Below are positions 1-64,000 of a stretch of 64,000 bases of DNA, in pieces. The position numbers were made by a program, and so were the translations under genes. A model generated the notes under the pieces. It was given only the letters and a program-made list of their open reading frames with translations. It ran no database searches and was not told the origin of the DNA. The stretch is from Asparagopsis taxiformis. Its lineage: Eukaryota > Rhodophyta > Florideophyceae > Bonnemaisoniales > Bonnemaisoniaceae. Every line of letters starts with the position of its first letter. Position 1 is the first letter of the stretch. The stretch is from NCBI GenBank assembly GCA_030407315.1, contig JALQPE010003128.1, positions 62,001 through 126,000 on the forward strand. Direction: 5' to 3'.

Positions 1-990
1 AGCAAGGAATTGAAAGTGAAGGTGACGCAGAAACTGTCCGACGTGATGAGTGCACGGAAGCGTAATGCGAGGGACAGATTGTTCGGTTCGCTGGGGTACA
101 CGAAATTAATGTCTAGATGCACGATGCTGACGACGCGAGCTGAGATGGACGAGCGAGAGGAACAAAAGCGCGAAGCGTCTGAGAAGCTTTTGAAACGGGA
201 AAGTAACGGTGATTTGGATATGGGGAGGTGGCGAACGGCACCGTTCTCAGAGCTGCGATACAGCAAAGGCTTGGTTCCTGACAGCTTCGAAATGGAAGTG
301 AATGGTGATGCATGGTTTAACAACCGAGTAGCTGTGAATGTGCTGGACATCTTCAGGGGTTATTCGATACGACCAGAACAAGTAATGGACATAGAGACGA
401 GCATACTAACGCTGGCGCGCCTGGATGCTTGGCTAGTGACTACTGTGGAGTGTTTGGATGAACCGAAGGGGAAAGGAGGTGCACGGCAGAAGGAGTTTAC
501 AAGGCGGTACAGTCAATATGTGGGGGTAGCTTTTCAGCAATTAGTTGGTATGGTGGTGTACTGCATGTCTTGTCTCCAAGGCTCGCAAGCAAGGGAAGAA
601 ACGGACGTTGTCGAGAGCGAACAGCGGACTAGTGCACAGTCACGGCATGTGTTTGCAAGCCGTACTGTGACGAGAGAGGCTGTTGAAGTGTGGCAAAGCG
701 GAGAGGGGTCTGGAATTGTTCATGTCGTTGATGATGTAAACCGCTGCTCATCACTTGTTCTAGTGTCCGAGGATTGGATTCAATCGCATATTACGTCAAA
801 CCTCGGTGCTGTAATGGATTGTGTGATTGCGCAAGGACTAATTGGCGCAGAACTTTTCGTCGTTGACCCATATGCTGGACACCTGACTGCAAACCTGAAT
901 GTCGAAATCAATGCCCCACAGTATGGGGGCATGGAGCGGCGCCATGCAGCCACTGCTGATAACGGTTTTGGCGTAATGGAGGATGGTTGA
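1..990 (+). CDS. Hypothetical protein, 5'-partial
   Basis: The frame is open from the first base of the window to a TGA at 988-990, so the N-terminus lies outside. About 329 codons are visible. The N-terminal third is rich in Lys, Arg and Glu and may be helical; the middle is Ser/Glu-rich; no catalytic motif or membrane segment is visible. It is convergent with the transposase gene that ends at 1068, only 77 bases away. It could therefore be the second gene of the same CACTA-type element, since such elements often carry an accessory DNA-binding protein, but that is inference from position only. I do not recognise the family. It could also be an unrelated host gene. Confidence 0.5.
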   Translation, partial: SKELKVKVTQKLSDVMSARKRNARDRLFGSLGYTKLMSRCTMLTTRAEMDEREEQKREASEKLLKRESNGDLDMGRWRTAPFSELRYSKGLVPDSFEMEVNGDAWFNNRVAVNVLDIFRGYSIRPEQVMDIETSILTLARLDAWLVTTVECLDEPKGKGGARQKEFTRRYSQYVGVAFQQLVGMVVYCMSCLQGSQAREETDVVESEQRTSAQSRHVFASRTVTREAVEVWQSGEGSGIVHVVDDVNRCSSLVLVSEDWIQSHITSNLGAVMDCVIAQGLIGAELFVVDPYAGHLTANLNVEINAPQYGGMERRHAATADNGFGVMEDG

Positions 991-1067
991 AATTAGTGCA
1001 GTAAATGTGACGTTGACTAGAAGGTTTATCATGTAGTACATTATCAATAGAGTGCTGCGATTTAGAT

Positions 1068-4000
1068 TTATTCTTCTTCATTATCATCTGTGAATTGGTA
1101 ATCAGTGTTGGTGTAGAAGCGGTTGAGATAGAAACGGTGGTCCGACCAGTGCATTTGTTTCGTAAATGGCTTGACTGGAAAGTTACTTCGTACGATGTGC
1201 ACGGTGCCAGATATAGTAGATGCAGGAATGAGGTCAAACCAAGGACCACCTGCACTGTGGGATGCAGTGTCATTGCTGTCAACGGATCCGTTGTCCGGGT
1301 CCCATGTGGACCACTTTAAACAAATGCACCCAAGTGATTTTTCCACAGCGGTTTTTGGGGCAAAGCAGGTCATATACTGAACGAAAGCGAGTTCTACAGG
1401 TTGAAACAGGTTTGGAGACTGCAGGCGTACCAGTGCCAGGACGCGCCCTACCCATATGGTTCTGTAGTCATCGGCAGTTCCGGAGATGACGACAAAGGAG
1501 TACTGCGATCTCTTTGCGGGGCCGAACGATGAAGTTGCAAAGACGCGCTGCTGCTTGTGCCTCGACACGTTTGTGGGGCGAAGCATGCCACTGTGCGGGT
1601 CAAAGTCGTCGGCATCTGGGACGTACCCTCCCATGACGTAGGCGGACTTTACCACGGTGACGGAAATGTCCATGTCATGTATTGGAGGGCCTTCTGCCGT
1701 GGCGCGCAGTCTAGCGAGGGTGAGGAACGCTTGTGCAGCTGTGTCACCGAGTTGCTGGAATAGCGTTATGGTGCCAGACGGGAACGAGGAGTTGTGCAGC
1801 GGCAAAAGAGTGGCAGGATCGGGCTGTCCGTCGATATCTGCAACGAGGAGGGTTGCATCGGGCAGCAGGGAGGCAAAGTCGTGCAGTGCAACGGTGAATC
1901 CGTCGCGAACGAGTACTGCACCGTCTGTGGGCGATATCATGCGTGCGTTTCCCAATGTGTTCGATGGGGTATGACCAGTTGGAGTGGCCAAGGAGAATTC
2001 CATGTGGCGAATAGTCTCTTCCATGGCTGTGGAGCGCCTTCGAGAGGTTTTCCTATAACTCTGTTTGAACAGAAGATGCGAGTGTTCGTAGGGGCCTGCA
2101 TCAATGTGTTCCAGGGCGCCATATCTCTGCAAGTCACCGGGAAGATGGTCTAGAAGATGGAACTTGAAAGTTTTGAGACCTGTGGTGTGGAATGGGCCGA
2201 GGGTGGAGAGCATTGATTGTTTGAAATAGGAAATGGAGTTCTGGAGGCTTTCTAGTTCGGCGGCAGTCCAGTGCTTGATGCGACCGCGTTTCATGACCCA
2301 TGCGACGAGGTCAGAGTATTGCGTGCAGATGGAAGTGAGGGGGGCTGTATCTACTTCGTCACAGCATGTGTCAATGAATGCTGCGATGAAAGGGAACACC
2401 ATGTCGACATGGTGATAGTCTTTGGCTGCGAGCATGCCGCGTATGCCGTCCTCCGTGAAGAGGCCGTTCAAATTGGTGCCCTTCTCACCCTTGGAGAAGT
2501 CGACATGAAGACCGGTGATGTAGTAGTCGCGTTCGATAGCGGACAGAATGCTGTTTGAGCCGGCGAGGATGGATTTTTTCACCTTCTTGAAGGTGCGAGG
2601 TGTCCCGGAATGGGAGGCAGTGGTGGTGAGGTCTGGGGAGCTGAGGCGGTGGACAATGCACTGTTTGATGAGCTTTGAGATGCCGAGGTGGAGATTGTGC
2701 AGAGGCTCGAAGGAGAAAATGTTGTAGGGGTCTAGGGGACTGTTGGTGGGTAAAAGAGCGGTCGATTCGAGGACAGAGTGTTGTTCGAGGAGGGAGAGAG
2801 CTTCGAGCGGAGCAGTTGTATGCTCCTGAGCGCTCTCTTGGCGTGCAGAGCGTGTATCATCGAGGGAGCGGGGCTGGTGTGGCGCGCTGGATTCAAGTTG
2901 AGTGGCGGGGATGTAGCAGCGGTGGCAGGGATGTGTGGTGGTAGTGCTGTTGCGAGTGCATGAGAGCTCTTTGGCCTCTGGAAAGTCGCAGCAATAATTG
3001 GCTAGGATGGGAAAGCATTGGCGGGCAGTTGCAGTGGAGTCTGTGCAGGGGAACCCGGAAGAGAACGCGGTGGATAGGGACGAAAACACTTTTTCGAGTG
3101 CTTTATGAAGAATATCAATTTTGCGAGCGCGACTAGCAGAACTAGAGGTTGTCGGCATTTCATCACCGAACAAGGCGTTGGACGAAGGGTTAACAATGTA
3201 CGGAAGATACCCGACGATGGTGAGGCCGGTACGGATGCAGTGGCGACGGAGGGGGGCGGAGAAGTTGAGCAGTGTGACGTGTATGGGGTATGCGACGATT
3301 GCGGAGCTCTTGAGGCTTGTGCTGCTCTTGTCGGAGTACACTTGGAGGAGGCCGGCAAAGGAGGAAGCGGTGGGATCATTTTCCTCTGCCCATACGACCT
3401 GTGGATCTTCCGAGAGCTGCACGCGCTGTCTAGTAACCTGGTGCAGCGTTTTCGCGAATTCTGTGTGTAGGGGATGAGAAAATATTGCGGTGCCGTCTGG
3501 GGCGGTCTGTGGGGAGGGGTGGAAGAGAGTATTTTGGTCGTTAGCCAGTGCTAACTGCCTGCGGAGCATGTCGACTGGGTCGCGGAGGTACAGCTGTGCC
3601 GAGTACTTACCAGTTTTGTCTGGAATGATGTGGCTCTTGTAACCTTCGGTGCGGAAATGTGTTTCGACCATGGAAGCGGTAACGTGGCGACATTCTTCTA
3701 CGGTGCGAACGGCGCTGTTGAACTTTTCTAGGGAGAATGCGGGGTCTTGTAGGATGGTGATGACTTCGCTCACGCGGCCAGCGCCGGCCTTGTACTCGAG
3801 GGTTGTGAGACTGGCGGCGAGGGATTGCACGAGGAGGTCTGCGCGGGAGGGGGTTGAGGTTGGTGGCAGTGAAGCGTCACAGGGTGAGTCGCTGGAGGAA
3901 GCACGACCAGATTCTGGGTCTGGGGAGCTGGGTTGCGGGGAATCATGGTCGCCGTTTCGAGCAGGCTCATGGGTGACGGCAGGGACACGAGCGTTGTTGA

Positions 4001-4106
4001 AATGTTGGGGAGAGGGGTTGAAACGGTAGCGACACGTTCGCTCATGCAGCGCGAGCGCATAAGCATCTACGCAGTAGTAGAAGCACCCTTCATACTTGCA
4101 TTCCAT
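1068..4106 (-). CDS. Plavaka-like (CACTA superfamily) transposase
   Basis: An uninterrupted 1012-residue ORF starts at an ATG (4104-4106). Residues 3-25 hold a C2HC zinc-finger pattern (C3, C8, H21, C25), followed by a Ser/Pro-rich linker to about residue 90. The region around residues 370-395 has a 'CCDFPEAKEL...CHRCYIPA' block, matching the 'DYPEQ...CPxC' block of Plavaka transposases. 'EPLHNLHLG' near residue 470 corresponds to their 'D-x-LHQ-x-x-G' motif. A later 'KFHLLDHLP...EHSH' block matches their 'K-x-H-x-L-x-H...E-x-x-H' segment. The product would be a nuclear RNase H-fold transposase cutting element termini. The length is usual for the family. The ORF is intact, so the element may be recent. 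Its termini are not visible, but CACTA-like termini occur at 57363 and 63875. The family call rests on recalled motifs. Confidence 0.6.
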   Translation of the reverse strand: MECKYEGCFYYCVDAYALALHERTCRYRFNPSPQHFNNARVPAVTHEPARNGDHDSPQPSSPDPESGRASSSDSPCDASLPPTSTPSRADLLVQSLAASLTTLEYKAGAGRVSEVITILQDPAFSLEKFNSAVRTVEECRHVTASMVETHFRTEGYKSHIIPDKTGKYSAQLYLRDPVDMLRRQLALANDQNTLFHPSPQTAPDGTAIFSHPLHTEFAKTLHQVTRQRVQLSEDPQVVWAEENDPTASSFAGLLQVYSDKSSTSLKSSAIVAYPIHVTLLNFSAPLRRHCIRTGLTIVGYLPYIVNPSSNALFGDEMPTTSSSASRARKIDILHKALEKVFSSLSTAFSSGFPCTDSTATARQCFPILANYCCDFPEAKELSCTRNSTTTTHPCHRCYIPATQLESSAPHQPRSLDDTRSARQESAQEHTTAPLEALSLLEQHSVLESTALLPTNSPLDPYNIFSFEPLHNLHLGISKLIKQCIVHRLSSPDLTTTASHSGTPRTFKKVKKSILAGSNSILSAIERDYYITGLHVDFSKGEKGTNLNGLFTEDGIRGMLAAKDYHHVDMVFPFIAAFIDTCCDEVDTAPLTSICTQYSDLVAWVMKRGRIKHWTAAELESLQNSISYFKQSMLSTLGPFHTTGLKTFKFHLLDHLPGDLQRYGALEHIDAGPYEHSHLLFKQSYRKTSRRRSTAMEETIRHMEFSLATPTGHTPSNTLGNARMISPTDGAVLVRDGFTVALHDFASLLPDATLLVADIDGQPDPATLLPLHNSSFPSGTITLFQQLGDTAAQAFLTLARLRATAEGPPIHDMDISVTVVKSAYVMGGYVPDADDFDPHSGMLRPTNVSRHKQQRVFATSSFGPAKRSQYSFVVISGTADDYRTIWVGRVLALVRLQSPNLFQPVELAFVQYMTCFAPKTAVEKSLGCICLKWSTWDPDNGSVDSNDTASHSAGGPWFDLIPASTISGTVHIVRSNFPVKPFTKQMHWSDHRFYLNRFYTNTDYQFTDDNEEE

Positions 4107-4707
4107 GTCGAGTTTTGACGCAAAAGGGAGGATTGCGAGCTGAACAGGGGAGACTGTGCCGTCCAGATGCGACCAATTTTATTTTTGTGGTGCTTTCGAG
4201 ACTTGGAATGTAACGTGTTCGTTCGTAGTTTTGTGGGTAGTAGTTTTGTGCTCACTCCAGCTGACATCCCAACGGTGGAATTTAACCGAGAGTTCAATCA
4301 TTTCCAACTGTTACATCACATTGCGTGCTGGCAACGTGTGCATGGAAGGACGAACGACTGCCCTGGGAGATGAATTTTCAATTAATTCATTTGTAATAAT
4401 AAACTTTTTTATTTCCAAACTTCGTGGAATCTGAATGTGCTTTACAGCGGATATGCCACAGATCATGTAAGGAAAGCAAATGGATTCTCATATATATGAT
4501 TATATGTTTATATTCGTTGTTCTCGATCCGGATCTCTTTGTTCGGGGAATCAGAGACCATGGCTTGGGCCATACTCAATCTCACTGCCGGCGATGATTTC
4601 GAGTATGCACAGCAAGACTTAAGCGGACGCAGAAAGCTGTCCGGTCGACGCCGCAGGCTCCACTCCGCCCTCATCACCGACTGATCTTCTTTGACCGACT
4701 TTGCTTT
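4107..4707. other. Region upstream of the transposase
   Basis: About 600 bases with no recognised gene. A short plus-strand ORF (4424-4684, 86 codons) ends in an Arg-rich tail with 'RRKLSGRRRRLHS' and could be a 5' exon of the micro-exon locus that follows, but no splice link can be shown. The 5' leader and terminus of the transposase element should lie here; I could not identify a terminal inverted repeat. Confidence 0.3.
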
Positions 4708-4745
4708 GTACGTGCGCGAATCTTGATCAAGATTCGCGCACGTAC
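4708..4745. repeat. Perfect 38-bp palindrome
   Basis: Two 19-base arms (first arm GTACGTGCGCGAATCTTGA) are exact reverse complements with no loop, centred between 4726 and 4727. It lies at the left edge of the repeated exon-intron block. It could form a cruciform or be a protein-binding site; the function is unknown. Confidence 0.85.
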
Positions 4746-4866
4746 CTTCGTTCCATCCTCTACCCTCGAGGGTATGCGTTGAGGGAAGCGTGGGTTTTGA
4801 GTCTGACTATTTCCGTTGATGCGATATTTTTCATGGGAAGCCTGTTGACTGATGGTGTGTATTGAG

Positions 4867-5829
4867 CGGAGGATGGAAGAGAGGTACGTGAAGTTTTGAA
4901 AGTATGCTGTGAGGGAAGGTTGATTTTGAGTCTGACTGTTGTGGTTGATTCCGATGTTGTGTAGATGATGCAGGAATGTTGATGACGGAAGGTAAGTTTC
5001 ATTGAGTGCCAAGATGTGCTTTGCGAAGATATGGACTGCTGACTATGATTATTGTTAATTGCAAGGTTTTTGGATCATGGTTTGTATTGTGTGTAGGATG
5101 GATGAGAGGTACATTTGCGAGTTCTCAGGGTATGTAGCGAGGGAAACGTTGGTTTTCAATCTGACTGTTGCGATTGAATCCGATGTTGCGTAGGTGATGG
5201 AGGAATAGTGATGACGGAAGGTAAGTCACATTGGGCGCCCAGACCGGTTGTGCGAAGATGCGGAATGCTGACTACTTTTCTTGGCTACACGATTACGTGA
5301 TTTATGGTTTTTATTGTGTGCAGGATGGAACAGGTAAAGTAAGTGTGCGAGTTTTGAAAGTAAGCAGCGAGGGAAGGTTGGTTTTGAGTCTGACTATTTC
5401 CGTTGATGCGATATTTTTCATTGGAAGCCTATTGAGTCATGGTGTGTATTGTGTGGAGCGAAGGTAAGTGTGCGAGTTTTGAAAGTATGCTGTGATGGAA
5501 GGTTGGTTTTGAGTCTGACTGTTGTGGTTGATTCCGATGTTGTGTAGATGATGCAGGAATGTTGATGACAGAAGGTAAGTTTTACTGAGCACCAAGACTT
5601 GTTTTGCGAAGATATGGACTGCTGACTTTGATTATTCATTGCAAGGTTTTTGGATCATGGTTTGTATTTTGTGTAGGATGGATGATTCAGTCATCCTCTC
5701 GGAGAGGTAAGTAAGGGAGTTTCTAGGATATCTGTCGTGGTAAGCGTTGCTTTTGAGTCTGACTGTTGTGGTTGATTCTGATGTTGTGTATGTGATGCAG
5801 GAGTGGTGAAGCAGGAACGGCAGGACTGA
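4867..5829 (+). CDS. Putative micro-exon gene with repeated exon-intron units
   Basis: The block is a series of GT..AG introns of about 80-105 bases, nearly all with a GTAAGT-like donor, a CTGACT branch-like motif 27-63 bases before the acceptor, and a TAG or CAG acceptor. Clear introns are 4884-4964, 4992-5096, 5109-5193, 5221-5323, 5464-5547, 5575-5676 and 5707-5800. The exons between them are only 27, 12, 27, 27 and 30 bases. One frame stays open through the junctions and encodes a recurring 'M/I-L/V-MTEGW' peptide, ending at a TGA at 5827-5829. Units are duplicated (5548-5574 nearly repeats 4965-4991). The stretch 5324-5463 is ambiguous: one donor choice gives an in-frame TAA. The first exon was not found. 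It may be a real gene grown by tandem duplication or its decayed copy. Confidence 0.4.
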
Positions 5830-6390
5830 AGGAGAGTGAAGAAGGGATGTAGGAAGATGGGGAATGAAGCTGTGAGGTGTTTCTGGTATGTGTATATTTT
5901 GGGGCATACGATAGAAGTGAGAGTGCGTTTCAAGTGGTGTAAGATTTTGCTGACCATGTTCGTGTTTGATGTCTTGATGATTTAATGGGCTGGGGTGGTG
6001 TCGAGGAAAGCGGGGATGGTATTGGGAAGGAGCGTATTTTTTGTAATCTAGGTCGTGAGGGTTCTTGCAGTATGTGCGGATGGTGGTGCATGGCGTTCGG
6101 ATGGTAGGGAGAACGCGATAGTGAGGGAGATGGGTGATCGACGATATGCTGACAGGTATTTTGTATTCTGGCTGGATACGTATTTCCTATTCTAACCGGG
6201 TATTTATTTCCTATTCTAACCGGGTATTTATTTCCTATTCTGACCAGATATGTATTCCCTATTCTAGAGAGACGTATTGTATACGAGCAGTTTCCTAAAT
6301 GAGAGAATAAAATACGGTCCGATATGGGCCCTGAATTTACCATCCGCTGTAATTTCTTCCCTCCCGGTTTTCGCTGATATATTGTATACT
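5830..6390. repeat. Non-coding stretch with a 24-bp tandem repeat
   Basis: From about 6153 to 6270 there are five degenerate copies of a 24-bp unit with the core 'TATTTCCTATTCTAACC'. The rest, which would be 3' UTR if the micro-exon locus is a gene, shows nothing I recognise. Confidence 0.7.
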
Positions 6391-6820
6391 GGATGTCGGG
6401 TCCTAGTATTCCGCCATATGTACTAGAGAAAGTGGATGTCGGGTCCTAGTATTCCGCCATATGTACTAGAGAAAGTGGATGTCGGGTCCTAGTATTCCGC
6501 CATATGTACTAGAGAAAGTGGATGTCGGGTCCTAGTATTCCGCCAAACGTACTAGAGAAAGTGGATGTCGGGTCCTAGTATTCCGCCATATGTACTAGAG
6601 AAAGTGGATGTCGGGTCCTAGTATTCCGCCATATGTACTAGAGAAAGTGGATGTCGGGTCCTAGTATTCCGCCATATGTACTAGAGAAAGTGGATGTCGG
6701 GTCCTAGTATTCCGCCAAACGTACTAGAGAAAGTGGATGTCGGGTCCTAGTATTCCGCCATATGTACTAGAGAAAGTGGATGTCGGGCCCTAGTATTCCG
6801 CCATATGTACTAGAGAAAGT
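6391..6820. repeat. 43-bp minisatellite, 10 copies
   Basis: Ten head-to-tail copies of a 43-base unit begin GGATGTCGGGTCCTAG and end TAGAGAAAGT. Most are identical; two copies carry CAAACG in place of CATATG. Divergent units, one of them inverted and separated by an A/T run, continue to about 6935. The array abuts the truncated 5' end of retrotransposon A, so it marks a rearrangement breakpoint or expanded there. Confidence 0.95.
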
Positions 6821-6934
6821 GGACGTCCGCATCCAAAAAATTTTTATTTTTTTTTGGACGCGGACGTTCATTTGTTCTAGTAAATCTCGGGGCCGACTAG
6901 GACCCGTACTAGAGAGACTGGACGTCCGCGTCCA

Positions 6935-8352
6935 CTTCCGAAAACACAGACGCACCTGTCGGACCGTGTTGACGCCCTCGCTGAGTCGCTACCCCAGACA
7001 GGGAACATCTCTCGCACGAGACAACACTCCCGTGCCACCGGAATCGAACCGGAAAATCCCTCGTGGGACGATGAGGAAGGACCTCTTGAAGAAGGATTAG
7101 TGCCCTTAAAGGCTCGCGAACCCGCGTTCGACCAGGTGGTCTCCTATCGGTACTACCGACTCAAGAATAAGTCCTTAACGACCGACACCCCAATGGGGAA
7201 ACCAAGAAGCTTATACAAGCTAACAGAGAAGATCCGTAATTTTAATGCGTCACTAACGCCGTTCGATGGTACGGAACCTATCGACATCCTCCGGTTCCTC
7301 GCGGAATTTCAAGATGCATGTGATTCATGCGGAGTCTCGGAGGGAGAAGCCACCAAGTTACTCAAGTATTTCCTAGAAGGAGAACCTCAACGGTTTTTCG
7401 CCGCTGAGGCGCGAAAGCGCAAACTTCTCAACCATCTGCATCAGCAGATCACTTGGCCTCAAGCCGTTAACGCCCTTCTGGCTTGCTACGCGACGGACGA
7501 TGTCCTAGCGGACGCATATGACGTAGTAACGCGTATTCGGCAAGGCCCGGATGAGGATGAAGCTGCATACGCAGACAGACCGCAGGACGCTGCTCTCCTG
7601 TCTGCGAACGTCTTCTCCGAAAGAGAATTGGTAAACTATTACCTCAAGGGCCTACGCCCAGAGGTTAAACACACCGTCAAGGTTACAATCGGCCGCTCCG
7701 GCGGAGAAGATTTTCTTGCTGTCCGTAACCTTGCTCAAGGACTCGGGGACTCTCTAAGAGCTTCGCTACCCGCAAAGCCGAAGGCTTACCCTACTCGGTA
7801 AATCGCCGAACGCTAACGCAAGGCAATGCTCGCCACCCTACCCGGGGGGCCGTCCGCGATACCGCGGACCCCACTGCCGACTTTACCTATCCCTCCTGGG
7901 AACTTAACGGGCGCTCCAATGCAGGCCCCACCCTAACGGGAGAAAATCTTAAACTCGCTGAGAGTGTGATCCCCGAAGGGGCTGTTACTTGGAGATGCTC
8001 TGGCTGTCGCCAACCAGGGCACGTGTTATACACTTGTCCTTACTTACCGCCCTCTGTGGGAACTTACTTCGCCTTTGCGAACTACGCTTACCAGCAAGAA
8101 CAGGAACAGGTTATGCGCCGCCAACAGTGCCACTCCGACCGGTTCAACCGGAAAAGGGATTACCCTAAAGCCGTTCTCCAACGGTCAAACCCTCCAACAT
8201 GCATGGTTGCGTTCGCCGATGACGAAAATCATCCCAAATCGGGCCCTCTGAGGCGAGACGTTTTAGAACGTAACGGATCTTCCGTAACGGCTCAAGACGT
8301 TGCCGACGCCTTGGAAACCTCCGACGACTCCGACACGTCGTCGGAAAACTAA
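6935..8352 (+). pseudogene. Gag of element A (fragmented)
   Basis: The first segment (open from 6884, credible from about 6935, ending at a TAA at 7799-7801) contains 'VVSYRYYRL' and 'LKYFLEGEPQRFF', which align with 'VVSYRMYRL' and 'LHFFLEGDARRFY' of the gag of element B. This capsid-like region would assemble the virus-like particle in the cytoplasm. After a break, a second frame (7966-8352) holds a CCHC zinc knuckle, C-x2-C-x4-H-x4-C, in 'CSGCRQPGHVLYTC', the nucleic-acid-binding nucleocapsid signature. The gag of B has the same knuckle and is one ORF, so the split here is decay. The N-terminus is lost at the repeat array. Confidence 0.75.
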
Positions 8353-8566
8353 TGACGGGGAGTGAGGTATCACACTCCCGTCAGGAGGTGGAGCGATTAC
8401 GCTACTCGGTGGACATCTCACCACAACCACCTCCGCAGGAAAGGCCGCAACTCCCTCTAGGGACCAAAGTCTTCTCCAGACACCAACCCCTTCGGGTTCC
8501 CCCACAGGGACTCGAACCTCAAGGCCGAAAGCCTCATGCCTGCTTAAGGCCGCCCATTACGTAGTA

Positions 8567-9385
8567 ATGGGTTCCATCGGACTCGATCCGTCAATTCTCA
8601 CGCCTATGCGTATGGTAATGGACACCGGGTCCGGACCATTGGTCATCCATGAAAGGAGCTTACCCAACAACTGGGAACAGTTTCAAGTCCCGACGGGAAA
8701 AGTTCCACAACTGGCCGATGCCAACGGCAATACTTTTCGGATAAAAGGCAAGATAATACTGTCATTACAGTTAGGCCACAAGTCCTTTGAGGAAGAATTC
8801 TTCGTCGCGCCTAAGCTGGCCGTACCCCTCATCTTGGGAACTGGGGCAATGAATGCCCACGTAGACGCAATTTGGTGCCGGGCCCAACGAATCGACATTC
8901 ACGACGGCGGGTCGATAGCTATCCTAGTGATGTCGCCTATGCGTAAAACATCCCCCGCTCTTTCGTGCTACGTGGATGCCTCGCGACGCTCTAATGGGAT
9001 TAACTTAGACCGCCAGCCTCATGGCATTCGATTGTCACAAAGTGTGAACATTCCTCCGCGGAGTCAAATGACAACTACTGTCGTATGCGCCGGTGGCGGC
9101 TTGAGTATACTCACACCGAGAGATCGGATCCTTCACCGACATCGTGTCTCTATCCCGAATGGGGTTGCGGAAGTCATCCCGCGACAGGAATTCCTGACTA
9201 TCTTAACTAACTTCGGTAATCCGACAAGTACCTCCCTAAAGGGACCATCCTTGGCTATGCCTTTCGGGCACCCGAACGGCCGATGCGCCCCATGGCTCTT
9301 AGCCGTTCCACTTCCTACCAAGAGACCCTCGCTGTGGCGACCACTCTCCATCAGGAAACTGAGGCCGATGCCGCTCAACCATTAA
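8567..9385 (+). pseudogene. Protease segment of element A pol
   Basis: The 'MDTGSG' motif near the start is the D-T/S-G active site of a retroviral-type aspartic protease, which would cleave Gag-Pol. Downstream 'ILGTGAMNAHVDAIWCRAQ' matches 'IMGTSFMSKHVDAIRCRAQ' in pol of B. The frame is lost around 9283-9385, where the reverse-transcriptase frame takes over, so the tail of this ORF is out-of-frame translation. Confidence 0.75.
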
Positions 9386-11028
9386 GCTGGAAACAAGAAG
9401 TCTCTCTAGACCACCTCGGTCAAACCCCGTTACGGGAACGCATCCTTAACATGCTGTCTCGCCATGAGGCCATGTGGGATGGATCTCTAGGAGATATCCG
9501 TGCCACGGAACACCGAATCGACATCGTCGAAGGGAGCAAGCCTAGACAGCAACAGCCCTATCGGATGGGACCTGCTCGTCGAGAGATTGCCCGGAAGGAA
9601 ATCACCAGCATGCTGGACAAAGGAGTGATCGAACCATCAACCTCCGAGTGGGCTAGCCCAGTGGTACTTGTCCCGAAAAAGGATGGAAAATTACGCTTTT
9701 TCGTTGACTACCGGGGTCTGAACGACATTACAGTCAATGATGTGTACCCCCTTCCAAGAATGGATGATTGTATTGACTCCCTTGGAGATGCCCAGGTGTT
9801 CACCACCTTGGATTATAACTCTAGTTATTGGCAGATACCTGTTGCACAGGACGACCGTGATAAGACGGCATTTACCTCCCACTTGGGAACATATCGCTTT
9901 AAGCATTTGCCCTTTGGCTTGAAAAATGCTCCGGCAACGTTCCAACGTGCCATAGACATTATCCTGAGCAGCGTTCGCTGGCAGACTTGTCTGATTTACT
10001 TAGACGATGTGATCGTATTCTCTCGGGACGAGGCCGAACATCTCCACCATGTGGACCAGGTCCTCTCCCTCTTAAGGAACGCAGGTGTTACCCTGAAGTT
10101 GACAAAGTGTCATTTCTTCGAGAAGAAGGTAGACTACCTGGGGCATGTCGTGATGCCAGGCAAGTTAGCTGTCGCACAGAACGCCACTGCGGCTATCGCC
10201 AATGCGATGTTTCCCCAAACTCCCACGCAGATGCGATCCTTCTTAGGAAGTTGCGGAGTCTTCCGACGGTTCATCAAAGGATATACCCCAATTGCGCACC
10301 CCTTAAACGAAATGCTGACTAAAGACAGCCTCCCTAAGTTCGGGAAAGAATCTCCCTCAGAGGAGCAGCAACGAGCGTTCACCATCCTCAAGGAGGTTAT
10401 GACCAAGCCGCCGATACTGGCTCTACCCAAGTTGGGTCATCCCTACACCGTGGATACGGACGCTTCCGCAAACCAAATAGGATGTGCTCTGCTCCTGCAG
10501 CAAGAAGAAGAGAATGATCTCAAGCCAATTGGCTATTGGTCGCGTACGCTGACTAAGCCTGAAAGAGGATACTACCCTACGGAGCGCGAATGCTTAGCCG
10601 TATTATGGGCTGTAACTATCCTACGTCCATACTTGGAGCAAACAAAATTTGTAGTCCGGACGGACCATAACGCGCTGCGTTGGCTAATGAATATCAACGA
10701 CCCTTCAGGGAGACTCTGCCGCTGGCGCCTCCGACTTGCGGAATTCGACTATCAAATAGTCTACCGTCCCGGCCGGGTTCACCAACTACCAGACGCCTTA
10801 TCGCGTATAGAGACTACCGGCCAGGCGCCCGTCACTATTGACGATGAAATACCAACGCTGTTGGTCACGCATGCACCACAAGGTGACACATCCTTTGATG
10901 ACGACACAGATGTATGGTTCTACGACCTTTCTCTAGCAAGAGCTCACGCAAATGGGACTTCCTCCCCCAAGGGTATCCCCGTCTTAACGACTCATCCGCA
11001 CCGCAAACGGAAAACTATTGCCCGATAA
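9283..11028 (+). pseudogene. Reverse transcriptase and RNase H of element A
   Basis: This long segment carries the RT hallmarks: 'VLVPKKDGKLRF', the first catalytic Asp in 'TTLDYNSSYWQIPV', 'LPFGLKNAPATFQ' and the catalytic 'YLDDVIVFS'. RNase H follows, with 'YTVDTDASANQIG', 'TERECLAVLWAV' and 'RTDHNALRWLM' giving its acidic residues. It would copy element RNA into cDNA. The domain itself is intact, but it is out of frame with protease upstream and integrase downstream. It is a clear relative of pol of B, with lower GC content. Confidence 0.9.
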
Positions 11029-12986
11029 CTCTCCAAGAGTGCCGCGAAGAGCAACGAACAGACGACTTCTGTCAACAGGCCCTGGCCTCTCAGAAGTCTG
11101 ACTCTCTCTTCTTCGAAGATGAAGATGGCGTCCTTTGTAGGAAGTACAAATTGGACGGGTCATCCCAGATTGTGGTACCCAAAGCCTTGCGGCTACGTCT
11201 ATTGACGATGTGCCATCACGGAATCCTAGCAGGACATCCTGGTCAGAACCACATGTACGACACGATGCGTCTATCTTATTTCTGGCCTGCAATGGCTGCG
11301 GACATAACCGGAACGGTTGAACGCTGTTCAGCGTGTGCAAGGAACCGATTACGGTTACGCAAGCATGCGAGTACCCTTCAGCTGTTTCCAGCCACCACAC
11401 CATTGGATGACGTTGCAATTGACCTCCTCGGTCCCCTACCTCGTACCAAGAAAGGTAACGTGCACCTACTGGTGATTTCATGTCGCTTCTCCCAGCTCAC
11501 CCAAGTGGTGCCCCTGCGAAGCATTACGGCTTACCATGTGGCAGTAGCCTTTTGCACACATTGGGTGTTTAAGTATGGTCCCCCACGGACATTACTATCC
11601 GATAACGGTCCGCAATTTGCGTCGAAGTTCTTCCAGGCTGTCTGCCTCCAGTTAGGAACGAAGAACGTCTTCACGACGGCATACCATCCCCAGACAAATG
11701 GGCAAGTCGAACGGTATATCCGTACTCTGTTGAGCATGCTACGTAATTACGTCAATGATAACCAGGACGACTGGGATGTCTACGCATCAGCGTTAACCTA
11801 TGCGTACAATACGCACGTGCATCGCACAACGGGTACCACACCCTTCGACCTGATCCTAAGCCGACCTCCACTGCCATATGCGACATACCATTCGGTGAGA
11901 AGAAGAGCAACGCCGGACGCGTTCACGAAGCAAGACTTCTTACGCCGTATCAAGGACACCATTGATATGGCAGGTAAACGCCTTTACAGCGCGCAAGCAC
12001 GCTACAAGCGTAACTTCGACCGGTCGATCCGGAAGTCTAAACGACTCATCACGACTGATGATTATGTCTACCTGGACAATCCAGAAGTCCGTGAACGGAA
12101 CAAGCTAACGCCAATAGCCCAAGGTCCCTATAGGGTTATCCGTGCCGGACGGCGAACGGTTTACATCGATCGCGATGGTATCACCGAAAAGATTAGCCTC
12201 GACAGAGTTGCACTCGCCCCCCCCCCGAACAAACAACCATCCCCACGGACACAACCTTCCGCTAGCGCGCCACAAACACCATCAGGTATGGACGCACCGT
12301 CGTCAAACACGAAATACCACCAACCACCGGGCGACGGTCTACAAAACGCACAAAGCGAGTCACCGCCACTAAGTCCTACTCAGGAACATCCCACCACGGG
12401 TCATCCACCGCTTTTACAGCAACCTACAATTAGGACAAATGAAGAAGGTAGTGGTTTGGGACAAACCACCCTTCAGGAGAGGGCCCCAGACGCTATGCGC
12501 GTAAGCCAAAATTTCGCAACTCCCCCTCGGGATGGACATAGCAGCCATACCTCTTTCGGTAACTCACCCACAAGTGGGAGCGAAGCACACGACCCAAGTC
12601 GTTCACCCATGAACCAGGTACCAACCAACCGCGACCGCACACAATTGCGAAGAAGTCTACGAAGTAGAGACGGACGTGCTGCACAGGCAGATGCAGATAA
12701 AAGTTCCAACCCTGACAGGGATCATCCATGGCACAAGCGAACAACTCGCCAAAGTATGGCAGGCACCGATGCCACAGACCCAGCCCAAAGGCATCCGACT
12801 CGCGGAAACGCGACCAAGCGACGCTTAAGCGAAGCACACCCACAGACGCCGACTCCTCCTCAACGAGAGGCAAACCCTTTAGCCGGAACGAAACCGCGCA
12901 CCGCGAACCGAACAAGACAAGCACCCATCCATGTGGAAAACCCAAACAGGGTCGAAAAAATCGCTCAAAGGCGACGAAAAAGGTAG
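10914..12986 (+). pseudogene. Integrase of element A
   Basis: The N-terminal HHCC zinc domain is present ('HHGILAGHPGQ', then 'CSAC'), followed by a DDE core: Asp in 'IDLLGPLP', Asp in 'LLSDNGPQF' and Glu in 'NGQVERY'. Integrase would insert cDNA into chromosomes. A long Pro/Ser/Thr-rich linker follows, and the chromodomain sits in another frame. The frame differs from that of the reverse transcriptase, which it overlaps at 10914-11028. A run of nine C at 12220-12228 is a plausible slippage site. Confidence 0.85.
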
Positions 12987-13393
12987 CGACGGCGAACCCC
13001 ATAGGGCCCCTGGAAACCACTCTCAATGGAGAACAAGAGGAAGCGCCACCGGACACCCGACCGAACTTGGAACAAGCAGCACTCCCTGAAGGGACGAAGG
13101 AAACCCCAGAGGGAAGTGGCGATGCCAAACGCGCAACCTCGGATGAGGAGTATCCTATCGATGACCTGATTGACTTCGTCACTGACGACGATGGCGAACA
13201 ATGGTTCCTTGTGAAATGGTATGGCTACCGCAAGCCAACATGGACGCAGAGAGCGAATGTTCCCCCCGAATGGGCATTACGGTACTTCCGTCGAACGCAA
13301 CACCGTAAGGATGGCAGGCCACCGCGCCGAACGCGCACGCGCACACCCAGAAGAGGGAAGAAGTCGCATAACCCCTCAGGGACGAGAACCTAA
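12728..13393 (+). pseudogene. C-terminal linker and chromodomain of element A pol
   Basis: The last 70 or so residues contain 'IDDLIDF' and 'FLVKWYGYRKPTW', the fold signature of a chromodomain, equivalent to 'VVDDLLNH...FLVKWVGYRNPTWEP' at the end of pol of B. In chromoviruses this domain steers integration to particular chromatin. The preceding part is a charged, low-complexity linker. It is out of frame with the integrase. After it, 13394-13671 is non-coding and separates pol from the convergent antisense ORF. Confidence 0.8.
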
Positions 13394-13671
13394 CAAGGTA
13401 TCCACCGGGTGGAGCTACCGAGCCTTGGAAGGTCAAGCCAGAAAGGGCGCACTTTATCACCGCCAACCGGAGCCATTGTGGAAATTTAGATTTTTTCAAA
13501 AAAAATGAAATTTCGCTAATAGAGCTTCCAAAAAACAAATCACACGTCATCGGGATGATGCATCTTTAATGTACCTCAGAGGTGCCTCAGGACTACCTGA
13601 TGAACAAAGGCGCAACGCAAAAGCGTATTTAAACTACCCTTAGAGGTTTGTGCAGAGGCAATTGCCTGTCC

Positions 13672-15438
13672 CTAGCGACGATAATGGCTCGAAGGCCGAG
13701 GCCGCTGGGATGTGGAGGGTGCCGTAGGGGCAAACGCACGCACGTTCGTCGATGGACGAGGATGACGGGGTGGAACCCTAGCGAAGGTGGGATTGCGACG
13801 CAGGCCGCGCTGCGGAATAGCACCGCTAACCCGACGACGGGCAGGCACAGGGCCATGCGAAGGCGCGACCGCAGGTGCGGGTAACCGAACTGCAGGGACG
13901 GACGCGGAACGCGGAGAAACATCTGGCGATTCAGGCGACCCTAGACGGGCATCAAATTGCGCAAGAAAAGGATTACGAGCAACAGCAGCACCCTCAGGGG
14001 AACGAATACGGGTACGCACATTGCGGTCGGGAAGACCCTCATCGGGAGACCTAGCACGACGAAGTGAGTAACCAGGCTGAGACGCCTCTTCGCCACCCTC
14101 TCCGGGAATATCGCGCGTGGCTGAAGCCGCTTGCTCCAGTAAACGCCTAGCGTCATCCAACTCGCCCTCCAACTCCCCAATCCGGGTACGCAATTCTGCG
14201 GCTTCCAGGCGTGCGGCCTCTATCTCCTTATCCGCCGCGCGGCGTCGTTCTCGCTCCTCGTGGAGACGCTCTCGGGTGGCATTACGCTGCTCGCGTCCGT
14301 GCTTATAGAGATTAGCCAACGTGACGCACGTAAGCGCATGCGTGTCCAACGCAGAATCCACAAGGAAACGCCCATTGGCCGACACGAAGACGGAAGTAAC
14401 CGTACCATCCCCAATCTCATTGGTCCACCGCCGCACCTCCGGGAGTGACATCAACTCCCGACCGGATAATTCTCCACGTAGGATATTAACGGCGGGAGGC
14501 TGGCGCGGAGTACCGTCATCACCGTTTACGGATGTCTCAGAGCCTTTGTCGGACGTTAGAAACGCCTCCACGGCGGGACCCATCTGGGATGACGGAGCAC
14601 CCACAGGCTGAGGGGCTGACGCGGTAGGCGTGGTATCCATTGGGACCGAACTCTCATACAAGTCATCAGAACCACCGGGTGGTAAGGGAGCAACAGGAGC
14701 AAAGCTCCGTCCTGCATAAGGAGAGCGACCGCTCGGGCCTCCCATCTCGGAATTCCACCACGGACGCGGCACAAACGCCTCGCTAATAGGCTGATATTTG
14801 TACGAATCGGGATGACCGTCAGAATAACTGTCAGGCTCCAAGACGTAGTATCCATCTTCGGTGAATTCACCATCCCTGCGATAAGGAGGCAGCTCCGCGG
14901 TCGAACCTTCTCGATGGTTTAAAACGTTAATACGTAACGCCCTCTTCGGCAAGTCCACTGTCGTATAGACAACCACCTTCTCCAGTGCCACTCCTGTGAT
15001 ATTGGTACTAACCATTTCCTGAGGATAGTCATCACCCCCGAGGGCTACCTTCAATAGGCGACGCACTACCGTGCTAGGTAACTTCCTGCTATGGGGAACC
15101 ACGGCCGACAGAGGCACCTCCGAGAGACCGTACCAGGTACGACTTACTCTGTTGACGAGTTCCTCTGCCATCACCGGCACGAAGCCCCGAGTTTCGACGA
15201 TACGAGCCAACTCGATTCCTATTAGGATATCCCTCTCCAACTCGAGGTACGACCGGAGTCTATTCAACCGCCATGCGGGCGCCTCGCGAAGAGCGGAATG
15301 GTGGAAGTACACCAGCGACAGAGGGTCGGCGATAGGCAAACACATCGGCGGAGATAACTGCCCTTCTCAAATGGGATCATCCCATAACGGGTCCAACGCT
15401 TCCCTCGATACCCTCATGGGTCTAGTGACTGGCTCAAC
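13672..15438 (-). pseudogene. Antisense ORF of element A, C-terminal part
   Basis: This is the distal part of an extra protein encoded opposite to gag-pol; its N-terminal part is at 28477-30047, split off by element B. In the frame that continues across the insertion site there is one TGA upstream, at about 15366, so the longest clean ORF starts at 15345 (557 codons). Its first part ('FVPRPWW', 'YYVLEPDSYSDG') aligns with 'YVPRVAS' and 'YRVIRPDYASGD' in the antisense ORF of element B. A strong coiled coil is predicted by eye in the Glu/Arg/Ala-rich stretch encoded near 14080-14310, followed by a basic Pro/Arg-rich tail ending 'SSHYRR'. It has no transmembrane segment and no known domain that I recognise. 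Role unknown; a structural or regulatory partner of Gag is possible. Confidence 0.7.
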
Positions 15439-15443
15439 AGAGC

Positions 15444-16096
15444 TGTGGAACAACGTTAGTTCTAGAAGTAGCTGGTACGAGCCACGGACACGCTGTCCTT
15501 ACGAAACGAAACGAGCAGTCCACCCGCTGGTGTTTTGACTGTATGTTAGGTAGAACGGTAGAGATAGGTTAGCGAGTAGACACGAGCGTCACGACGCAAC
15601 AATCCACGCGAGGATTACGTTAGCACACGAGGTGGTACGTCACCGGAGGCGCTCTCGACCAAGCCCGGAGGCACTACACGCAATCAGCCTTACGTGCGGC
15701 GATGGGTAGGGAGTACGCAGCTCGACGGAGACGAAGCCTCGCTAGGCAAAACGTAAACGTAGAAGTCAGTCGTAGACTAGAGCCGTTGCTCGATCGTTGT
15801 CTTGTCCCCTTTCCCTCCCGGCACGATGCCAATACCTATATAGCCACGATGGCATCGCTTTACAGTGTAAACACTGCTCGTAACGTCCCCGAATGGGAAA
15901 GGACCTTGTGGGTCACACGTAGGGACCCGTTGGTCCGTTGGCCGTTGCCAATACGTTCGTTGCACACGTGTGCCGGTTGCGCGCGCGCATGCGCCAGCAA
16001 TGTTCGTGCATTGCTGTCGCCGGTCGTATCCGCCGAAATTCGAATTCCGCGGAAAACGTAAATATTTGCAATTTCGGAATTGCCACGTATACTACA
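15444..16096 (-). repeat. 3' LTR of element B
   Basis: 653 bp, bounded by TG/CA, repeated at 27819-28471 with a constant offset of 12375 bases. The left flank is the target duplication AGAGC. Small ORFs inside it are identical in both copies only because the LTRs are identical. Confidence 0.95.
15836..15843 (-). promoter_or_regulatory. TATA box in the 3' LTR of element B
   Basis: CTATATAG, reading the same on either strand, lies between the inverted arms GATGCCA and TGGCATC. It is the likely core promoter motif of the LTR; the copy in the 5' LTR is at 28211-28218. Confidence 0.55.
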
Positions 16097-16110
16097 CAGC
16101 CCCACCCCCA
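16097..16110 (-). promoter_or_regulatory. Polypurine tract of element B
   Basis: On the sense strand TGGGGGTGGGGCTG directly precedes the TG of the 3' LTR, where plus-strand cDNA priming is expected. Confidence 0.8.
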
Positions 16111-16475
16111 CACGTGGACGTCCCGGCCACGCGAGGCCCGTCAGGACGCGCCTGAGACACGGGGCCGTGGCGCCTTTTCGGGTACAACTGCGGACGTGGC
16201 AGTTGTCCCGAAAAATCTCGTTGAAACGTACATGGCCCGGTTGGCTGATCGAATCGCCACGGCGCCGGAGCGCGCGCGTGCGCTCCGGCTCTTTCGTAAT
16301 CATCGCGGCCCGCCCGTTGGCGTCGTACGTCAATGCCTCGCTTAGGCGTTTCCCTGCAACGGATGCAGTGTCCAATTCCACCACGCGGGTGTGCTTCAAT
16401 TCAGCGCGATACGTGCGCAGGCCGCGGCCTTTTCGTGAATCTGCCAGCGGGCATTTCGACAACGGTCGTCCGAAG

Positions 16476-16485
16476 GATATTTAAG
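16476..16485 (+). promoter_or_regulatory. TATA-like box of the antisense ORF of element B
   Basis: GATATTTAAG lies 204 bases upstream of the antisense ATG at 16689. A matching ATTTAAGC sequence lies upstream of the antisense ORF of element A (30118-30124), in a similar GC-rich setting followed by a pyrimidine-rich leader, which suggests a conserved internal promoter. Confidence 0.45.
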
Positions 16486-16688
16486 CGGCGGCTTAACGTG
16501 ATAGCGATCGTCGCTCACCCTTCCTCTCACCATCGTCATCCAGGCCGTTGCCTTTCGTTCTCCCTTATCTCTTCCCCGCTGGGTACTACTACCTCCGTTC
16601 CTTTCGTTCTCTTGTTTCGTTTAGCCCGCGTGGCTCTCGTCTCGTGCTCGTTGCACTCGTCGTAATTATCGTGTACAGCGTAACCACG

Positions 16689-18916
16689 ATGGTTACGACT
16701 CGTAGCACCGATGCCCACACCCCGCGGCCCGCCGGCTCTGCTGGAGGTGGAGCGAGGAACCCTTCGCAGGGCGCTCCCTCCCTCGTCGGGGCCGGTGCGC
16801 CGCCAGCGACGGAAGCGTCCGTCGCGCCCGCCCCATCCGTTAGGGCGGGTCAAGCCGTTGCTTCGCAGGCCGTCGCCTCTTCGTCTCGCCCGATGGCTCC
16901 GTCTCGCCTGGTGGCTTCCGTGACGCCTGCCGAGGCTGCTAGGGCCGTCGCCCCACGTGATGATGACGCAACGGCGTCCGACTCGGGGAATTCGTCACCC
17001 GTCATTCCGGATGCCGCGGCCCCGTCGATGGGTGTAGCCGCGATGGCAGCGGCCGCTCGTTCGCGTCGTGCTGTGGCGGCGGCCCGCACGGGCGTGCCTC
17101 GTCGTGATGGCTCGCCGCGTTCTCCTCGCCAGGATCCCTCGCCGGAGGGTGGTGACCCCGTTGGGACAGTCGGCACCGCCTCACGTGGCGGTGCGGCGCT
17201 AAACGTAGGCGTCCTGACCCACGCGTGGGCTGCGTTGCCCCGCGTGGGTATCACGGATGACGATCTCGCCACGTTGGCCAGAGATCGTCTGGACGCCCGC
17301 GCGGTCGTCGACTACATGCGTTCCGCCGAGGATACGTGGGGGCGGGCAGCCGGGCGTCGTTTCGCCAACGGGCCACCGGGATCGGAACGTTACCAGATCC
17401 CGGCGTCGATACGTTGCGACCGCTCGTGGTTGCGTGACGTCAACGACGCGATCTACGTCGATCGTATGGACGCCTTCCTGTGGAAGGGTACGCCCGAGGA
17501 ACCGCCGTTCATCTCGGTGGCGTCCGTATTCGTATGTCCGCGGACACTTTCCGAAAGGCAACGTGCCGAATGGAAGACTGCTCTCTCGTTGAGCGTCATC
17601 TCCAAAAGCGTCGTGTCGTACGATGACCACTTCGCTCTCCGCCACGTGAACGCGGACGACTACCGCGTGTCGCACGCGTCAGCTCCGTGGGTCGTCCCGA
17701 GCGAGCTCTACTTCCCGCCGTTGCCGGACGTAGTAGAGGAGTTTCCGTACCCCCGTGGGTCGTCCACGTTGCTACCACGCGTGGTGCACTACTTTACCGA
17801 TACCGTGAAGGACGCGCCTGCCCCCGTGAAGGAACGATTCCTCATGGCCGTGGATATCGAACACGCAGCGATGCTCGCATGCTCGCTGTTCGTGGAACGT
17901 CGTGTGTTCGGGCGCGCGTGCCTACTGCCGGAGTCCACGTTGGACTTCCTGGCTGACTACGAGATGCTTCGTGCAATCCCGGTGGACGGTTCCGACACGT
18001 TCGTCTCCGTTACCAGCGCGTTGGCTGAGGTTCGCGGCGCCCTTGCGTTGGGGCCGGAATATCGGGTTATACGTCCCGATTACGCAAGCGGCGATAACCA
18101 GGAGTTCGTTTCCGTTCGTAGCGATGGGGCTTACGTGCCGCGGGTCGCTTCCCGTTCCGAACGCCGTCGTGGCAATCGTGCCGGTTATTTCGGCGGCCTC
18201 GGGGGCAACGAGCGCCCCCGAGGGACGCGTTCTGGCCGTCGTGGCCATCAAACGAAGCGCCGCGTGCGCCGGATCCTCGAGAGATCGTGCCACGCGAGGC
18301 TACGGGAGGGGGCAACGTTGCCCAGGTCGGTCGTCCGAATGTGGCCACGCCGGCCGAACGCGCGCCACGCTTCGTGAGCCTGGACGACCGCGTCTCCGAT
18401 GAGGATGCCCGTCGGCTTCTCGGTACGTCGATGTCCGCTCCGCCTCGTGCGGACGGCTGGGTTATCCGTTCCCTCATCTCGTCCGTGGCTCGCGCAGCCG
18501 AAGAGTTCAGGGCCCAGACGTTGGACCTGACTGCCCGCTTGGCAACGGAACGCGCGATTTCGGAACGTCTCGCCGCGGCGACTCGTAGTTACGCGCCGCC
18601 CGTTGGCGTTCGTAATGAACCTTACGGTTACGCGAGTGGCGGCGGCTTCGGCGACCCCGTCGGGTATGGTCACGCAGCGGCGTACCTGCCACGCGACCCC
18701 GCTCCGGCGCGCCCTTCGGATACGCGCAGTCACGGGACTGCGGATCCTTACGCTAGGGATCCCGCGTCTCGTCGCGAGCGAGCCCCCGTGGTCACGCAGA
18801 CCGTCGATCCGTACGCGCCGGGCTTCGTTCAGCCCGGTCGCAGCCGCAGCCACGATAGCCGCGGCGAAGGCCCTGGTCCGTATGACCCTGCGGGCAAGCG
18901 TTCTCGTCGCTACTAG
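16689..18916 (+). CDS. Antisense ORF of element B
   Basis: A protein of about 740 residues encoded opposite to gag-pol, between pol and the 3' LTR. The first ATG in the frame is at 16689. The N-terminal 170 residues are a disordered Ala/Pro/Ser-rich stretch. A conserved middle follows: 'CDRSWLRDVNDAIYVDRM' aligns with 'SDRTFLLHPGDALYVERM' in element A, and the following 'YFPPLP', 'DIEHAAML' and 'PDYASGD' blocks have counterparts there. The C-terminal part has a short coiled coil ('AAEEFRAQTLDLTARLATERA') and a basic tail ending 'KRSRRY'. The reading frame changes once, between about 18200 and 18290, from the frame ending at 18377 to the frame ending at 18916. This may be a mutation, a short intron or a sequencing error. 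Function unknown. Confidence 0.7.
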
Positions 18917-20782
18917 GTCGTTCCTAGGTTAGTTCGTAGGCCACGTCGGCTCTAGCATCGTATTGCTTCGTAAACTTCGTCTTGTTTCTTTGCGTAATCG
19001 CATGGCTCCGTTGAGCTTCGTAATTTGCGTTTGGCAGGTCGTCTGCAGCAGAGGAGGGGTTTAGCGTTAAGCCCCTCCCCACAATTTTTTTTGTTGTGGC
19101 GTCTACCCCGTCGGGTGTCGTACGGCTTACGTAGCCCGTGCTTCGAGTTCGCGGCGGCGCGTGCCCGTTGGCAAGTTCGTAACACACGCAATTATTCGGC
19201 AAAGCGGCGGCGCGTAGCGGCGGCTTTTCACTGCGAGTGGTACGTTAACCTCGAGCGTAGAGCCCGTTGGCGTGCGTATCATTTAGTAACTAACTCAGAA
19301 ATCGTTTCCGCCGTCGTTTCTCGTCCGGATAACCCCGTCGGGTGTCGAATTTCGTTGAGCGTTCGAGCTCTTTGGCACGTAGCACGTCGGTGCCAATTTT
19401 AATTTGCTCCGATGAGCTTGGTGAAAATTTCATCGAACGTCAGGCCGACTCGCACGTGAGTCGGTTTGACGTTCTACGCCGTGGCGTGTACGCAGCAATT
19501 CGTCGCAGTACGTTGCGGTTTCGCTGACGACGTGGTGGCCGGCGGGCTTGGCTTTTCGTATAGCCGTTAACGTAATTAGCGCCGTCGCGCTTCGCGTTCC
19601 CGCGGCTTCACGTTGACCAGTGGCGTTATCATTTAGTAACTATCTCGGAATTCGTTTCCGCCGTCGTTCCTCGTGCGGATAACCCCGTCGGGTGTCTAAT
19701 TCCGTTGAGCGTTCGAGCTCTCTGGCACGTAGCACGTCGGTGCCAATTTTAATTTGCTCCGATGAGCTGGGCGGAAAATTCGCGAAGCGTCAGGCCGACT
19801 CGCGCGTGAGTTGGCTTGACGTTTCACGCCGTTGCGTGTACGTGTTTCGTTACGTGCGTTCGACTGGCCGGCGGGCTTTTCGCTTTCGCGCGTCGTTCGT
19901 TATGCCCGCGTGGCAGGACACCGTTGTGTCGTTCCGTGGTTGCCGTACGTGGCTACCGCGTTCGGCGTCGTGCCTCACGATGGCGATACGGTTCGCCGTC
20001 CGTCGTCGCGGCCTCGTTGGCTCGTCGTTCGCACGCTTTACTCGCGCGCTTCGTGCGCTGAGACCCGTTGGTCTAATTCGTCGGCTAACGTATAGCTTCG
20101 TTCCGCTTCGTGCGGGGAGTTTCGTAATGAGGCCGTTGCCATCTTCGCTGGGGACGCGTCCGTCCTACGTCGTTTCTCCGCCTTCCGGCGTCACGTTGCC
20201 GTTAGCTCGCGAGCTGTTTGGCGTTGACCTCGTTGGTCGATGCGACTCGTTGTCAGCGGCTGTCCACGGGGACGTACGATGGCTCACGTGACGTGCCGAA
20301 ATTACGAAATTTCCGGGGCACGCGTGTCCCGAGATTTGGCCGGATTAGCGCACTGTAATCGGCCCGATTTTTCGTACCGTGCGTCCATGGCCCGCTGGCC
20401 CACGTATAATTTTTCGCGCGAAAAATCTGACGTGTTGTCCGTCCGTGGCCCGTGGTGTCGTCACCTTTGCCCGTGGGACGGTCAACACTGTCGAGCCAGT
20501 CGTGGCTCTTCACATCGTGTGAATCGTCCGCGCGTGGACTCGTCGTCCAATCTTTCGTTGGCGCTCGTGCCTCCACCAACGTATGGTGTCGAAAACGAAA
20601 AGAGCGACGGCTCTAGCACGCATCGCGCCCCCCCAACGCAAGGGTGGACGTCCCGGCCACTCGTTGTGCCTTCGCTTCTCGTTCGTGCGGCTCGTCGCCT
20701 TCGTTTGTTGCATCGTGCAACGTCGCGCACGCGTGCGCTTAACCCGACGCTCGTGTGCGTTTTCGGGGGCCGTCGTGGCCTT
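18917..20782. other. Non-coding interval of element B with a 217-bp duplication
   Basis: It separates the convergent antisense ORF and pol. A 217-bp segment at 19277-19493 is repeated directly at 19627-19843 (offset 350) with scattered substitutions. A short hairpin with CCACAA, a T-run and TTGTGG is near 19079-19099, close to where the antisense transcript would end. No protein gene is credible here despite many CpG-rich ORFs. Confidence 0.8.
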
Positions 20783-23700
20783 TCACGTTGTTGCTCGTCG
20801 CACGCGTGCGAAGTATCGAGAGACGCTCTCTTCAGATACGTTCCGGCGGGGTTCCCACGTAGGGTTACGATACCCGACCCACTTCACGAGGAAGTCTAAC
20901 GTTCCGTCATCGTTTACGCGATGGTTGAGTAGGTCGTCTACTACATACGCCGGACCGTCGCGGTTCTTGTCGAGGTCTGCCTCGGTGGCATCGTATGGCT
21001 CCGGCGGGGGCGCGTTCGCCGGCGTTGGCGCGTACGCAACGCGGTCCGAGTTGACACGTTCAACTACGTCTCCTCGTTGGATGACGAACGTTCGTACGTC
21101 GTTACGTAGTACGCGGAACGGTCCCAACGCGTGGTTGCCGAGCTTCGTGCCCTTCGTGGTCCCGTCCGTCGGGTCGATGAATACGTATTCTCCCGCGCGG
21201 ATGTTTCGATTCGAGACACGGACTCGCTTGTCGAAATTTCGTTTATAACGTGCCTGCGCGGCCTTCAGCGTTCGATACGCGTTATCCATCGTTGTGGCGA
21301 GCTCACGAACGTAAGTGGCTCGCCCTCCCCCGTCGGGTAGTTCGCGGTTCGTTACCGACGTGTGTAGCGCCAACGGTGGCGGTGGATTCGTGAGAATCAA
21401 ATCGAAGGGCGTCGTGCCCGTGCTCGAATGCACATGCGTGTTGTACGCAAACGTTAACGCCGATGCGTATCGATCCCAGTCGTTCTGGTTTTCGTTCACG
21501 TAATTGCGCAGCATCGCCAGGATCGTCCTGTTGTAGCGCTCCACCTGCCCGTTCGTTTGGGGGTGGTACGTCGACGTGAAGACGTTCGTCACGCCGATTT
21601 CGTTGCAGACGCGCTGGAAAAACTTAGCAGCGAACTGCTTTCCGTTATCGCTTATGAGCGTCCGTGGGGGTCCATACGAGAAGACCCACGCGTTGACGAA
21701 CGCGCTCGCCACGTTGGCGGAATCGATATTTCGTAGAGGTACGACTCTAGTCAGCTTCGTGAAGCGGTCCGTTATCACGAGGATAAATCGGTTACCACGC
21801 GTGGTCTTCGTAAGCGGACCTAGTATGTCGATACATAGGTCTCGCAGCGGCTCCGTAGCCGGAAATAAACGTAACGGGTTCGTCCGTTTGCGAAGCTTCA
21901 CGCGGTTCTTCGCACATCCAACGCAGTTTCGTACCGTTGCGTGGATGTCGGCGGCCATCGCGGGCCAGTAGTACGTCCTCCGTAGGGTATAGTACATACG
22001 CGTTTGCCCGGGATGTCCAGCGAGGACGTGGTGGTGCGTTAACTCCAGCAGCCGCGGCCGTAACGAAGCCGGCACAACGATTTGTGTACGTTCCTCATCG
22101 TGAGGGTTCCGGCGTCGGAGTAGGCCATCGTGGCCTTCGAAGAATGCAGCGTCCTGCGTCTCGGACTGTCGTGTCAGTATCGTTTGACAGAACGCGTCCT
22201 CGCGTTGAGCTTCGATAAGCTCGTCCCTCGTAATGGGAAGCTGAACGTCAGCTGGTGGCACGCGTGCCGAATCGTCTTCGGCAGCGCGCTGTTCGTCGAG
22301 GAAATCCGGTTCCTCGTCAAGAACGTCATCGAGCGACGCGTCGCGGTTGAACTCGAGGCCATCGTGGCCAGCCGTCGTGGCTGATGTTCGTTCATCACGA
22401 GTCTCGTTCGACGGGTCGTCGTGACCCCTGGCATTCGTTGCCTTTTTACGTACGGACGTCGTTCGTCCTTGCCCATTTCGTGTGGGTTGTCGCCGACTGC
22501 GAGTCGTCACGAGGACCGCGTCCCCGTACGATGGTACGTCATCGGCGACGGGCCGACCGTCGTCATACGTAGATATCACACGTGATAAAGCGTCAGGTAC
22601 CTGGTGCACGCGCCCAGGCCTGTACGTAACTTCGAAATCGAATTCGGCAACGCGTAGCCTCCATCGTAGTAGTCGTCCGGACGCGTCCGTTAACGTCATC
22701 AGCCAACGTAAGGCTTCGTGGTCCGTACGTACGGTGAACCGCTGACCCTCTACGTAGGGTCGGAGCGACGTTATCGCCCAGACGACGGAGTAGCACTCGC
22801 GCTCGGTCGCCGAATAACCACGTTCGGTTTCGTTAAGGGTCTTCGACCAGTACCCAATCGGCACCCATTCGTTGGGCTTGTCCTCGTTCTGCTGCTGGAG
22901 CAACGTAGCTCCCAGCTGATACGCCGACGCGTCGGTATCGATCATGAACGGACGTCCCGCCTTCGGAAGGTGCAATACTGGTGGCGACACCAGTATTGTC
23001 TTCAACGTTTCGAACGCATTCATTTGCGCGTTTGTTGGGTTCGTCCAATCGGGGGAAGCGTCCTTCTTCAACATCGTGTTGAGTGGCCGAGCGATCTCGG
23101 CATACGCCTTTACGAAACGGCGGTAAACGTTGGCCGCGCCCAAAAACGATCGACATTGCGTCTTGTCGCGTGGGAACGTAGCCGTACGAAAGGCTTCCTT
23201 GTTCCATGCTGCGACGTGCAGCTTCCCTGGGGTGATCACGTGCCCCAGGTAGTCGACTCGTGGTTGAAAGAACGAGCACTTCGTGAGCTTTAACGTTACT
23301 CCCGCTGCGCGTAGCAGGGAAAGCACCTGGTCAACGTGACCCAGGTGAGACTCGAGGTCTTTCGAAAAGACGATTACGTCGTCTAAGTAGACCAGGCACG
23401 ATTGCCAACGTACTCCGGAGAGGATGATGTCCAACGTCCGCTGAAACGTAGCGGGGGCATTTCGTAGCCCGAATGGCATTCGCACGTAGCGATACGTTCC
23501 CATGAAAGACGTAAACGTTGTCTTATCACGGTCCTCGGCGGAGACGGGCACTTGCCAGTAACCGGCGTTACAGTCGAGTGTCGTGAAGATGGCGGCGTCG
23601 CCAAGCGAATCGAGGCAATCTTCCATACGAGGAAGCGGGTACGAATCAGCGATCGTTTTCGCGTTCAAACGCCTGTAGTCGACACAGAAACGTAAGGATC

Positions 23701-25372
23701 CGTCCTTCTTCGGCACCAACACGATTGGTGACGCCCATTCGCTGGACGCGGGTTCGATAACCCCTTCGTTGAGCATCTTCGTGATCTGCTCCTCGGCTAT
23801 CGTACGTAGAGCCGGACCCTGACGATAGGGCATTGAACGTATGGGCCGCGTGCCCGGTTCGAGTTCGATTCGATGCTCCGTAGCATTGATTTCGCCGAGG
23901 CGTCCGCTCGTCCACATTGACGAATGTGTAGCTAGCATCTCGTTGATGCGCTTTCGTAAATCCTCGTCGTCGAGGTGCGCCAAATCGATTGTCGACTGCC
24001 AATCCGTGGCGGGGTCGTTCCCCTTTTCGTTGACCAACGGGTCTGGCGTTTCGTCGCCCAACCCGGTCGTATTCGTCCGTGTCGTCGCGTCGACTAGCGG
24101 TAGGTTCAAAACCTTCGCGAGGGCTTCGCCGCCCTCACGCTTGAGTGGGACGATTCCCAACGGGGAGCGTACCGCGTACGCAATCGTCGCGCCTTTCGGC
24201 AATTCGCGGTCCTTCTTCGTGAAGTTCGACACGATAATAGAGAACGTCTCTCTCGGTCCTACGTCGACCACTCCGTTGGCTATGCGCAGCCCATGCCGGA
24301 ATTGCACCGACGCTTTCGGTTCGAGGAACACGAGTCCGGTCGCGTCCGTCGTCACGTTGACGGTCCGTTGCGACATCGCCGGTACACGCGTGTACTTCGT
24401 CAGGCGAACCGAGAACGTTCGGCTCGGCCTATTCGAGGCCGCGTTACGCTCGCGGCGTTTCGGGGGCTCCACGTTTGGGTTCGTCTCTTCCCCCTCCTCG
24501 TACGGAGCCGTCGTATCACCCTCCGCGATAATGGGTATCGTATCCCCCCGATGGAGGTCGATTGTCTGCGCTCGACAGCGTATAGCATCGACATGCTTCG
24601 ACATGAACGACGTGCCCATTATAACGGGAACAGCCAGCGTGTTGGCTACGAAGAATTTTACGCGGAACAGCGAGTTCCCCAACCTGACACGAAGCAGGAT
24701 GGCGCCTTCGATAGGCAAACGTCGCCCGTTGGCGTCTCCGAGCTTCGGCAGCTCTTCGTCACGTAGACAGCGGTCGACCCAGTCGTAGGGTAGTAAACTT
24801 GTTCGTATCAAGTTGTAGCCGCTGCACGTATCCATCGCGATGGTAATCGCCCTCATCACGTTGAGGTCTAGTCCGATCGTTCCGGATACGATATAATGCT
24901 TCGACGCAAGTAGGCACGTATGCCCGTCGAGGACCAACGGTTCGGTCCTGACCGGCGCGCGGTCTACGTCTTCGCTAGCGGTTCGTCGCTTCACCGCGTG
25001 GACCCGTATGGCTTCTTTTGCGTCGACACGCTTCGTATAAGCTGCGTGCTTGGCTTTCTCGCGCTCGGAAGCGTCGTGCTTCCGGGTAGCGCGTCTCGCT
25101 CGTCTGCGAGGCTTCCTCTTCGTGTGAGGTTCGTTTGTCCCGTCGGACTTCGTTTCTTCCCCCACGTCGGGTGTCGTGTGACTCGAGTTGGCCTTCGCGG
25201 CCGTGAGATTTACGTAACTCTCGTTCATCGGTGAGCCTGCGGAGGACCAATCATCGACGTCGGTCGTCCCCCTTTTTCGTAAGGGTTCAGGCGATGTGGG
25301 TGGCTCGTGACCTACATCGCCTGGTCGTTTCCCGGCGCGGGGCCGTTCGACGCGTCGTCGTCGTGAGCCCAC
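20783..25372 (-). CDS. Pol polyprotein of element B
   Basis: A single 1529-codon ORF overlaps the gag end by 61 bases in the -1 frame, as expected for frameshift expression; the first codon listed is nominal. Domains in order: a basic N-terminal region; aspartic protease with 'MDTCSG' at residues 180-185; reverse transcriptase with catalytic Asp600 and 'YLDD' at 662-665; RNase H ('IDTDASAYQLG', 'TERECYSVVWAI', 'RTDHEALRWLM'); integrase with an HHCC zinc domain ('HHVLAGHPGQ', 'CVGC') and DDE residues in 'IDILGPL', 'LISDNGKQF' and 'NGQVERYN'; and a chromodomain in the last 60 residues ('FLVKWVGYRNPTWEP'). Every catalytic residue I can check is present, so this looks active. It makes, matures and inserts cDNA. 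Confidence 0.95.
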   Translation of the reverse strand: MGSRRRRVERPRAGKRPGDVGHEPPTSPEPLRKRGTTDVDDWSSAGSPMNESYVNLTAAKANSSHTTPDVGEETKSDGTNEPHTKRKPRRRARRATRKHDASEREKAKHAAYTKRVDAKEAIRVHAVKRRTASEDVDRAPVRTEPLVLDGHTCLLASKHYIVSGTIGLDLNVMRAITIAMDTCSGYNLIRTSLLPYDWVDRCLRDEELPKLGDANGRRLPIEGAILLRVRLGNSLFRVKFFVANTLAVPVIMGTSFMSKHVDAIRCRAQTIDLHRGDTIPIIAEGDTTAPYEEGEETNPNVEPPKRRERNAASNRPSRTFSVRLTKYTRVPAMSQRTVNVTTDATGLVFLEPKASVQFRHGLRIANGVVDVGPRETFSIIVSNFTKKDRELPKGATIAYAVRSPLGIVPLKREGGEALAKVLNLPLVDATTRTNTTGLGDETPDPLVNEKGNDPATDWQSTIDLAHLDDEDLRKRINEMLATHSSMWTSGRLGEINATEHRIELEPGTRPIRSMPYRQGPALRTIAEEQITKMLNEGVIEPASSEWASPIVLVPKKDGSLRFCVDYRRLNAKTIADSYPLPRMEDCLDSLGDAAIFTTLDCNAGYWQVPVSAEDRDKTTFTSFMGTYRYVRMPFGLRNAPATFQRTLDIILSGVRWQSCLVYLDDVIVFSKDLESHLGHVDQVLSLLRAAGVTLKLTKCSFFQPRVDYLGHVITPGKLHVAAWNKEAFRTATFPRDKTQCRSFLGAANVYRRFVKAYAEIARPLNTMLKKDASPDWTNPTNAQMNAFETLKTILVSPPVLHLPKAGRPFMIDTDASAYQLGATLLQQQNEDKPNEWVPIGYWSKTLNETERGYSATERECYSVVWAITSLRPYVEGQRFTVRTDHEALRWLMTLTDASGRLLRWRLRVAEFDFEVTYRPGRVHQVPDALSRVISTYDDGRPVADDVPSYGDAVLVTTRSRRQPTRNGQGRTTSVRKKATNARGHDDPSNETRDERTSATTAGHDGLEFNRDASLDDVLDEEPDFLDEQRAAEDDSARVPPADVQLPITRDELIEAQREDAFCQTILTRQSETQDAAFFEGHDGLLRRRNPHDEERTQIVVPASLRPRLLELTHHHVLAGHPGQTRMYYTLRRTYYWPAMAADIHATVRNCVGCAKNRVKLRKRTNPLRLFPATEPLRDLCIDILGPLTKTTRGNRFILVITDRFTKLTRVVPLRNIDSANVASAFVNAWVFSYGPPRTLISDNGKQFAAKFFQRVCNEIGVTNVFTSTYHPQTNGQVERYNRTILAMLRNYVNENQNDWDRYASALTFAYNTHVHSSTGTTPFDLILTNPPPPLALHTSVTNRELPDGGGRATYVRELATTMDNAYRTLKAAQARYKRNFDKRVRVSNRNIRAGEYVFIDPTDGTTKGTKLGNHALGPFRVLRNDVRTFVIQRGDVVERVNSDRVAYAPTPANAPPPEPYDATEADLDKNRDGPAYVVDDLLNHRVNDDGTLDFLVKWVGYRNPTWEPRRNVSEESVSRYFARVRRATT

Positions 25373-27714
25373 GAAGCTCGTTCGTCATCGTGACTCGTTT
25401 CCACCTCGAGTGGTGTTTCGTCAGCGGAGGTCGTCACGTAGACTCCGCTGCGGCCATTACGCTGGCCATTTCGTTCGTTCGCCCACGGGCGGGGGTCACG
25501 TCGGTCATTACGAAAATCGCCGCGGCGCCTGTCGAAGGGCCTTCCCTCGTCACGATTGGGGTTTCGGAGTATCGTAGGCGGCGTGCCGTACCTCCGCGGG
25601 GTCACGTTCCCTCGCTCGCCAGGTCGTTCCTGGTTACGTTTAGCCATTCGTTGGCGGAAGTACTCAGCCTGACGTGGGTTGCTCTTCACGTGGAAGAGGT
25701 AGTACTTGTACGCGAAAAAGATCCGTTGATCTGGCGTCAGACGCGGACACGTAAACGTCGAGTGGCCATCTTCGCGGCATGACCAACACGACAGCGTCCA
25801 GTAATCATTCGGGATTACGGAGTGCGCCAATTGCGTCTGCTCGCTCGTGAGCTTCGGCACGTCCTCGCATGGACGGTTCAATCGAGCTTCGAGCTCGTCC
25901 GGCTTTTCGTTTGCCGTTTTCGTATCGTTGGGCGGCGGCCCGTTCGTGAAGAGGATCGCCTCCAAGTTCTCGGCAACGTGAGCCGCAGCGAGCGACACGT
26001 CGTCATCGTCCCTCGCGGGGATGTTCGGGTTACCATCGTGGTAACTGGGCTCGCTAGCCCGTTCATTACGTAAGTACGCGGACTCATCGTAGTCCGCGAA
26101 CTTCCTCGACTCGTGGTCGGAAATAGCCAACGTAGGCTTCACCGGAAACCGCACTTTCGGTTTCGCGGCTGACGCGACAGCTGCCGTACGTGCACGGAAG
26201 GTCGTTCCTTCGGCCGTCGCCAATCGTCTCACAACGGTGAGGTCGTTCCTCTCTCGTTCGGGGAGTGACCGGAGTCGTTCCGTCACGGCTGCCCGCGTCG
26301 AGGGCAGTAAACCACGTACGTAGTGGTGAACGAGGAGTCGATCCGTAAACACGTAGTTACACGCCCGCGTGGCGGTGTCGAGTCTATCAGCGTACTGATT
26401 CTCGTCCTCGTTAGGACTCTGCGTGATCATCGTGACCTTTTCGTAGGCCTCCTGCAGCACGTCGTCTTGCAGGTATCGTTTGATCAACGCGTTGATCACG
26501 TGAGGCCACGAGAACCTCTTCGTCGGATCAGTCGTGATCACACCAGTCGTACACTGGGAATCGTAGAACCGTCGGGCGTCCCCTTCGAGGAAGAAGTGCA
26601 GCGCACGTACTGCCACTCCCTCGCACACTCCGAGTGTGCTGAACCCATCACGTATTTGGGCGAGGAATCCGAGCAACGTAATCGGATTCCGGCCGGAGAA
26701 CGGCTTCAACGTAGGGAAAAGTCCCTCCAGCTCACGTTTGAGCTTATGTACGCTTTGACTCTCGTTCACGTAGAGATGCTCACGTACATCGTTAAGTCGG
26801 TACATGCGGTACGATACCACGTTCGCAAATGCGTCGAGCATTGTCGTGTGCTCTGCCAACGCGTGGCAAACGGGTCCGAGGGCGTTCCCTGGTAAGCGTA
26901 CCGCGTCGGCACGTTCGTTTTCGTGGACTCGCGTGTCCGTCGTGCCGAACGTACCCAGCCACGGAATGTACGTTTCACGTGGCGGGGGAGCTCTCGTATC
27001 GAATTGCGCAGCTCGTGCTGCGTCCGCCGACCGCGCGTGGTCTGGCGTATCGTTAAAACGTAATTGCCTTCGTGGCGTCTCGTCGGGGTTGGCGATGGCT
27101 CGTTGCACTGTCGCCCCCCTTCCGTACGTTGTCGGGGTCGTCGGACCGGGTGTTGGTGGGTATCCTCCCGGAACGGCCGGGGAGGATTGCGAGTTATAGG
27201 CGCGCGAGCCTTCGTAATTCGGATCGCTTCCGCTCGGCGGAGCGGAACGTCCGGCGACGATTTCGTTGAATACTACGACAAACGAGTCGAGTCTTCCCTC
27301 CACGGCGGAGAGGCGGTTTCGTAAGTCTTCGTTTTCCCGTTCGAGGGTCGCTGAGCGTTCACGTAACGCACGAGCTTCGCGCTCCGAGACTCCGAGTCTC
27401 TGCCTTACGGCTTCGTCGACGGCCGCGTCGCTCGCCCTTTCGATGTGACCTCGAAGGTCTTCGTACACTACACGTAGTGCCGTGGGAGTCACGTTCCCTT
27501 CGTTGAGCTGACCGCGCGTTGCGGGGTCCATACTCACGGACTCAAACGGGCTTACCGTACGTGGTAGCTGGCCGATCGCCTCGATATCCGGCGGGATAGA
27601 TCGATCAGTCGCGAAGATCGCTTCTGCTGACAAGGCCACGTCGGCTTCGGCGTCCGCTGACGTTGGCAACGGTTGCCTGGGCGACGCGCTGGAATTCGAC
27701 ACAGCGTAATTCAT
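25312..27714 (-). CDS. Gag of element B
   Basis: I start it at the ATG at 27712-27714, since the open frame extends upstream only through a TTG (27768). About 800 residues. The N-terminal half has a coiled-coil-like stretch rich in Glu/Arg/Leu ('SEREARALRERSATLERENEDLRNRL') cut here to its gist: heptad-like Leu and Arg/Glu around residues 110-150. The capsid-like core follows ('VVSYRMYRL', 'ALHFFLEGDARRFY', 'LVHHYVRGLLP'), then a CCHC zinc knuckle 'CWSCREDGHSTFTC' about 130 residues from the end, then an Arg/Gly/Asp-rich tail. It forms the particle and packages element RNA. It is intact, unlike the gag of element A. Confidence 0.9.
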   Translation of the reverse strand: MNYAVSNSSASPRQPLPTSADAEADVALSAEAIFATDRSIPPDIEAIGQLPRTVSPFESVSMDPATRGQLNEGNVTPTALRVVYEDLRGHIERASDAAVDEAVRQRLGVSEREARALRERSATLERENEDLRNRLSAVEGRLDSFVVVFNEIVAGRSAPPSGSDPNYEGSRAYNSQSSPAVPGGYPPTPGPTTPTTYGRGATVQRAIANPDETPRRQLRFNDTPDHARSADAARAAQFDTRAPPPRETYIPWLGTFGTTDTRVHENERADAVRLPGNALGPVCHALAEHTTMLDAFANVVSYRMYRLNDVREHLYVNESQSVHKLKRELEGLFPTLKPFSGRNPITLLGFLAQIRDGFSTLGVCEGVAVRALHFFLEGDARRFYDSQCTTGVITTDPTKRFSWPHVINALIKRYLQDDVLQEAYEKVTMITQSPNEDENQYADRLDTATRACNYVFTDRLLVHHYVRGLLPSTRAAVTERLRSLPERERNDLTVVRRLATAEGTTFRARTAAVASAAKPKVRFPVKPTLAISDHESRKFADYDESAYLRNERASEPSYHDGNPNIPARDDDDVSLAAAHVAENLEAILFTNGPPPNDTKTANEKPDELEARLNRPCEDVPKLTSEQTQLAHSVIPNDYWTLSCWSCREDGHSTFTCPRLTPDQRIFFAYKYYLFHVKSNPRQAEYFRQRMAKRNQERPGERGNVTPRRYGTPPTILRNPNRDEGRPFDRRRGDFRNDRRDPRPWANERNGQRNGRSGVYVTTSADETPLEVETSHDDERASWAHDDDASNGPAPGNDQAM

Positions 27715-27799
27715 AGACCGTCGTCTGTAGCGTAGCACGTAGCTTTTCGTTAACGTAAAAGAGCTCAACCTCGTTGGTTGTCGTTATGCTCGTAGCAAC

Positions 27800-27817
27800 T
27801 TCTAGGTCGAGAGACCA
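27800..27817 (-). promoter_or_regulatory. Probable tRNA primer-binding site of element B
   Basis: On the sense strand, one base after the 5' LTR end, lies TGGTCTCTCGACCTAGAA. It starts with TGG, as expected for pairing with a tRNA CCA end. The tRNA is not identified. Confidence 0.6.
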
Positions 27818-27818
27818 G

Positions 27819-28471
27819 TGTGGAACAACGTTAGTTCTAGAAGTAGCTGGTACGAGCCACGGACACGCTGTCCTTACGAAACGAAACGAGCAGTCCACCC
27901 GCTGGTGTTTTGACTGTATGTTAGGTAGAACGGTAGAGATAGGTTAGCGAGTAGACACGAGCGTCACGACGCAACAATCCACGCGAGGATTACGTTAGCA
28001 CACGAGGTGGTACGTCACCGGAGGCGCTCTCGACCAAGCCCGGAGGCACTACACGCAATCAGCCTTACGTGCGGCGATGGGTAGGGAGTACGCAGCTCGA
28101 CGGAGACGAAGCCTCGCTAGGCAAAACGTAAACGTAGAAGTCAGTCGTAGACTAGAGCCGTTGCTCGATCGTTGTCTTGTCCCCTTTCCCTCCCGGCACG
28201 ATGCCAATACCTATATAGCCACGATGGCATCGCTTTACAGTGTAAACACTGCTCGTAACGTCCCCGAATGGGAAAGGACCTTGTGGGTCACACGTAGGGA
28301 CCCGTTGGTCCGTTGGCCGTTGCCAATACGTTCGTTGCACACGTGTGCCGGTTGCGCGCGCGCATGCGCCAGCAATGTTCGTGCATTGCTGTCGCCGGTC
28401 GTATCCGCCGAAATTCGAATTCCGCGGAAAACGTAAATATTTGCAATTTCGGAATTGCCACGTATACTACA
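27819..28471 (-). repeat. 5' LTR of element B
   Basis: 653 bp with TG/CA ends, matching 15444-16096 without a difference in the parts I compared. The outer flank is the target duplication AGAGC (28472-28476). It contains the TATA-like CTATATAG at 28211-28218. Confidence 0.95.
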
Positions 28472-28476
28472 AGAGC

Positions 28477-30047
28477 TACCATTACGGTGCGCGAACAGGC
28501 GATAGTCATTCGCCGTCACTTGACGCCCCATCATTCGGAAAGTCACCCTAGCGTGAAGTCGCATATGATGCTCATAGTTACCCGTGTCGGGACGAGGGGG
28601 ATACGCGAACCAGCGAGACCGAATCATCGGTAAGTCCTCTACGGTACCTTGGTACGATTTCTCTTGGAACAAGCGGCGGTTCATACGTTCGACGTAAAGA
28701 GCATCCCCGGGATGAAGGAGGAAAGTCCTGTCGCTACAAAGCGTATGTGGAACACGGAAGTGACGAATCGGGCGACTCGAAGGGAGACGGGCATACGCAG
28801 ACCAACATTAGTTTTGCACCTGGTGGCTTTGACCCCGCCGGGGTCAAAGCCACCAGGTGCCGGCGGAGGGAACTCATCAGGAGCATATCGAGACGTAATT
28901 CGCTTCGCGGGCGATCGGTGAAATCCCTACGAGGGAGTCGCGCAAACGGGTAGTGTTCCCAGAGAGCAGCCAGCTCACGCCTAAACGGCAATGCTTGTGA
29001 ATCAAACACCATGAGCTCGTCAGCATTGGCTGGATAAAATTCCCCTGAGGAACGCCAATTGGCTGTTGGCTTCGGCGCCCGAGGAGGGGTATCATGCGAT
29101 GGAACAGCCGGTGCTGGAACAGACGCGACCGCGTAAGGATCAACTAGGGCTGTGCCCGACGGCCTCACGCCTGCGGATGCATTAACGGGAATAGAACCAG
29201 CCCCACTCCGGGTAACTCTACCAGAAGAGGCGTATGGGTTTACGGCCGACTCAACAAGCTGAGCTTTAGCTCTTTCGGCCTCTGCCCTTTCGGATTCTGC
29301 CTTTTCGGCTTCCGCACGAGCGGCTTAACGACGCAACTCTTCTTCCCTACGCTTACGAGCGTCCGCCAGAATCTGCTGATTGCGGCGACCATAGTCCTCA
29401 TAAGGATTTGCTGAAGCGTCACGACCAGAAGAGGTACGAACCGCAGCAGCGGAAGGACGAGCCACGGCTGGCCGGGAACCTGGCGAAGGCCTAACATCCA
29501 GCTGCCTCGATGGCTTAGGCATAGCGCCCCCTTCGGCAAGGACTTCGATTACCTCTTCGGCAGCGGCCGACACTGCTCCTTTTGGAGACGGCCCGGTGGC
29601 CTTAACAGGTTCGCCCTCACGCGATGGCGGATTGGCCGATGACGGCTTGGCAGTGACCACGGGTGTGGACGGCTTCGGGGAAGCAGGGGATTCGGTCGGA
29701 CCGATGTTGCCACCTTGTGTACTTGCCCTAGCGGGGGGAACCGACTTCTTGGAGCGCGATGGAGTCTCGACGACTTTGCCGGAAGGCGATGCTGTCTCAG
29801 CCGAAGCCTTGGCGGCAGTCGAACGAGTTCGCGTCTGCGATGGAGCCGCGGAGGCAATCGGCGCGCTTGTCGCGGGAGTCGAAGAGGACTTAGCCGGCGT
29901 TGGCGTGGCCCCAGTGCGGGAAGAGGATGCCTGGTGGCGAGTGGCTGGGCGACGAACGCTTGAGCGTGTGGTTGGACGGTTGGGCGAACCCATGTCTTCC
30001 CCTTCCTCCTCTGAGGACTCGAATTGAATCGGAGCACGAGGGGTCAT
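28477..30047 (-). pseudogene. Antisense ORF of element A, N-terminal part
   Basis: It begins with an ATG at 30045-30047 and encodes a Ser/Thr/Pro/Ala-rich disordered region of about 200 residues and a Glu/Arg/Ala-rich helical stretch. An in-frame TAA interrupts it at 29325-29327; the same frame continues to 28734. After a frameshift near the 45-bp hairpin (28816-28860), a conserved block 'SDRTFLLHPGDALYVERM' matches the antisense ORF of element B, and the frame runs on ('WFAYPPRPDTG', 'NDYRLF') to the B insertion site at 28476. Reading then resumes at 15438 in the same frame. The gene was dead or dying from at least a nonsense codon and a frameshift besides the insertion. Confidence 0.7.
28816..28860. 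repeat. 45-bp perfect hairpin inside the antisense ORF of A
   Basis: Two exact 21-base arms, the first GCACCTGGTGGCTTTGACCCC, flank GCC. It coincides with the point where the antisense frame shifts, and the antisense ORF of B has nothing equivalent, so it is probably a small insertion or inverted duplication. Confidence 0.85.
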
Positions 30048-30117
30048 CTTAAAAGCCAGTAGAGGCGATGGAAGACGTTGGGAAAACCCTGAGCGGGATA
30101 AGTGAGCGGCTTATTGG

Positions 30118-30124
30118 CTTAAAT
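30118..30124 (-). promoter_or_regulatory. TATA-like box of the antisense ORF of element A
   Basis: ATTTAAG on the minus strand, about 70 bases upstream of the antisense ATG at 30047, resembles the box upstream of the antisense ORF of B. Confidence 0.4.
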
Positions 30125-30528
30125 CTCCGAAAGGGAGCTGCGGTATTCAACTCTGAAGGGGATTCGCAAGGCGATTGGCCGGGATGACGAATTCAAAGCC
30201 TCGAATTGGCACCGCTCACACGATCACGCGGTAAATTATCTTGCAGATGGATGCAAAAACCCTTTGAAGGATGACGGAAGGGACACGAATTCTCGTACGC
30301 AGTGGACACCGAAGGGGTGAGTACGCTGTTTCGCGTAAGATCGATAAGGAACCTGCAACAGGTGTTGATTACAATGGGAAACGGTCGGTGGACTTCCGGA
30401 AGAGTCGGATGGACTAAACGAAATTTATCGAACACACGCTGGGCGCGGGAAAATCTGAAGGCAGAAAATGCAACGGCTATCGCCCAAAAATTGTATTTTT
30501 TCTAGTTTTGTCGGGACGACAAACCTCT

Positions 30529-30541
30529 CAGGAGGGGGCCA
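30529..30541 (+). promoter_or_regulatory. Polypurine tract of element A
   Basis: Purine-rich CAGGAGGGGGCCA ends directly before the TG that opens the 3' LTR at 30542. Confidence 0.65.
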
Positions 30542-31227
30542 TGTCATACCGCCTGGCGGTCCTCTCAACCAGAGCCGTGTCGCTTCCCTATTGGGTACCC
30601 ACTTAAGGGATGTGCCAATCACAAGGCACCAGCCAACTGGGCGTGTTTCCCGTAATTGGGACTAGCGCAAGGCTGTAAACACCCTATTGTGCCCTATAGG
30701 CCCCGTCCAAGACCCCACAAGGGACAAATTTCTAACTTAAGCTAACCAGCTGTACATTACAATGTAAGCCTAACTGGCAATAACCTCGCGGGTAGGCAAG
30801 TGCCGTTAACTGGGCTCTGGTTGGTCAATAACTGGATATTTATTCCTAACCACTAACCCTAGCTTACAGTAGACTTAGTATAAATACGCCACTGGAATAG
30901 CCAGTAGGCACGGTTTCTAGAGTAACGTAAACTCAAGTGGAATTACGACCCACTGGAACAGTGTTCGCATACCTATTGTTCAACCCCTCTCCGGGAAAAC
31001 CTTAGGGTTAGCCAACAGCTCGACGGATTACGTCACTTTTCTCCATTAATACGCACCTCGCGTGAGCGCTATAATCGCACAACCCCCTCCGGGTAGCGAT
31101 ACCTTCTCTCATACGAGGTTACCGGCTGTGTACGTTATAAGGTTCATCTGCTCTACCATCTCCTCTACCGAGGCTCGGGACACCTGTCGGGTGGTTTGCC
31201 GCTCTAGCGGATTTTCTACCTGCTGCA
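30542..31227 (+). repeat. 3' LTR of element A
   Basis: 686 bp starting TGTCATACC and ending GCTGCA, after a polypurine tract. A TATAAATA box is at 30879-30886, where a promoter in the sense direction should be. There is no 5' copy to compare because the left end of the element is gone. The right edge joins C-element LTR sequence, so both edges are supported from outside. Confidence 0.65.
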
Positions 31228-31369
31228 ATAGCCAACTAGATACTTCTAGGCGAAACAGCAAGTTACTTTCTAGCAGCCTATAGTATATAGTAAACTTAGT
31301 GTAACTTGTAGTGTCTAGAATACACTAGTTTATGCTGGCCATTGCTGGCATCAGCTTCAGTTCGTTACA
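31228..31369 (-). repeat. 3' LTR fragment of element C
   Basis: 142 bases almost identical to 36860-37002, in the same orientation. The rest of this LTR is absent to the left, where the 3' LTR of element A begins. Confidence 0.85.
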
Positions 31370-31409
31370 CTATTCCCCCCTCACACAGTTGATGTCCTCA
31401 TCAACTTAG

Positions 31410-32867
31410 TTATTCATCATGATATTCCGGTAGAATATTCTTCTTCCGGATGTATTCTAACCATATTCCAGTCTTCGTGCCATCCCTATCTATGAAATCC
31501 CTCGTAGGTTGCCATGAAGCATCATGCGTAGGACTATCTTTCATCAAGGTTAGGGACTGATATCCTCGTCCTCTTTTTCTAGGATTCAAGATCGCTTCGA
31601 CCTCGATTTCATCACCTTCAATAGCAGGGACAGGGGCCGGTACAGGAGGTATTGGAGCAGCAATACCACTCGGTTGTTCTATATGAGGAATTTTGTGGCT
31701 GACATTAACAACAGGATGAATCTTGATATGATCGGGAAGGTCCAACCTAACTGCATTTTTGCCAATCAATTCCTTCACAACAAACGGTCCAAAACCTCTT
31801 GCTGTCAACTTCTCCTTTTCCTGAGACTGGGAGTATGTATCCCTGAACAAAGACCTGTTAATCCATAACTTGGATCCCATCCTATAGTTTGGATCCTTGA
31901 ACTTTCTGGAGGCATACGCACTCTGTGCTGCTTTCGCAATGTTGTAAGAGTACTTAGCATCTTCAAGAGAAGTTGTAAGCCGTTTCTTGAATTGCTCAAC
32001 ACTTTGCACAGGTATCTCATTTCCAGACGCAAACTCCAAAGGAGACTTTGGAATCCATCCCAGGTCCAGCTCAAATGGGGACATACACAGATCTTCAGAA
32101 ACAGCAGAATTGTAGGAAAACTCTGCAGATGGTAGAAGTTCATCCCAATTGTTTTGGTTGTAGGAACAATAGCACCGAAGATAGTTCTCAATCATCCGAT
32201 TCATGATTTCGGACGTGCCATCCGTCTGTGGGTGCCTGCTCGTAGACATCGTGAGCTTAACGCCACATAGTTCCATCAAACAATCCCAAAACTTGGATGT
32301 AAACTTTCTATCTCGATCCGATACCACATTGTCGGGAAGTCCATGAAGCTTGAATATGTTAGAGAAGAATGCATTCGCAACATCCTCAGTAGTGTCGGTA
32401 CCTCGTGACTTGATAAAATGAACTCTTCTCGTCAACCGGTCTACCCAGGTAGTTATGGCATCATAAACGTCTTTCGTCTTGGGTAGACTTACGATAAAGT
32501 CGGTTGCTAGAGATCCCCATCTTCTCTCAGGAACCTCTAAAGAAGTTGGATCAGTCAACTTGTTCTGATTAGAGTCTTTATATTGCTGCAACTTCATGCA
32601 TCCCTCCACATACTTCCGGACATCTCGGGCTTTGTGTCTCCAATGGAATTTTTCAAGTCTTGATAGCGTCTTCAAGAACTTGAAATGACCGCTTATCCTA
32701 GAGTCATGTGCCATTTGCAGAATACTGGACACAGACCTTCTCGGTACACACAACTTTCCATTGTAAAATAGCCTCGCCCGTTCACGACAAAATAATGGTA
32801 TGATCTTTTCCAGCTTCCGTTTCTGAATCCCATCTTCACGAAAATCTCCTTCCATAGCTCTTACCAC
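31410..32867 (-). pseudogene. Integrase of element C
   Basis: An open 485-codon segment. The zinc-domain His pair is present ('AHDSRISGHFKFLKT'), but only one Cys of the usual C-x2-C remains ('CMKLQQYK'), a likely inactivating change. The DDE core is complete: Asp in 'ATDFIVSLP', Asp in 'VVSDRDRKF', Glu in 'DGTSEIMNR'. The C-terminus ('EIEVEAILNPRKRGRGYQ...') is a chromodomain-like fold with weak match. It is out of frame with RNase H upstream (shift near 32935). Low relationship to A and B apart from general Ty3 features. Confidence 0.8.
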
Positions 32868-32899
32868 AGGTCCGAAGAACTGTTCATCATCATATCGGG

Positions 32900-34003
32900 T
32901 TACAATGTCCTCAAAATTGATTTCAGGTACTTCAATATTGCTAAATAAGCATTGCGCCCATTTATAACGTGAGGAGCCCTTGATAAAACATCACCCAATA
33001 CATGAATCTTGCCAGGTTTGAGGGCTATCGGGAATATACCAAAGTTACCTAGAGTTTCCAACCATCTCGCTTCTTTTCGACTCAACTTGGCTTTCGAAAA
33101 GAAACTCTTTAGCACTTGGTTGTCTGTGAATATTTCAAATTCAACTGCTTCGAGGTAACATCGAAATCTTTCCAAGAAACAAATCAAAGCCAAGAGTTCT
33201 CGGTCATTCGCTGTATAATCTGCCTCAGTGGATGATAACTTCTTTGAGTAGAAGGCAATAACACGATCCTTCCCATTCTCGTCCAGCTGAGTTAGAGTAC
33301 CACCAACAGCGAGCTGAGATGCATCAACATGACCTCGGAAGGCCTTTCTACAATCAGGTGCAACTAATATTGGAGCCTGAATCATTGCATCTTTCAACTT
33401 TTGGAAAGCTTCATCACAGATTTCATCCCATTGTCCAATACCCGTTTCTTTCTTCGTCAGATCCGTCAATGGAGCCGCAATCCCAGAGAATTTCGGAATG
33501 AACCTTCGGAAAAACTGTAAGAGACCAAGGAAACGTCTCAACTCTGTCAATGATTTTGGTTTTGGCCAGGTTTTAAGGACGTCAATCTTTTCAGGATTAA
33601 CCCTGATGCCGTCTCTACCAACCAAAAATCCCAAGAAGTCGATCTCTGTCAGAAAGAATTCACATTTCTTTGGAGAAACGTACAATTCATTTCTCTTCAG
33701 ACGTTCCAATACAGTTTCCAAATTCCGAAAATGTTCCTCTTCTGTCTTGCTGAATACTAGTAAATCATCCATGTAAACAACCAAGAAAACATCAATACAA
33801 TCATAGAAAATCTGGTTCATCAAGGTCTGGAACGTTGCAGGAGCGTTACATAGACCCATAGGCATGATAAGATATTCGAACTGCCCATATTTTGTATTAA
33901 ACGCTGTTTTCTCGATTTCTTCCGGCTTCACCCTGATCTGATGGAACCCCGTCTTGAGGTCTAGTTTTGAAAAATATTTTGATCCCCCAAGGCGATGAAA
34001 CAT
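32900..34003 (-). pseudogene. Reverse transcriptase and RNase H of element C
   Basis: It contains 'SKLDLKTGFHQIRV' with a catalytic Asp, 'LIMPMGLCNAPATFQ', 'VVYMDDLLVFS' (the YMDD-type site) and a thumb with 'LGFLVGRDGIRVNPEKI'. RNase H follows with 'FRGHVDASQLAVGGTL' and 'TDNQVLKSFF'. The N-terminal fingers of RT lie in another frame at 33961-34653, so the RT is split by a frameshift near 33970-34000. The end is also shifted relative to integrase. Confidence 0.85.
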
Positions 34004-34803
34004 TTTTCAGATCTCGGCAATGGAGCATTGTTCCTCTTCGTGATTCGATTCAAAGCTCGATAATCGACTACTCCACGAAGCTTGTCTTTCTCTTTGAAAA
34101 AGAACAGAGGAGCTCCATAAGGTGACTTACTTGATCTTATCTTTCCTTTCTTTAGCAGTTCCTCGACATATTCCTTAGCTGCTCTTAGTTCCGCGGGAGA
34201 CAGCTGAAATAGAGGTCTCAGTGGAGGCTTAGAATCTTTCTGAACATCGATCGCGTGATCTACTGTTCGCTTGGGAGGAAGTCCATCTGGAAGATCACTT
34301 CTGAACACTTCCTGGTACTTTGTCAGTAACTTCCCCAACCTCTCACTGTGTTTCGAACCTTTTATTACCTGAATATTTTCCTTTTCGAACACTTGATACA
34401 CTTCAAAGTCATTAATGTTCTTCCTGTTCCGTAACATTCTTCTGAATTTTCTCACTCCAAGATTCGTCACATGAATCCTTGGATCATCAGGATCTTTACA
34501 GGCGTGAAGCAACTGATGGCCACATTTCACAATCCTTTTCTTGTAATCAATAACTGGATTGTGGGCGACATGCCATGGAATCCCCAAAAGAACATCATAC
34601 CTACAATTGGCAACAACCCAATTTGATGTATAGGTATGTGAACCCATATTCAATGTTCCTTTGATGATTACTTCTGATGCTTCTTCCGTGGAACCTTTTC
34701 AAGAGTGTGAGACTTGTATTTTCTCTTTCTGAATCATGAAATTTCCTCGATATTTCTGCTTCCTCAGAAACTCGGCCCCTACTACGTTGGTATTGCATCA
34801 ATC
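33961..34803 (-). pseudogene. Protease C-terminal part and RT N-terminus of element C
   Basis: The clean ORF is 34653-33961; protease sequence continues upstream to about 34803 in broken frames. 'YDVLLGIPWHVAHNPVIDY' is the C-terminal region of a retroviral aspartic protease, and 'LPPKRTVDHAID', 'LSPAELRAAKEYVEELLKKGKI' and 'SKSPYGAPLFFFKEKDKLR' are the linker and first RT motifs. The active-site turn ('VLKDD' then TGA then 'CNTN') carries a stop codon at the position of Gly. Confidence 0.7.
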
Positions 34804-35099
34804 ATCTTTCAATACTTTGACTGGTAATCCGTTCAACTTTCCATGGAAAACCAATAATGGATCTTCTGGTATAGGGTCATCAGTAGGGATGCTTTCTTTC
34901 CCAACAATAGTATTTGATTCAGCTTCCAAGACTCTCGGCTCTACACGGCCCTTCTCCTGCCTTGGAACAGCCCTTCCTGGTTTTTCTGGTCTCTTAATTT
35001 GCGCATCAGCGCATCGAACATTCACACTCCTTTCAGGTCCATCCTGAGCGTATAGCTTATTTTTAGGAGGACCGACTAGTTTTCCTGTGGAAAGAAACT

Positions 35100-36013
35100 T
35101 GGTGCTCCCCAATGAACCTGAGTGTTGTTCGTATTAAGCCTCTTCTTGACTTCCCCTTTGTGCCTATACGCTCTGCAACCGGGCTTGTGACACACAAAGC
35201 ATAGGTTCTCACGAATATCCTTCCTCTTCTGGGCATTCATGGAATGGCTTTCTCGAATTTGCCAATTTCCATGGGAGGGTACCCGGAAAAACTTGAAGGA
35301 ACAACTTTTCCTGTATAGAACCCAGCTCCGTAATAAGCACCATCAACGCTAAGAGCAATGTTTGCAGCGGCATCAAGGTCCGATGGATTGTTCTCGCGAA
35401 CATCAAGAAGAATATGAGCCTTAAGACCTTCATAGAAACGAGCCAACTTCTCACCCTCACTCGTATCCTGGATATTGATTACGATGTTCCTAAACTCGGA
35501 AAGATAGGCAGAAACGCTTGTTTTCTGTTTTCACTTGCTGAGCTTATCGCGAGCTCTAACAGCACTATCTTGAGGAACGAACTCTTGCATAACCAGGTTT
35601 GAGAAAGCCTCCCAAGAATCAGCTATTTTCGCTCCGTTGACAACGGTAAACCACCAGTTGGCAGCAACCCCTGTCATGAACGTCGAAGCGAAATAAATAG
35701 CTTGTTTATCGGATATTTCTGCATCCGAGCCTACCTGAATGAGAGAAATGTACCTTCCAACAGAGTGTAGCCAACTCCGAACAGTAAACGCATCACGCGT
35801 TCCATCGAATGTCGGGGGCTTATTGGGCTTCAATAACGACATAACGCCAGTGTTCTTCCCAAACTTAAAACCTAAAAAACTTCTTTCTTCTTCAACAATA
35901 AATTTCCAGTTTCCAAGTTTTGAAAGGATTCGTCCTTTGACGACGGGTCCTCTACCCGTGGAGAGAGGAATTTCAGCACTCTCATCACACCCACCCCTGG
36001 GAATGCGGTTCAA
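35100..36013 (-). pseudogene. Gag of element C (fragmented)
   Basis: The N-terminal ORF (36013-35531, 160 codons) contains 'KPPTFDGTRDAFTVRSWLHSVGRY' in gist: the FDG...W-L motif of a Ty3 capsid domain, then 'YFASTFMTGVAANWW'. Further capsid sequence is in other frames down to 35237. A zinc knuckle of the type C-x2-C-x4-C-x4-H ('CFVCHKPGCRAYRH') is encoded at about 35165-35206, the variant knuckle common in some fungal and protist elements. Broken by at least two frameshifts. Confidence 0.65.
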
Positions 36014-36536
36014 CGATCCGTTCGGGATATCCCCACCAGTTTACGATGTAAACCCTTCGGTGTCCTTACCCTATAAGAAAGTTTCTCGAGTCGACCGTAC
36101 CCAACTTTCCTCGAGTTTTCCTATCTCCTCTCCACCCCTCTAAGTCCAAGTCCTTACCCCTATCAAGCCTGCGTTACCCGTATCCGTGACCCTGTCGGTC
36201 CACCTAGCTAACAGCCAACAAGTGGAATAGGATGTATAGGGAATACAATTGGTGACAGCACAGGACTGGTCAGAGGATAGTCTTGAGAATCAAGAATCCC
36301 TCCAGGAAGCTAGACTTCCGATCTAGGTTCTGTAAGTGGGATGTCTGACTCTCCAGCCCTCAGACACCACGTGGCCCTCCTGCCCTCAGGTACAACCCGG
36401 CTCTCCTGCCCTTGGGTTGACCACTTACAGTCCCTCCTGTAGGCCCTTAGTTACCTGGCCTTCCTGCCCTCAGGTAACTTACCCTTGCTCAAGGGGTAGC
36501 AGACACTACAGTTCTTACACCTGGCACTCCTGCCCT
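36014..36536 (-). other. 5' leader of element C with short dispersed repeats
   Basis: No ORF. Between 36340 and 36540 the motif CTCCTGCCCTCAGGT or a close variant occurs five times, each flanked by short inverted arms, so the leader RNA could form a set of stem-loops. The primer-binding site should be within or just upstream of this region but I could not fix it. Confidence 0.55.
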
Positions 36537-37002
36537 CAGGTGTTCAGTAACTCCCAACGATGGCTTTCAGCCAAGAGCTTGCAGTCGGCAGGCGTTTGCC
36601 GAACTGCTCACTCAGTGCGCCCGTAGAAAGCGATGCTACCAGTGAAACGAATGTGTATACGGGATAGCTGAGTGGTAGTTGTTTTCGTTGAATGATCGAT
36701 GATGCCTCCGATCCCCCAAGACCGGAGTTGACCATGCCTTTTTATACCCACCATAGAATTGTAGTTCGATGTCGAACTAATTCTAGAAAATACTAATCAA
36801 ATAAAATTATGTCATCAAAATAAATCTAACATTATGCCATCATGACATCACTCGATGACATAGCCAACTAGATACTTCTAGGCGTAACAGCAAGTTACTT
36901 TCTAGCAGCCTATGGTATATGAGTAAACTTAGTGTAACTTGTAGTGTCTAGAATACAATAGTTTATGCTGGCCATTGCTGGCGTCAGCTTCAGTTCGTTA
37001 CA
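36537..37002 (-). repeat. 5' LTR of element C (inner edge approximate)
   Basis: It starts TGTAACGAAC at 37002. The first 142 bases match the 3' LTR fragment. A TATA box (TATAAAAAGG on the minus strand, 36737-36746) lies further in, as expected for U3. The inner end is uncertain by up to 250 bases. Confidence 0.6.
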
Positions 37003-37463
37003 GTTGGTGTTTTGTTGAGCGCGATTTTGACGGCTCCCATGTTGTCAATTTGTAGTATGGTCGGTGTGGTGATTGGTTGGAATGTGGATAGTAGTCGGCG
37101 GAGCCACATTGTTTGTTCTGAGGCGTGGGAGGCAGCAATATATTCTGCTGCGCAAGTAGATAGCGCGACGGTGGACTGTTTCTTGTATGACCAGAATATA
37201 GGTGTTTTGTTGAAGGTATGGACGGTTCTTGTGGTGGATTTTCGATCTTTGCCATTGACGTGGTCTGCATCAACGAACGAGTGGAGGTGGTGTTTCGACG
37301 GATCAGAGACGGGGAGGAAAGTGATGACGTGGGTTGGCGTTTCATGGAGGTAGCGTAGGACTCCCTTGAGGTGGATTTGGTCAGTGGAAGTGGGTGCAGC
37401 CATGTTTGCAGCCAGTCTGTTGACTGAGAGTTGGATGTCTGGCCTTGTAACAGTATATTCGTG
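37003..37463 (-). pseudogene. Ty1/copia RNase H fragment
   Basis: The minus strand encodes 'TRPDIQLSVNRLA', 'GVLRYLHETP', 'SFVDADHVNGKDRKSTT', 'FWSYKKQSTVALSTCAAEYIA' and 'DNMGAVKIALNKTP', the end of RT and the RNase H domain of a copia pol. It is cut at 37003 by the LTR of element C and has no upstream partner (a TAA precedes it), so it is a remnant and the oldest layer of the nest. Confidence 0.85.
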
Positions 37464-39095
37464 TAGATGAGAATAAGATTAAAACATGAGAATGAAATTC
37501 TTAGTTGGAAATATTGGAATATTTTTATAGATTAAATGAGATTGCTGCACGGAAAAAATAATTCCATAGTGATTGAATGCCGCTTCCAGCCGTAGATGTA
37601 CATTCATATTCACTGCATTTGGAACAGATCAGGCAGTAGCGCAGCTGCTTGTTATTGCACCATAACACAATCTTCCTATGGGAACCAATCTCTAGTCAGT
37701 AGTCTAGTGCTCCCGCAATCTCATAACTGACTAGAGCCACGATCTGAATCTTTCAATTTGCTACCAGTCATTGTCTCAATGCATTTATTCTCACTTGTTT
37801 CCTTTACCACAACAGCATTCACACTTCATGATTATAAATAGAACCAAACCTGAGCTCATGAAACTTTGGTAAAGCATGAGCAGCATAGTCGATTATCACT
37901 GTACCGTGAGGGTCTCGTCGCAGACCCAAAATGATGCAGATGAAGACACAAATTAGACCACATGAAAACCTGTAGAACATGAACGTCATCATATGAGCAT
38001 GCATGCTTCGTAGATATAGACAAACAGGTATGACATCTCAGAAACAGCGCATGTCGCAACAAGGTTGCATACATCAGCATGGCATGGATAAGTATGGGCA
38101 TGATGGAGAAAATTTGCGCTGGAGCTGAAGCTAGAGGATCGTCCGAAGCGTGAAGAAGCGTCAAACTCTCCGCGAACCTGCAGTGTAGCTCTGATGCTTC
38201 CATATAATGATGCTAAAAAGGGCCTATTTTCAATGATAGTGTGTGAGGGAGCTGTTATATTTGGTCACCAAGCTGGTGGGTGAGTCGTGACTAACATCTT
38301 GTGCGATAAAGAGCACTTTCCAGTGCCTTCGTTGAGATTCAAGAGCGATGTTCAGCCGTATAGTTGGACACTGATGTGGCGAATGGAGTGAGGTCGGTAA
38401 TGGTGGAGCTCCGTAAATTATTTGTGCGGCATAGTGGCAGCCAGATCTGTACTTGTGGCTCCGAAAGAGGCGCAGGACGCACAAGAACTGCAGTGGAAAG
38501 GCTGGTTGTATAATATGGGCACGAAAACGAAGCAGTGACCCATATGCTGCCCAGCGGGCAGTAGGTGTGCTATTGTGGGGCTCATTTCGGAACGTTATCA
38601 AATTCCTCCTTGAGCAGCATGAGCAGTGTTGTAGAAGCAGTATAGCTAGCCACTGGTGTAGATGGATGTATCAAGCTCGTTCGAGCATGATGGATCAGAT
38701 GATATGACACCATAAGGTGGAGATGCTGCGTGGTGTGGTGGCAGCTAGAAAAGATTATGTCAGTATGGGAACGACGACGAAGCAGTATATCAAAAAATGC
38801 ATATTGTGTAACAAGCACATTGTATACAGCATGCTGATTTGGTGCACCACGCACGGATGATCGTTGTGGAATGAAGGTACATTGCGCTAGATAAAGAGTG
38901 AGGCGCACAATAAACACTGATTTCGCTATGAACAGAACGTACTTTCCAAACCAGAATCCAACTTTCTGAAGTTGATTGAACATGAGAGATGTTTTTTTCA
39001 TATTGATTGAATAGGATAACAAAGTTGATTGAACTACTCGTGTCTTCGAAGACGAGGCGTTTTCAATTCGGAATAGACGCCAGGCCTGACCTGAT
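37464..39095. other. Gene-poor interval
   Basis: AT-rich sequence in which no ORF looks like a protein. TTGATTGAA occurs three times between 38970 and 39035, near the 3' end of the transposase gene, and might belong to a terminal or subterminal region of that element. Otherwise I see nothing. Confidence 0.6.
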
Positions 39096-41576
39096 CTATT
39101 TCTCTACTCCAGCTGTTATCATCTTGTTTGTTAGTGAAGGGAACTCTGCAATGACGGTGTCAACCGAAATATGTCCCTTCCAGGCCACTGTTGTTCTCCC
39201 CTTGCGAAGCATGGCAGGCCTATACTTACCTGACCATGCGTCTCTTCCATCGTAGACCTCGTACCACCGAACACACAACTGACAAATAACCCCTTCGTTG
39301 TTTTTCTTACAACTCATAATTTGTCCTAGCCAGAACGGCATCTCAGTAGTACAGTCTTCTCCATTTACAGCCACGAAGCGATTCACCGAGTAGGGCAAGT
39401 CTGATAGTGGTATGCAATCTGCAGTCGACATGAGTTCCTCCTCCATCGGGACGACGTTCCGATTCCCTTTTCGATACATGCCATTCATCTCGAAACATTC
39501 GGTGAGGTTCCAATGAAAAGAATCTTCCCTTTCCTCATAAACCTGTCGTAGAAGCTCATGTAGCTGATCCATTTTAGAATTGTTATTGACCCTGCTCTCT
39601 TCCGAACGAAAACGGAGCAGGACCTCATGTCGATCTGGAGGAGAACGTATGATATTACTCGGTGTTCGTTTCAGTTCAGGAGGCTTAACCAGGAAACCAT
39701 TCAGCCCCGGAGTGAGAACTGGGAGAGGCTTCCAGTTGTCTTCACAAAATATCTTAACATCGCATGCAGTTCTGTAGAAGTCATAACTTTTTCCTGTATC
39801 TTGGGATCGGTGAAACCTGAAGTATCTGAATTTTGAGAAAGCATGCACTTTTCCAACCGAATTCTCACTCCGGCAGAGACCGGAGAAGTTTGCCACGTGC
39901 AACATACGAGAGACAGAGGGTTCCGGAGTATAGGACACTCTGAGTTGTTCAACTAAATCTTCCATAGTGACGGCGTTGTGGGAACGTAGCCTGCGAGAGG
40001 TACAGCTAAAGGCCTGGTCGATGTCTGCATGGGTGTGGCCGATGGGTAAGAAAGAAGCGTGTACTTCTTCAAACACACCCCAAGCAACGAGACATTCTAG
40101 ATAGCAAAACAGAAACGTGTTCTTGTTCTCTCTTGTGCAATTGTCTACCTGCAAGTACAGTGTTCCCTGAAGACTCGAACCCATAGCCTTTTTGGTAAGA
40201 GTCCTGTGAATTGCCTCGATGATATGATTTGCCCCAGTTTCGAATTCAGCAGTAAGTGTGTACAACGAAAGATGCTTTTGGACACCATGTTCGAGAACAC
40301 CTATGAGTCTCACCTTCAAACTATGACCAACAGTCGCTTTTGTACATACCGTGAAATGGGGAAGACCGTATCCTGATTGATCAGCCCCGTCTACGATCAG
40401 AGACGTGAACCTGGAGGGATATAGTGACGCTTCTTCACACTTCTTTTGATACTCCCTGCGTTCCCGTGCCACCATCTCGATATGACGCTGGCGACGTTCC
40501 AGAAGCGGAGCAGTGCGTTGAATATCTGTCCCGATGGCTTCCAGTTTATCACGTATGTACTCATATTCCGAACATTTCGTGAACCTCTGGACACGCCGAA
40601 CCTTGATATTCGCACAAAACGTGTTCCAGGTGTTGTAGAAGTAGCTCAAAGTTGGTGGGTTCCGGTTCGAGTATAATAACGTAAATTGGTCGCAGAACAT
40701 CTCGTACACAGCCTTCTTCTCGAAAAGAGGCAGATGCTTCTCTCCACTGTCTGGCATCATATCAGCAGTCGAGGCAGACAAGCGTTCAAGGAAGCAGATC
40801 ACTGCATCTCTATGTGGAGAGCCAGAAATTCGTTTCGGAGAAGCCATAAATGGAAGACTCCCATTCTGGCAAGCTTTCTTTACCGAGGTCTGCAGGTGTC
40901 GTGAAAACTTGAAGCTGAACTCTAGGAATTCGCAACACACAGGCTTCCCAGAGAAGTAGAACCGGTTACTGTTTGGTTCCAGTAGAGCGTGCAGATACCT
41001 GCGGCGATCGTCCCTGTTGTACAACAAAACTCGTTCTGCTTCATTCCGAAGGAAAACATGGTCGGTTTTTCTGAAGCATCCCTTATTGCAGCATGGTATT
41101 CTTCTTATATCTGTTTTGGGCAGTGACAAACTGAACTTCACCCGCCTCTCTAGCATGCTGCTCTTTCGACGAACTGAACTGGACCTCGTCACACTTTCAT
41201 AATTCTTCCTGTGTTGTAGTCGTGAAAATGGTTTATACATCGAAGCCGTGGATCGGAAAGAGTCGGAAGAAGTACCCACTATTCCATGCATCACTTCATC
41301 GTGGCTACGCGGCATAGATATGGTTTCAACAGAAGGAGCGTGTTCTGATTCGGAGTCCCTAGAAAGAGATTTCATGTATGATTCGGCTTTCTCCAGTGCG
41401 TCATTCCTAGCTTCGGCGAGATGAAAACGCGGAGCCATCTGCTGTGGGAGCAGAACGAATGATCTCTGAACGGTAGTTAGATTTGCAGGTAGCGTGGAAA
41501 AGAGATGGCTGCAAGACGAGTATATCGGTTGATCAAGATGCATGGTGAGTAGAAATGACACCGGTGAGACGTTCAT
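39096..41576 (-). CDS. DDE-type transposase (DUF7869-like), left arm
   Basis: An intact 826-codon ORF starting at an ATG (41574-41576). A zinc-binding motif CC-x3-C is at residues 162-167, followed by 'GKPVCCEFLEFSFKFSR', the N-terminal DNA-binding block of this family. The RNase H-like core has Asp in 'LIVDGADQ' (393-400), Asp in 'LQVDNCTRENKN' (475-486) and 'GHTHADIDQAF' (513-523), which are the family's signature acidic motifs. The C-terminal domain from about residue 735 ('PFWLGQI', 'VRWYEVYDGRD') recurs in the short gene of the same element. It is predicted to mobilise the element in the nucleus. It lies 259 bases downstream of the methyltransferase gene on the same strand. Calling it a transposase rests on the RNase H motifs and repeat context. 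Confidence 0.65.
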   Translation of the reverse strand: MNVSPVSFLLTMHLDQPIYSSCSHLFSTLPANLTTVQRSFVLLPQQMAPRFHLAEARNDALEKAESYMKSLSRDSESEHAPSVETISMPRSHDEVMHGIVGTSSDSFRSTASMYKPFSRLQHRKNYESVTRSSSVRRKSSMLERRVKFSLSLPKTDIRRIPCCNKGCFRKTDHVFLRNEAERVLLYNRDDRRRYLHALLEPNSNRFYFSGKPVCCEFLEFSFKFSRHLQTSVKKACQNGSLPFMASPKRISGSPHRDAVICFLERLSASTADMMPDSGEKHLPLFEKKAVYEMFCDQFTLLYSNRNPPTLSYFYNTWNTFCANIKVRRVQRFTKCSEYEYIRDKLEAIGTDIQRTAPLLERRQRHIEMVARERREYQKKCEEASLYPSRFTSLIVDGADQSGYGLPHFTVCTKATVGHSLKVRLIGVLEHGVQKHLSLYTLTAEFETGANHIIEAIHRTLTKKAMGSSLQGTLYLQVDNCTRENKNTFLFCYLECLVAWGVFEEVHASFLPIGHTHADIDQAFSCTSRRLRSHNAVTMEDLVEQLRVSYTPEPSVSRMLHVANFSGLCRSENSVGKVHAFSKFRYFRFHRSQDTGKSYDFYRTACDVKIFCEDNWKPLPVLTPGLNGFLVKPPELKRTPSNIIRSPPDRHEVLLRFRSEESRVNNNSKMDQLHELLRQVYEEREDSFHWNLTECFEMNGMYRKGNRNVVPMEEELMSTADCIPLSDLPYSVNRFVAVNGEDCTTEMPFWLGQIMSCKKNNEGVICQLCVRWYEVYDGRDAWSGKYRPAMLRKGRTTVAWKGHISVDTVIAEFPSLTNKMITAGVEK

Positions 41577-41835
41577 CTAATATGGATGCAGAGTGGCCTC
41601 CTCGACGGCGATAGTTGGCCCAGGATACAGCGCCAAATACCTATGTCAAATCAATCTCTGTTGTGAATGGAGTACGGCTGATTGGTTGATTTGTGCTCTT
41701 CATGCGCCCATGATTACGGGGAAAAATGACAACAATCTTTCCTCTCTGAAGGTTTACAAATGGTACGAAACAGAGCTAAAGGTTTATTGCAGTGGTTTTG
41801 TTCAAATCTGCCGAGCGAAACTATACGTAATAAGA

Positions 41836-43728
41836 CTAAGACAACGGCCTCATCTTGTTCAAGTCCCATGCGAATATCCCGTTCAGCCCTTTCAAAGTTC
41901 CAGGAGGAGGTTCAATACCACCGTATTTGTACGGGTAAGGACAATCCAAACAACATTCGTTCGGTTCGAACATATAACAAGATACAAGTTTCTGATCCTC
42001 ACCTTGAAAGTTCGCTAGAGGTACATTGTGTATTGTAGTTTGGAACCTCTCATCACTAGTTCCTGCACAAAGGAGAGACGCTTTTCCGACGACCTGATCC
42101 AAAATGTATAGTTCCACAGAATCTCCTCCTTTCAGTACTCTCTCTATTCCTTCGATAGTGGATTCACCGGCATTTGTATTATCATCTTTTCCCTTTTTCT
42201 GTAGCGAACAGATTTTCGGTTGGCTTAGCAGAACGCCATCCTCTGCATGATTCCCTGTTCTCCTCTTCTTCGATCCGATACGTGATCTCAGATCATTATG
42301 ATACAAAGCATCGGCAATAGAACGAAGTCTTTCATGAGCGAGACGGAAAATCTTGGTACTAGCTTCCACAACCACACATGAACGGGCTGTCTTCATCGCT
42401 GCGATCGCAGTAGTAAGTGTTCCTCCGTAAACATCAATAACTGAACCCCTCTCAGGACAAAACGTGTTGATTATCTCGGATAACATTCCAATATGTTTCT
42501 CTTCTGTTAGAACAGGAGATTTTGTTCCTGGAGTGAGAAGTTTGTCTTTCGAAACGGGAATTCTGGACATTGCAGCGAATTTCCGTTTCGTTTCTGTTGG
42601 GAAGAGGTGATATTGGCTTCGAAGGTCTGGCTTGAAACCGTCCTTACGATGTCCGGGAGCCCTGGCAACAACTGCAAACTCGCACGCGTTTTGTGGGAAC
42701 ATATCTCCGCGATGTGCTTGTACAGTGTTCGTGTCTTTCATGAATACGAAAGGGTATTCCGGACCGTCGAAACCGACCTTTCTCAGCTCATGCAGGAATG
42801 CTGGAAAGTTTCGGAATGATACAAAACAGAAAAACCAGCCACCTGGCTTCAAGGTTCTCCTTACAAACTGGCATAATGCATTGATTTCCTTATCACTTAT
42901 GAAATTGTTATATGCGGTATTACGAAGGGATTTAGAATTCGGAGTTCCATACGGAGGGTCGGTAAGAACTAAATCCTGAAGAGGGTACTCATCTGTCCAT
43001 ATTTCCTTGTCGAAGTCCTGCCATTTCATCTGATAGCATGTAATTCCCATTTCAAGAACGTAGTCTTTTCTTTCTGGCTCATTCGTACCAGATGAACCGC
43101 GTTTAGAATGAAGGTTGAGGCGGTCTGAGTTGATACTAGGTGAAGCAGAGACATCATTCTCTGTTATCATTCGGTCCACTGGAATAGCAGTTTTCGGTCC
43201 GGTGATAACCTTTTCGGAAGCGTCAACTTCATCTTGTACAGATTCTTGCGTTATCTGGCTCATCTTCGGTGCCGAGACTATATCCTCATCACATATTTCG
43301 GAGCCTAGTTGAGGAACACTATCTTCCTTCGAGACATCTTTTTGTTTCTCTTCTTTCGCGTCCCTTGTATCTGCATTTTCGTTATCGGCTCCCGTCTTGC
43401 CAATTTCCTGACAGAAAGAATCGGGATCTGGGTCTTTTCGATGGCTTTCCCGATACTTCTTTTCCTTCATGGGAGCAATTTGAGGGCAAACTTTCCGGTA
43501 CTGCTTCAAAAGAGCATCCAGAATATTATAATCATTTCCCATGTTCTCCATAACATCAGTATCGAACTTTGATGAGCGAAGTAGATTCTGCTTGATTGAT
43601 TCCATGCCCTTTGGCCATACCTGTCCTTCATGAAGAACCTCGAACTTACGCGCTTCTTTCATCGCTGCGCATGTGTATTCGTATTGCTGGAGGGTATCTT
43701 TGTATGATACTGGTTTGAATTTATTCAA
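41836..43728 (-). CDS. Beta-class amino DNA methyltransferase, left arm
   Basis: A 630-codon ORF. 'LVLTDPPYGTPNS' (DPPY at residues 257-260) is the catalytic motif IV of N6-adenine or N4-cytosine methyltransferases. 'IDVYGGTLTTAIAA' (431-444) is the SAM-binding motif I in the place of the usual D-P-F-x-G-x-G-T-T. Motif IV before motif I is the beta-class order. Residues 90-220 are a charged disordered insert. The nominal start is a TTG overlapping the TGA of the ParB ORF; the first ATG is at residue 23. Prokaryotic and phage proteins often fuse a ParB-like domain to just this methyltransferase type, so the two ORFs probably act as one unit. Whether the base is adenine or cytosine cannot be told. 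The copy at 53025 is also intact. Confidence 0.8.
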   Translation of the reverse strand: MNKFKPVSYKDTLQQYEYTCAAMKEARKFEVLHEGQVWPKGMESIKQNLLRSSKFDTDVMENMGNDYNILDALLKQYRKVCPQIAPMKEKKYRESHRKDPDPDSFCQEIGKTGADNENADTRDAKEEKQKDVSKEDSVPQLGSEICDEDIVSAPKMSQITQESVQDEVDASEKVITGPKTAIPVDRMITENDVSASPSINSDRLNLHSKRGSSGTNEPERKDYVLEMGITCYQMKWQDFDKEIWTDEYPLQDLVLTDPPYGTPNSKSLRNTAYNNFISDKEINALCQFVRRTLKPGGWFFCFVSFRNFPAFLHELRKVGFDGPEYPFVFMKDTNTVQAHRGDMFPQNACEFAVVARAPGHRKDGFKPDLRSQYHLFPTETKRKFAAMSRIPVSKDKLLTPGTKSPVLTEEKHIGMLSEIINTFCPERGSVIDVYGGTLTTAIAAMKTARSCVVVEASTKIFRLAHERLRSIADALYHNDLRSRIGSKKRRTGNHAEDGVLLSQPKICSLQKKGKDDNTNAGESTIEGIERVLKGGDSVELYILDQVVGKASLLCAGTSDERFQTTIHNVPLANFQGEDQKLVSCYMFEPNECCLDCPYPYKYGGIEPPPGTLKGLNGIFAWDLNKMRPLS

Positions 43729-44870
43729 TCTGGAGATTCCCCGAAGCCTGTGTAAAGAGTATGAACTTGAACTTCTTCAGCATCAGTACCCGAAGCATTC
43801 ATGAACTTGGTTGCAGATTTCAAAGATGTTAAATTCACAAATTTGCGATACACGCGACAATCAACGCTTGTCATTGGGGTATTAGTACCCTTTCGCCGAG
43901 TTTTCAATGCCATACTGTTGCTAGAAGGAGGTTCTGCCAAGTCTGGATGCTCCGAATTCATAATTGTTCCAATCTCTTCGATCACTCGCACAGGAAGGCG
44001 CAATGCCGTCGCAGCAGTCTGTCTCACGGTGTTATCCTTGAGGTGGGAGCAACCATCATATGCGGCAGCAACTTGTTTGGCTGTAGGTGGCTTTGAGGTC
44101 ATGCTCTGCATCCGGTGGGCTTCTTCTTTCATTCCGCTCAGGATATCATAGAACGTGGTTTCGACATATAATGTTGCATCATGCTTACGGTTCTGATGTC
44201 TGCCTAGTTGTTTCAGAACTTGGATAGAATGACCTCCTTTCAGTATCGTGACAGGCCACATAAAAGAGTCCCACCTCTCCGGGTTCTCATCCATTAACTC
44301 CTGGATTGCAGTCAGTCTGTGCATACCGTCAACAACTCCGTACCAAACGGAACGGCATTCGGACTTCTCTTTCGACTCACTGTCAGAAAGAAAATCACCC
44401 TGAGGACCGCGTATCGTTTTGAAAAAGTCAATAATGTGGCGCTGGAACGACCCGGTCAACTCGACTACGATCGCATTGTCGGAGCCCGAAATGAATCCAT
44501 CAATTCCGTTTTTTTCATCTTGTTCTTGACATTGTGCTGACTTCATGTTTCCAGAAAATATCGACTTCAATCGCAACACACCAGAGCGCACTACTTGTCG
44601 AACAGCAGTGAGTGGGATGCATGCCCGCGGATCAACACGTGTGTTCGTAGACCCTTCCATGACGTCTGCAAATAAGGCGGTATTAGTGTGCTTCATGGTG
44701 GAAGTACCCGGTTCCTCTTCTGGAGGACCTGATTTGGAACTGAGTCTGGACCCACTCCTCTTGAAGAATCTCGTCATGTCATCCAGTTCTGAAATAATGA
44801 AGTGCCGGGTAAGAAATGAAGGGGAAACAGAAGCTATAAAACTCTGTATCAATTTCTCGCACTTTCGCAT
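43725..44870 (-). CDS. ParB/sulfiredoxin-fold protein, left arm
   Basis: An intact 381-codon ORF from an ATG. The signature 'VVDGMHRLTAIQEL' (residues 179-192) is the D-G-x-H-R-x-x-A motif of the ParB/Srx fold that binds NTP or metal. It is followed by an all-helical part ('KQVAAAYDG...NTVRQTAATAL', about 265-300) that could be a helix-turn-helix. In prokaryotes this domain precedes methyltransferases and may guide them to DNA or act as a nuclease. The TGA overlaps the methyltransferase frame by four bases. A 104-bp palindrome lies 51 bases upstream. The right-arm copy is frameshifted, so this is the only intact one. Confidence 0.75.
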   Translation of the reverse strand: MRKCEKLIQSFIASVSPSFLTRHFIISELDDMTRFFKRSGSRLSSKSGPPEEEPGTSTMKHTNTALFADVMEGSTNTRVDPRACIPLTAVRQVVRSGVLRLKSIFSGNMKSAQCQEQDEKNGIDGFISGSDNAIVVELTGSFQRHIIDFFKTIRGPQGDFLSDSESKEKSECRSVWYGVVDGMHRLTAIQELMDENPERWDSFMWPVTILKGGHSIQVLKQLGRHQNRKHDATLYVETTFYDILSGMKEEAHRMQSMTSKPPTAKQVAAAYDGCSHLKDNTVRQTAATALRLPVRVIEEIGTIMNSEHPDLAEPPSSNSMALKTRRKGTNTPMTSVDCRVYRKFVNLTSLKSATKFMNASGTDAEEVQVHTLYTGFGESPD

Positions 44871-44920
44871 GAAGGACTTGAAATGATTGTCATGAACGCC
44901 ATACTCAAGTACAGTGTACT

Positions 44921-45024
44921 TTCACCATGCATAGTACACTGGCCCAGACCCGAAATGACCGTTCACATTGGATCCAATGTGAACGGTCATTTCGGTTTTG
45001 GGCCAGTGTACTATGCATGGTGAA
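44921..45024. repeat. 104-bp palindrome upstream of the ParB gene, left arm
   Basis: Two 52-base arms are centred on GGATCC (44970-44975), with two mismatched pairs. It ends 51 bases before the ParB start and could serve as an operator, a ParB-binding site or an origin-like element. Its copy in the right arm is at 51730-51833. Confidence 0.9.
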
Positions 45025-45029
45025 GCATC

Positions 45030-45945
45030 TTGGCCATGCAGGACACGACACGGCTCAAACCGGATTACGACGGCGGTGGGGGCCCGAGTATCGTGGTTAC
45101 CATTGCTTGGAAGACAATTGAAGTGGATAGGAGACGCAAGCACTCTCCCAATGATTACCAGTCAGAAATATCAGTAGCGGGGTATTCTAAAAATTATATT
45201 GCGCCGGGCCGTGTCTATCCAGATGATGGAATGATTTGGCAATCTGATTTGCTATATTGCTCACAACACTTGGCATATTTTTTTTCATATTTCCCAGGAA
45301 TGGCCCATCTCACCAGGACTATTTCCTATACAGCAAATGGGCCGTACACATCATCTTTTCGCTGCTAATAGCAGGAATGTCTGAACAGGTTTCGCCACCT
45401 TCCCCTCCGATACCAATATTACCGAACAAGTCTGAGTATCTTGCACACCGAAAAACCCATTCTCATTTCCCCATTGCAATGCCATTTTTCAGTAAACAGC
45501 GCAGCTACCAGGTTTCTTTCATCCCTTAATACATTCCATATCCTACATTACACCTTAGAGTACATTCCTACCCACTGCAACTTAGACGATAAACAATGCA
45601 TATTAGAAATAGAAACTCAGACCGAAAGAACATTATTATTGCCTGAACGGTGCACAAAGCAGGCCTGCCGAAAAGTAGTACGTTGTACTGTTCTCAAACT
45701 ACAGAAGCTTGATTCGATTTTTGTACAACTAAATTGGTGTTTACAAGGTTCAGGTGCAATAGCATGCAACTTGATACATATAAATGGTAGAACATTTACA
45801 TTATGACTCCATTCAATGAACGGAATATTGTTCTACGAACATGTGGAATAATAACGGGAGCAGATAATGAATCGTTCCCACCAAGAGTATTCGGATTAGA
45901 GATCAGACAGATAACATGTCTTTCCACAGTCATTGCTGGTTGAAC
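45030..45945 (+). other. Coding-like interval between the divergent genes, left arm
   Basis: Several plus-strand frames read like protein: 45030-45368 ('SIVVTIAWKTIEVDRRR'), 45441-45806 ('CNLDDKQCILEIETQTERT') and a short frame from 45802 ('NIVLRTCGIITGAD'). None shows a known domain. They may be exons of one gene or a decayed ORF of the element. The right arm carries the same sequence with a one-base indel (ORFs 51387-51827 and 50950-51498). Because the arms are nearly identical this is not independent evidence. Confidence 0.3.
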
Positions 45946-46187
45946 TACGACTGGCACGCTGGAATCCTTCAATTCAAGAGAGTTCCGGGCGTCCAATGAG
46001 ATCGATGGATTCAAGGCTCATAATTCAAGAATGCATCTCGTTCCGAAAAGTACAGAAAGCGCTCATTTGTGACATATTTACATCCTGAACGTTTATAACT
46101 GATTAGAAGCTGGTTCCCGTTCTGGTATAAAGCAGGACATGTGCTGCAAGTCCCCGACACTTTCGCCCCATACCACCTCCATCAACA

Positions 46188-46748
46188 ATGACCGAATCAT
46201 TAGGATCTAAAATAGACCGACTGTCTTTCGCGATGAAAGGACAGGTGTCCTCTATCAGGAAGAGAAATCTGAACAGGGCAAAAATCATAGCGAAAAAGTT
46301 CGAAGATGGAGAATTGCACAAGGTACAATGCTGTTCCCGGCGCTGCTTCGAAATTGCTGCCAGCGAAGATCTAGTAAGGGACTCATTTCGAGTCGTTGAG
46401 TATGATCGTACGAGACGACAGCGCTACTTAGTATCGTTATATGAGCCGGTGTCGGAAATGTACGCATATCGCGGGAGTGCCGTCTGCTATCAATTCTTAA
46501 CGCAGGTATTCGGCTTCTCCCGCGAGATGCAGTGGTCAAACAAAAAACCACTGAAAAAAGCTGCGCAACTGGCGATCGAGAAAAAAAGGGGGGAGAGTGT
46601 GAACGTTGTGAGCGCTGTATGCGACTCCGCTCTCCATCTCCTCACCATCGAGTACGCTTGCCGGCAGACAAAGCGCATCAATCCGCGCCGAAAAATTCGC
46701 ACATTGACACGTTCAGTGCACAGAAATATGATATGGACAAACATCTAG
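46188..46748 (+). pseudogene. Core-less transposase-related protein, broken left copy
   Basis: The first 130 codons match the intact copy at 50568-49486, including the CC-x3-C motif and 'GSAVCYQFLTQVFGFSR'. A one-base loss in an A run near 46582 (seven A here, eight in the right copy) shifts the frame, and the inverted repeat ends at 46790, so the C-terminal domain is missing. It is divergently oriented to the ParB gene. Confidence 0.8.
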
Positions 46749-46901
46749 CGACGCAAACACAGCCGCAATCTCCTACGGACAAAAATGAAGCGCAATCGTC
46801 ATCACAGACTATGTGTCGGATTTCCATGTCTTGGTCTGCAGTGTAGCTATCAGTGTCTCGTTTTCGACCAACCTCCTCGGGCAATCTGAGCAGCGATCTG
46901 C

Positions 46902-47760
46902 TCAATTCTTCCTGATGATGTTGTGAAAGGTTGGCATCGCTTCCAACGTTATGTTTGTATGATATAGCCACACATAGTGTCCCCTCTTAGCCATGTTGTA
47001 TCGGCAGCCTAATCCTTTTATTCCATCACTGGTTCGATCAACGTCTTCGTCAGAATCAGTAAGACTGCTATCGTCGTCACGATTCGTGGCATTAGATGAA
47101 CCATCATTATCATTCAATTGCAGGCGTTTCGCAACTCGCTCAGTGCGGCGGGGGGATGATGCAATTTTCGCAGAGCGGCAGGTAGTAACCGGGGGAGAAG
47201 TTTCAGCGTTCTTGCGGATTGAGCTGCGGACGGCTTCCTTCTGTTTATCCAAGGAATTGCGCTTACTGCTTGTATCTGAAATGAGTTTTTCAGTGGAAAC
47301 TTGTTCAGAATCATCCTCGTCTAGGCTAGCCTGTGCATCATTGTCAAAGACTGTTGGTGAAAGTGCTTCACTCGTATACACACTAGAATCACCAGAAGGA
47401 GAATGGCCCTGTTCCAAGATAAAATCATCCCCCCAATCGTCTGTTTCTGCAGCAGGATCTGCATACACACCAATGACATTACTCACAAGAGGAAGATCTG
47501 ATGCACCTAATTTGGCGTGCTGGTCCAACTCTTCGTCAAATGCAGTGAGAGTAATTGTATCGCGTGGACCGTGATCCCTAACACTGTTTGACGAGGTTGC
47601 TTTCTGCGGTGGTGATATGCGACCGTGAAGACGACTAATAGATCCGCTTCGGCTAGCGGCAGTTCCCTTCGCTGGAAACTTGGTTGGTGCGATTTCAGAG
47701 TCATCAGACAGTTCATCCTAGCCCCAATCGTCCACAGAGTCATCTGTTGTAATTGATGTA
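46902..47760 (-). pseudogene. Acidic Ser-rich hypothetical protein, decayed
   Basis: The clean ORF is 47528-46902 (208 codons from a nominal start), but the same frame reads on upstream to about 47760 through one TAG near 47717. The product is Asp/Ser/Glu-rich with a repeated acidic motif ('VDDWG' upstream and 'TDDWGDDF' downstream), and a Lys/Arg-rich patch in between ('SPRRTERVAKRL'). No family is recognised. It could be an exon of a gene whose other exons lie in 47760-48520. Confidence 0.35.
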
Positions 47761-49102
47761 CGTGTTGGAATGCGCGAAGAAAGAGCTGGTGTGGGGTAGA
47801 AGTGTCTGGCGGATGAGTAGAAGGTGGAGGAATAGTTGGGCTCGCACTTGAAGCATTACGAAGACGCAAGGGCTGGCAAGGAGTGGGGAGAGGATCGGGT
47901 GAGCGAATGCGAGGACTGTCATTGAGATTAAGTGTGTCTGTCGACAATACTTGAGCAGATAATAGTGGTGGTCGAGGCGGAAGGGCAGGAGTGGCTGTTG
48001 CAGAGGTGCGACGGGTGGTGGCCTGAGCAACAACACGAACATCGGAAGAAGTTGACTCCTGAGAACTGCGCTCGGAAAAATTTCACGGAAGCTGGCGATG
48101 TGTTTTAGCTGTGTGCACTGGAGGAAATGACGAAGATGAGGGCACCGTTGGCGAATTATGCGCTTCCGAGAGGCGAATTCGAGCGCCACCTTCTTTGGTT
48201 ACGACATCTGAAGTATGGGACGTATGGCGAAAGCGCTTCGAAGTAGGCTTGGGTGGAGGTTGCACTTTTCGCAATGGTTTCTGTGAGTGATATGAACGCT
48301 TTTCTCGTGACTCTGGTTGATCAGACAAAGGCTGAGGAAAGCCATGCGAATGGGCGGTAGAATTTGTTGGTGTTAGTTGTGGTCGTTGCTGGTGATGCCA
48401 TTCCAAAAAAATTCGCCAGAACAATTGTTTCCGCTTGAGTAGAATTGATTTCGCCCAAGTTGGCGACGGAAACTTGCGGTGAACAGGCGGGGAAGAATGC
48501 AAGGAAGACGCAGAGAGCACTTACGACGCGCGAAAAGCTGAGAAATGTGTGACTATCACTCATGGAAGACGTTGAGGGCGGAAGGGAACACATTGCAGAG
48601 GGAGGATGTGCGAGGCGGAAGGGAGAGGGAATAATTTCATGGCCTTGATGGGTCATGCATGCACGGCTTACAGAAAATGTGCATCTGGCAGTTAAATGGC
48701 CGGCGTGCTTCCAGTAGAAAGCCGCCGGCCGCGGGTACACATTTGATCACATGTCACAATTCAAAATTGTGACTCAAAATTTTGTACCGGCCTGTTGTGC
48801 TCAAATTTCAAGCACACCCCTCCGTGACATGTTGTACCTCCCGCCAATAAGTGGCAGTGTTTCGGTTGCATACTTTGAGCATAATGTGCACATTGTGCAC
48901 AATGATTGTGTACATGTGTGTACTCGAGACGCCATGGCGTGGATGTCTTGGCGGTGCTCATTGTAGTTCACGCTCAACAGTGCGTGCATGCCGACGCGGA
49001 CATCAGCACACGACGGAGCATGTGATACGTCTATGCATGGACTGCATCACACACTCAACGTGCAAATAGGATCTTATAGCAGTCCATGCCTGGAGCATAT
49101 GA

Positions 49103-49295
49103 CTGTAAAGGGGTATAGGAGTGTGGAGCATGTATGACACGGGTGGTTGTACACATAAGTGTGTGGCGTTCGAGAATCAATAAGTGAAGCAGTGTATGGT
49201 CGTCGGCACTTTGCAATACGGCTTGTATGATTGTACAGGGGTATAGGAGCGTGGAGCATGCATAGCATGGATGGATTTACACATATGTTTGCATG
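49103..49295. repeat. Two degenerate direct repeats
   Basis: A block of about 65 bases containing GGGGTATAGGAG and GTGGAGCATG recurs 127 bases downstream (49103 and 49230). No function is apparent. Confidence 0.6.
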
Positions 49296-49485
49296 AGTCT
49301 GTGGAGTGCATGGATGGCACGGAAGGGTGTACAAATAAGTGTGCATGTCTGTGTGGCGGCAGTGAAGCAATCAGTGCAACAGTGCATGCACGTCACAGCA
49401 CTTTGCAATATGAATTATTATGAATGAGTGAGTGGCATTAAAGAGATTCTGAACGACATACATTTATGTGAACGGTCTTACCAAC

Positions 49486-50568
49486 TTATTTAAACGATGG
49501 CAACTGCTCTCGTACTCGATCACAGGTTGCACCATCTAACTTTCCGTCCACTAGCGAGTCAAACGTTGTAATCACCGAAGTAAGCGCAATTGTGTCAATC
49601 CAGGGTGTAGGAGTGCCGAGCACAAAGCACGGTTTGTACCTACTCCGGTAGGAGTCAGCGTCCGTTTTGGTGTACCAATGAACCATCAATTTTGCGATAC
49701 GGTTTCCCTTGCGCGTAATTCTATGTGTTCTCGCCACCCAGAACGGCTCCTCATCCGTACACTGATCCCCTTTGACCACCAGAAACAACTTCTTTCCCGA
49801 TTGTGTAGCACTCAGAAGACTCGGCGGCGCCGTTTCTTCGTGAATCGAAAGCGTCTCCGAATTTTCGGACTGTTGCACGATGGGCTTTTCAGTAGCTTTG
49901 GAGCGTTGAAACTGCTGCTCAGCACGCGATACTTCATTTTTGTCCGTAGGCTCAGCACGCGACACTTCATTTTTGTCCGTAGGAGATTGGGGCTGTGTTT
50001 GCGTCGCTAGATGTTTGTCCATATCATATTTCTGTGCACTGAACGTGTCAATGTGCGAATTTTTCGGCGCGGATTGATGCGCTTTGTCTGCCGGCAAGCG
50101 TACTCGATGGTGAGGAGATGGAGAGCGGAGTCGCATACAGCGCTCACAACGTTCACACTCTCCCCCCTTTTTTTTCTCGATCGCCAGTTGCGCAGCTTTT
50201 TTCAGTGGTTTTTTGTTTGACCACTGCATCTCGCGGGAGAAGCCGAATACCTGCGTTAAGAATTGATAGCAGACGGCACTCCCGCGATATGCGTACATTT
50301 CCGACACCGGCTCATATAACGATACTAAGTAGCGCTGTCGTCTCGTACGATCATACTCAACGACTCGAAATGAGTCCCTTACTAGATCTTCGCTGGCAGC
50401 AATTTCGAAGCAGCGCCGGGAACAGCATTGTACCTTGTGCAATTCTCCATCTTCGAACTTTTTCGCTATGATTTTTGCCCTGTTCAGATTTCTCTTCCTG
50501 ATAGAGGACACCTGTCCTTTCATCGCGAAAGACAGTCGGTCTATTTTAGATCCTGATGATTCGGTCAT
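49486..50568 (-). CDS. Core-less transposase-related protein (possible repressor)
   Basis: An intact 360-codon ORF from an ATG. Residues 40-130 resemble the N-terminal zinc block of the transposase: CC-x3-C at 48-53, then 'GSAVCYQFLTQVFGFSR' against 'GKPVCCEFLEFSFKFSR'. The last 110 residues resemble the transposase C-terminus: 'EEPFWVARTHRI' and 'VHWYTKTDADSY' against 'EMPFWLGQIMSC' and 'VRWYEVYDGRDA'. The whole RNase H-like catalytic core between them is missing, replaced by a charged linker with a short tandem repeat ('PTDKNEVSRAE' twice). Such a protein could bind the element ends without cutting. Truncated transposases act as repressors in P elements, which is the analogy I use. The two proteins are only distantly similar, so this is an old, maintained paralogue and not a fresh deletion. 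Confidence 0.65.
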   Translation of the reverse strand: MTESSGSKIDRLSFAMKGQVSSIRKRNLNRAKIIAKKFEDGELHKVQCCSRRCFEIAASEDLVRDSFRVVEYDRTRRQRYLVSLYEPVSEMYAYRGSAVCYQFLTQVFGFSREMQWSNKKPLKKAAQLAIEKKKGGECERCERCMRLRSPSPHHRVRLPADKAHQSAPKNSHIDTFSAQKYDMDKHLATQTQPQSPTDKNEVSRAEPTDKNEVSRAEQQFQRSKATEKPIVQQSENSETLSIHEETAPPSLLSATQSGKKLFLVVKGDQCTDEEPFWVARTHRITRKGNRIAKLMVHWYTKTDADSYRSRYKPCFVLGTPTPWIDTIALTSVITTFDSLVDGKLDGATCDRVREQLPSFK

Positions 50569-51729
50569 TGTTGATGGAGGTGGTATGGGGCGAAAGTGTC
50601 GGGGACTTGCAGCACATGTCCTGCTTTATACCAGAACGGGAACCAGCTTCTAATCAGTTATAAACGTTCAGGATGTAAATATGTCACAAATGAGCGCTTT
50701 CTGTACTTTTCGGAACGAGATGCATTCTTGAATTATGAGCCTTGAATCCATCGATCTCATTGGACGCCCGGAACTCTCTTGAATTGAAGGATTCCAGCGT
50801 GCCAGTCGTAGTTCAACCAGCAATGACTGTGGAAAGACATGTTATCTGTCTGATCTCTAATCCGAATACTCTTGGTGGGAACGATTCATTATCTGCTCCC
50901 GTTATTATTCCACATGTTCGTAGAACAATATTCCGTTCATTGAATGGAGTCATAATGTAAATGTTCTACCATTTATATGTATCAAGTTGCATGCTATTGC
51001 ACCTGAACCTTGTAAACACCAATTTAGTTGTACAAAAATCGAATCAAGCTTCTGTAGTTTGAGAACAGTACAACGTACTACTTTTCGGCAGGCCTGCTTT
51101 GTGCACCGTTCAGGCAATAATAATGTTCTTTCGGTCTGAGTTTCTATTTCTAATATGCATTGTTTATCGTCTAAGTTGCAGTGGGTAGGAATGTACTCTA
51201 AGGTGTAATGTAGGATATGGAATGTATTAAGGGATGAAAGAAACCTGGTAGCTGCGCTGTTTACTGAAAAATGGCATTGCAATGGGGAAATGAGAATGGG
51301 TTTTTCGGTGTGCAAGATACTCAGACTGTTCGGTAATATTGGTATCGGAGGGGAAGGTGGCGAAACCTGTTCAGACATTCCTGCTATTAGCAGCGAAAAG
51401 ATGATGTGTACGGCCCATTTGCTGTATAGGAAATAGTCCTGGTGAGATGGGCCATTCCTGGGAAATATGAAAAAAAATATGCCAAGTGTTGTGAGCAATA
51501 TAGCAAATCAGATTGCCAAATCATTCCATCATCTGGATAGACACGGCCCGGCGCAATATAATTTTTAGAATACCCCGCTACTGATATTTCTGACTGGTAA
51601 TCATTGGGAGAGTGCTTGCGTCTCCTATCCACTTCAATTGTCTTCCAAGCAATGGTAACCACGATACTCGGGCCCCACCGCCGTCGTAATCCGGTTTGAG
51701 CCGTGTCGTGTCCTGCATGGCCAAGATGC

Positions 51730-51833
51730 TTCACCATGCATAGTACACTGGCCCAAAACCGAAATGACCGTTCACATTGGATCCAATGTGAACGGTCATT
51801 TCGGGTCTGGGCCAGTGTACTATGCATGGTGAA
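51730..51833. repeat. 104-bp palindrome upstream of the ParB gene, right arm
   Basis: Copy of 44921-45024, centred on GGATCC, with the same two mismatches on the opposite arm. It ends about 50 bases before the ParB start at 51884. Confidence 0.9.
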
Positions 51834-51883
51834 AGTACACTGTACTTGAGTATGGCGTTCATGACAATCATTTCAAGTCCTTC

Positions 51884-53028
51884 ATGCGAAAGTGCGAGAA
51901 ATTGATACAGAGTTTTATAGCTTCTGTTTCCCCTTCATTTCTTACCCGGCACTTCATTATTTCAGAACTGGATGACATGACGAGATTCTTCAAGAGGAGT
52001 GGGTCCAGACTCAGTTCCAAATCAGGTCCTCCAGAAGAGGAACCGGGTACTTCCACCATGAAGCACACTAATACCGCCTTATTTGCAGACGTCATGGAAG
52101 GGTCTACGAACACACGTGTTGATCCGCGGGCATGCATCCCACTCACTGCTGTTCGACAAGTAGTGCGCTCTGGTGTGTTGCGATTGAAGTCGATATTTTC
52201 TGGAAACATGAAGTCAGCACAATGTCAAGAACAAGATGAAAAAACGGAATTGATGGATTCATTTCGGGCTCCGACAATGCGATCGTAGTCGAGTTGACCG
52301 GGTCGTTCCAGCGCCACATTATTGACTTTTTCAAAACGATACGCGGTCCTCAGGGTGATTTTCTTTCTGACAGTGAGGCGAAAGAGAAGTCCGAATGCCG
52401 TTCCGTTTGGTACGGAGTTGTTGACGGTATGCACAGACTGACTGCAATCCAGGAGTTAATGGATGAGAACCCGGAGAGGTGGGACTCTTTTATGTGGCCT
52501 GTCACGATACTGAAAGGAGGTCATTCTATCCAAGTTCTGAAACAACTAGGCAGACATCAGAACCGTAAGCATGATGCAACATTATATGTCGAAACCACGT
52601 TCTATGATATCCTGAGCGGAATGAAAGAAGAAGCCCACCGGATGCAGAGCATGACCTCAAAGCCACCTACAGCCAAACAAGTTGCTGCCGCATATGATGG
52701 TTGCTCCCACCTCAAGGATAACACCGTGAGACAGACTGCTGCGACGGCATTGCGCCTTCCTGTGCGAGTGATCGAAGAGATTGGAACAATTATGAATTCG
52801 GAGCATCCAGACTTGGCAGAACCTCCTTCTAGCAACAGTATGGCATTGAAAACTCGGAGAAAGGGTACTAATACCCCAATGACAAGCGTTGACTGTCGCG
52901 TGTATCGCAAATTTGTGAATTTAACATCTTTGAAATCTGCAACCAAGTTCATGAATGCTTCGGGTACTGATGCTGAAGAAGTTCAAGTTCATACTCTTTA
53001 CACAGGCTTCGGGGAATCTCCAGATTGA
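51884..53028 (+). pseudogene. ParB/sulfiredoxin-fold gene, frameshifted right copy
   Basis: Identical to the left copy apart from a few changes, but a run of seven A is reduced to six near 52240, so the frame ends at 52288. The second frame (52294-53028) retains the D-G-x-H-R motif. Its stop overlaps the methyltransferase frame exactly as on the left. Without frameshift rescue this copy cannot make the full protein. Confidence 0.85.
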
Positions 53029-54917
53029 ATAAATTCAAACCAGTATCATACAAAGATACCCTCCAGCAATACGAATACACATGCGCAGCGATGAAAGAAG
53101 CGCGTAAGTTCGAGGTTCTTCATGAAGGACAGGTATGGCCAAAGGGCATGGAATCAATCAAGCAGAATCTACTTCGCTCATCAAAGTTCGATACTGATGT
53201 TATGGAGAACATGGGAAATGATTATAATATTCTGGATGCTCTTTTGAAGCAGTACCGGAAAGTTTGCCCTCAAATTGCTCCCATGAAGGAAAAGAAGTAT
53301 CGGGAAAGCCATCGAAAAGACCCAGATCCCGATTCTTTCTGTCAGGAAATTGGCAAGACGGGAGCCGATAACGAAAATGCAGATACAAGGGACGCGAAAG
53401 AAGAGAAACAAAAAGATGTCTCGAAGGAAGATAGTGTTCCTCAACTAGGCTCCGAAATATGTGATGAGGATATAGTCTCGGTACCGAAGATGAGCCAGAT
53501 AACGCAAGAATCTGTACAAGATGAAGTTGACGCTTCCGAAAAGGTTATCACCGGACCGAAAACTTCTATTCCAGTGGACCGAATGATAACAGAGAACGAT
53601 GTCTCTGCTTCACCTAGTATCAACTCAGACCGCCTCAACCTTCATTCTAAACGCGGTTCATCTGGTACGAATGAGCCAGAAAGAAAAGACTACGTTCTTG
53701 AAATGGGAATTACATGCTATCAGATGAAATGGCAGGACTTCGACAAGGAAATATGGACAGATGAGTACCCTCTTCAGGATTTAGTTCTTACCGACCCTCC
53801 GTATGGAACTCCGAATTCTAAATCCCTTCGTAATACCGCATATAACAATTTCATAAGTGATAAGGAAATCAATGCATTATGCCAGTTTGTAAGGAGAACC
53901 TTGAAGCCAGGTGGCTGGTTTTTCTGTTTTGTATCATTCCGAAACTTTCCAGCATTCCTGCATGAGCTGAGAAAGGTCGGTTTCGACGGTCCGGAATACC
54001 CTTTCGTATTCATGAAAGACACGAACACTGTACAAGCACATCGCGGAGATATGTTCCCACAAAACGCGTGCGAGTTTGCAGTTGTTGCCAGGGCTCCCGG
54101 ACATCGTAAGGACGGTTTCAAGCCAGACCTTCGAAGCCAATATCACCTCGTCCCAACAGAAACGAAACGGAAATTCGCTGCAATGTCCAGAATTCCCGTT
54201 TCGAAAGACAAACTTCTCACTCCAGGAACAAAATCTCCTGTTCTAACAGAAGAGAAACATATTGGAATGTTATCCGAGATAATCAACACGTTTTGTCCTG
54301 AGAGGGGTTCAGTTATTGATGTTTACGGAGGAACACTTACTACTGCGATCGCAGCGATGAAGACAGCCCGTTCATGTGTGGTTGTGGAAGCTAGTACCAA
54401 GATTTTCCGTCTCGCTCATGAAAGACTTCGTTCTATTGCCGATGCTTTGTATCATAATGATCTGAGATCACGTATCGGATCGAAGAAGAGGAGAACAGGG
54501 AATCATGCAGAGGATGGCGTTCTGCTAAGCCAACCGAAAATCTGTTCGCTACAGAAAAAGGGAAAAGATGATAATACAAATGCCGGTGAATCCACTATCG
54601 AAGGAATAGAGAGAGTACTGAAAGGAGGAGATTCTGTTGAACTATACATTTTGGATCAGGTCGTCGGAAAAGCGTCTCTCCTTTGTGCAGGAACTAGTGA
54701 TGAGAGGTTCCAAACTACAATACACAATGTACCTCTAGCGAACTTTCAAGGTGAGGATCAGAAACTTGTATCTTGTTATATGTTCGAACCGAACGAATGT
54801 TGTTTGGATTGTCCTTACCCGTACAAATACGGTGGTATTGAACCTCCTCCTGGAACTTTGAAAGGGCTGAACGGGATATTCGCATGGGACTTGAACAAGA
54901 TGAGGCCGTTGTCTTAG
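53025..54917 (+). CDS. Beta-class amino DNA methyltransferase, right arm
   Basis: A 630-codon intact copy of the gene at 41836-43728. It differs at a few residues (for example Ser for Ala after 'GPKT', Val for Phe before 'PTETK', Val for Ala in 'SxPKMSQ') but keeps DPPY and 'IDVYGGTLTT'. Both methyltransferase copies are open while neighbours decay, which may reflect selection or simply youth. Confidence 0.8.
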   Translation: MNKFKPVSYKDTLQQYEYTCAAMKEARKFEVLHEGQVWPKGMESIKQNLLRSSKFDTDVMENMGNDYNILDALLKQYRKVCPQIAPMKEKKYRESHRKDPDPDSFCQEIGKTGADNENADTRDAKEEKQKDVSKEDSVPQLGSEICDEDIVSVPKMSQITQESVQDEVDASEKVITGPKTSIPVDRMITENDVSASPSINSDRLNLHSKRGSSGTNEPERKDYVLEMGITCYQMKWQDFDKEIWTDEYPLQDLVLTDPPYGTPNSKSLRNTAYNNFISDKEINALCQFVRRTLKPGGWFFCFVSFRNFPAFLHELRKVGFDGPEYPFVFMKDTNTVQAHRGDMFPQNACEFAVVARAPGHRKDGFKPDLRSQYHLVPTETKRKFAAMSRIPVSKDKLLTPGTKSPVLTEEKHIGMLSEIINTFCPERGSVIDVYGGTLTTAIAAMKTARSCVVVEASTKIFRLAHERLRSIADALYHNDLRSRIGSKKRRTGNHAEDGVLLSQPKICSLQKKGKDDNTNAGESTIEGIERVLKGGDSVELYILDQVVGKASLLCAGTSDERFQTTIHNVPLANFQGEDQKLVSCYMFEPNECCLDCPYPYKYGGIEPPPGTLKGLNGIFAWDLNKMRPLS

Positions 54918-55176
54918 TCTTATTACGTATAGTTTCACTCGGCAGATTTGAACAAAACCACTGCAATAAACCTTTAGCTCTGTTTCGTACCATTTGTAAA
55001 CCTTCAGAGAGGAAAGATTGTTGTCATTTTTCCCCGTAATCATGGGCGCATGAAGAGCACAAATCAACCAATCAGCCGTACTCCATTCACAACAGAGATT
55101 GATTTGACATAGGTATTTGGCGCTGTATCCTGGGCCAACTATCGCCGTCGAGGAGGCCACTCTGCATCCATATTAG

Positions 55177-57363
55177 ATGAACGTCTCACCGGTGTCATTC
55201 CTACTCACCATGCATCTTGATCAACCGATATACTCGTCTTGCAGCCATCTCTTTTCCACGCTACCTGCAAATCTAACTACCGTTCAGAGATCATTCGTTC
55301 TGCTCCCACAGCAGATGGCTCCGCGTTTTCATCTCGCCGAAGCTAGGAATGACGCACTGGAGAAAGCCGAATCATACATGAAATCTCTTTCTAGGGACTC
55401 CGAATCAGAACACGCTCCTTCTGTTGAAACCATATCTATGCCGCGTAGCCACGATGAAGTGATGCATGGAATAGTGGGTACTTCTTCCGACTCTTTCCGA
55501 TCCACGGCTTCGATGTATAAACCATTTTCACGACTACAACACAGGAAGAATTATGAAAGTGTGACGAGGTCCAGTTCAGTTCGTCGAAAGAGCAGCATGC
55601 TAGAGAGGCGGGTGAAGTTCAGTTTGTCACTGCCCAAAACAGATATAAGAAGAATACCATGCTGCAATAAGGGATGCTTCAGAAAAACCGACCATGTTTT
55701 CCTTCGGAATGAAGCAGAACGAGTTTTGTTGTACAACAGGGACGATCGCCGCAGGTATCTGCACGCTCTACTGGAACCAAACAGTAACCGGTTCTACTTC
55801 TCTGGGAAGCCTGTGTGTTGCGAATTCCTAGAGTTCAGCTTCAAGTTTTCACGACACCTGCAGACCTCGGTAAAGAAAGCTTGCCAGAATGGGAGTCTTC
55901 CATTTATGGCTTCTCCGAAACGAATTTCTGGCTCTCCACATAGAGATGCAGTGATCTGCTTCCTTGAACGCTTGTCTGCCTCGACTGCTGATATGATGCC
56001 AGACAGTGGAGAGAAGCATCTGCCTCTTTTCGAGAAGAAGGCTGTGTACGAGATGTTCTGCGACCAATTTACGTTATTATACTCGAACCGGAACCCACCA
56101 ACTTTGAGCTACTTCTACAACACCTGGAACACGTTTTGTGCGAATATCAAGGTTCGGCGTGTCCAGAGGTTCACGAAATGTTCGGAATATGAGTACATAC
56201 GTGATAAACTGGAAGCCATCGGGACAGATATTCAACGCACTGCTCCGCTTCTGGAACGTCGCCAGCGTCATATCGAGATGGTGGCACGGGAACGCAGGGA
56301 GTATCAAAAGAAGTGTGAAGAAGCGTCACTATATCCCTCCAGGTTCACGTCTCTGATCGTAGACGGGGCTGATCAATCAGGATACGGTCTTCCCCATTTC
56401 ACGGTATGTACAAAAGCGACTGTTGGTCATAGTTTGAAGGTGAGACTCATAGGTGTTCTCGAACATGGTGTCCAAAAGCATCTTTCGTTGTACACACTTA
56501 CTGCTGAATTCGAAACTGGGGCAAATCATATCATCGAGGCAATTCACAGGACTCTTACCAAAAAGGCTATGGGTTCGAGTCTTCAGGGAACACTGTACTT
56601 GCAGGTAGACAATTGCACAAGAGAGAACAAGAACACGTTTCTGTTTTGCTATCTAGAATGTCTCGTTGCTTGGGGTGTGTTTGAAGAAGTACACGCTTCT
56701 TTCTTACCCATCGGCCACACCCATGCAGACATCGACCAGGCCTTTAGCTGTACCTCTCGCAGGCTACGTTCCCACAACGCCGTCACTATGGAAGATTTAG
56801 TTGAACAACTCAGAGTGTCCTATACTCCGGAACCCTCTGTCTCTCGTATGTTGCACGTGGCAAACTTCTCCGGTCTCTGCCGGAGTGAGAATTCGGTTGG
56901 AAAAGTGCATGCTTTCTCAAAATTCAGATACTTCAGGTTTCACCGATCCCAAGATACAGGAAAAAGTTATGACTTCTACAGAACTGCATGCGATGTTAAG
57001 ATATTTTGTGAAGACAACTGGAAGCCTCTCCCAGTTCTCACTCCGGGGCTGAATGGTTTCCTGGTTAAGCCTCCTGAACTGAAACGAACACCGAGTAATA
57101 TCATACGTTCTCCTCCAGATCGACATGAGGTCCTGCTCCGTTTTCGTTCGGAAGAGAGCAGGGTCAATAACAATTCTAAAATGGATCAGCTACATGAGCT
57201 TCTACGACAGGTTTATGAGGAAAGGGAAGATTCTTTTCATTGGAACCTCACCGAATGTTTCGAGATGAATGGCATGTATCGAAAAGGGAATCGGAACGTC
57301 GTCCCGATGGAGGAGGAACTCATGTCGACTGCAGATTGCATACCACTATCAGACTTGCCCTAC
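55177..57363 (+). pseudogene. DDE-type transposase, truncated right copy
   Basis: The first 728 codons match the left transposase, including the zinc motif and all three acidic core motifs. At 57363 the gene is cut by a CACTA-type terminus; the reading frame runs 69 bases into it and stops at 57430-57432. The lost part is the C-terminal domain shared with the short gene. The core is complete, so partial function is conceivable. Confidence 0.85.
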
Positions 57364-58115
57364 ACTACGGTGTTGAAAAGGGGGCCTCAGACAGTACTGC
57401 GAGACAGTGATTTTTACTGTCTGAGACAGTAAAAATCACTATGCGGCAAATGAAAATTAATGCCACACTTGGAGACAGTGATTTGCACTGTCTGGCAGAC
57501 AGTACGGAACACTGTCTGCAGACAGTAAAAAACACTGTCTCACAGTACTGTCTGAGGCAGTGAATGGAGACAGTAAAAATTAATGATTTATTCAATAGTT
57601 GGATATGATGTAATTTACTGTACTGGGCAGTGTTGGCGGATAGTGTTTTGTATTGGCCAAGGCAACATGGCCGGATAGTGAAATACGCTGCCTGGGACAA
57701 TAGATGGAACCAACACGGTGCACTGTCCTGGGCAGTACCTGGAGACAGTGATTTTCACTGTCCTGGGCAGTACCTGGAGACAGTGATTTTCACTGTCCTG
57801 GGCAGTACCTGGAGACAGTGATTTTCACTGTCCTGGGCAGTACCTGGAGACAGTGATTTTCACTGTCCTGGGCAGTACCTGTAGACAGTACTTTGTGCTG
57901 CCCTGGGCAGTACCTGTAGACAGTATTTCGTGCTGCCCTGGGCAGCACCTGTAGACAGTACTTTGTGCTGCCCTGGGCAGCACCTGTAGACAGTACTTTG
58001 TGCTGCCCTGGGCAGCACCTGGAGATAGTACTTTGTGCTGTCCTGGGCAGCACCTGGAGACAGTATTTCGTGCTGCCCTGGGTAGCACCTGGAGACAGTA
58101 AAAGTAGTGTCCTGA
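57363..58115 (+). mobile_element. CACTA-type element terminus with subterminal repeats
   Basis: It starts CACTACGGTGTTGAAAAGG, preceded by CTA, and the same terminus occurs at 63875. CACTA as the first bases is the hallmark of that superfamily. A 35-bp perfect-arm palindrome (57406-57440) and many ACAGT/ACTGT motifs follow, then eleven 35-bp tandem copies (57727-58111; core CCTGGGCAGTACCTGGAGAC), as is typical of CACTA subterminal regions that bind the transposase. The opposite terminus was not found downstream, so it is truncated or extends beyond recognition. Confidence 0.7.
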
Positions 58116-58801
58116 TATAGTAAAATTCGGTGTCTGGGAGTGGTGGATGAGATGGAGCGTCACGCTGTCGTGGGCATCTTTCTGGGGTAGAGGAAGGCAG
58201 TTCTAGCGCTATGAGGATGGGGCATGGACGGTATTCATATGGGAATGGACAGAATAGTACGGCTAGGAATTTTTATTTCGTAGTGACTATGAGCTAGCGA
58301 GAGGTATACGCGGTAGGATAGGTAGCAATCTAAGAGGGTGCGATATGGGAAGCTTCACTCTGGATTTGTTTATTTGCGCAGGCTACATTGAGAATAAACA
58401 ATCCCTATGTTAAAAATGCTACTACAACTAACACTATTCCGACGAGTAAAACTAAAACTACTAGAAAAGTCTAGAAATCTATCAACTGATTGAGCTGCAT
58501 GAATAAGCTAGGAAATGAAGAGAAGAAGAAAAAATGATGTATAGAAAGGAAACAAGTTAGTGACGTTGAATTGGAGAGGGAAATTGATGGTGATTAGGAG
58601 ACTAACGTACCTTAACAAATACCATTGCATCCCAAATTGAGATATGTACTCACAGGCAGAAAAGAAAATTAGTGGAGAAGTGGTAAGAGAGAAAGATAAA
58701 TGAAAGTAGAAGTGGAACACTCACCGACTGGAAACCTGAGAAAGAGAAAACGAATAGAAAACTGGGTTAGTGGCGTGAGTTGTGGAAACGTACCATCATG
58801 G
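58116..58801. other. Non-coding stretch
   Basis: AT-rich and without a credible ORF or repeat. It may be the interior of a non-autonomous CACTA element. Confidence 0.5.
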
Positions 58802-58942
58802 TTCATATCCGTCGGAGACAAAGCAACAACTTTGGCCTTGGAAGCCGTATTGATGATCTAAAACTTACGCTTTGGAAGCAGTTTAGATGATCTATACGGC
58901 TTCCACGGCCAGGGTTGTTGCTTTGTTTCCGACGGATATGAA
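58802..58942. repeat. 141-bp imperfect hairpin
   Basis: Arms of about 57 bases (outer ends TTCATATCCGTCGG and CCGACGGATATGAA) flank a loop of about 25 bases; a few mismatches. It resembles a small foldback or MITE. Confidence 0.85.
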
Positions 58943-59978
58943 GATGGAAACAGGGATTTCCAGAATCTTTCGTTTAAGTAGTACTCTACGGGCGGAAATG
59001 ACGTGTAGGAGAACAATAGAGGGATGAGTTTGAAACGGAGCGGTGCGATGGGAGGCCCAGAAAAACGATACCTAGGCTGCGAATTACGCTTGGAAGCACA
59101 TGATCTGGCAGAGGAGGCGCACATTATCGTATCTTCTACCGCCTTTTATTGTCTAGAATGACGTCATCACTACAGAAATATAGGAAAAACACTAGCATAT
59201 GGGGCCTACAGGACAGGCGGAGGTGAAGAGTAAGAAAAATGGCGCACTTTCCTGGACGAGGAGTCCGCGCTTCCAGTGATGATGTGGATGGTATATATCG
59301 ATAACGTCATTGTATGCTCCGAGTACACTTGGCAGGCAGTCAAAGCGGGCCACGTGGATGGTGGCGGTTAGGAAACAGCAGTGTCGAAGAATTTTTATAA
59401 TTTTCATGTTTCAAGCGAGCAGTGAGTCTGCATTGCAATATAAAAATGTATCCTAATTTAAGATATCACACCGAGTACGATTCAACGAGACATCGTGTTT
59501 TCACCTTGTGAATAGGGCCGAGAATATGGTAGAGTATACGAGTAGGAACTACGTGCATGAGAAAATCAGATTCAGTATTAGTGCTTAGAGCATCACTGCG
59601 TAACAAACGGAAGTGGATACGTCTTGGCCAGGATGGTGTTTAGGGAATGCGATACAAGATAGCAAAACGATATTGAGTAGGTCGAGCCCGGATGAAATAG
59701 CAATCATTGTGCATAAAGTAATGAGCATAGGACAAATCATTGTGGTGAAACAGTTCATTGGATCGAATGAAAGCCAGGAAAGGTTTCTTAATGGTTGAAT
59801 TTAGTGGCGGAGAAATATAATTCTGCACTATAGCGGAGAAGTAGCGGAAAAGAGTAAATCTCCTTCAGCAAGCGAGACATGCATCAATATTGCCCAGTAT
59901 AGTTCGTCTGAAGTGCAAGTTGAACCTCGCAAAGTGAATATCAGAGGTCGTTGGCTAGTGGTTGAAGAAGTCTGCAAC
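58943..59978. other. Non-coding stretch
   Basis: I see no gene, repeat or structured element that I can support here. Confidence 0.5.
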
Positions 59979-62159
59979 GATGGAGCAATTCTTGAAAACG
60001 GATTTGGCTGCAGAAAACTATTCCGAACAGGCCAGAGTTCGTGCAGTTCTCTTCGACGGAGAATCTGGCTGGGTGTACGGTGAAATTTTTGTTCAACGGA
60101 TCGTTTAGGGGTGCTCCGGACGTCCAAAATTGTGTCAACCTCGAGATGACGGCGTACTACACTTGTAGCCGTTGGTGGGCCGGGCTGAAACCGAACTCGG
60201 TTGGTACCATTGGGCAGGAATGGATTGCTGGTTTGTTGGAAATCTTCGGGTACGTGAAGGAGGTGGCCGAGTATTGGAACGTTTCGGATGTGTTGAGGAT
60301 GCTGGATGGCTCCATTCCCAGCGTGGGTGACCCGAGCAAGAGCTTCGACATTCACTCACGCGTTGTCGAAGTTTTTGCGCTGATGGTGCCCAAGAAGGGG
60401 TTCTGAGCGGACTTACATCCCAAGGAAGGCCCTCCCAATGGCTCCAAGTTTGAGAACATCTTTCCCAATCGGAAGTCTATGTTTTGAAAGGACGCCAGGA
60501 AAATGCTCCTGCGCGTAACTGGCTACCGCGACATGTAAATGCGGAAACAATTTTACGTGGTGGACCCACACATCCCACATGCTGCGCTCCCAGTCACATG
60601 TGGTCATGATTCCGCCATCCCTTCCCCTTCCCCTTCCATTTCCCTGACCATCCCTTCATCCTCCATTCCTTTGCCTTTGAAGAATCCAATTTAGGTAGTA
60701 CCACCTCAATTAGATTCTTCCAGCTATTCCGAGGCTGCCTCTGTTTCTGCCACTACCCCTGTCGTGTCTGCATCGTCCGGAGTGGAAACTTCTGGGAAAG
60801 TGATGCCCAAAAGGAGTACCTGCCTGAAAGAGAGTCGTTCCGGTCGTGGTGGAACAGCGACGGCGGGTGGTGCGAGCCCTGTTCAGGTCGTCGAGCTGGA
60901 GAGCGCACCCAAGGATGCGGGTAAAAGCTCCATCCTTGGGAAGCGCAACTGGGAAACCGCTTCTGCGACGCCCGAGCCCTCTACCAAATTTGGTACTTTT
61001 AAAAGAGGAAGCTCAGTGAGACTTCATCAAAGTCGTCGTCAAAGAAATCCAAGTCGGCTTCCAGAGGACGTTCTCGGGAGCCGATTCTCCAGTTCGACGA
61101 CGCCCATGAAAATCCTATTCCCGACAGTATCGTCGATGAGAATGTGGCCGCCGTTCTCCCCAGCGCAATTGCGTCTGGTAGCCCGATGAAGTACTACATG
61201 GAAATTACGACGGTAGAGACGGTGCGGGCGGAAATAAAGGCGGCAGCATTCCTGGCAGCTGCATCGCCAGGTGCTGAGGACTCGGTGGTGGAATAGTACT
61301 TTGCGGTGAAGCGGCGTTGCTGGACAACATGGGGGTGGTTGTTGTGGAAGGCCTCTTGCAGTCGTCCACGGCTGGTAGCGCGACGCATGACCTCTTCAGT
61401 CACTTTTCTCGACAGTTCCAGCTGGTTGAGGAGGTTGAAAAGCCACAGAAACCCTCCCAGCAGTCTGATTCTGATTATGAAGACAGGAAACCACAGGACG
61501 AGCCCCCAGATTTCGCCAAGCCCGGTTTTGATCCTTCGCCGTGGCATTTCATCCACAACGTGGGTGCTGCGAAGGACCGCATAGATGGTGGTCGTGGGCG
61601 ACTCCCCCTGCCGCGGTGTGAATTGTGCGACAAGCTGGAGGAGGGGAATTTGGATATGTACAGGAACAAGTTGGTGGCAGAGCTTGCTCTTGGTGTTTGT
61701 GCGGATTTCTTGAAGTTGGGAATGGAGGGTGAGGATCCTGTCTTTTTCCCGAAGACAGGATTACGGCTGCTTCTTAAAACAGATGGGGCTGCGGACCAGG
61801 ATGGGCACACGGACTTCTGAGTATCCCAATTTTGAGGAGTCGGACCTACCCAATCCCCATCCTATTTCATGATGTCGAGCGGATCCGATGGGTTCTTTAT
61901 AGTAGCTGCACCTTATAGTCATGTATGCCTGGTCCATACGGACGCCGACATGTGGAAGGTTCCCGTTAACCACTTTTATGTGCCACCCTATTCCGTCTTA
62001 GTTGATCGCGGTGACCTTTACCATTACGGGGTCGGCTTCAGGTGAGGAGATCTTCCTGTGGGAGCAGAATTTAGTCTATGGTCTGCCCACGCGCGGCCAC
62101 ATCTACTTGAAGACTGAGAAGGACGTCCTCACGGACCACATCCACACCGTCGAATATTA
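59979..62159 (+). pseudogene. Probable 2-oxoglutarate/Fe(II) oxygenase, decayed
   Basis: A series of plus-strand segments in shifting frames: 59982-60109, 60041-60406, 60764-61300, 61317-61820, 61862-62048 and 62040-62159, ending in TAA. The middle is Ser/Lys-rich. The last part has 'LLDNMGVVVVEGLL', then 'QDGHTDF' (the H-x-D iron ligands), 'FFIVAAAPYSHV', 'VLVDRGDLYHYGVGF' (the distal His) and 'RGHIYLKTEKDV', in the order and spacing of a double-stranded beta-helix dioxygenase. At least four frame changes and a TAG make it a pseudogene unless very short introns are present. Substrate cannot be inferred; nucleic-acid oxygenases such as AlkB or TET/JBP types are only one option. Confidence 0.45.
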
Positions 62160-62440
62160 AAAGTATGACAGGAGCAATAGATAGCATACGAGAAGTATTA
62201 AAACCTATGCTATTGTTCCCTGCTATGAAGTTCTGTCTTTCTCATCTCAACATTATTCGCTTAGCCCACCTTTCTATTTTCATCTATACATCTGACCTTC
62301 ATGTCATAGTTTAGTGCTACTAAGCCTATTGATTGCTACATTTTTGTATTAGTCTACAACTTTACATGATTTCACTAGCTAGACCGTAGGGGGGACTAGT
62401 TTTAGACCTTGACAACCCGTGAGGTTCGACTATAAGAGAC
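62160..62440. other. Non-coding stretch
   Basis: AT-rich; no feature recognised. Confidence 0.5.
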
Positions 62441-62485
62441 GTTGCTGAGATAACACATGACACAGAATGCTCCTGGAAGCCACTC

Positions 62486-63137
62486 ACAGCCGTACAAACG
62501 TTCTGCTGAGCCATGTTCCTGACTTCCCAATTCCTTGCTCACCCTTCCCTAGGTGGGAGGGGGACGGAACTCTCAGCCCCTTACAGCGGAAGCCGTTTAC
62601 CGGGGATTCTTACAGCAAAGTCATCGTTACGATGACTTTGCTGTAAGAAAGCGTTTCCATTACAGTGGCCAAGAATTTTTTCACCGGGTAAAAAAATCAT
62701 GGCAGCTGTAATGATTTATTTTCTTACAGCAAAGTCATCGTAACGATGACTTTGCTGTAAGGAAACGTTTCCATTGCAGTGGCCAAAGAAATTTTACCGG
62801 GTAAAAAATCAGCAAGAATTTTTACCGGGTGAAAAATCGTGGCTGCTGTAATGATTTATTTTCTTACAGCAAAGTCATCGTTACGATGACTTTGCTGTAA
62901 GAAAGCGTTTCAATTACAGTGGCCAAGAATTTTTTTACCGGGTAAAAAATCATGGCTGCTGTAATGATTTATTTTCTTACAGCAAAGTCATCGTAACGAT
63001 GACTTTGCTGTAAGCATCCCTGGTAAATTGCTTCCGCTGTAAGCGGCAGGGACTTCCGTCCTTTTCCGACCTAGGGAAGGGTGAGGAAGGAATTATGAAG
63101 TCAGGAAACAGGGTATAGGAATGGTATGGACGGCTGT
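62486..63137. mobile_element. Foldback element with four alternating palindromes
   Basis: The outer arms match in inverted orientation: ACAGCCGT (62486) with ACGGCTGT (63130), and GTTCCTGACTTC...CACCCTTCCCTAGGT (62514-62555) with ACCTAGGGAAGGGTG...GTCAGGAA (63069-63110). Inside are four 39-bp palindromes at 62609-62647, 62723-62761, 62863-62901 and 62976-63014, with central base T, A, T, A, separated by similar spacers containing 'ACCGGGTAAAAAAT'. No ORF. It is a non-autonomous foldback or MITE-like element; its true ends may lie up to 40 bases further out. Confidence 0.8.
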
Positions 63138-63581
63138 AGGCGGCATTAGGTAACACATTGTGTTGTTTACACCCGGTTTGAGCTGGGTGTTGTGTCTAGT
63201 ATGGTTGGAGGAGTGTACGAAATTTCTACCACGTGGTCGGAAATGGTTCAATTTTCTCACGACAGAGATTCTGACTTTCGAAATTCAAACTCGTTAAAGT
63301 GGGCTGGAGTTGGTGTGAACACCTCCAGGACCTCTGGGAAGGATCTGGTAACACATGTCCTGTGACTGCACGCGGTTATCCTCTCTGAAATCAACCATAG
63401 ATTATCGGAGGGCAAAATCTACTCTTGGTGCCTTGTGGCACATTGACAATACAAAACCGTCTGTTTCCAGTTTTTATATACTTTACTCTCGAGTAGATAG
63501 GATTTCAGCTGTCCAAGTAAAGAATGGGCCATATAAATGTTTCATTTCAACACAAGCATTGTGCAATTCAACCTCTTCCAG
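63138..63581. other. Non-coding stretch
   Basis: Nothing recognised; small ORFs here do not resemble proteins. Confidence 0.5.
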
Positions 63582-63651
63582 GTCCAAAAACTTGTCCAGA
63601 GTACACTTCCAGGCCATCGCCTGGGAGCGTACTCTGGACAATTTTTTGGAC
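63582..63651. repeat. 70-bp imperfect hairpin
   Basis: Arms GTCCAAAAA...GTCCAGAGTAC and GTACTCTGGAC...TTTTGGAC enclose a loop of about 24 bases. It may be a small MITE end. Confidence 0.75.
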
Positions 63652-63874
63652 TAAGTGCACTTTCAAGTGCATGCACTTGGAGGCATCCAGTCCAAATCTA
63701 CGTCGTTCCGACAAAGTTGAATTTTGGCCATGGCCGAAATTCATCATATCTGCAGTTGTGAGAATCTGATGACCAAAAATCGATGCATTCTGCCAGCCCT
63801 AATGCGCAAGCCAGAAGCTTTACGGACAGATAAAACACCTTTCTGTACTCCCCAGAGCCACTCCAGCCCTTATA

Positions 63875-64000
63875 CACTACGGTGTTGAAAAGGGGGCCTC
63901 AGACAGTACGGTGAGACAGTGCTTTTTACTGCCTCACTGTACAATGATCTCCAGGAAGTAGGATATTCTCTAAGCCTAGCACGGGACAGAAAGATTGAAG
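63875..64000 (+). mobile_element. Second CACTA-type terminus (partial)
   Basis: CACTACGGTGTTGAAAAGGG and the following bases nearly repeat 57363-57430 in the same orientation, preceded by ATA. Because both termini face the same way they cannot be the two ends of one element. The rest lies beyond the window. Confidence 0.7.

What the first reader, a model, noticed from the sequence alone, without database searches (positions are those of the whole stretch)
39096..50568. A eukaryotic DNA transposon carrying its own ParB-methyltransferase module
Transposase, beta-class amino DNA methyltransferase (DPPY) and ParB/Srx-fold gene lie in tandem on one strand, with a divergent core-less transposase relative. 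The pairing of a ParB domain with this methyltransferase type is known from prokaryotes and phages; finding it coupled to a eukaryotic DDE transposase suggests an element that methylates DNA, perhaps to mark its ends, time transposition or escape silencing. The four genes recur together in both arms, but the arms are one recent duplication, so independent copies are needed.
Basis: partly seen in the sequence, partly recalled or inferred. Interest (0 to 1): 0.9.

Follow-up and report, generated by a model that had tools for sequence, protein, structure and literature searches.

The report
Jumping gene with DNA-methylating partner
This eukaryotic genome carries many copies of a large jumping DNA element whose predicted cutting enzyme is inherited together with a fused bacterial-type DNA methyltransferase, which is predicted to write a chemical mark on the element's own DNA and likely helps it escape silencing by its host.

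Summary
The window holds two truncated, head-to-head copies of a terminal-inverted-repeat DNA transposon. The complete copy measured (C544) is 13,632 bp; typical ends are AACACTG...CAGTGTT, target duplications are 4 bp (3 of 3 copies examined), and two uninterrupted copies of C544's insertion site exist, one in this window. The transposase is a DUF7869 protein. ParB-like and methyltransferase parts are normally one fused gene, split in the window copy. The trees of the two proteins nearly match (distance correlation 0.96, 15 pairs), and in the one pair where it could be estimated both domains are under purifying selection. The PF01555 domain is secure; the ParB fold rests on a DGxHR motif (10 of 13) and sub-threshold hits. 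Three of 15 pairs form a clade that has lost DPPY. Function is inferred: it probably marks its own DNA (6mA or 4mC) to stay expressible.

The parts
38913..46790 (-). left copy of the transposon, 3' end intact, 5' side truncated (element positions 13632 to 5776 of copy C544)
   Evidence: 99.0% identical to the C544 element over 7,878 bp
47381..57363 (+). right copy, inverted; truncated at both ends (element positions 3331 to 13157 of C544; similarity to another subfamily copy, C2332, begins at about 46847)
38913..38975 (-). 3' terminal inverted repeat, ending ...GCGAAATCAGTGTT on the - strand
   Evidence: 39 of 39 other copies scored (of 1,335 candidates) end here within 12 bases; inverted match at the 5' ends of C384 and C2332, 86% and 80%
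38972..39033 (-). three subterminal repeats TTCAATCAA (38972-38980, 39003-39011, 39025-39033)
   Evidence: three at near-same spacing also in C544, C2332 and the 65%-identical family L044
39096..41576 (-). DUF7869 transposase (predicted), 826 aa, motifs VDGADQ, QVDNCxRENKN, GHTHxDIDQ
   Evidence: PF25273 E 1.5e-49; the three acidic motifs kept in 15 of 15 proteins
41836..43728 (-). methyltransferase half of the fused gene, DPPY motif (split off here by a frameshift)
   Evidence: PF01555 E 4.5e-12; one ORF with ParB in 56 of 108 hits
43725..44870 (-). ParB-like half of the fused gene, motif WYGVVDGMHR
46188..46748 (+). core-less transposase relative, left copy, truncated; divergent from the ParB-methyltransferase gene
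49486..50568 (-). core-less transposase relative, right copy, 360 aa open frame; divergent from the ParB-methyltransferase gene
   Evidence: similar to transposase residues 156-240 and 734-824 only
51884..53028 (+). ParB-like half, right copy, interrupted near 52290
   Evidence: ORFs 51884-52288 and 52294-53028
53025..54917 (+). methyltransferase half, right copy
55177..57369 (+). transposase, right copy, match ends at residue 731
   Evidence: C2995:117177-119369
1387..1506 (-). uninterrupted (empty) copy of the site into which the complete copy C544 is inserted; lies in a Plavaka transposase gene
   Evidence: 120 of 120 bases identical to the joined C544 flanks with one TAGG; Plavaka PF18759 E 1.7e-24

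Best explanation
It is a terminal-inverted-repeat DNA transposon that encodes a predicted DUF7869 transposase and one fused ParB-like and amino-methyltransferase protein, and this protein is predicted to methylate the element's own DNA (likely 6mA) and so likely keeps its copies expressible against host silencing. Shown: inverted-repeat ends, 4-bp target duplications and an empty site; near-identical copies on many contigs; the fused gene; its co-inheritance with the transposase; purifying selection on both domains in one comparison. Inferred: the transposase cuts and pastes the element through its three conserved acidic motifs; the ParB-like domain binds or nicks DNA and brings the methyltransferase to the element, perhaps at the TCAATCA repeats that cluster at the ends; the mark opposes silencing or keeps the ends accessible; the core-less relative regulates the transposase.
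For: Ends: 39 of 39 other copies scored (1,335 candidates) stop within 12 bases of one 3' base; 37 of 38 (404 candidates; self and the identical C98 set aside) start within 5 bases of one 5' base. Duplications TTTG and GGTT and TAGG, with two empty sites 120/120 identical. Close copies: 46 of 55 transposase hits (1,109 candidates) have ParB within 8 kb, each on the same strand. Diverged: 6 of 7 loci; chance about 2e-5 even if all 2,605 PF01555 candidates were real. Elsewhere: 6 of 11 relatives share contig length and source with one of 120 listed transposase relatives (138 found); 0 of 20,000 jittered trials reached 6. Co-inheritance: Mantel r 0.956 over 15 pairs, r 0.982 over the 9 own-genome pairs. 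Selection: dN/dS 0.067 ParB, 0.061 methyltransferase, 0.14 transposase, one comparison. DPPY in 12 of 15. TTCAATCA[AT] occurs 4 times in 13,632 bp, all within 119 bases of an end, 0.47 expected. Two other PF01555 families here carry a SET domain.
Against: No methylation data exist here. Three of 15 paired proteins (one clade) have EPPD, EPPE or EPPA for DPPY, and the two of these with a readable ParB motif also lost its Arg: catalysis seems dispensable there. The ParB fold has no significant hit. L060, 1 of 7 diverged loci, shows no partner in the 4.1 kb read upstream. Nine of 55 transposase hits have no ParB hit listed within 8 kb (lists capped). Only 10 of the 150 scored PF01555 hits lie within 10 kb of a scored DUF7869 hit, about 3 expected, and 7 of these 10 are one family: most strong methyltransferase hits are elsewhere. 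The methyltransferase alignment mildly rejects the transposase topology (AU p 0.029; SH p 0.51). dS is 1.6-1.9 for the one usable comparison and saturated in the other 5 of 6. TCAATCA also occurs twice inside C544. CpG evidence is mixed: pooled, CpG transitions between copies are no commoner than others (0.0095 against 0.0094), but C-T at CpG is higher (0.0128 against 0.0079) and G-A lower (0.0060 against 0.0107).
Confidence: 0.5

Rival explanations
1. Licensing: the methyltransferase marks the transposon ends so that the transposase acts only on methylated or half-methylated ends, tying transposition to replication, as Dam does for some bacterial elements (recalled).
For: TCAATCA repeats cluster in inverted order at the ends, and the 3' cluster is kept in a 65%-identical family; the transposase and methyltransferase trees nearly match.
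Against: Nothing shows which protein binds the repeats; subterminal repeats are common transposase sites (general knowledge); a clade lacks DPPY.
Confidence: 0.25
2. Modification and nicking pair: the ParB-like domain nicks unmethylated DNA and the methyltransferase protects the element, a restriction-modification-like unit that favours the element or biases repair at empty sites.
For: PMC5512222 (passages) reports non-specific nicking by the ParB domain of Bacillus cereus ParB-methylase Bce_0392; weak hits to GmrSD_N and DndB; the ParB-like and methyltransferase motifs are both degenerate in mgD and mgE.
Against: ParB fold unproven; a free nickase would endanger a nucleus with many copies (inference).
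Confidence: 0.13
3. The fused protein is mainly a DNA-binding partner of the transposase (target choice or complex assembly), and catalysis is incidental.
For: One clade keeps the protein without DPPY.
Against: DPPY is kept in 12 of 15; methyltransferase-domain dN/dS is 0.06 in the one usable comparison.
Confidence: 0.09
4. Passenger cargo picked up by chance, or an assembly artefact.
For: The window arms form a large inverted pair.
Against: Matching trees for pairs at 22-76% methyltransferase identity, purifying selection, arms that differ at 12 sites, complete copies on other contigs with target duplications.
Confidence: 0.03

Closest known systems
[quoted passage not shown]
   Same: TIR DNA transposons that carry an enzyme acting on DNA methylation beside the transposase
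   Different: The enzyme modifies 5mC; the transposases belong to other groups; here a prokaryote-type amino-methyltransferase is predicted to add a mark
DIRS retrotransposons with Dam-like adenine methyltransferases, and dinoflagellate and charophyte retrotransposons with DNMTs (PMC5890265, passages)
   Same: Eukaryotic mobile elements that encode DNA methyltransferases
   Different: Retrotransposons; the word ParB does not occur in the main text of that paper
Virus-resident Mariner elements with transposase, endonuclease and methyltransferase (PMC3627910, passages)
   Same: DNA transposon with a methyltransferase gene
   Different: In viruses, Mariner transposase, TA duplications, different methyltransferase types
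ParB-methylase of Bacillus cereus, Bce_0392, and phage polyvalent proteins (PMC5512222, passages)
   Same: ParB-like domain fused to an adenine methyltransferase
   Different: Prokaryotic; not described as paired with a DDE transposase in the passages read; the only phage-collection hit to our protein covers 22% at 25% identity
Bdelloid N4CMT (PMC8885841, passages)
   Same: Eukaryotic gene with the PF01555 domain
   Different: Host gene with a chromodomain that acts on transposons; the paper says it has no eukaryotic homologs
Sola2 transposons (PMC3627910, passages)
   Same: 4-bp target duplications
   Different: AT-rich duplications there; the three here are TTTG, GGTT, TAGG; no Sola2 transposase sequence was available for comparison

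Membership tests
Class II TIR (cut-and-paste type) DNA transposon | inverted terminal repeats | tested here: met
   63-bp ends match inverted at 86% and 80% in two copies
Class II TIR (cut-and-paste type) DNA transposon | target-site duplication of fixed length and an empty site | tested here: met
   4 bp in 3 of 3 copies examined; two empty sites for C544
Class II TIR (cut-and-paste type) DNA transposon | transposase with RNase H fold and DDE/D triad | tested here: inconclusive
CACTA/EnSpm | CAC...GTG termini and 3-bp duplication (PMC12730594, passages) | tested here: not met
   termini AACACTG, duplication 4 bp; transposase matches only DUF7869 in Pfam
Zisupton | 8-bp target duplication (PMC12730594, passages) | tested here: not met
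   4 bp
Plavaka | Plavaka transposase domain | tested here: not met
   only DUF7869 found; a true Plavaka gene lies elsewhere in the window
Sola2 | 4-bp target duplication | tested here: met
Sola2 | Sola2-type transposase sequence | not testable with these tools
   no Repbase sequence held
Beta-class amino DNA methyltransferase (PF01555) | PF01555 domain with DPPY before the cofactor motif | tested here: met
   13 of 13 members of A1 match PF01555; DPPY stands before the cofactor motif; DPPY in 10 of 13 and in 12 of 15 paired proteins
ParB/sulfiredoxin superfamily | significant profile or fold match | tested here: inconclusive
   GmrSD_N 6 of 11 (best E 0.006) and DndB 3 of 11, PHROG ParB-like 3 of 11, all weak; DGxHR in 11 of 11 of A3 but in 10 of 13 of A1; no credible PDB match

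The most novel reading that the evidence does not exclude
DUF7869 elements are an unrecognised superfamily of eukaryotic DNA transposons whose minimal unit is a transposase plus a captured prokaryotic ParB-methyltransferase: a self-epigenome system that writes 6mA on its own terminal repeats, which has spread through this genome, and whose methyltransferase kin, fused to a SET domain, also sit in other elements such as beside Plavaka, so that mobile DNA here has its own combined DNA and histone code.
Probability: 0.35. Interest if true: 0.92.

Novelty: new variant of a known kind. Interest (0 to 1): 0.82.

Why it matters
Transposons that carry DNA-modifying enzymes are known. Here the modifier is an old, co-inherited partner of the transposase across pairs that share as little as 22% (methyltransferase) and 38% (transposase) identity. 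That makes an open question, what eukaryotic mobile elements gain from DNA methyltransferases and whether 6mA can be a selfish anti-silencing mark, directly testable by long-read sequencing of one organism. It also gives a likely function to a Pfam family of unknown function for which one search found no paper.

Tried and rejected
Rejected: assembly fold-back (arms differ; complete copies elsewhere); a 5' end at C544 position 28001, first taken from where blocks began, replaced by the true end at 25752. Relatives in other collections: none confirmed for the transposase in viral contigs or prokaryote genome contigs, none for the fused protein in viral contigs (it was not scanned in genome contigs), one weak phage hit. 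Structure prediction was never available.

Ten paper searches showed no DUF7869 or ParB-methyltransferase transposon in the titles and abstracts listed; only the top rows of large lists were seen, and six papers were read in passages. The library lacks most subscription papers and Repbase, so earlier reports, for example from the Aravind group (recalled), may exist.
Full report
What is in the window. The window is part of an unnamed 141-Mb assembly; it holds LTR retrotransposon genes and a Plavaka transposase, so I take it as eukaryotic. The ORF at 39096-41576 matches DUF7869 (E 1.5e-49) and the ORF at 41836-43728 matches the amino-methyltransferase family PF01555 (E 4.5e-12). The ORF at 43725-44870 has the ParB-like motif WYGVVDGMHR. 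The core-less relative at 49486-50568 resembles only the two ends of the transposase. The two arms (38913-46790 and 47381-57363) are inverted, truncated copies, 99.78% alike over 7,402 aligned bases.

One fused gene. Of 108 ParB hits listed in the own genome (670 candidates), 56 lie in an open frame of at least 900 aa that runs on into the methyltransferase (read directly in L011, L029, C544, L043 and L044). The window copy differs by two bases in length at the join and is split.

The element. A DNA search with the 3' end scored 39 other copies (1,335 candidates); all 39 stop within 12 bases of ...CAGTGTT. The inverted match at the other end was found in C384 and C2332 (86% and 80% over about 63 bases), and 37 of 38 other copies scored (404 candidates; C98, identical into the flank, set aside) start within 5 bases of it, the last 18 bases outside it. 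Direct 4-bp duplications flank the three copies examined: TTTG, GGTT and TAGG. C544 (25752-39383, 13,632 bp; its 5' end reads AATACTG) has its empty site twice, in this window and in L053, 120 of 120 bases identical. So this is a real transposon that has inserted into a sequence of which intact copies survive. Order in C544: core-less gene divergent (in two overlapping frames), then ParB-methyltransferase and transposase in tandem.

Co-occurrence. Close copies: 46 of 55 listed transposase hits (1,109 candidates) have a ParB hit within 8 kb, each on the same strand; nine have none listed, but both lists are capped. Diverged copies: from groups that I picked by eye I asked for the upstream side of ten DUF7869 loci; five were granted, two of the other five later in shortened form, three never. 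Six of the seven hold a ParB-methyltransferase (L054 to L059), one in tandem (L055) and five back to back; L060 holds none in the 4.1 kb read. A further back-to-back family (C609, C974, C2255, C2616, C2011, C2012, C2038) shows constant spacing of about 4.3 kb between hits. Two loci fetched through the ParB list (L043, L044; 78% and 65% ParB identity) also have the transposase in tandem. Against this, only 10 of the 150 scored PF01555 hits (2,605 candidates) lie within 10 kb of the 150 scored DUF7869 hits (502 candidates), with about 3 expected. The largest group of PF01555 hits, to which L051 belongs, is another kind of element.

Outside the genome. None of 20,000 jittered trials reached six. 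These contigs were not read, so the pairing there is inferred; five of 11 showed no such partner. A seventh possible pair (12693 bases; P0140 and P0014) was not used. DUF7869 rang in 0 of 14 named control genomes.

Co-inheritance and selection. For 15 pairs the distance matrices correlate at r 0.956 (p 5e-5), and 9 of 12 tree splits are shared. Nine pairs are from this genome (r 0.982): eight from one locus each, the ninth joins C544's fused protein with the window's near-identical transposase; L054 enters with its methyltransferase frame only. The six inferred pairs alone give r 0.78, p 0.011. The transposase data accept the methyltransferase tree (AU p 0.10); the methyltransferase data mildly reject the transposase tree (AU p 0.029, SH p 0.51), by 17 log units against about 1,770-1,890 for three random relabellings. 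Against L043, dN/dS is 0.11 for the C544 fused gene (ParB 0.067, methyltransferase 0.061, linker 0.30, C-terminus 0.22) and 0.14 for the window's transposase; dS is 1.6-1.9 there and saturated in the other 5 of 6 comparisons, so these values are rough.

Domain evidence. PF01555 matches 13 of 13 aligned members; the profile matches solved methyltransferases such as DpnA (E 7e-13), MT-A70 (4e-6) and CcrM (8e-4). DPPY is present in 12 of 15 paired proteins; the other three (EPPD, EPPE, EPPA) form one clade, and the two with a readable ParB motif have also lost its Arg. DPPY occurs in 6mA and in some 4mC enzymes (general knowledge), so the base is not decided. The ParB part has only sub-threshold matches to ParB/Srx-type families. 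The three acidic motifs of the transposase are invariant in 15 of 15, but the fold is not shown.

Ends. TTCAATCA[AT] occurs four times in the C544 element, all within 119 bases of an end (one at the 5' end, three at the 3' end, inverted to each other; 0.47 expected) and not in 3.9 kb of flank. The shorter TCAATCA occurs 3 times at the 5' ends of C384 and C2332 and twice at that of C544; 3 times at the 3' ends of C544, C2332, the window and L044, and once in the 82 bases read of C384's 3' end. It also occurs twice inside C544. These are candidate binding or methylation sites; which protein uses them is unknown.

Mechanism. The conserved pair, the selection on the methyltransferase and the terminal repeats fit a protein that marks its own element. 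Precedents for mobile elements that meddle with epigenetic marks (PMC12730594, PMC5890265; passages), and the SET domains fused to sister methyltransferases in this genome (L051, L053), make an anti-silencing mark my first choice at about 0.5, ahead of licensing of the ends, a nicking and protection pair, or a structural role. Decay by 5mC is not clear: pooled CpG transitions between copies equal others (0.0095 against 0.0094), but C-T at CpG is raised (0.0128 against 0.0079) while G-A is lowered (0.0060 against 0.0107), over non-independent pairs of copies.

Known or new. Mobile elements with DNA methyltransferases are known, and ParB-methylase fusions are known from prokaryotes. The listings of ten paper searches showed no DUF7869 transposon with a ParB-methyltransferase. 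I call it a new variant of a known kind.

Noticed in passing
L051 (C92:49001-58000) and L053 (C2876:35001-44000): Other PF01555 families carry a C-terminal SET domain (E 4e-6 and 1e-6): a 1186-aa methyltransferase-SET protein with a ParB-like stretch by eye, whose E-value is shared by 78 rows, and a 1080-aa methyltransferase-SET protein.
   Followed up: partly
window 1-4178 and L061 (C2995:57001-62000): A Plavaka transposase gene lies at the start of the window; just before it, on the same contig, is a stretch 98.6% identical to residues 12-453 of the L053 methyltransferase-SET protein, and L053 shows the same neighbours with that gene in the other orientation.
   Followed up: partly
own genome: 2,605 first-look candidates for PF01555 in 141 Mb (150 scored, all 150 over the cut-off), which I judge extreme for a eukaryote.
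   Followed up: partly
L051:6530-8701: Neighbouring 724-aa open frame with a second ParB-like motif by eye (VDGSHRVTAL) and no Pfam match.
   Followed up: no
L052 (C1591:30501-35824) and L006: ParB-methyltransferase families with Cys-rich C-terminal tails that by eye could bind zinc.
   Followed up: no
L044:7354-7998: The 65%-identical family copy in C606 is followed at its 3' end by a reading frame that looks helicase-like by eye, perhaps its insertion target.
   Followed up: no
window 57639-58128 and 62516-63107: 35-bp tandem repeats and a 117-nt repeat cluster with an inverted pair.
   Followed up: no
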